NCBI GenBank assembly: GCA_021779635.1
Contig: JAJYAH010000059.1
Span: forward strand, 1 to 16,592
Length of the DNA: 16,592 nucleotides
Origin: Pseudomonadota bacterium
Lineage (GTDB): Bacteria > Pseudomonadota > Alphaproteobacteria > Rhizobiales > Xanthobacteraceae
Direction: 5' to 3'
The position numbers and the translations under genes were made by a program. This document shows positions 1 through 16,592 of the stretch, one piece after another (the stretch's first letter is position 1; every line of letters starts with the position of its first letter). The notes beneath the pieces were generated by a model. It saw only the letters and a program-made list of their open reading frames with translations. It ran no database searches and was not told the origin of the DNA.

Positions 1-1344
1 GGCATGCGCGAGCGCGGCGCCGACCTGCGCGGTCTCGGTCTCGGTCGGGGCACCGGCCGCGCGACTGGGAAGCGGCGACGGCAGGAGGCTGAGGAGGAGC
101 GTCCGTCCAGTATCGACCGCCGCCCCATGCGCGAGATGGACGAGAACGGTAGCGTTTCCGCCACCGATCGCAACGCCTTCCAGCAGACATTGCGCGCAGG
201 TCGGTTGAAGAAGCTCGCACGCCTTGGCCTCGCCGAGGAACTCCGCCCCGGTGGGTGGCGATTGGACGAGGGGCTGGAGGATACACTGCGGCGCATGGGC
301 GAGCGCGGCGACATCATCAAGACTCTGCATCGCGAGATGGCGGCCAAAGACATCGTCCGCAGTCCGGCGGATTACGTTATCCATGACCCCACCGATCCAC
401 ATACCAAACCCATCACCGGGCGCGTGATGGCGCGCGGGCTGTCTGATGAGATAAACAACCGGCATTACCTGATCGTCGATGCTGTGGATGGCCGCGCCCA
501 TTATATCGACATCGGCAAGGGTGAGGCGACCGAACCGACGCCCGAGGGCAGCATCATTCGCGTGACGCCGAAGAGCATCGAGCCGCGCAAGGTGGATTGC
601 ACCATTTCTGAAATCGCCGCCGCCAATGGCGGGCGCTACAATATCGACATCCACTTGCAGCACGATCCCCGCACCACCGAGAGTTTTGCTGAAACCCATA
701 TCCGGAGGCTGGAAGCCATCCGCCGCGCGACCGGCGTGATTGAGCGTGAGCCGGACGGCACGTGGAACATTACGCCTGACCATCTTGATCGCGTGACGGA
801 ATATGAACGCGGGCGGGCCAAGGCAGCGCCAGTCATTGTCGAAAAGCTATCGCACCTCACACTCGATCAGCAGATCGGCACCGACGGCGCGACCTGGCTC
901 GACCACGAACTCGTCTCCAGCCAGCCGGAAACGACCCGCGATTCCGGTTTTGGCCGAGACCTGCGCGAAGCCCAATCCCGCCGCCGTCAATGGCTGATCG
1001 CCGAAGGTCTGGCGCGTGAAGACCAGGGTAACACAGTTTATCGCGCCAACATGCTGGACACCCTGCGTCGGCGCGAACTCACCCGTGTCTCAAGGCAACT
1101 CTCAAAACAACTCGGTCTTGCCTATGTCGAGACCCGCCACGGCGAACCCGTCGAAGGCACGCTCCGCCGCGCGGTCGAACTCGCCAGCGGCAAATACGCC
1201 GTCATCGAAAAATCCCGCGAGTTCACCCTTGTTCCCTGGCGCCCCGTCCTCGATCGCCATATCGGTCAGCACGTCTCAGGCGTCATGCGTGGCGACAGCA
1301 TCTCTTGGACCATAGGACGACAACGCGGGCTGGGGATTTCATGA
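1..1344 (+). CDS. Relaxase/mobilization nuclease, C-terminal part (VirD2-like, DUF3363-type), 5' truncated by window edge
   Basis: The frame is open from base 1 (the first ATG is at 4), so this is the 3' part of a larger gene; the about 447 residues seen lack the N-terminal nickase motifs. I recognise the charged C-terminal region of VirD2-type relaxases annotated as 'relaxase/mobilization nuclease and DUF3363 domain-containing protein': a basic linker (residues 15-45), then a repeated helical/beta pattern up to a conserved-looking end (GRQRGLGIS). Such relaxases nick oriT and pilot the strand through the type IV secretion system. In related elements the next gene is normally traG; here a 6.3-kb cargo block lies between. 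The gene ends in ATGA, where an overlapping ATG opens only a 24-codon frame. The stop looks native, so the cargo seems to have entered downstream of an intact relaxase. Confidence 0.85.
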   Translation, partial: GMRERGADLRGLGLGRGTGRATGKRRRQEAEEERPSSIDRRPMREMDENGSVSATDRNAFQQTLRAGRLKKLARLGLAEELRPGGWRLDEGLEDTLRRMGERGDIIKTLHREMAAKDIVRSPADYVIHDPTDPHTKPITGRVMARGLSDEINNRHYLIVDAVDGRAHYIDIGKGEATEPTPEGSIIRVTPKSIEPRKVDCTISEIAAANGGRYNIDIHLQHDPRTTESFAETHIRRLEAIRRATGVIEREPDGTWNITPDHLDRVTEYERGRAKAAPVIVEKLSHLTLDQQIGTDGATWLDHELVSSQPETTRDSGFGRDLREAQSRRRQWLIAEGLAREDQGNTVYRANMLDTLRRRELTRVSRQLSKQLGLAYVETRHGEPVEGTLRRAVELASGKYAVIEKSREFTLVPWRPVLDRHIGQHVSGVMRGDSISWTIGRQRGLGIS

Positions 1345-1378
1345 GAATCCTCGTGCTTGATCGTTCCGTGGATGGTGA

Positions 1379-2221
1379 TCACGATCCTTTTCGGGATGGT
1401 TGCCGATCAGCCTGACCGAAGTCGACTGGCGACGCGGGACGCCACAAAAGGGCGTCCGTGGCGCCGTTCGCCGCGCCCTTCTCAAAGTCGCCGTCGATTT
1501 GCCCCATCTGGTTCGTCACATGTGCGAAGCAGATAACCGGGCGCTCGCGGGCTTTTGCGAAGGCATAGAGAGCGGCTGCCTCCATTTCCACCGCAAGGAT
1601 GCCGCGCTCCTTCATCGCTTCGATGGCTTGCGCGGTCTCGCGGAAGGGGGCGTCCGTCGTCCATGTCGGCCCCCTGAGCACGGGGACGTGGGCGTCGTCG
1701 AAGGCTGCGCCCAGACGGGCGACGAGTTCAGTGGAGGCCTCGCTCCATTCCGACGGCGGCAGGTAGTGGTAGCTTGTCCCCTCGTCTCGGAGAGCGCGGT
1801 CAATCAGGATGAAATAGGGCGGCTGTTGTGCGGGAGTGATCTGGCCTGCCGACGTGATGCTGATCAGAAGTTCACAGCCGCAGGCAAAGAGTTCCTCAGC
1901 CAGCAGAACGGCGAACGGGGCGCCGACGGCACACCCGACCACGCCCACGGTCAGGCCGCTCTCTTCGAAGACGTATAGGTCGGTGTGATAGCAAACCCAG
2001 CCGTCGTGCCGCTCTGCCCGTCCTGTCGCCTTCAGCTGGCGAACTATATCCCCGTCCGGATCGAGCAGACAGACCTTGGGGACGGGAAGGAGCGGCGCCC
2101 TCTTCTGTCGCCGCGCCTCGCGCAGCAGGCTGTCCGGCGTAAAGATCGATGCCGAACGGAAGTGCTTGTGCGCCAGGATTGGCGGGTGATCATTGTCAGA
2201 AGTGGTCAAATCCAACTCCAT
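1379..2221 (-). CDS. Nucleoside phosphorylase/uridine phosphorylase-family protein
   Basis: This 280-aa protein has the PNP/UDP phosphorylase fold signatures: a glycine-containing strand-turn (VGVVGCAVGAP, about residues 92-102), a RDEGTSYHYLPP segment (145-156) typical of uridine phosphorylase relatives, and VEMEAAALY (211-219), the motif whose Met and Glu contact the ribose. Family members cleave nucleosides by phosphorolysis or hydrolysis (uridine, purine nucleosides, MTA/SAH). The substrate cannot be read from sequence. It is the last gene of the leftward operon and overlaps the methyltransferase by 26 nt, suggesting translational coupling. That pairing makes SAH or another methylation by-product a possible substrate, but this is inference. 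It converges on the relaxase with only 34 nt between the stops and no evident terminator. Confidence 0.85.
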   Translation of the reverse strand: MELDLTTSDNDHPPILAHKHFRSASIFTPDSLLREARRQKRAPLLPVPKVCLLDPDGDIVRQLKATGRAERHDGWVCYHTDLYVFEESGLTVGVVGCAVGAPFAVLLAEELFACGCELLISITSAGQITPAQQPPYFILIDRALRDEGTSYHYLPPSEWSEASTELVARLGAAFDDAHVPVLRGPTWTTDAPFRETAQAIEAMKERGILAVEMEAAALYAFAKARERPVICFAHVTNQMGQIDGDFEKGAANGATDALLWRPASPVDFGQADRQPSRKGS

Positions 2222-2951
2222 TGTCCGATAGTGATGCTCCGGGCTTCATTGCCGAGAGGGCAAGGAAGGCAGCACCCGTCGTGGTGAGGGCACCAATCTT
2301 GGGGTCGAAGGGTCCGAGCAGTCGTGCGGCGAATCCGCTCGGCAGATAGAAGACGGCGCCCTTCACCGAGACATCGACCAAACCGGCACCGGAGGCGAGG
2401 CTTCTGAGTTCGGCGGCGCTTCGGAACCTGGCGCGACGCCAGACGGGAGAGCCGAGCCATGCCTTGATGCGCCGGACGGCTGCCCAGGTACTCCATTTGC
2501 CGAGTTCGCCGACGATCAAGCGGCCGCCCGGCTTGAGAACGCGAACCATCTCATGTAACGCGCCAGCGGTGTTTTCGACGAAGCACAGCACTGTGACGGC
2601 GACAACCACATCGAACGAGTCGGCCTCGAAGGGTAACTTTTCTGCCTTCCCAATCGCGAAGGAGACATCACGTCCTTGCCGTTCGGCCCGCCACCGGGCG
2701 GCGGCGATCATTTCGGGGGACGCGTCAACGCCGATGACGTGGGCCGCATGTCCGGCAAGCTCCGCGGTGAGAACGCCGTCGCCGCATCCGACATCGAGGA
2801 TACACAGGCCCGACTGAGGACCGATCAGATCCAGGATCAGATCCTGTTCAAGGACGTCGGTAACCTGGCCGAGTGTGCTCGCGCGCCATGCTGCATAGGC
2901 AGCGGGCAACCTCTCAAGGTCGTCGCGTTCGCTCGTGTCCTCCGCCGTCAC
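2196..2951 (-). CDS. Class I SAM-dependent methyltransferase (UbiE/type 11-like)
   Basis: This 251-aa protein has the full Rossmann methyltransferase core: motif I LDVGCGDG (52-59), the acidic post-I strand end GVDASPEM (74-81), a motif II-like FDVVVAV (113-119), and LKPGGRLIVGEL (139-150) as motif III. Residues 151-251 form the variable substrate region and contain hydrophobic stretches. The substrate is not predictable. It starts with GTG, and that codon lies in a GTGA overlap with the stop of the upstream cysteine desulfurase, so the two are almost certainly translationally coupled. Its 3' end overlaps the phosphorylase gene. It is probably soluble and cytoplasmic. A small molecule (a thiol, a quinone-like compound or a metalloid) is as likely a substrate as any; none is favoured by the sequence. 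Confidence 0.9.
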   Translation of the reverse strand: MTAEDTSERDDLERLPAAYAAWRASTLGQVTDVLEQDLILDLIGPQSGLCILDVGCGDGVLTAELAGHAAHVIGVDASPEMIAAARWRAERQGRDVSFAIGKAEKLPFEADSFDVVVAVTVLCFVENTAGALHEMVRVLKPGGRLIVGELGKWSTWAAVRRIKAWLGSPVWRRARFRSAAELRSLASGAGLVDVSVKGAVFYLPSGFAARLLGPFDPKIGALTTTGAAFLALSAMKPGASLSDNGVGFDHF

Positions 2952-4090
2952 AATCTTGACTCGTGACCCGTTGGGGTAAGTGCCTTTTTCAATCCTGAAA
3001 TGACCGCATCCACATCGTCCCTACTTGTTCCCCGTCCCAGGCTGAAGCGGATCGCACCCATGCCCACTTCCGGGGCCACGCCCATGGCTTCAAGCACCGG
3101 TGACAGCTCGATCCGGCCGGAATGGCAGGCGGAACCTGTGGACGCGGCGATCCCGGGCACCGCGGCGAGAATCTCCGCGCCGACCCGTCCGGCGAAAGAG
3201 ACGCTGAGCGTGTTCGGCAGCCGGTGTTCCGGATGTCCGTTGAGCACGACGCCATTCCCGAAACGCTCTTTAAGCATGGCCCAGAAGTGATCGCGCAAGG
3301 CCGTGACCTCCCGCATCGACGACAGGTCGCGCGCGAGAATGCAGGCCTGCCCGAGGGCCGCGCAGAGCAGGGCGCTCTCCGTGCCCGCGCGCCGGCCGCT
3401 TTCGTGGGCCGCCCCATGGATCAGCGGTTCGAGCTCGATGCCGTTGCGGATGTAGAGCGCGCCCACGCCCTTGGGTGCGTAGAGCTTGTGTCCGGCAATC
3501 GTCAGGAGGTCGACGCGAAGATCGTCCACGCGCGTCGGGATCTTGCCAACCGACTGCGCGGCATCGGTGTGAAACGGGATGCCATGTTCGCGGGCGATCG
3601 CTGCACATTCGTCAATGGGCTGGATCGTCCCCACCTCATTGTTCGCATGCATGATGCTGATCAGGATCGTGTCGGATGTGATTGCCCGGCGCAGGTCGTC
3701 CGGGTCGATCCGCCCTGTGCCGTCGACCGGCAGCCACGTCACCGTCGCGCCCAGGCGTTCCAGGAAACGGAGCGGCTCCACGATTGCCGGATGCTCGACG
3801 CGGGTTGTGATGAAGTGGGGGCGTGGCCGTTTGCTGCTGAAAAACATGCCCTTCAGGGCGAAGTTGTTTGCCTCGCTTCCGCCGCTGGTGAACACCACCT
3901 CCTGCGGTGCGCAGCCGAGCAACGCGGCCACCTGCCGGCGGGCTTTCTCGACCATCTGTCGCGCAGGCGATCCTGCCCAGTGGCCGCTCGACGGGTTTCC
4001 ATACGCGTCCTCCATGGCATCGCGCATGACGGCGGCGACTTCGGGCGCAATCGGCGTGCTGGCGTTGTAATCGAGATAGATTTGTCGCAT
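2948..4090 (-). CDS. Cysteine desulfurase, NifS/IscS-like (class V aminotransferase)
   Basis: This 380-aa PLP enzyme has the length of NifS/IscS proteins. Visible landmarks are LDYNAST (6-12), the SGGSEANN PLP-phosphate loop (69-76), EHPAI (99-103, His stacking on PLP), HTDAAQ (174-179, Asp to the pyridine nitrogen), AGHKLYAPKG (199-208, Lys202 for the Schiff base), RRAGTES (233-239), and the persulfide-carrying cysteine in STGSACHSG (Cys322). It should convert L-cysteine to alanine plus enzyme-bound persulfide. No IscU, SufE or other Fe-S assembly gene is nearby. Instead a DsrE-like protein is encoded 3 nt upstream and rhodanese domains sit further up, so it more likely feeds persulfide sulfur into a relay than into Fe-S clusters. 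It is coupled to the methyltransferase by a GTGA overlap. Confidence 0.95.
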   Translation of the reverse strand: MRQIYLDYNASTPIAPEVAAVMRDAMEDAYGNPSSGHWAGSPARQMVEKARRQVAALLGCAPQEVVFTSGGSEANNFALKGMFFSSKRPRPHFITTRVEHPAIVEPLRFLERLGATVTWLPVDGTGRIDPDDLRRAITSDTILISIMHANNEVGTIQPIDECAAIAREHGIPFHTDAAQSVGKIPTRVDDLRVDLLTIAGHKLYAPKGVGALYIRNGIELEPLIHGAAHESGRRAGTESALLCAALGQACILARDLSSMREVTALRDHFWAMLKERFGNGVVLNGHPEHRLPNTLSVSFAGRVGAEILAAVPGIAASTGSACHSGRIELSPVLEAMGVAPEVGMGAIRFSLGRGTSRDDVDAVISGLKKALTPTGHESRL

Positions 4091-4093
4091 GGC

Positions 4094-4444
4094 TCAGAAC
4101 ACCAGAACCTTGCCGGCGCCAAGCGCCGCATCCCCGAGTTCGTCCATGGTGCTGCGCCTCGCGCCGTCCATGACATCGTCGTCGGTCATGCCGCGCGCGT
4201 CCATACAGGTGCCGCAGAGCAACACGGCGCCCTTTGCGAGCACGCGCTTCAGCATGCGTTCCATATTGTAGTATCCGTCCGGTGTTTTCTGGCCCTTGCG
4301 TGCGGCGACCACGGCGTCGGCCATCAGGAACACGGTAACTTCTGCGTCCGGCTCCTTCTTCAGCAGTGTGTGAGCAAGACGAAGCGCATTATAGCAGCGC
4401 TCGGTGCCGTAGGGCGGGTCGTTGAGGATGAACAGGGTCTTCAT
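4094..4444 (-). CDS. DsrE-family sulfur-relay protein
   Basis: A 116-aa protein of DsrE/DsrF-like fold: an N-terminal strand (KTLFILND), an ALRLAHTLL helix (20-28), the EVTVFLMADAV strand (35-45), and a cysteine motif CGTCMDARG (77-85) where the family carries its sulfur-binding cysteine. Two cysteines (77 and 80) are present in a CxxC arrangement. I chose ATG 4444 over the upstream in-frame ATG at 4486 because it follows a strong Shine-Dalgarno (GGAGG, 8 nt upstream), the protein then starts on the first beta strand, and the longer form would run back to within the SHOCT gene's end. Family members bind and pass persulfide sulfur. Being 3 nt from the cysteine desulfurase, it is a natural acceptor from that enzyme (inference). 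Confidence 0.88.
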   Translation of the reverse strand: MKTLFILNDPPYGTERCYNALRLAHTLLKKEPDAEVTVFLMADAVVAARKGQKTPDGYYNMERMLKRVLAKGAVLLCGTCMDARGMTDDDVMDGARRSTMDELGDAALGAGKVLVF

Positions 4445-4475
4445 GCGTGTTGCCTCCGGATTTGGGTGTAAGGGT

Positions 4476-4829
4476 TCATTCGCCAAGAATGCGACGACGT
4501 TCCTCGAATTCTTCCTTGTCGATTTCGCCGCGGGCGAAGCGCTCCTTGAGAATGTCGAGCGGCGTGCGCGCGAGCGGTTGATGCGGTGTGGTGGTTAGCG
4601 ATGATCCGCCGAGCCAGCGCACGAGGAGCACCGCCACCGCGATCACCAGGGCAAGCACAAGAATCATGAAGATCGGACCAAAGATCATCCCGCCCCATCC
4701 GCCGCCCCATCCCATCATGTGCGGTCCCCAGCCATAGCGGTCAGGATCGGTGGTTTGCGCCAAGGCCGCGCCCGGCAGAAGAGCGATTGTGGTGCCAATT
4801 GCGGCTATCGATAGCGGAATTCTTGTCAT
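4476..4829 (-). CDS. SHOCT-domain small membrane protein
   Basis: A 117-aa protein with a signal-anchor-like N-terminus (hydrophobic residues 5-24, AlaGlnAla-type cleavage possible near ALAQ), a glycine/tryptophan/methionine-rich linker (residues 32-48, MMGWGGGWGG), a transmembrane helix (about 49-71), and a C-terminal SHOCT domain (about 89-117, LDILKERFARGEIDKEEFEERRRIL). SHOCT domains are short helical modules found at the ends of many small membrane proteins; their function is mostly unknown, often oligomerisation. The start ATG follows an AAGGAA ribosome binding site. It is the third gene of the leftward operon, 55 nt after the rhodanese fusion and 31 nt before the DsrE gene. The Met- and Trp-rich linker could bind metal, but that is speculative. 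Confidence 0.85.
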   Translation of the reverse strand: MTRIPLSIAAIGTTIALLPGAALAQTTDPDRYGWGPHMMGWGGGWGGMIFGPIFMILVLALVIAVAVLLVRWLGGSSLTTTPHQPLARTPLDILKERFARGEIDKEEFEERRRILGE

Positions 4830-4884
4830 TGTCGTGTTCCTTTTTGATCTGTGTCGAGGGGCGCGGGGGCGTCAGCCGGCAGCG

Positions 4885-5882
4885 TCAAACCCGGCCTGAA
4901 GTGCCGTTGCCAGCCACTGTCAAACCGTCTCGTTTCCACCGTTCCATGCCGCCGCGAAGCACACGGACATCGCTAAACCCGCCAGCGCTCAGCAATACCG
5001 CGGCAGACGCGGAGCGTTTGTCAGTCTTGCAAACAACAATAACGGGCTTGTTCTTGTGCGCCCTGATCTCGGTCAAACGATCGGGCAATTCGCTGAGCGG
5101 GATGTTCAGCGCCGTCTCAATATGACCGAGGGGATCGGTGAATTCGTCGGGCGAGCGGACGTCGATGATGGTGGCGCCGCCACTGCCAAGTCCGGTTGCC
5201 AGCTCGTCTGTTTCGATCCAACGGGGTGCTACGCTCCGGCGCAGCCGCTTGACTAGCCGCGGAAGAAAGGCGATGGCCGCGAGCAGTCCAAGCGCCAGCA
5301 GGCCATAGCGGATGGCGGAGGTATCGCCCGCCAGCGCCTCACGCCCGGCATAGCCGAGCCAGGTATAGGCGATCGCCCCCGGTGCCATGCAGATGAAAGA
5401 GGTCATGACGTAGGGAACGAACCTGATCCGCGTCAGGCCGAGCGCGTAGTTGGTGAGGTTGAAGGGGAACAGCGGCACGAGGCGCACGAAGGCGATGAAA
5501 CGCCAGCCCTCCGCCTCGACGCCTTCGACCAGCCGCTTTAACCTGCCGCCGGTCCGGCCGCCACCCAGTCACCCGCGAGATAGCGGGCGATGAGAAAGGC
5601 AAGGCTGGCACCGATCGTTGCACCAACCAGATTAAGCAGCGAACCCCATACCGGTCCGAACAGGGCGCCACCGGCCAACGCGAACAGCGCCCCCGGCAGG
5701 AAGGCGATCGTTCCGACGGCATAGAGACCGAGATAGGCGAGCGGCGCCAGGAGCCCGAACCCGGAGAGCCAGGCATCGAGTGCTTCGAGGTCCAGCCGGT
5801 CGCGGTTGAGCGCCGCCCAGAGGATAGCCGCCGCGACGCCAACGAGAAGCAGAAGGCGGGGCAGAAGTTGCCGGGCGTTCAC
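4885..5882 (-). pseudogene. TVP38/TMEM64 (SNARE-associated) membrane protein fused to rhodanese, frameshifted
   Basis: Two adjacent frames make one protein. The N-terminal frame (from GTG at 5882) encodes a membrane protein with the TVP38/TMEM64 signature (FLPGALFALAGGALFG, then ASLAFLIARYLAGDW) and runs into a stop at about 5541. The continuing frame, readable from before 5530, encodes RLVEGVEAEGWRF, then LVPLFPFNLTNYALGLT and further membrane helices, and finally a rhodanese domain with IIDVRSPDEF and the active-site loop CKTDKRS. The family reads through without a break, so one base is missing (net -1) near 5553-5564, in a GC-rich run. The intact product would be about 330 aa: a membrane transporter-like domain with a cytoplasmic sulfurtransferase. 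The start is a GTGA overlap with the upstream gene. Whether the break is real or a sequencing error cannot be decided here. Confidence 0.85.
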
Positions 5883-6726
5883 TGCTCCTTCTCCGAATTC
5901 TCGCGATTGATCGGGTAGCCGCTGGCCGGACCGCGTGCCGGCTGAATCAACATACGATCAAGCCATAGGTCGCGGCGGGTACGGAACTGCTCGATGCCGA
6001 TGGTCATGGCTTCGTGGCCGTCGCGCGGTTGTGGCCGGTAGGTGCCGAGCAGGCGGTCCCACCAGGGCAGGTTGAAGCCGAAATTGGAATTGGTCTCGCT
6101 CGGGTGAATCGAATGGTGAACCCGGTGCATGTCCGGGGTTACCACGAACAGCCGCAGGACCCGGTCAATTGCCGACGGAATTCGGATATTGGAATGGTTG
6201 AACATCGCTGTGGCATTGAGCAGTACCTCGAAGACGAGCACGGCGGCGACCGGCGGTCCAAGTGCGGCGACCACGGCGAGCTTGATGCCCATCGACAGCA
6301 GGATCTCGATGGGATGGAACCTGAGACCGGTGGTCACGTCGAACTCAAGATCGGCATGGTGCATGCGATGGAGACGCCAGAGCGCCGGCACCGCATGAAA
6401 CATCACATGCTGGAGATAGATGGCGAGATCCAGCGCCAGTATTGAGACGACGAAGGAGACCCAGCCGGCACGTCGAAGACGTTGAACAGGCCCCAGCCGC
6501 GTTCTTGCGCCACCAGCGCCAGCCCAACCGCGACGATCGGAAAGGTCAGCCGCACCAGCAGCGTATCGATGACGACGACGCCGAGATTGTTGCTCCAGCG
6601 GAGAAGCCGCGGGATTTCCCGCCGCCGACGCGGGGCCGCCACTTCCCAGAGCGCCATGGCCAGGAGAATACCGAGAAAGACGGCCATGCGGATCAGTGGT
6701 TCGTTTGCCAGAATAAGGTCGGTCAT
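5879..6726 (-). pseudogene. Sterol desaturase/fatty acid hydroxylase-family membrane protein, frameshifted
   Basis: The first gene of the leftward operon. The N-terminal frame starts at ATG 6726 (MTDLILANEPLIRM, then membrane helices up to GLFNVFDVPAG). The C-terminal frame takes over at GWVSFVVSILALDL and carries the three histidine clusters of the fatty acid hydroxylase superfamily: HVMFH, HRMHH and HRVHH, which bind a di-iron centre. The switch lies at about 6463-6471 in a CCGGCTGG context and amounts to a net loss of one base (or four, if a CCGG unit was lost). An intact product would be about 280 aa with four or so membrane helices. Family members oxidise lipids; the substrate here is unknown. 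The stop overlaps the GTG start of the next gene (GTGA). The break could be a sequencing error. Confidence 0.85.
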
Positions 6727-6762
6727 TCGATGTCAGAAGCCTTGCCAAGCCCATTCGGGCGG

Positions 6763-6792
6763 ATTACATTCAATTAATCACTTGAATATTAT
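6763..6792 (+). promoter_or_regulatory. Probable promoter of the ArsR-rhodanese gene
   Basis: ATTACA (6763-6768, 4 of 6 matches to TTGACA), 18 nt, then TATTAT (6787-6792, 5 of 6 matches to TATAAT). The transcript would begin near 6799, so the message would have almost no leader before ATG 6805 (or 6811). No clear Shine-Dalgarno precedes either ATG, consistent with a leaderless or near-leaderless message. Confidence 0.55.
6768..6787. promoter_or_regulatory. Candidate operator (inverted repeat) for the ArsR-rhodanese regulator
   Basis: A 20-bp inverted repeat, ATTCAA, 8 nt, TTGAAT, in the 78-bp divergent intergenic region. It touches the -10 and covers the start site of the leftward promoter, and it fills the gap between the -35 and -10 of the rightward promoter, so one bound dimer would block both. 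Its AT-rich symmetrical form is as expected for ArsR/SmtB-type dimers. Binding by the adjacent regulator is inference. Confidence 0.7.
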
Positions 6793-6817
6793 AGTATCGG
6801 ACATATGGAAATGTCAA
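6788..6817 (-). promoter_or_regulatory. Consensus sigma-70 promoter of the leftward cargo operon
   Basis: Read on the minus strand, TTGACA (plus-strand 6812-6817) is followed after exactly 18 nt by TATAAT (6788-6793). Both hexamers are perfect. The expected transcript start is near 6781, giving a leader of about 55 nt before the desaturase-like ATG at 6726. The -35 lies inside the first codons of the divergent regulator gene. Such a strong promoter needs a repressor, and the inverted repeat at 6768-6787 overlaps its start site. Confidence 0.85.
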
Positions 6818-7470
6818 TCGGTCCCAAACAAGCGCTCTATGCCGAGTTCGCCTCTGTCGCCCGCGCGCTCGGGTCACCGCACCGTCTTGAGATGCTCGAA
6901 CATCTGGCCCAGGGCGAGCGCGGCGTTGAGGCGCTTGCAGATCGTGTCGGCTTGTCAATTGCCAACGCCTCGCAGCACCTGCAGCAGCTCAGACGCGCTG
7001 GGCTGGTCGCGTCGCGCCGGAAGGGCAAGTTCGTGCTCTACCGGCTTGCCGACGATGCCGTGCTTGGAGTGATAGCGGCGCTTTCTGGCGTTGCGGAACG
7101 TAATCTCGCCGAGGTCGACCGCATCCGGCGGGCCTACTTCGATGATCGCGACAGCATGGAGCCGGTCTCGCGCGAGGAACTCTTGCACAGAACGCGCGAC
7201 AATCTGGTCATCGTGCTCGATGTACGTCCAGCGGACGAGTTTGAGGTCGGGCACGTCCCTGGCGCCATCAATATTCCGTTGAGCGAACTGGAAGCGCGGC
7301 TCGCCGAACTCGATCCGGATCACGAGATCGTCGCCTATTGCCGGGGAGCATGGTGCGTACTGTCCTTTGAGGCCGTGGCTGCGCTGAGGGCACGTGGCTT
7401 CAAAGTGCGCCGTCTGGAGGACGGCCTGCCCGAGTGGCGGGCGGCAGGACTACGGGTCGAACGCGCCTGA
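6805..7470 (+). CDS. ArsR-family transcriptional regulator fused to a rhodanese domain
   Basis: A 221-aa two-domain protein. Residues 10-100 form a winged helix of ArsR type (RALGSPHRLEMLEHLAQGERGVEALADRVGLS, recognition helix around NASQHLQQLRRAGLV, wing RRKGKFVLYRL). Residues about 125-218 form a rhodanese domain (VIVLDVRPADEFEVGHVPGAINIPL) with the active-site loop CRGAWC. The HTH half contains no cysteine, so sensing probably depends on the two rhodanese-loop cysteines reacting with persulfide or another sulfur species. The gene is divergent from the seven-gene operon and shares overlapping promoters and an inverted repeat with it, which makes it the likely repressor of that operon and of itself. 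ATG 6805 and 6811 are both possible starts; 6811 would give MSIGPK. Confidence 0.92.
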   Translation: MEMSIGPKQALYAEFASVARALGSPHRLEMLEHLAQGERGVEALADRVGLSIANASQHLQQLRRAGLVASRRKGKFVLYRLADDAVLGVIAALSGVAERNLAEVDRIRRAYFDDRDSMEPVSREELLHRTRDNLVIVLDVRPADEFEVGHVPGAINIPLSELEARLAELDPDHEIVAYCRGAWCVLSFEAVAALRARGFKVRRLEDGLPEWRAAGLRVERA

Positions 7471-7484
7471 CTATGGGATCAAAG

Positions 7485-7513
7485 GTCGGCAACCGGCTTC
7501 GCCGTTTCCCGAC
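7485..7513. other. Stem-loop downstream of the regulator gene
   Basis: GTCGG and CCGAC enclose an inner CGGC, TTC, GCCG hairpin with two A-T pairs between. It begins 15 nt after the regulator's stop. No T-run follows, so it is at best a weak terminator or an RNA-stabilising 3' end. The rest of the stretch from 7514 to 7670 shows no gene or promoter I can support. Confidence 0.35.
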
Positions 7514-7682
7514 ACTCCTTCGAGTGAGGACGACCAGTACACTCCTCCACGCGAGCACGATGAGGATCAGCAAAAGGAGCCGCCAGCGTTTGGACGTATT
7601 GCGGCGTACCTAAAGGCCATAAGCGTTTCCGCTGTTTCGGGTGATCATTGCACCGTTTACCTTACTGAACGGAGCCCTTGCC

Positions 7683-9707
7683 ATGACCCCCACCAGACTC
7701 CTGATCGGGCAGATCGCCGTTGTGTTCGCCATCGTCATTCTGGGCGTGTGGGCGGCGACGCAGTGGTGCGCGGACATGCTGGGCTATCAAGCGCAGCTCG
7801 GGCCGCCCTGGTTCACCCTTTTCGGCTGGCCGGTTTATGAGCCGTGGAAGCTGTTCCAATGGTGGTACTTCTTTGAGGCCTACGCGCCCGAGGTGTTCGA
7901 CAAGGCGGGCATGCTGGCGGCGGGCAGCGGTTTCATGGGCTGCGCGGCGGCGGTAATCGGTTCGCTGTGGCGGGCGCGGCAGAACCGGTTGGTGACGACC
8001 TATGGTTCCTCGCGCTGGGCCTTGAAGGGGGAGATGAGGAAGGCCGGGCTGTTTCGGTCCGCAGGCGTGTTTCTGGGCCAGTTTCAGGAAAAATACCTCC
8101 GTCATGACGGGCCGGAGCATGTCATGGCCTTTGCGCCGACGCGCTCGGGCAAGGGCGTCGGCCTCGTCGTGCCGACGTTGCTGTCCTGGACAGGATCGGC
8201 GGTGATCCACGACATCAAGGGCGAAAACTGGCAATTGACCGCCGGCTGGCGCACCAAGTTCTCCCATTGCCTGCTGTTCAACCCGACCGACCCGCGCTCA
8301 GCGCGTTACAATCCGCTGCTCGAAGTGCGTAAGGGAGCGGACGAGGTCCGCGACGTCCAGAATATTGCCGACATCCTCGTCGATCCCGAAGGCGCGCTCG
8401 AACGCCGGAACCATTGGGAGAAAACCAGCCATGCGCTGCTGGTCGGCGCCATCCTGCATGTGCTTTATGCTGAGGAGGAGAAGACGCTGGCGCGTGTCGC
8501 GACCTTTCTGTCGGATCCGAAGCGGTCCTTCGCGGCGACGCTGAGAAGGATGATGGAGACCAATCATCTGGGAACGGCGGAAAACCCGGAGGTGCATCCG
8601 GTGGTGGCCTCCGCCGCGCGCGAGGTGCTGAACAAGTCCGAGAACGAGCGTTCTGGCGTGCTCTCGACCGCCATGTCGTTCCTCGGGCTCTATCGCGATC
8701 CGACCGTGGCGGCGGCGACATCGGCCTGCGACTGGCGTATAGCTGACCTGATGGATGCCAAACATCCCGTCTCGCTTTATTTGGTCGTGCCGCCATCGGA
8801 TATTTCACGCACCAAACCGCTGGTGCGGTTGATTCTCAATCAGATCGGGCGGCGCCTGACCGAGCGGCTGGAGGGCGACCCGAAGAAGTCGCGCAAGCAC
8901 CAGCTTTTGATGATGCTGGATGAGTTCCCCGCTTTGGGACGGCTTGATTTCTTCGAGACGGCCTTGGCCTTCATGGCCGGGTACGGCATCCGCGCTTATC
9001 TGATCGCGCAGAGCCTCAACCAGATTTCCAAAGCCTATGGCGAGAATAACGCCATCCTCGATAACTGCCATGTGCGGATTGCTTTCAGCAGCAATGACGA
9101 GCGTACCGCCAAGCGGATTTCCGATGCGCTGGGCACGGCCACCGAGCTGCGCGCGATGCGCAATTATGCCGGCCACCGGCTGGCACCCTGGCTCAGCCAT
9201 GTCATGGTCAGCCGCCAGGAGACAGCGCGACCGCTCCTGACCCCCGGCGAGGTCATGCAGCTTCCGCCGACGGATGAGTTGGTGCTGATCTCCGGCCTTG
9301 CGCCGATCCGCGCCAAAAAGCTCAGATATTACGAGGACGAGAACTTCACCGGGCGGGTGCTGCCCGCGCCGGCGCTGGCGACAAGCGATTATGCTGACAA
9401 GCCTGAAACGCGACCAGATGATTGGGGCAAGCAAGTGCGCAAGGCTGACACGCGGCTTGCCGCCCAAGATGATGCAAAATCGACCTCCACTGACGAAGGC
9501 GGGATGCAGCAACAGCGCCATCCGGGGCTGGGCGAGGAAATTGTTAAAACCGCCGAACCCGAGCAGGGCGAATTGCCGAACCTCCTGGATGACGATCCCG
9601 ACAACGCCGCCGACAAGAAGATGATAGAGCGCGCCGCGACACCCGCGCGCGCCTATGGCGTGAATGAAGGCATGGGGCCGGACAGGGATCTGCTGGACGG
9701 GTTTTGA
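7683..9707 (+). CDS. traG: Type IV coupling protein TraG (VirD4 family)
   Basis: A 674-aa coupling protein, the ATPase that links the relaxosome to the mating channel at the inner membrane. It has an N-terminal membrane anchor (helices about 5-25 and 73-97), Walker A in APTRSGKGVG (151-160), the HDIKGENW motif (176-183), Walker B LLMMLDEFPALGR (408-420), and YLIAQSLNQI (439-448). Start ATG 7683 follows GGAG at 7671-7674 and gives the usual MTPTRLLIGQ beginning; an in-frame GTG at 7641 would add 14 residues that do not look native. The C-terminal about 110 residues are acidic and low in conservation, as usual. It normally follows the relaxase and precedes copG; here cargo has been placed on both sides of it. 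Confidence 0.97.
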   Translation: MTPTRLLIGQIAVVFAIVILGVWAATQWCADMLGYQAQLGPPWFTLFGWPVYEPWKLFQWWYFFEAYAPEVFDKAGMLAAGSGFMGCAAAVIGSLWRARQNRLVTTYGSSRWALKGEMRKAGLFRSAGVFLGQFQEKYLRHDGPEHVMAFAPTRSGKGVGLVVPTLLSWTGSAVIHDIKGENWQLTAGWRTKFSHCLLFNPTDPRSARYNPLLEVRKGADEVRDVQNIADILVDPEGALERRNHWEKTSHALLVGAILHVLYAEEEKTLARVATFLSDPKRSFAATLRRMMETNHLGTAENPEVHPVVASAAREVLNKSENERSGVLSTAMSFLGLYRDPTVAAATSACDWRIADLMDAKHPVSLYLVVPPSDISRTKPLVRLILNQIGRRLTERLEGDPKKSRKHQLLMMLDEFPALGRLDFFETALAFMAGYGIRAYLIAQSLNQISKAYGENNAILDNCHVRIAFSSNDERTAKRISDALGTATELRAMRNYAGHRLAPWLSHVMVSRQETARPLLTPGEVMQLPPTDELVLISGLAPIRAKKLRYYEDENFTGRVLPAPALATSDYADKPETRPDDWGKQVRKADTRLAAQDDAKSTSTDEGGMQQQRHPGLGEEIVKTAEPEQGELPNLLDDDPDNAADKKMIERAATPARAYGVNEGMGPDRDLLDGF

Positions 9708-9757
9708 GTAAGAGCGGCGAAATCGGAGTGGCTGAAATCACCTCGCGACCCATTCCG

Positions 9758-9785
9758 GCTGTTGGCGAAGGGTGCCACGAACAGC
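9758..9785. other. Hairpin in the traG/RT convergent intergenic region
   Basis: GCTGTTGGC and GCC/AACAGC pair across the 205-nt gap between the converging traG and reverse transcriptase genes. A second, mutually exclusive pairing (GAAGGG 9767-9772 with CCCTTC 9795-9800) overlaps it. A 10-bp palindrome GACATATGTC lies at 9804-9813. No classical terminator with a T-run directly after a stem is evident. The region could hold a weak bidirectional terminator. Confidence 0.3.
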
Positions 9786-9912
9786 TCGATTGAGCCCTTC
9801 TGAGACATATGTCGTGGTGCGCCCGATTCGAAGTTTAGGCGGGAAGTGGACGTTCGCAGAATGACTGGGTTGAATGCAAAACGACGACAAAAAAGCCCGG
9901 TTCGCGATCAGT

Positions 9913-11208
9913 TCATAGCTTCTTGAGCTTCTCGATCTCGCGAAGCGCGGCACGTTCAAACCGCTTAATTTGCTGAGAGATTTTTTCGTCTTCACCAAAT
10001 GCGGCAGCGCTGCGCCGTCCATAGGACGAAAAATTTCGAACGATCCGAACACCCTCGTCGTCGCGCACCTTCAGATGGGTGAAGCGGCGATACAGACGCT
10101 TGGTGTGTGCCTTGGTCGACTTTCCGGAAGCGATGTTGCGCTCCGCGATCTTGCGGGTCCAGCGCATCGCCCTTCGCATCTTCCGCCATTGGCGAGCAAG
10201 GGAGCTTTCCCGAATGGCAGGTCCCGCTTCGTGAAGCGCGAAGCCGAGGTATTGCGCAGCCTTCCCGGCCATGGCCCCGCCTGTGCCTGTAAACTCGGTC
10301 CTTTCAGTCTTGTGCGGCGAAATCTCCAGCTTCTCCGCTTTGATGAGGTCCACGATCTTGGCCCCGGCCGCTGTCGCGCGAGCAGGTTCGCAGATCACCA
10401 AAATGTCGTCCGAATACCGGCGATACAGCGCGCCGATGCTGTTGCAGTAGGCGCGTGCAGCAGCGTCGAAATCAATCATGTATAGGTTTGACGCCGCCGC
10501 GCTGATGGGGGTGCCCTGAGGGATGCCACGCCGATGCCCCATTCCCAGTTCCGGGTTCGGGTGGAACTTGATGCCGTTGGCTTTCAATTCCTCGACACTG
10601 GCGATCCGGTCCCGGCTTTTCTCCTTCAGCCGAGCGGAGAACGTGGGGTTCGCCTTCAGTTCTTCCATATCGACGTAGTGGAAAGCTGTAATCGCGCGAA
10701 ACACGCGCATCCAATGCTCAGGGAGCGACGTCACGCCAAGCACCGCCTTCATGCGGCGCTTCAGAAGCGTGTGGTCAAGATTGTCGAAGAAGCTGCTGAC
10801 GTCGAACGCCAGTATCGTTACGGGGGCATGGCTCTTTGCGAAGGCAAGCACTTCAGCCGAGAAATCGTAGTTGCCGCGTCCAAGGGCACGATAGGCCAGA
10901 ACGCTATCGGACAGACCAGCAGCGTCGTAGTGGGCGTCTAGCAATTTATTCATCTCGCTGGCGTAGAAAGAAAGTATGCAGGTATCCCGATGCGATGCAT
11001 ATTTGATCGGGCGGTCCTTTGTGGTGATCGTCCGCATCCCGGTCTTCGGGCGCTTCTTGTAGCGCTTCTCGGACTTCGTGTAGTGCAGCAGAGGGAGGAA
11101 AGAGTGCTGAAGCACGAAGTTTGGGTCCATCACCTTGCTGGCGAACTTCTCGCCCACGGGCAGATCGAAATGGCGGTAGCCTCTGGACTTAAACCAATCG
11201 AACGACAT
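9913..11208 (-). CDS. Reverse transcriptase of the defence-associated (UG/DRT) type, probable DRT2-like
   Basis: A 431-aa protein starting at ATG 11208 after AAGGAGGG (5-nt spacing). The RT motifs are complete: RPIKYASHRD (66-75), motif A AFDVSSFFDN (134-143, Asp136), motif B RGIPQGTPIS (227-236), motif C YRRYSDDILV (262-271, Asp267/268), HKTERTEF (299-306) and the motif E-like AAQYLGF (317-323). The N-terminus SRGYRHFDLP and the YASH segment resemble bacterial antiviral RTs of the unknown groups. After the thumb comes about 90 residues of basic helix. There is no maturase, HNH or X domain (against a group II intron) and no retron-type VTG signature. The about 400 nt upstream look like a structured template RNA, which points to DRT2: an RT that, on phage infection, copies its ncRNA into tandem repeats forming a toxic gene. 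Family assignment is inferred from locus architecture. Confidence 0.9.
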   Translation of the reverse strand: MSFDWFKSRGYRHFDLPVGEKFASKVMDPNFVLQHSFLPLLHYTKSEKRYKKRPKTGMRTITTKDRPIKYASHRDTCILSFYASEMNKLLDAHYDAAGLSDSVLAYRALGRGNYDFSAEVLAFAKSHAPVTILAFDVSSFFDNLDHTLLKRRMKAVLGVTSLPEHWMRVFRAITAFHYVDMEELKANPTFSARLKEKSRDRIASVEELKANGIKFHPNPELGMGHRRGIPQGTPISAAASNLYMIDFDAAARAYCNSIGALYRRYSDDILVICEPARATAAGAKIVDLIKAEKLEISPHKTERTEFTGTGGAMAGKAAQYLGFALHEAGPAIRESSLARQWRKMRRAMRWTRKIAERNIASGKSTKAHTKRLYRRFTHLKVRDDEGVRIVRNFSSYGRRSAAAFGEDEKISQQIKRFERAALREIEKLKKL

Positions 11209-11227
11209 TAACCCTCCTTGTCGCAGA

Positions 11228-11285
11228 GTTCGGGGGACTGGCCCTGACCCTGGGCTCCGGTTCTTAGGCCGGGCGTCCCCCGAAC
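11228..11285. repeat. 11-bp perfect inverted repeat in the RT leader
   Basis: GTTCGGGGGAC (11228-11238) pairs exactly with GTCCCCCGAAC (11275-11285), enclosing 36 nt that can form a smaller GC-rich stem. It ends about 20 nt upstream of the RT start codon and leaves the Shine-Dalgarno free. This is the 3'-most stem of the proposed ncRNA and could also mark its processing boundary from the RT message. Confidence 0.85.
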
Positions 11286-11334
11286 GCACGCCACCTTCTG
11301 CCGGCGTATACGTTCAGCGTCTCACTTCCGAACG

Positions 11335-11364
11335 CCTCGCAGACACGGGTCTCGAAACGCGAGG
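11335..11364. repeat. Bulged hairpin at the proposed template 3' boundary
   Basis: CCTCGC (11335-11340) pairs with GCGAGG (11359-11364); inside, AGAC (11341-11344) pairs with GTCT (11349-11352) around the loop ACGG, leaving a six-base bulge CGAAAC. The bulge contains the AAC of the 4-nt junction repeat (11356-11359). In RT orientation this stem lies just 3' of the copied region, where it could position the enzyme for priming and re-initiation. Confidence 0.7.
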
Positions 11365-11373
11365 TGGTATAAT
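11365..11373 (+). promoter_or_regulatory. Extended -10 element (TGGTATAAT) of the split neo promoter
   Basis: A perfect TATAAT at 11368-11373 preceded by TGG. In the genome the bases at the -35 position (11345-11350, ACGGGT) match TTGACA at one position only, so this should be weak as it stands. The missing -35 is found 100 nt downstream, at 11474-11479. Confidence 0.75.
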
Positions 11374-11394
11374 GTAACCGTGGAGGTCCGAGCT

Positions 11395-11583
11395 ATGCTC
11401 AGTGTCTCATTCAGTCTGGTACTGGTCGCGGCGATGCTGTTCGGCATCGTGCTGCCAGGTCACCATAAAGAGGTTGACAAGTTCAACGGCCAAACCCGTG
11501 GGCCAATTCTCGCGGGCAATCACCATTTAGTGAGCGCATTCCTGCTATTCAAGGTTGCGAGGGAATATTTCCAGAATAGGTGA
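11395..11583 (+). CDS. Small ORF, 62 aa, single hydrophobic helix (genomic form of the neo-like frame)
   Basis: ATG 11395 follows GGAGGT with 7-nt spacing and an extended -10. The product has one hydrophobic helix (about residues 2-22) and then a polar tail with several His, Lys and Asp. The same frame is open upstream to 11248, so 111 codons are free of stops in all. In the genome it ends at 11583, just where a 6-bp hairpin (11582-11606) begins. It may be an ordinary small membrane protein, possibly toxin-like, driven by the extended -10. I think it more likely that only the first 31 codons matter, as part of the concatemeric frame described above. No homology is recognised. Confidence 0.45.
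   Translation: MLSVSFSLVLVAAMLFGIVLPGHHKEVDKFNGQTRGPILAGNHHLVSAFLLFKVAREYFQNR
11474..11479 (+). promoter_or_regulatory. Orphan -35 element (TTGACA) of the split neo promoter
   Basis: A perfect TTGACA with no matching -10 at normal spacing downstream in the genome. It lies near the 3' end of the 129-nt unit, and in tandem copies it falls 17 nt before the TATAAT of the next copy. It overlaps a small hairpin (GTTGA 11473-11477, TCAAC 11483-11487). Confidence 0.75.
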
Positions 11584-11870
11584 CAGCATACGAGAGGTGG
11601 GCTGTCTCCGGATCTTCTCTGCGCGAAGCATAAAGGTCCGCTATTTAGCCGTTCAGTAGAACTATGCCGAACGTCGATTCCCACCTAATTACGGGAATCG
11701 ACGATCCGACGAATGACCATTGCTTTAGACTGTTGTCGCCACTGACACCCGGCGATCCATCGTAGCTGGCCCCGTATATCGGGCACGTTCAAGCCGCATC
11801 TCCCGCGCGTCGTCGCAGTTCGTCGTACATAAAGGATATAAGAGATTCCAGCGGCTTAGCCGATCCTTGT
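11584..11870. other. Intergenic stretch without a recognised gene
   Basis: About 290 nt, visibly less GC-rich than the flanks, between the RT-system ncRNA region and copG. I see no coding frame worth calling. It holds the hairpins at 11582-11606 and 11672-11703, and it should contain the promoter of the RT/ncRNA transcript (leftward) and possibly that of the copG-trb operon (rightward); neither can be placed with confidence. Confidence 0.5.
11672..11703. repeat. 11-bp perfect inverted repeat with 10-nt loop
   Basis: CGTCGATTCCC (11672-11682) and GGGAATCGACG (11693-11703) are exact complements around an AT-rich 10-nt loop. No T-run follows on either strand, so a terminator is unlikely. It lies about 90 nt beyond the last hairpin assigned to the ncRNA and could be an operator, a recombination or transposon end, or part of a longer RNA. 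Confidence 0.8.
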
Positions 11871-11891
11871 CCTGACTTTCCGTTTGTCAGG
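11871..11891. promoter_or_regulatory. Inverted repeat just upstream of copG, candidate autoregulatory operator
   Basis: CCTGAC (11871-11876) and GTCAGG (11886-11891), 9 nt apart, end 10 nt before the copG start and run into its ribosome binding site (GGTGAGG). Ribbon-helix-helix proteins commonly repress their own operons by binding symmetrical sites at the promoter. As RNA it would be a hairpin that could mask the Shine-Dalgarno. Either role is inference. Confidence 0.45.
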
Positions 11892-11901
11892 GTGAGGATG
11901 C

Positions 11902-12378
11902 ATGAAGCCGCGCCACAATATTTACATCGATGAAGAAACGACCGCCGAATTGGAGGCGCTGGTGGCAAAGCCGGGCGCGTCCAAGTCTGCCATCGTTTCC
12001 GATGCCATCCGTCATTACATCTGCCATCGCGGCGCGCGTGAGATCGACGAGGCGCTGAAAATCCGTCTCGACCGGGTGACGCGCGACATGGGTCTCATTC
12101 GTCGCGACCTCGATGTGCTGACCGAGAGCCTCGCCTTTTTCGTCAAGCTTTACCTCACCTTCAACGCGCATACCCCCGTGCCTGATGCGTCGGCGCAGGC
12201 GGTGGCGCGCGACCGTTTCCAGAAATTCATCGAGCAGGTCGGCCGCCAGATCGCGGGCGGCAAACGTTCGCTTGGCACCAAGGAGGGTGAGGAGCGGTCC
12301 GGCGATAGCCGGATCGAAACGTCCGGTGGACGTTTCGAAGGGACGAACGCCCGGAGCCACGCGGAGGGCCAAGAATGA
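11902..12378 (+). CDS. CopG-family ribbon-helix-helix protein of the trb operon
   Basis: A 158-aa protein. Residues 3-45 are a ribbon-helix-helix domain: the beta strand RHNIYID, helix ETTAELEALVAK, then the GASKSAIVSDAIRHYI second helix. Residues 50-95 form a probable coiled/helical segment with a hydrophobic stretch (LAFFVKLYLTF), and the C-terminal 40 residues are polar and low-complexity. This protein is standard between traG and trbB in alphaproteobacterial conjugative elements and is taken to regulate the transfer operon or assist the relaxosome. Its TGA overlaps the trbB ATG (ATGA). A perfect 11-bp inverted repeat sits inside its 3' end (12314-12338). The RT cassette now separates it from traG. 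Confidence 0.9.
   Translation: MKPRHNIYIDEETTAELEALVAKPGASKSAIVSDAIRHYICHRGAREIDEALKIRLDRVTRDMGLIRRDLDVLTESLAFFVKLYLTFNAHTPVPDASAQAVARDRFQKFIEQVGRQIAGGKRSLGTKEGEERSGDSRIETSGGRFEGTNARSHAEGQE
12314..12338. repeat. 11-bp perfect inverted repeat with 3-nt loop inside the copG 3' end
   Basis: TCGAAACGTCC (12314-12324) and GGACGTTTCGA (12328-12338) surround GGT. It codes for the low-complexity tail of the CopG protein, ending 36 nt before the trbB start. As RNA it is a very stable hairpin; as DNA it is a near-continuous palindrome that a dimeric regulator could bind. Confidence 0.85.
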
Positions 12379-13337
12379 GCGACACATCTGAAGAGCGCCG
12401 CCGCGCCATGCTCAAAACCGCCATGGGGCCGGTGATCGCGCAGGCGCTGTCTGATCCCGCCGTCATCGAGGTGATGGTCAATCCCGATGGCAAGCTGTGG
12501 ATCGACCGGCTCGGCGAAGGCCGCGGCAATATCGGCGTGCGCATCCATCCGTCCGAGACCGAACGGATCATTCGGCTGGTTGCAAGCCATGTGCGCGCCG
12601 AGGTGCATGCGGACAATCCCATCGTCAGTGCGGAACTGCCGTCTGGTGAACGGTTCGAGGGGCTGTTGCCGCCGGTAGCATTGGGGCCATGTTTTGCCAT
12701 CCGCAAACCAGCGACCAAGATACTGACCATCGCTGATTATGTCCGCGACCGGATCATGGTGCCGATCCAGGCCGAGGCTTTGCGCAAGGCCGTTTGGGAG
12801 CGGAAGAACATTCTGGTTGCCGGTGGCACATCCAGCGGCAAGACGACGCTGACCAACGCGCTGCTTGCCGAAATCGCTGATTGCGATGAGCGTGTCATTC
12901 TCATCGAAGACACGCGCGAGCTGCAATGCGCGGCGACGGATTGCGTGGCGCTCAGAACCCGCGCGGGCGCGGTGTCGATGGGTGCCCTGGTGCGCTCGAC
13001 CCTGCGCCTGCGGCCCGACCGCATCATCGTCGGGGAGGTGCGCGGCGCGGAAGCGCTCGACATGCTCAAAGCCTGGAATACCGGCCATCCCGGCGGCATC
13101 GCCACGGTGCACGCCAATTCCGCCCGCTCGGCGCTCTACCGCATTGAGCAGCTCGTGCAGGAAAGCGTCACCATCGTTCCGCGTCGCCTGATCGCTGATG
13201 CCATCGACATAGTGGTGTTCATCGCTGGGCGCGGCAGTGATCGCCGCATCGAGACCATCGCCGAAGTAACGGGTCTCGATGAGCATGGCGATTACGCCAT
13301 CACAATCCTTTCACTCCCTCAGCTTCAGCAACTCTGA
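12375..13337 (+). CDS. trbB: TrbB, VirB11-family T4SS ATPase
   Basis: A 320-aa hexameric secretion ATPase that sits at the cytoplasmic face of the mating channel and drives pilus assembly and substrate transfer. Visible motifs: Walker A AGGTSSGKTT (149-158), Asp box VILIEDTRE (174-182), Walker B region RPDRIIVGEVRGAEA (213-227), and His box TGHPGGIATVHANS (236-249). Length and start match the family. The start ATG overlaps the copG stop, and trbC follows 12 nt after its own stop with an AAAAGGA ribosome binding site. Confidence 0.98.
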   Translation: MSDTSEERRRAMLKTAMGPVIAQALSDPAVIEVMVNPDGKLWIDRLGEGRGNIGVRIHPSETERIIRLVASHVRAEVHADNPIVSAELPSGERFEGLLPPVALGPCFAIRKPATKILTIADYVRDRIMVPIQAEALRKAVWERKNILVAGGTSSGKTTLTNALLAEIADCDERVILIEDTRELQCAATDCVALRTRAGAVSMGALVRSTLRLRPDRIIVGEVRGAEALDMLKAWNTGHPGGIATVHANSARSALYRIEQLVQESVTIVPRRLIADAIDIVVFIAGRGSDRRIETIAEVTGLDEHGDYAITILSLPQLQQL

Positions 13338-13349
13338 AAAGGACACCCC

Positions 13350-13658
13350 ATGCGCAAGAAGCTTCGATTTCTTCTCTCTTCCGCCCTCGCGTTTGCGTTT
13401 ACGGCCCCGGCCTATGCGGCGGGTTCCGGCATGCCGTGGGAAGAGCCGCTGCAACGCATATTGGAATCGGTGCAAGGCCCGGTCGCCAAGATCGTCGCGG
13501 TAATCATCATCATTCTCACCGGTCTGACGCTGGCCTTCGGCGAAAGCTCGGGCGGCTTTCGGCGGCTGATCCAGATCGTCTTCGGTCTCTCCATTGCCTT
13601 CGCCGCCAGTTCGTTCTTCCTCTCCTTCTTCTCTTTTGGCGGCGGGGCACTCCTCTGA
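13350..13658 (+). CDS. trbC: TrbC, VirB2-like pilin precursor
   Basis: A 102-aa conjugative pilin precursor. Residues 1-23 are a signal peptide (RKK, hydrophobic core, cleavage after AYA), followed by two hydrophobic helices (about 46-63 and 75-97) separated by a short charged loop (ESSGGFRR), the usual VirB2/TrbC layout. The mature protein would be about 79 aa; in related systems TrbC is further trimmed and cyclised. It starts after AAAAGGA. The stop overlaps trbD as TGATG. Confidence 0.95.
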   Translation: MRKKLRFLLSSALAFAFTAPAYAAGSGMPWEEPLQRILESVQGPVAKIVAVIIIILTGLTLAFGESSGGFRRLIQIVFGLSIAFAASSFFLSFFSFGGGALL

Positions 13659-13927
13659 TGGCCGCGCAACGCTCCATTGAGGGATTTGAAGTCCCTGTCC
13701 ATCGCTCGCTGACCGAGCCGATCTTGCTCGGCGGCGCGCCGCGTGCGGTCGCCATCCTCAATGGCACGCTCGCAGCCGCCATCGGCCTCGGCCTCCAGCA
13801 ATGGATCGCCGGGCTGGTGATGTTTGTCGCCGGGCATACGCTCGCGGTGTTTGCCGCCAAGCGCGATCCGGATTTTCTGCCGGTGCTCGCGCGGCACCTT
13901 CGGCAAAAGGGGTGGTGGCGATGCTGA
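13658..13927 (+). CDS. trbD: TrbD, VirB3-like inner-membrane T4SS protein
   Basis: An 89-aa protein with the VirB3/TrbD pattern: a polar N-terminus ending in FEVPVHRSLTEPILLGGAPR (about 10-29), two membrane helices (about 30-47 and 50-65), and a short C-terminus with AAKRDPDFLPVLARHLRQK. VirB3 proteins work with VirB4 in the inner membrane. It starts in TGATG with trbC and overlaps trbE by 7 nt. A longer in-frame opening runs upstream through trbC to 13436; the overlap start is preferred because it fits family length. Confidence 0.95.
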   Translation: MAAQRSIEGFEVPVHRSLTEPILLGGAPRAVAILNGTLAAAIGLGLQQWIAGLVMFVAGHTLAVFAAKRDPDFLPVLARHLRQKGWWRC

Positions 13928-16365
13928 ACATTGGTGAATATCGTAATCGCGCCGACCGGCTCGCCGATCTTCTGCCCTGGGCGGCGCTCATTGCGCCCGG
14001 CATCGTGCTCAATAAGGACGGCAGTTTCCAGCGGACATTCCGCTTTCGCGGTCCCGACCTCGAAAGCGCCACGGAAGCCGAACTGGTCGGTCTCTGCGCC
14101 CGTGCCAATAATGCGCTGAAGCGGCTTGGCTCCGGCTGGGCGCTGTTCTTCGACGCCGAGCGCCTGGAGGCGCAACATTATCCGTCATCGGAATTTCCGG
14201 ACGCGGCTTCATGGCTCATCGATGAGGAACGCCGCGCCGCGTTCGAAGAGGGTCGTCAGGGCCAGCATTTCGAGAGCCGCTATCATCTCACTCTCCTATA
14301 TATGCCGCCGCAGGACGCGCAGGCGCGCACCGAAAATGCCCTTCTGGAGCGCGACCGGGAGGGGGAAGGGACCGGCGGCGTTCGCAACTGGCGGCAGGAA
14401 ATGACCCGCTTCCGGGACGAGACCGAGCGGGTGCTGGATCTGCTCAGCGGTTTCCTGCCCGAGATCCGCGCGCTCGATGACGCCGAAACCCTGACCTTCC
14501 TGCACGGTACGGTTTCCACGAAGCGCCATACCGTCGCCGTGCCGGAAGTACCCATCTATCTTGACGGTGTTCTGGTGGATACGCCGCTCACCGGCGGGCT
14601 GGAGCCGATGCTGGGTGAAAAGCATATCCGCACCCTGACCATCCTTGGTTTTCCCAACACCACCCGCCCCGGCATTCTCGACGCGCTCAACCATCAGGAC
14701 TTCGCCTATCGCTGGGTGACGCGCTTCATCCCGCTCGACAAGACGGCGGCGACCAAGGTCTTGACCCGCCTGCGTCGGCAATGGTTCGCCAAGCGCAAGT
14801 CGATCACTGCTGTCCTGCGCGAGGTGCTGACCAATGAGGCGGCGCCATTGGTCGATAGCGATGCCGACAACAAGGCGCTCGATGCCGATGCGGCGCTTCA
14901 AGCCTTGGGCGGCGATCATGTTGGTTTTGGCTATCTCACCACCACCATAACGGTGTTCGATGAGGATGCCCAAGCCGCTGAAGATAAAGCCCGCGCTATA
15001 GAGCGGATCGTCAACGGATTGGGTTTCACCTGCATTCGCGAGAGTGTCAATGCCGTCGAAGCCTGGCTCGGTTCCTTGCCGGGGCACGTTTACGCCAATG
15101 TCCGCCAGCCGCTCATTCACACACTGAACCTTGCCCATCTGATGCCGCTGTCGGCGGTCTGGGCCGGGCCGGTGCGCAATACCCATCTCAATGCGCCACC
15201 TTTGTTTTATGCGGAGACCAGCGGTTCGACGCCGTTCCGGCTATCCACCCATGTCGGCGATGTCGGTCACATGCTGATCGTTGGCCCGACCGGCGCCGGC
15301 AAGTCGGTGCTGCTGTCACTGATTGCCATGCAGTTCCGGCGTTATGCAGGTAGCCAAGTCTATCTCTTTGACAAAGGCAATTCTGCCCGCGCCGCCGTGC
15401 TGGCCATGGGCGGCGAACATCATGCGCTGGGGGCAGATGGATCGCTGTCCTTCCAGCCTCTGCGCCATATCGACGATCCCGCGACACGAAGTTGGGCGGC
15501 GGAATGGATTGGCGCATTGCTCGCCCATGAGAAACTCACGGTCACGCCAGAAGTGAAGGAGGCCGTCTGGTCGGCGCTTACAAACCTTGCCAGCGCGCCA
15601 GCGGCGGAACGCACGCTCACCGGGCTCACGGTGCTGCTGCAATCCAACCCGATCAAGGCGGCGCTGCAACCCTATACGCTGGACGGGCCGTTCGGGCGTC
15701 TGCTCGACGCCGCGGATGACCGGCTGGCGCTCTCAAGCGTGCAGTGCTTCGAGACCGAGGAACTGATGCACCAGGCAGGCGTGGTCTTGCCGGTGCTGAC
15801 CTATTTGTTCCATCGCCTCGAAGAGCGGTTCGACGGGCGGCCGACGCTGCTGATCCTCGATGAAGCCTGGGTCTTTCTCGATAATCCGCTTTTCGCCGCG
15901 CGCATCCGCGAATGGCTGAAGGTGCTGCGCAAGAAGAATGTCTCGGTGATCTTCGCCACCCAGTCGCTGGCCGACATCGTCGATAGCTCCATCGCCTCGG
16001 CGATCATCGAGAGCTGCCCGCAACGCATCTTTCTGCCCAATGACCGGGCGGTCGAACCGCAAGCGCGGGACGCCTATGAGCGCTTCGGTCTCAACGACCG
16101 ACAGATCGAGCTGATCGCGCAGGCAACGCCCAAGCGCCATTATTACCTGCAATCACGGCGCGGCAACCGGCTGTTCGAACTTGGCCTCGGCCCCATCGCG
16201 CTGGCGCTCTGCGGCGCATCCGACACGGACGCACAAACTCTCATCGACGCCATCCTGGCCGAACACGGGACAGGCGATTTCGCCGCCCGGTTCCTCAAAG
16301 CACGCGGTCTCGATTGGGCCGCCGACCTCATCACGCAATTTCCTCGACACGGAGAACCATCATGA
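13921..16365 (+). CDS. trbE: TrbE, VirB4-family T4SS ATPase
   Basis: An 814-aa ATPase, the largest component of the mating channel's energy machinery. The N-terminal half (to about residue 430) is the CagE/TrbE/VirB region; then come Walker A IVGPTGAGKS (453-462), LFDKGNSAR (sensor-like strand), and Walker B LLILDEAWVFLDNP (643-656), followed by FATQSLADI. The ATG at 13921 overlaps the trbD end and gives the family-standard MLNIGEYRNRADRLADLLPW; the in-frame codons from 13801 would only add a tail lying in trbD. No interruption is visible. The stop overlaps trbJ (ATGA). Confidence 0.98.
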   Translation: MLNIGEYRNRADRLADLLPWAALIAPGIVLNKDGSFQRTFRFRGPDLESATEAELVGLCARANNALKRLGSGWALFFDAERLEAQHYPSSEFPDAASWLIDEERRAAFEEGRQGQHFESRYHLTLLYMPPQDAQARTENALLERDREGEGTGGVRNWRQEMTRFRDETERVLDLLSGFLPEIRALDDAETLTFLHGTVSTKRHTVAVPEVPIYLDGVLVDTPLTGGLEPMLGEKHIRTLTILGFPNTTRPGILDALNHQDFAYRWVTRFIPLDKTAATKVLTRLRRQWFAKRKSITAVLREVLTNEAAPLVDSDADNKALDADAALQALGGDHVGFGYLTTTITVFDEDAQAAEDKARAIERIVNGLGFTCIRESVNAVEAWLGSLPGHVYANVRQPLIHTLNLAHLMPLSAVWAGPVRNTHLNAPPLFYAETSGSTPFRLSTHVGDVGHMLIVGPTGAGKSVLLSLIAMQFRRYAGSQVYLFDKGNSARAAVLAMGGEHHALGADGSLSFQPLRHIDDPATRSWAAEWIGALLAHEKLTVTPEVKEAVWSALTNLASAPAAERTLTGLTVLLQSNPIKAALQPYTLDGPFGRLLDAADDRLALSSVQCFETEELMHQAGVVLPVLTYLFHRLEERFDGRPTLLILDEAWVFLDNPLFAARIREWLKVLRKKNVSVIFATQSLADIVDSSIASAIIESCPQRIFLPNDRAVEPQARDAYERFGLNDRQIELIAQATPKRHYYLQSRRGNRLFELGLGPIALALCGASDTDAQTLIDAILAEHGTGDFAARFLKARGLDWAADLITQFPRHGEPS

Positions 16366-16592
16366 AACGCGCATCCCTTGCGGCGCTCGTCGCCGCTTCA
16401 CTTTCCTTCTCCTTGGCCGTTCCTTTGGCCATCACCATGCCGCAGAGGGCTCATGCCGCTTGGCCGGTCTTCGATGCTACGAACTATACGCAGAATATGC
16501 TCACCGCCGCGCGCACATTGGAGCAGATCAACAATCAGATTCAGCAACTCCAGAACCAGGCGACCATGTTGCAGAACATGGCGAAGAACCTT
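16362..16592 (+). CDS. trbJ: TrbJ, VirB5-like T4SS protein, N-terminal part (cut by window end)
   Basis: The first 77 codons of a gene that starts in an ATGA overlap with trbE and follows GGAGAA. The N-terminus is a signal peptide (basic KR, hydrophobic core, cleavage probably after AHA, about residue 32), then WPVFDATNYTQNMLTAARTLEQINNQ, the conserved start of mature TrbJ, and a Gln/Asn-rich coiled-coil (about 55-77). TrbJ is the periplasmic VirB5-type minor pilus protein. Its position right after trbE is the standard trbBCDEJ order. Confidence 0.95.
   Translation, partial: MKRASLAALVAASLSFSLAVPLAITMPQRAHAAWPVFDATNYTQNMLTAARTLEQINNQIQQLQNQATMLQNMAKNL

Follow-up and report, generated by a model that had tools for sequence, protein, structure and literature searches.

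A divergent alphaproteobacterial DRT2 locus predicted to write an endless neo gene by tandem template copying

A second, alphaproteobacterial type of DRT2 system, in which tandem copying of an RNA template would write an endless neo gene for a cell-arresting repeat protein, is very probably encoded in the stretch of 16,592 nucleotides analyzed here, which is called the window throughout. The family of its reverse transcriptase (RT), the scaffold RNA, the two promoter boxes in reversed order, the short repeat at the prospective junction, the length of the unit, the open frame and the conservation of these features are all read directly from the nucleotide sequences. As judged from such comparisons, what is new here is an AAC(G) junction, an RT-13 scaffold and one unit of 22 codons; a divergent clade is thus read out in silico. 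The annotation of Neo has been described as more challenging in the more divergent clades, for which alternative mechanisms were suggested (preprint PMC11100668), and the published comparison covered 42 close orthologues (PMC12039810). No paper that deals with RT-13 or with the Neo of alphaproteobacterial DRT2 came up in a literature search; supplements and the journal version of PMC11100668, which lay outside its scope, may hold part of this. The accessible text of four further papers (PMC12596737, PMC13213688, PMC12632851, PMC13174585) contains nothing on the clade of the window.

Results

The RT gene occupies positions 9913–11208 of the minus strand and encodes 431 amino acids with a YSDD motif. 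PADLOC assigns the protein to Drt2 (E = 1.3e-128), NCBIfam Drt2 is its best family (385 bits, slightly below the cut-off of 390), and in the PDB all three distinct sequences matched at E ≤ 0.001 belong to the Drt2 group, the Drt2 chains (E = 3e-61) being presumably those of the Klebsiella protein. Between this gene and the stretch that holds the reversed boxes, Rfam places an RT-13 RNA. Since the enzyme is a DRT2 RT and RT-13 lies between, this stretch falls within the template of a DRT2 noncoding RNA (ncRNA), which supports the original prediction that the locus is a DRT2 system with a hidden neo gene, as does the comparison of homologues given below (31 of 31 clade loci).

In the template the two halves of a promoter stand in the wrong order. 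Read directly on the plus strand, the extended −10 box that had been claimed is there base for base, TGGTATAAT (11365–11373), and the exact TTGACA of the −35 box (11474–11479) lies 100 nt beyond the end of that box, likewise on the plus strand. The two reported copies of the 4-nt repeat AACG were found at 11356–11359 and 11485–11488, and joining at this repeat does give, as proposed, a spacer of 17 nt and a unit of 129 nt (11360–11488, plus strand, the sense of the cDNA). The copy at 11485–11488, at the 5′ end of the template, is the predicted jump motif (CGUU in the RNA), to which the 17-bp register across 21 loci points, and the copy at 11356–11359 is the predicted landing motif (also CGUU), placed by the alignment structure in a conserved helix with 11289–11292. 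The ribosome-binding site GGAGGT (11382–11387) and the neo start codon ATG (11395–11397), both on the plus strand, could likewise be read directly, and the frame of this ATG, foreseen as stop-free, is the sole open frame in the unit. The amino-acid repeat of the window unit, NARWYNVTVEVRAMLSVSFSLVLVAAMLFGIVLPGHHKEVDKF, has 43 residues. A consensus scan of positions 11200–11700 found no sigma-70-type promoter in genomic order. Spacing, junction repeat, frame and translation start had been described as four independent requirements; each was open to failure in the relatives and none failed in the clade, but their independence is incomplete since a single register fixes the spacing, the repeat and the length.

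Sixty-two loci were assembled beside the window, with RT matches in 6 of 385, 8 of 292, 5 of 397, 5 of 250 and 1 of 248 genomes of the sets searched (genomes already in the sample counted); 829 homologous proteins, 120 of them listed, were available without DNA. The RT tree, from which ten duplicates and four truncated or broken sequences were left out, comprises 49 RTs including that of the window and places the latter within an alphaproteobacterial clade of 31 rows (30 others and the window; branch support 100/100), where RT identity goes down to 47%. This clade is separate from the branch that carries the Escherichia coli loci L060 and L061, whose RTs are 34% identical to the window RT and match the PDB Drt2 chains with E = 1e-170 and 8e-167. 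The tree program flags long branches outside the clade, and the sample there is partial because only part of the matched plasmid records (8 of 28 and 1 of 37) and E. coli records (2 of 3) was used. Scans of viral contigs with the window RT and a Photobacterium RT as queries returned no relative. Three phage records with distant matches were also noted.

An alignment of homologous loci had been proposed as a check, and in it the boxes, the junction repeat, the stop-free frame and the divisibility of the length by 3 were retained in all 31 clade loci, but not in all DRT2 loci outside the clade. In each of the 31, which are related rows and thus not independent, the reversed boxes rejoin at 17 bp, the frame is open in one constant phase and the unit is divisible by 3 (129 nt in 27 loci, 123 nt in two, 120 nt in one and 66 nt in one). 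The junction repeat measures at least 4 nt in 23 loci, 3 nt in seven and 2 nt in one (L019, AC only). The boxes are weak in L023 (CATATA) and L053 (TACATT/TTGACT). An ATG stands 27 nt downstream of the first base of the −10 box, with position and frame kept, in 20 of the 21 aligned loci, L019 having GTG there; a purine-rich ribosome-binding site similar to that of the window is present in 20 of 21, with none visible in L021. Two loci were absent from the first scans, L021 because its unit is under the set limit and L023 because its −10 box is too weak, and both were registered by hand from the box positions and the alignment.

The unit of L021 (2776–2841, antisense strand, from an alphaproteobacterial MAG) counts 66 nt or 22 codons, with an ACA junction repeat, the 17-bp register and an open frame, and is thus little over half of the 111 nt that is the published minimum for a neo repeat. 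In two plasmid loci (L035:1683–1811 and L036:1671–1805) an annotated “hypothetical protein” has precisely the neo start codon as its first codon and continues in linear order beyond the junction; in these records the hidden neo gene stands in the databases in a mis-read form.

Exact boxes together with a repeat of at least 4 nt, a length divisible by 3 and an open frame occur once on the plus strand of the window, not at all on its minus strand, and in none of 400 dinucleotide shuffles of the window (one strand counted in each); none of 200 shuffles of the 450-nt stretch next to the RT gave the pattern. When one mismatch per box is allowed, 35 of 150 window shuffles match somewhere, so that the weight rests on exactness, place and conservation. 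Shuffles of individual loci, each with its own box quality and repeat length (14 clade and seven outside loci; L019, L023 and near-duplicates left out), yielded the pattern in 0 of 200 for 18 loci and in 1, 2 and 6 of 200 for L035, L025 and L053. Of 19 joining registers (spacers of 8–26), 17 bp brings together a repeat of at least 3 nt in 20 of the 21 loci, and the runner-up, 25 bp, does so in 12. Both copies contain the AC core at 17 bp in 21 of 21 loci; other AC dinucleotides coincide in 19 loci at a spacer of 8 and in 20 at a spacer of 25. On division by 3, the unit leaves remainders of 0, 1 and 2 in 21, 0 and 0 loci, versus 9, 9 and 3 for the distance that separates the −10 box from the RT start (counted over 21 of the 31 loci after removal of ten near-duplicates, the related rows not being independent). 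No stop interrupts the neo frame in any of the 20 distinct 129-nt units, both other frames of that strand being interrupted in every unit; of the reverse-strand frames, two lack stops in some units, one in 5 and the other in 7. The control loci L060 and L061 gave a TGT junction, a 117-nt unit, the 17-bp spacer and an open frame, this junction and unit length being those published for Klebsiella-like loci (PMC12039810).

The predicted DRT2 ncRNA, whose structure is conserved across the 21 aligned loci, spans 11223–11520 of the minus strand with an approximate, inferred 5′ end, and is similar in length to the Klebsiella ncRNA, for which 280 nt is given (PMC12039810). Its 3′ scaffold is the Rfam RT-13 RNA (11223–11291, minus strand; 84.4 bits against a gathering score of 69.1), in which an 11-bp helix (11275–11285 with 11228–11238; 8 of 11 pairs changed on both sides) encloses two short helices. 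A 5′ handle hairpin lies just outside the template (11496–11515; 6 of 7 pairs changed on both sides), and a further conserved hairpin of the same strand (11388–11402, helix 4; 96.0% of cells paired) has a loop that overlaps the start codon. RNAalifold on the 21-locus alignment gave 57 pairs, 34 of them with changes on both sides. Pairing holds in 94.2% of cells versus 25.6–46.8% with the partners slid; letter shuffles within columns leave a mean of 85.6% paired and 0 of 500 reach the observed value, a test that favors the structure, since it was derived from the same alignment that scored it. The window RNA by itself has a fold z of −2.78 and a minimum-energy structure that is partly different. 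A consensus scan of the window locus found no promoter of the ncRNA's own; a candidate −35 for it, CTTGA (11549–11553, minus strand), is conserved in 12 of 21 loci, at a distance of 79–81 nt from the −35 box of neo.

The CGUU at the 5′ end of the template is only a few nucleotides from the handle hairpin, and the other copy sits within the conserved helix adjoining the RT-13 scaffold; in this model both are predicted to be paired at rest, near structured RNA. Their placing is comparable to that published for the ACA motifs of Klebsiella-type DRT2, which are described as adjoining bound RNA elements (PMC12039810) and as lying next to SL2 or inside it (PMC11100668). In an Rfam scan of 18 loci, RT-13 was present in eight of nine clade members (L021 being without it) and RT-12 in L037, L060 and L061 among nine non-clade loci. 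RT-12 appears to be the scaffold of Klebsiella-like DRT2 and RT-13 the alphaproteobacterial one, two families on two branches; the literature search found no paper that names either of them.

The repeat of the window is 23–98% identical to the repeats of 19 other loci. Its best 19-residue stretch, LSVSFSLVLVAAMLFGIVL, encoded by 11398–11454 of the plus strand, has a mean Kyte–Doolittle hydropathy of 2.56, a value as high as which was seen in 0 of 300 stop-free shuffles; the membrane helix that had been claimed for the 43-residue repeat is a prediction from hydropathy. Among the 21 aligned clade loci the best value is at least 1.75 except in L022 (1.23) and L021 (0.61). The repeats of L060 and L061 are also hydrophobic (2.03 and 1.83); this property is therefore not peculiar to the clade. 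Substitutions at codon positions 1, 2 and 3 number 119, 89 and 115, without an excess at the third, and synonymous substitutions number 98 in the neo frame versus 90 and 72 in other frames; with no codon-position signal there is little sign of selection on the residues. To judge by these substitutions, the residues seem free to drift if the frame stays open and the middle hydrophobic. In the published work most conserved Neo residues were ascribed to conservation at the nucleotide level, and a hydrophobic codon bias was noted (PMC12039810). A hydrophobic segment in every predicted repeat suggests the membrane as the target, which the accessible published text leaves open.

Eighteen DRT2 rows fall outside the clade; seven carry the pattern at 17 bp, one (L040) carries it with a 16-bp spacer, five are without a clear repeat and five without the pattern. 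Among the seven, L037, L043, L044, L060, L061 and L062 have at most one box mismatch (L062 with AC only, in the AC register) and L025 has three, that is, weak boxes. In L039 and L049–L052 the boxes deviate at two or three positions (TATGTT-like, TTAACA), the spacer is 17 bp, the frame is open and the lengths are divisible by 3 (111, 117, 114, 111 and 111 nt), but no junction repeat of at least 3 nt was seen; these loci lie outside the per-locus shuffle set. These five form a second Rhodobacterales DRT2 group that has kept the reversed boxes without a clear junction repeat. The scan of the outside rows found no pattern in L026, L038, L041, L058 and L059. As to the DRT2 label itself, PADLOC gave Drt2 as the best family for all ten RTs submitted (L025, L026, L039, L043, L044, L058, L061 and L062 outside the clade, L022 and L054 within it); for L037, L040, L041 and L060 the label comes from the record annotation and for L038, L049–L052 and L059 from similarity to the window RT alone.

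Discussion

Reverse transcription, jumping, second-strand synthesis, transcription, translation, toxicity and phage defense are all envisaged here by analogy with the published Klebsiella system. The RT would likely copy nucleotides 11488–11360 of the ncRNA again and again, the new strand, ending in AACG at the end of the template, re-annealing each time to the CGUU at its start. In the resulting tandem 129-nt repeats the −35 box would come to stand ahead of the −10 box, and the reading frame would run on without end. Once double-stranded, the concatemer would offer this rebuilt promoter for transcription, and translation starting at the ATG of each repeat would yield a protein of 43-residue repeats (Neo) with a predicted membrane-inserting helix; this protein would arrest the infected cell. 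This would be the published DRT2 mechanism (rolling-circle reverse transcription, a promoter and frame rebuilt at the junction, and a Neo effector) with a different restart motif.

It is improbable, in our estimate, that the effector is instead the concatemeric cDNA or its transcript, without any protein and with the open frame as a by-product of constraint on the RNA. The lack of a codon-position signature and the strong RNA structure reaching into the template would both fit such an effector; however, the unit is divisible by 3 in all 31 loci while the flanking length is free, and the frame is open in one phase throughout with its start codon fixed. Moreover, stop-creating steps along a minimum spanning tree are depleted in the neo frame only (2 versus 6.9–8.0 expected), the other frames being as expected (27 versus 24 and 9 versus 10). 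In Klebsiella a stop codon is reported to lose defense and a synonymous change to keep it (PMC12039810). The shuffles, none of which matched the hydrophobic stretch of the window, also speak against an effector without protein.

An ordinary small antisense gene for a short membrane peptide, read in genomic order from the extended −10 box, is somewhat less probable again. There is a linear ORF, two plasmid records annotate a hypothetical protein from the neo ATG, and an extended −10 box can act without a −35 box; but the scan showed no promoter in genomic order, and the linear ORF is not the conserved thing, since its stop varies from 33 to 174 nt past the junction. The 17-bp register, the junction repeat and the length rule would, furthermore, be left unexplained. 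That the boxes stand beside an RT by chance is hardly credible: the relaxed pattern does turn up in 35 of the 150 window shuffles, but the exact one never did in 400, and the per-locus shuffles and the conservation across 31 loci, diverged relatives included, tell against such a coincidence.

The endless neo gene thus remains our preferred reading, and its closest parallel is the K. pneumoniae DRT2 system (PMC12039810, PMC11100668). The RT family and the ncRNA directly upstream of it are common to both, and so are the template flanked by a 5′ handle on one side and a folded 3′ scaffold on the other, the reversed TATAAT and TTGACA rejoined at 17 bp, the ribosome-binding site and ATG after the −10 box, the unit divisible by 3, the endless frame antisense to the ncRNA and the hydrophobic repeat. 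The phase of the window frame relative to the boxes is that of the Klebsiella-like L060 and L061. At the sequence level, then, the window has what defines DRT2, a Drt2 RT, a structured upstream ncRNA on the RT strand and a template that rebuilds promoter and frame, whereas the ACA motifs, the RT-12 scaffold and the RT branch of the Klebsiella-like (RT-12/ACA) subgroup are not found in it. The junction of the window clade is AAC(G) (RNA GUU) in contrast to the TGT (RNA ACA) of Klebsiella-like loci, and lies about 2 nt further from the −35 box; the scaffold is RT-13 instead of RT-12, and units of 123 and 66 nt occur beside the published lengths of 111, 117, 120 and 129. The hydrophobic stretch differs in degree only. 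The 3′ scaffold of the window ncRNA is a member of the Rfam family RT-13 (RF03017), which spans 67 nt; the template, the 5′ handle and neo lie outside the family. An analogy drawn in PMC12039810 is that of repeat addition by telomerase, in which a short repeat at both ends of the template would allow re-annealing; it is an analogy only, for the window template is 129 nt long and its product would code for protein.

The predicted restart signal of the window clade is unlike the one studied so far. On balance, we favor the idea that the DRT2 lineages each have their own restart code, a matched pair (ACA, GUU or others) that would be free to change if its two copies match and the 17-bp register and triplet length are kept, with Neo shrinkable to a repeat of 22 residues. 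If so, Neo would be the rule across DRT2, beyond the Klebsiella-like branch, and the RT-13 RNA would serve a gene-writing machine as its scaffold. What is fixed in the clade is the 17-bp register, the divisibility of the length by 3, the phase and the start site; the jump letters, the unit length and the protein sequence are free. With this read-out, the way in which the enzyme chooses its jump site can be tested by comparison, Rfam RT-13 acquires a proposed role, and there is a rule for finding elsewhere the hidden neo genes that ordinary annotation misses.

The DRT2 cassette of the window is flanked by a traG-like gene and a copG-trbB-trbC-trbE-like cluster, a conjugation module (7641–16365). 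Among the 62 loci, with flanks of up to 3 kb, the neighbors TraG, CopG, TrbB and TrbE have a match in two, L018 and L028, which is a duplicate of L018 (TrbE, 36%); a conjugation setting is therefore no general feature. The genes at positions 1379–7470 of the window include those for a class V aminotransferase, a methyltransferase, a protein resembling nucleoside phosphorylases and an arsR-type regulator that carries a fused rhodanese domain.
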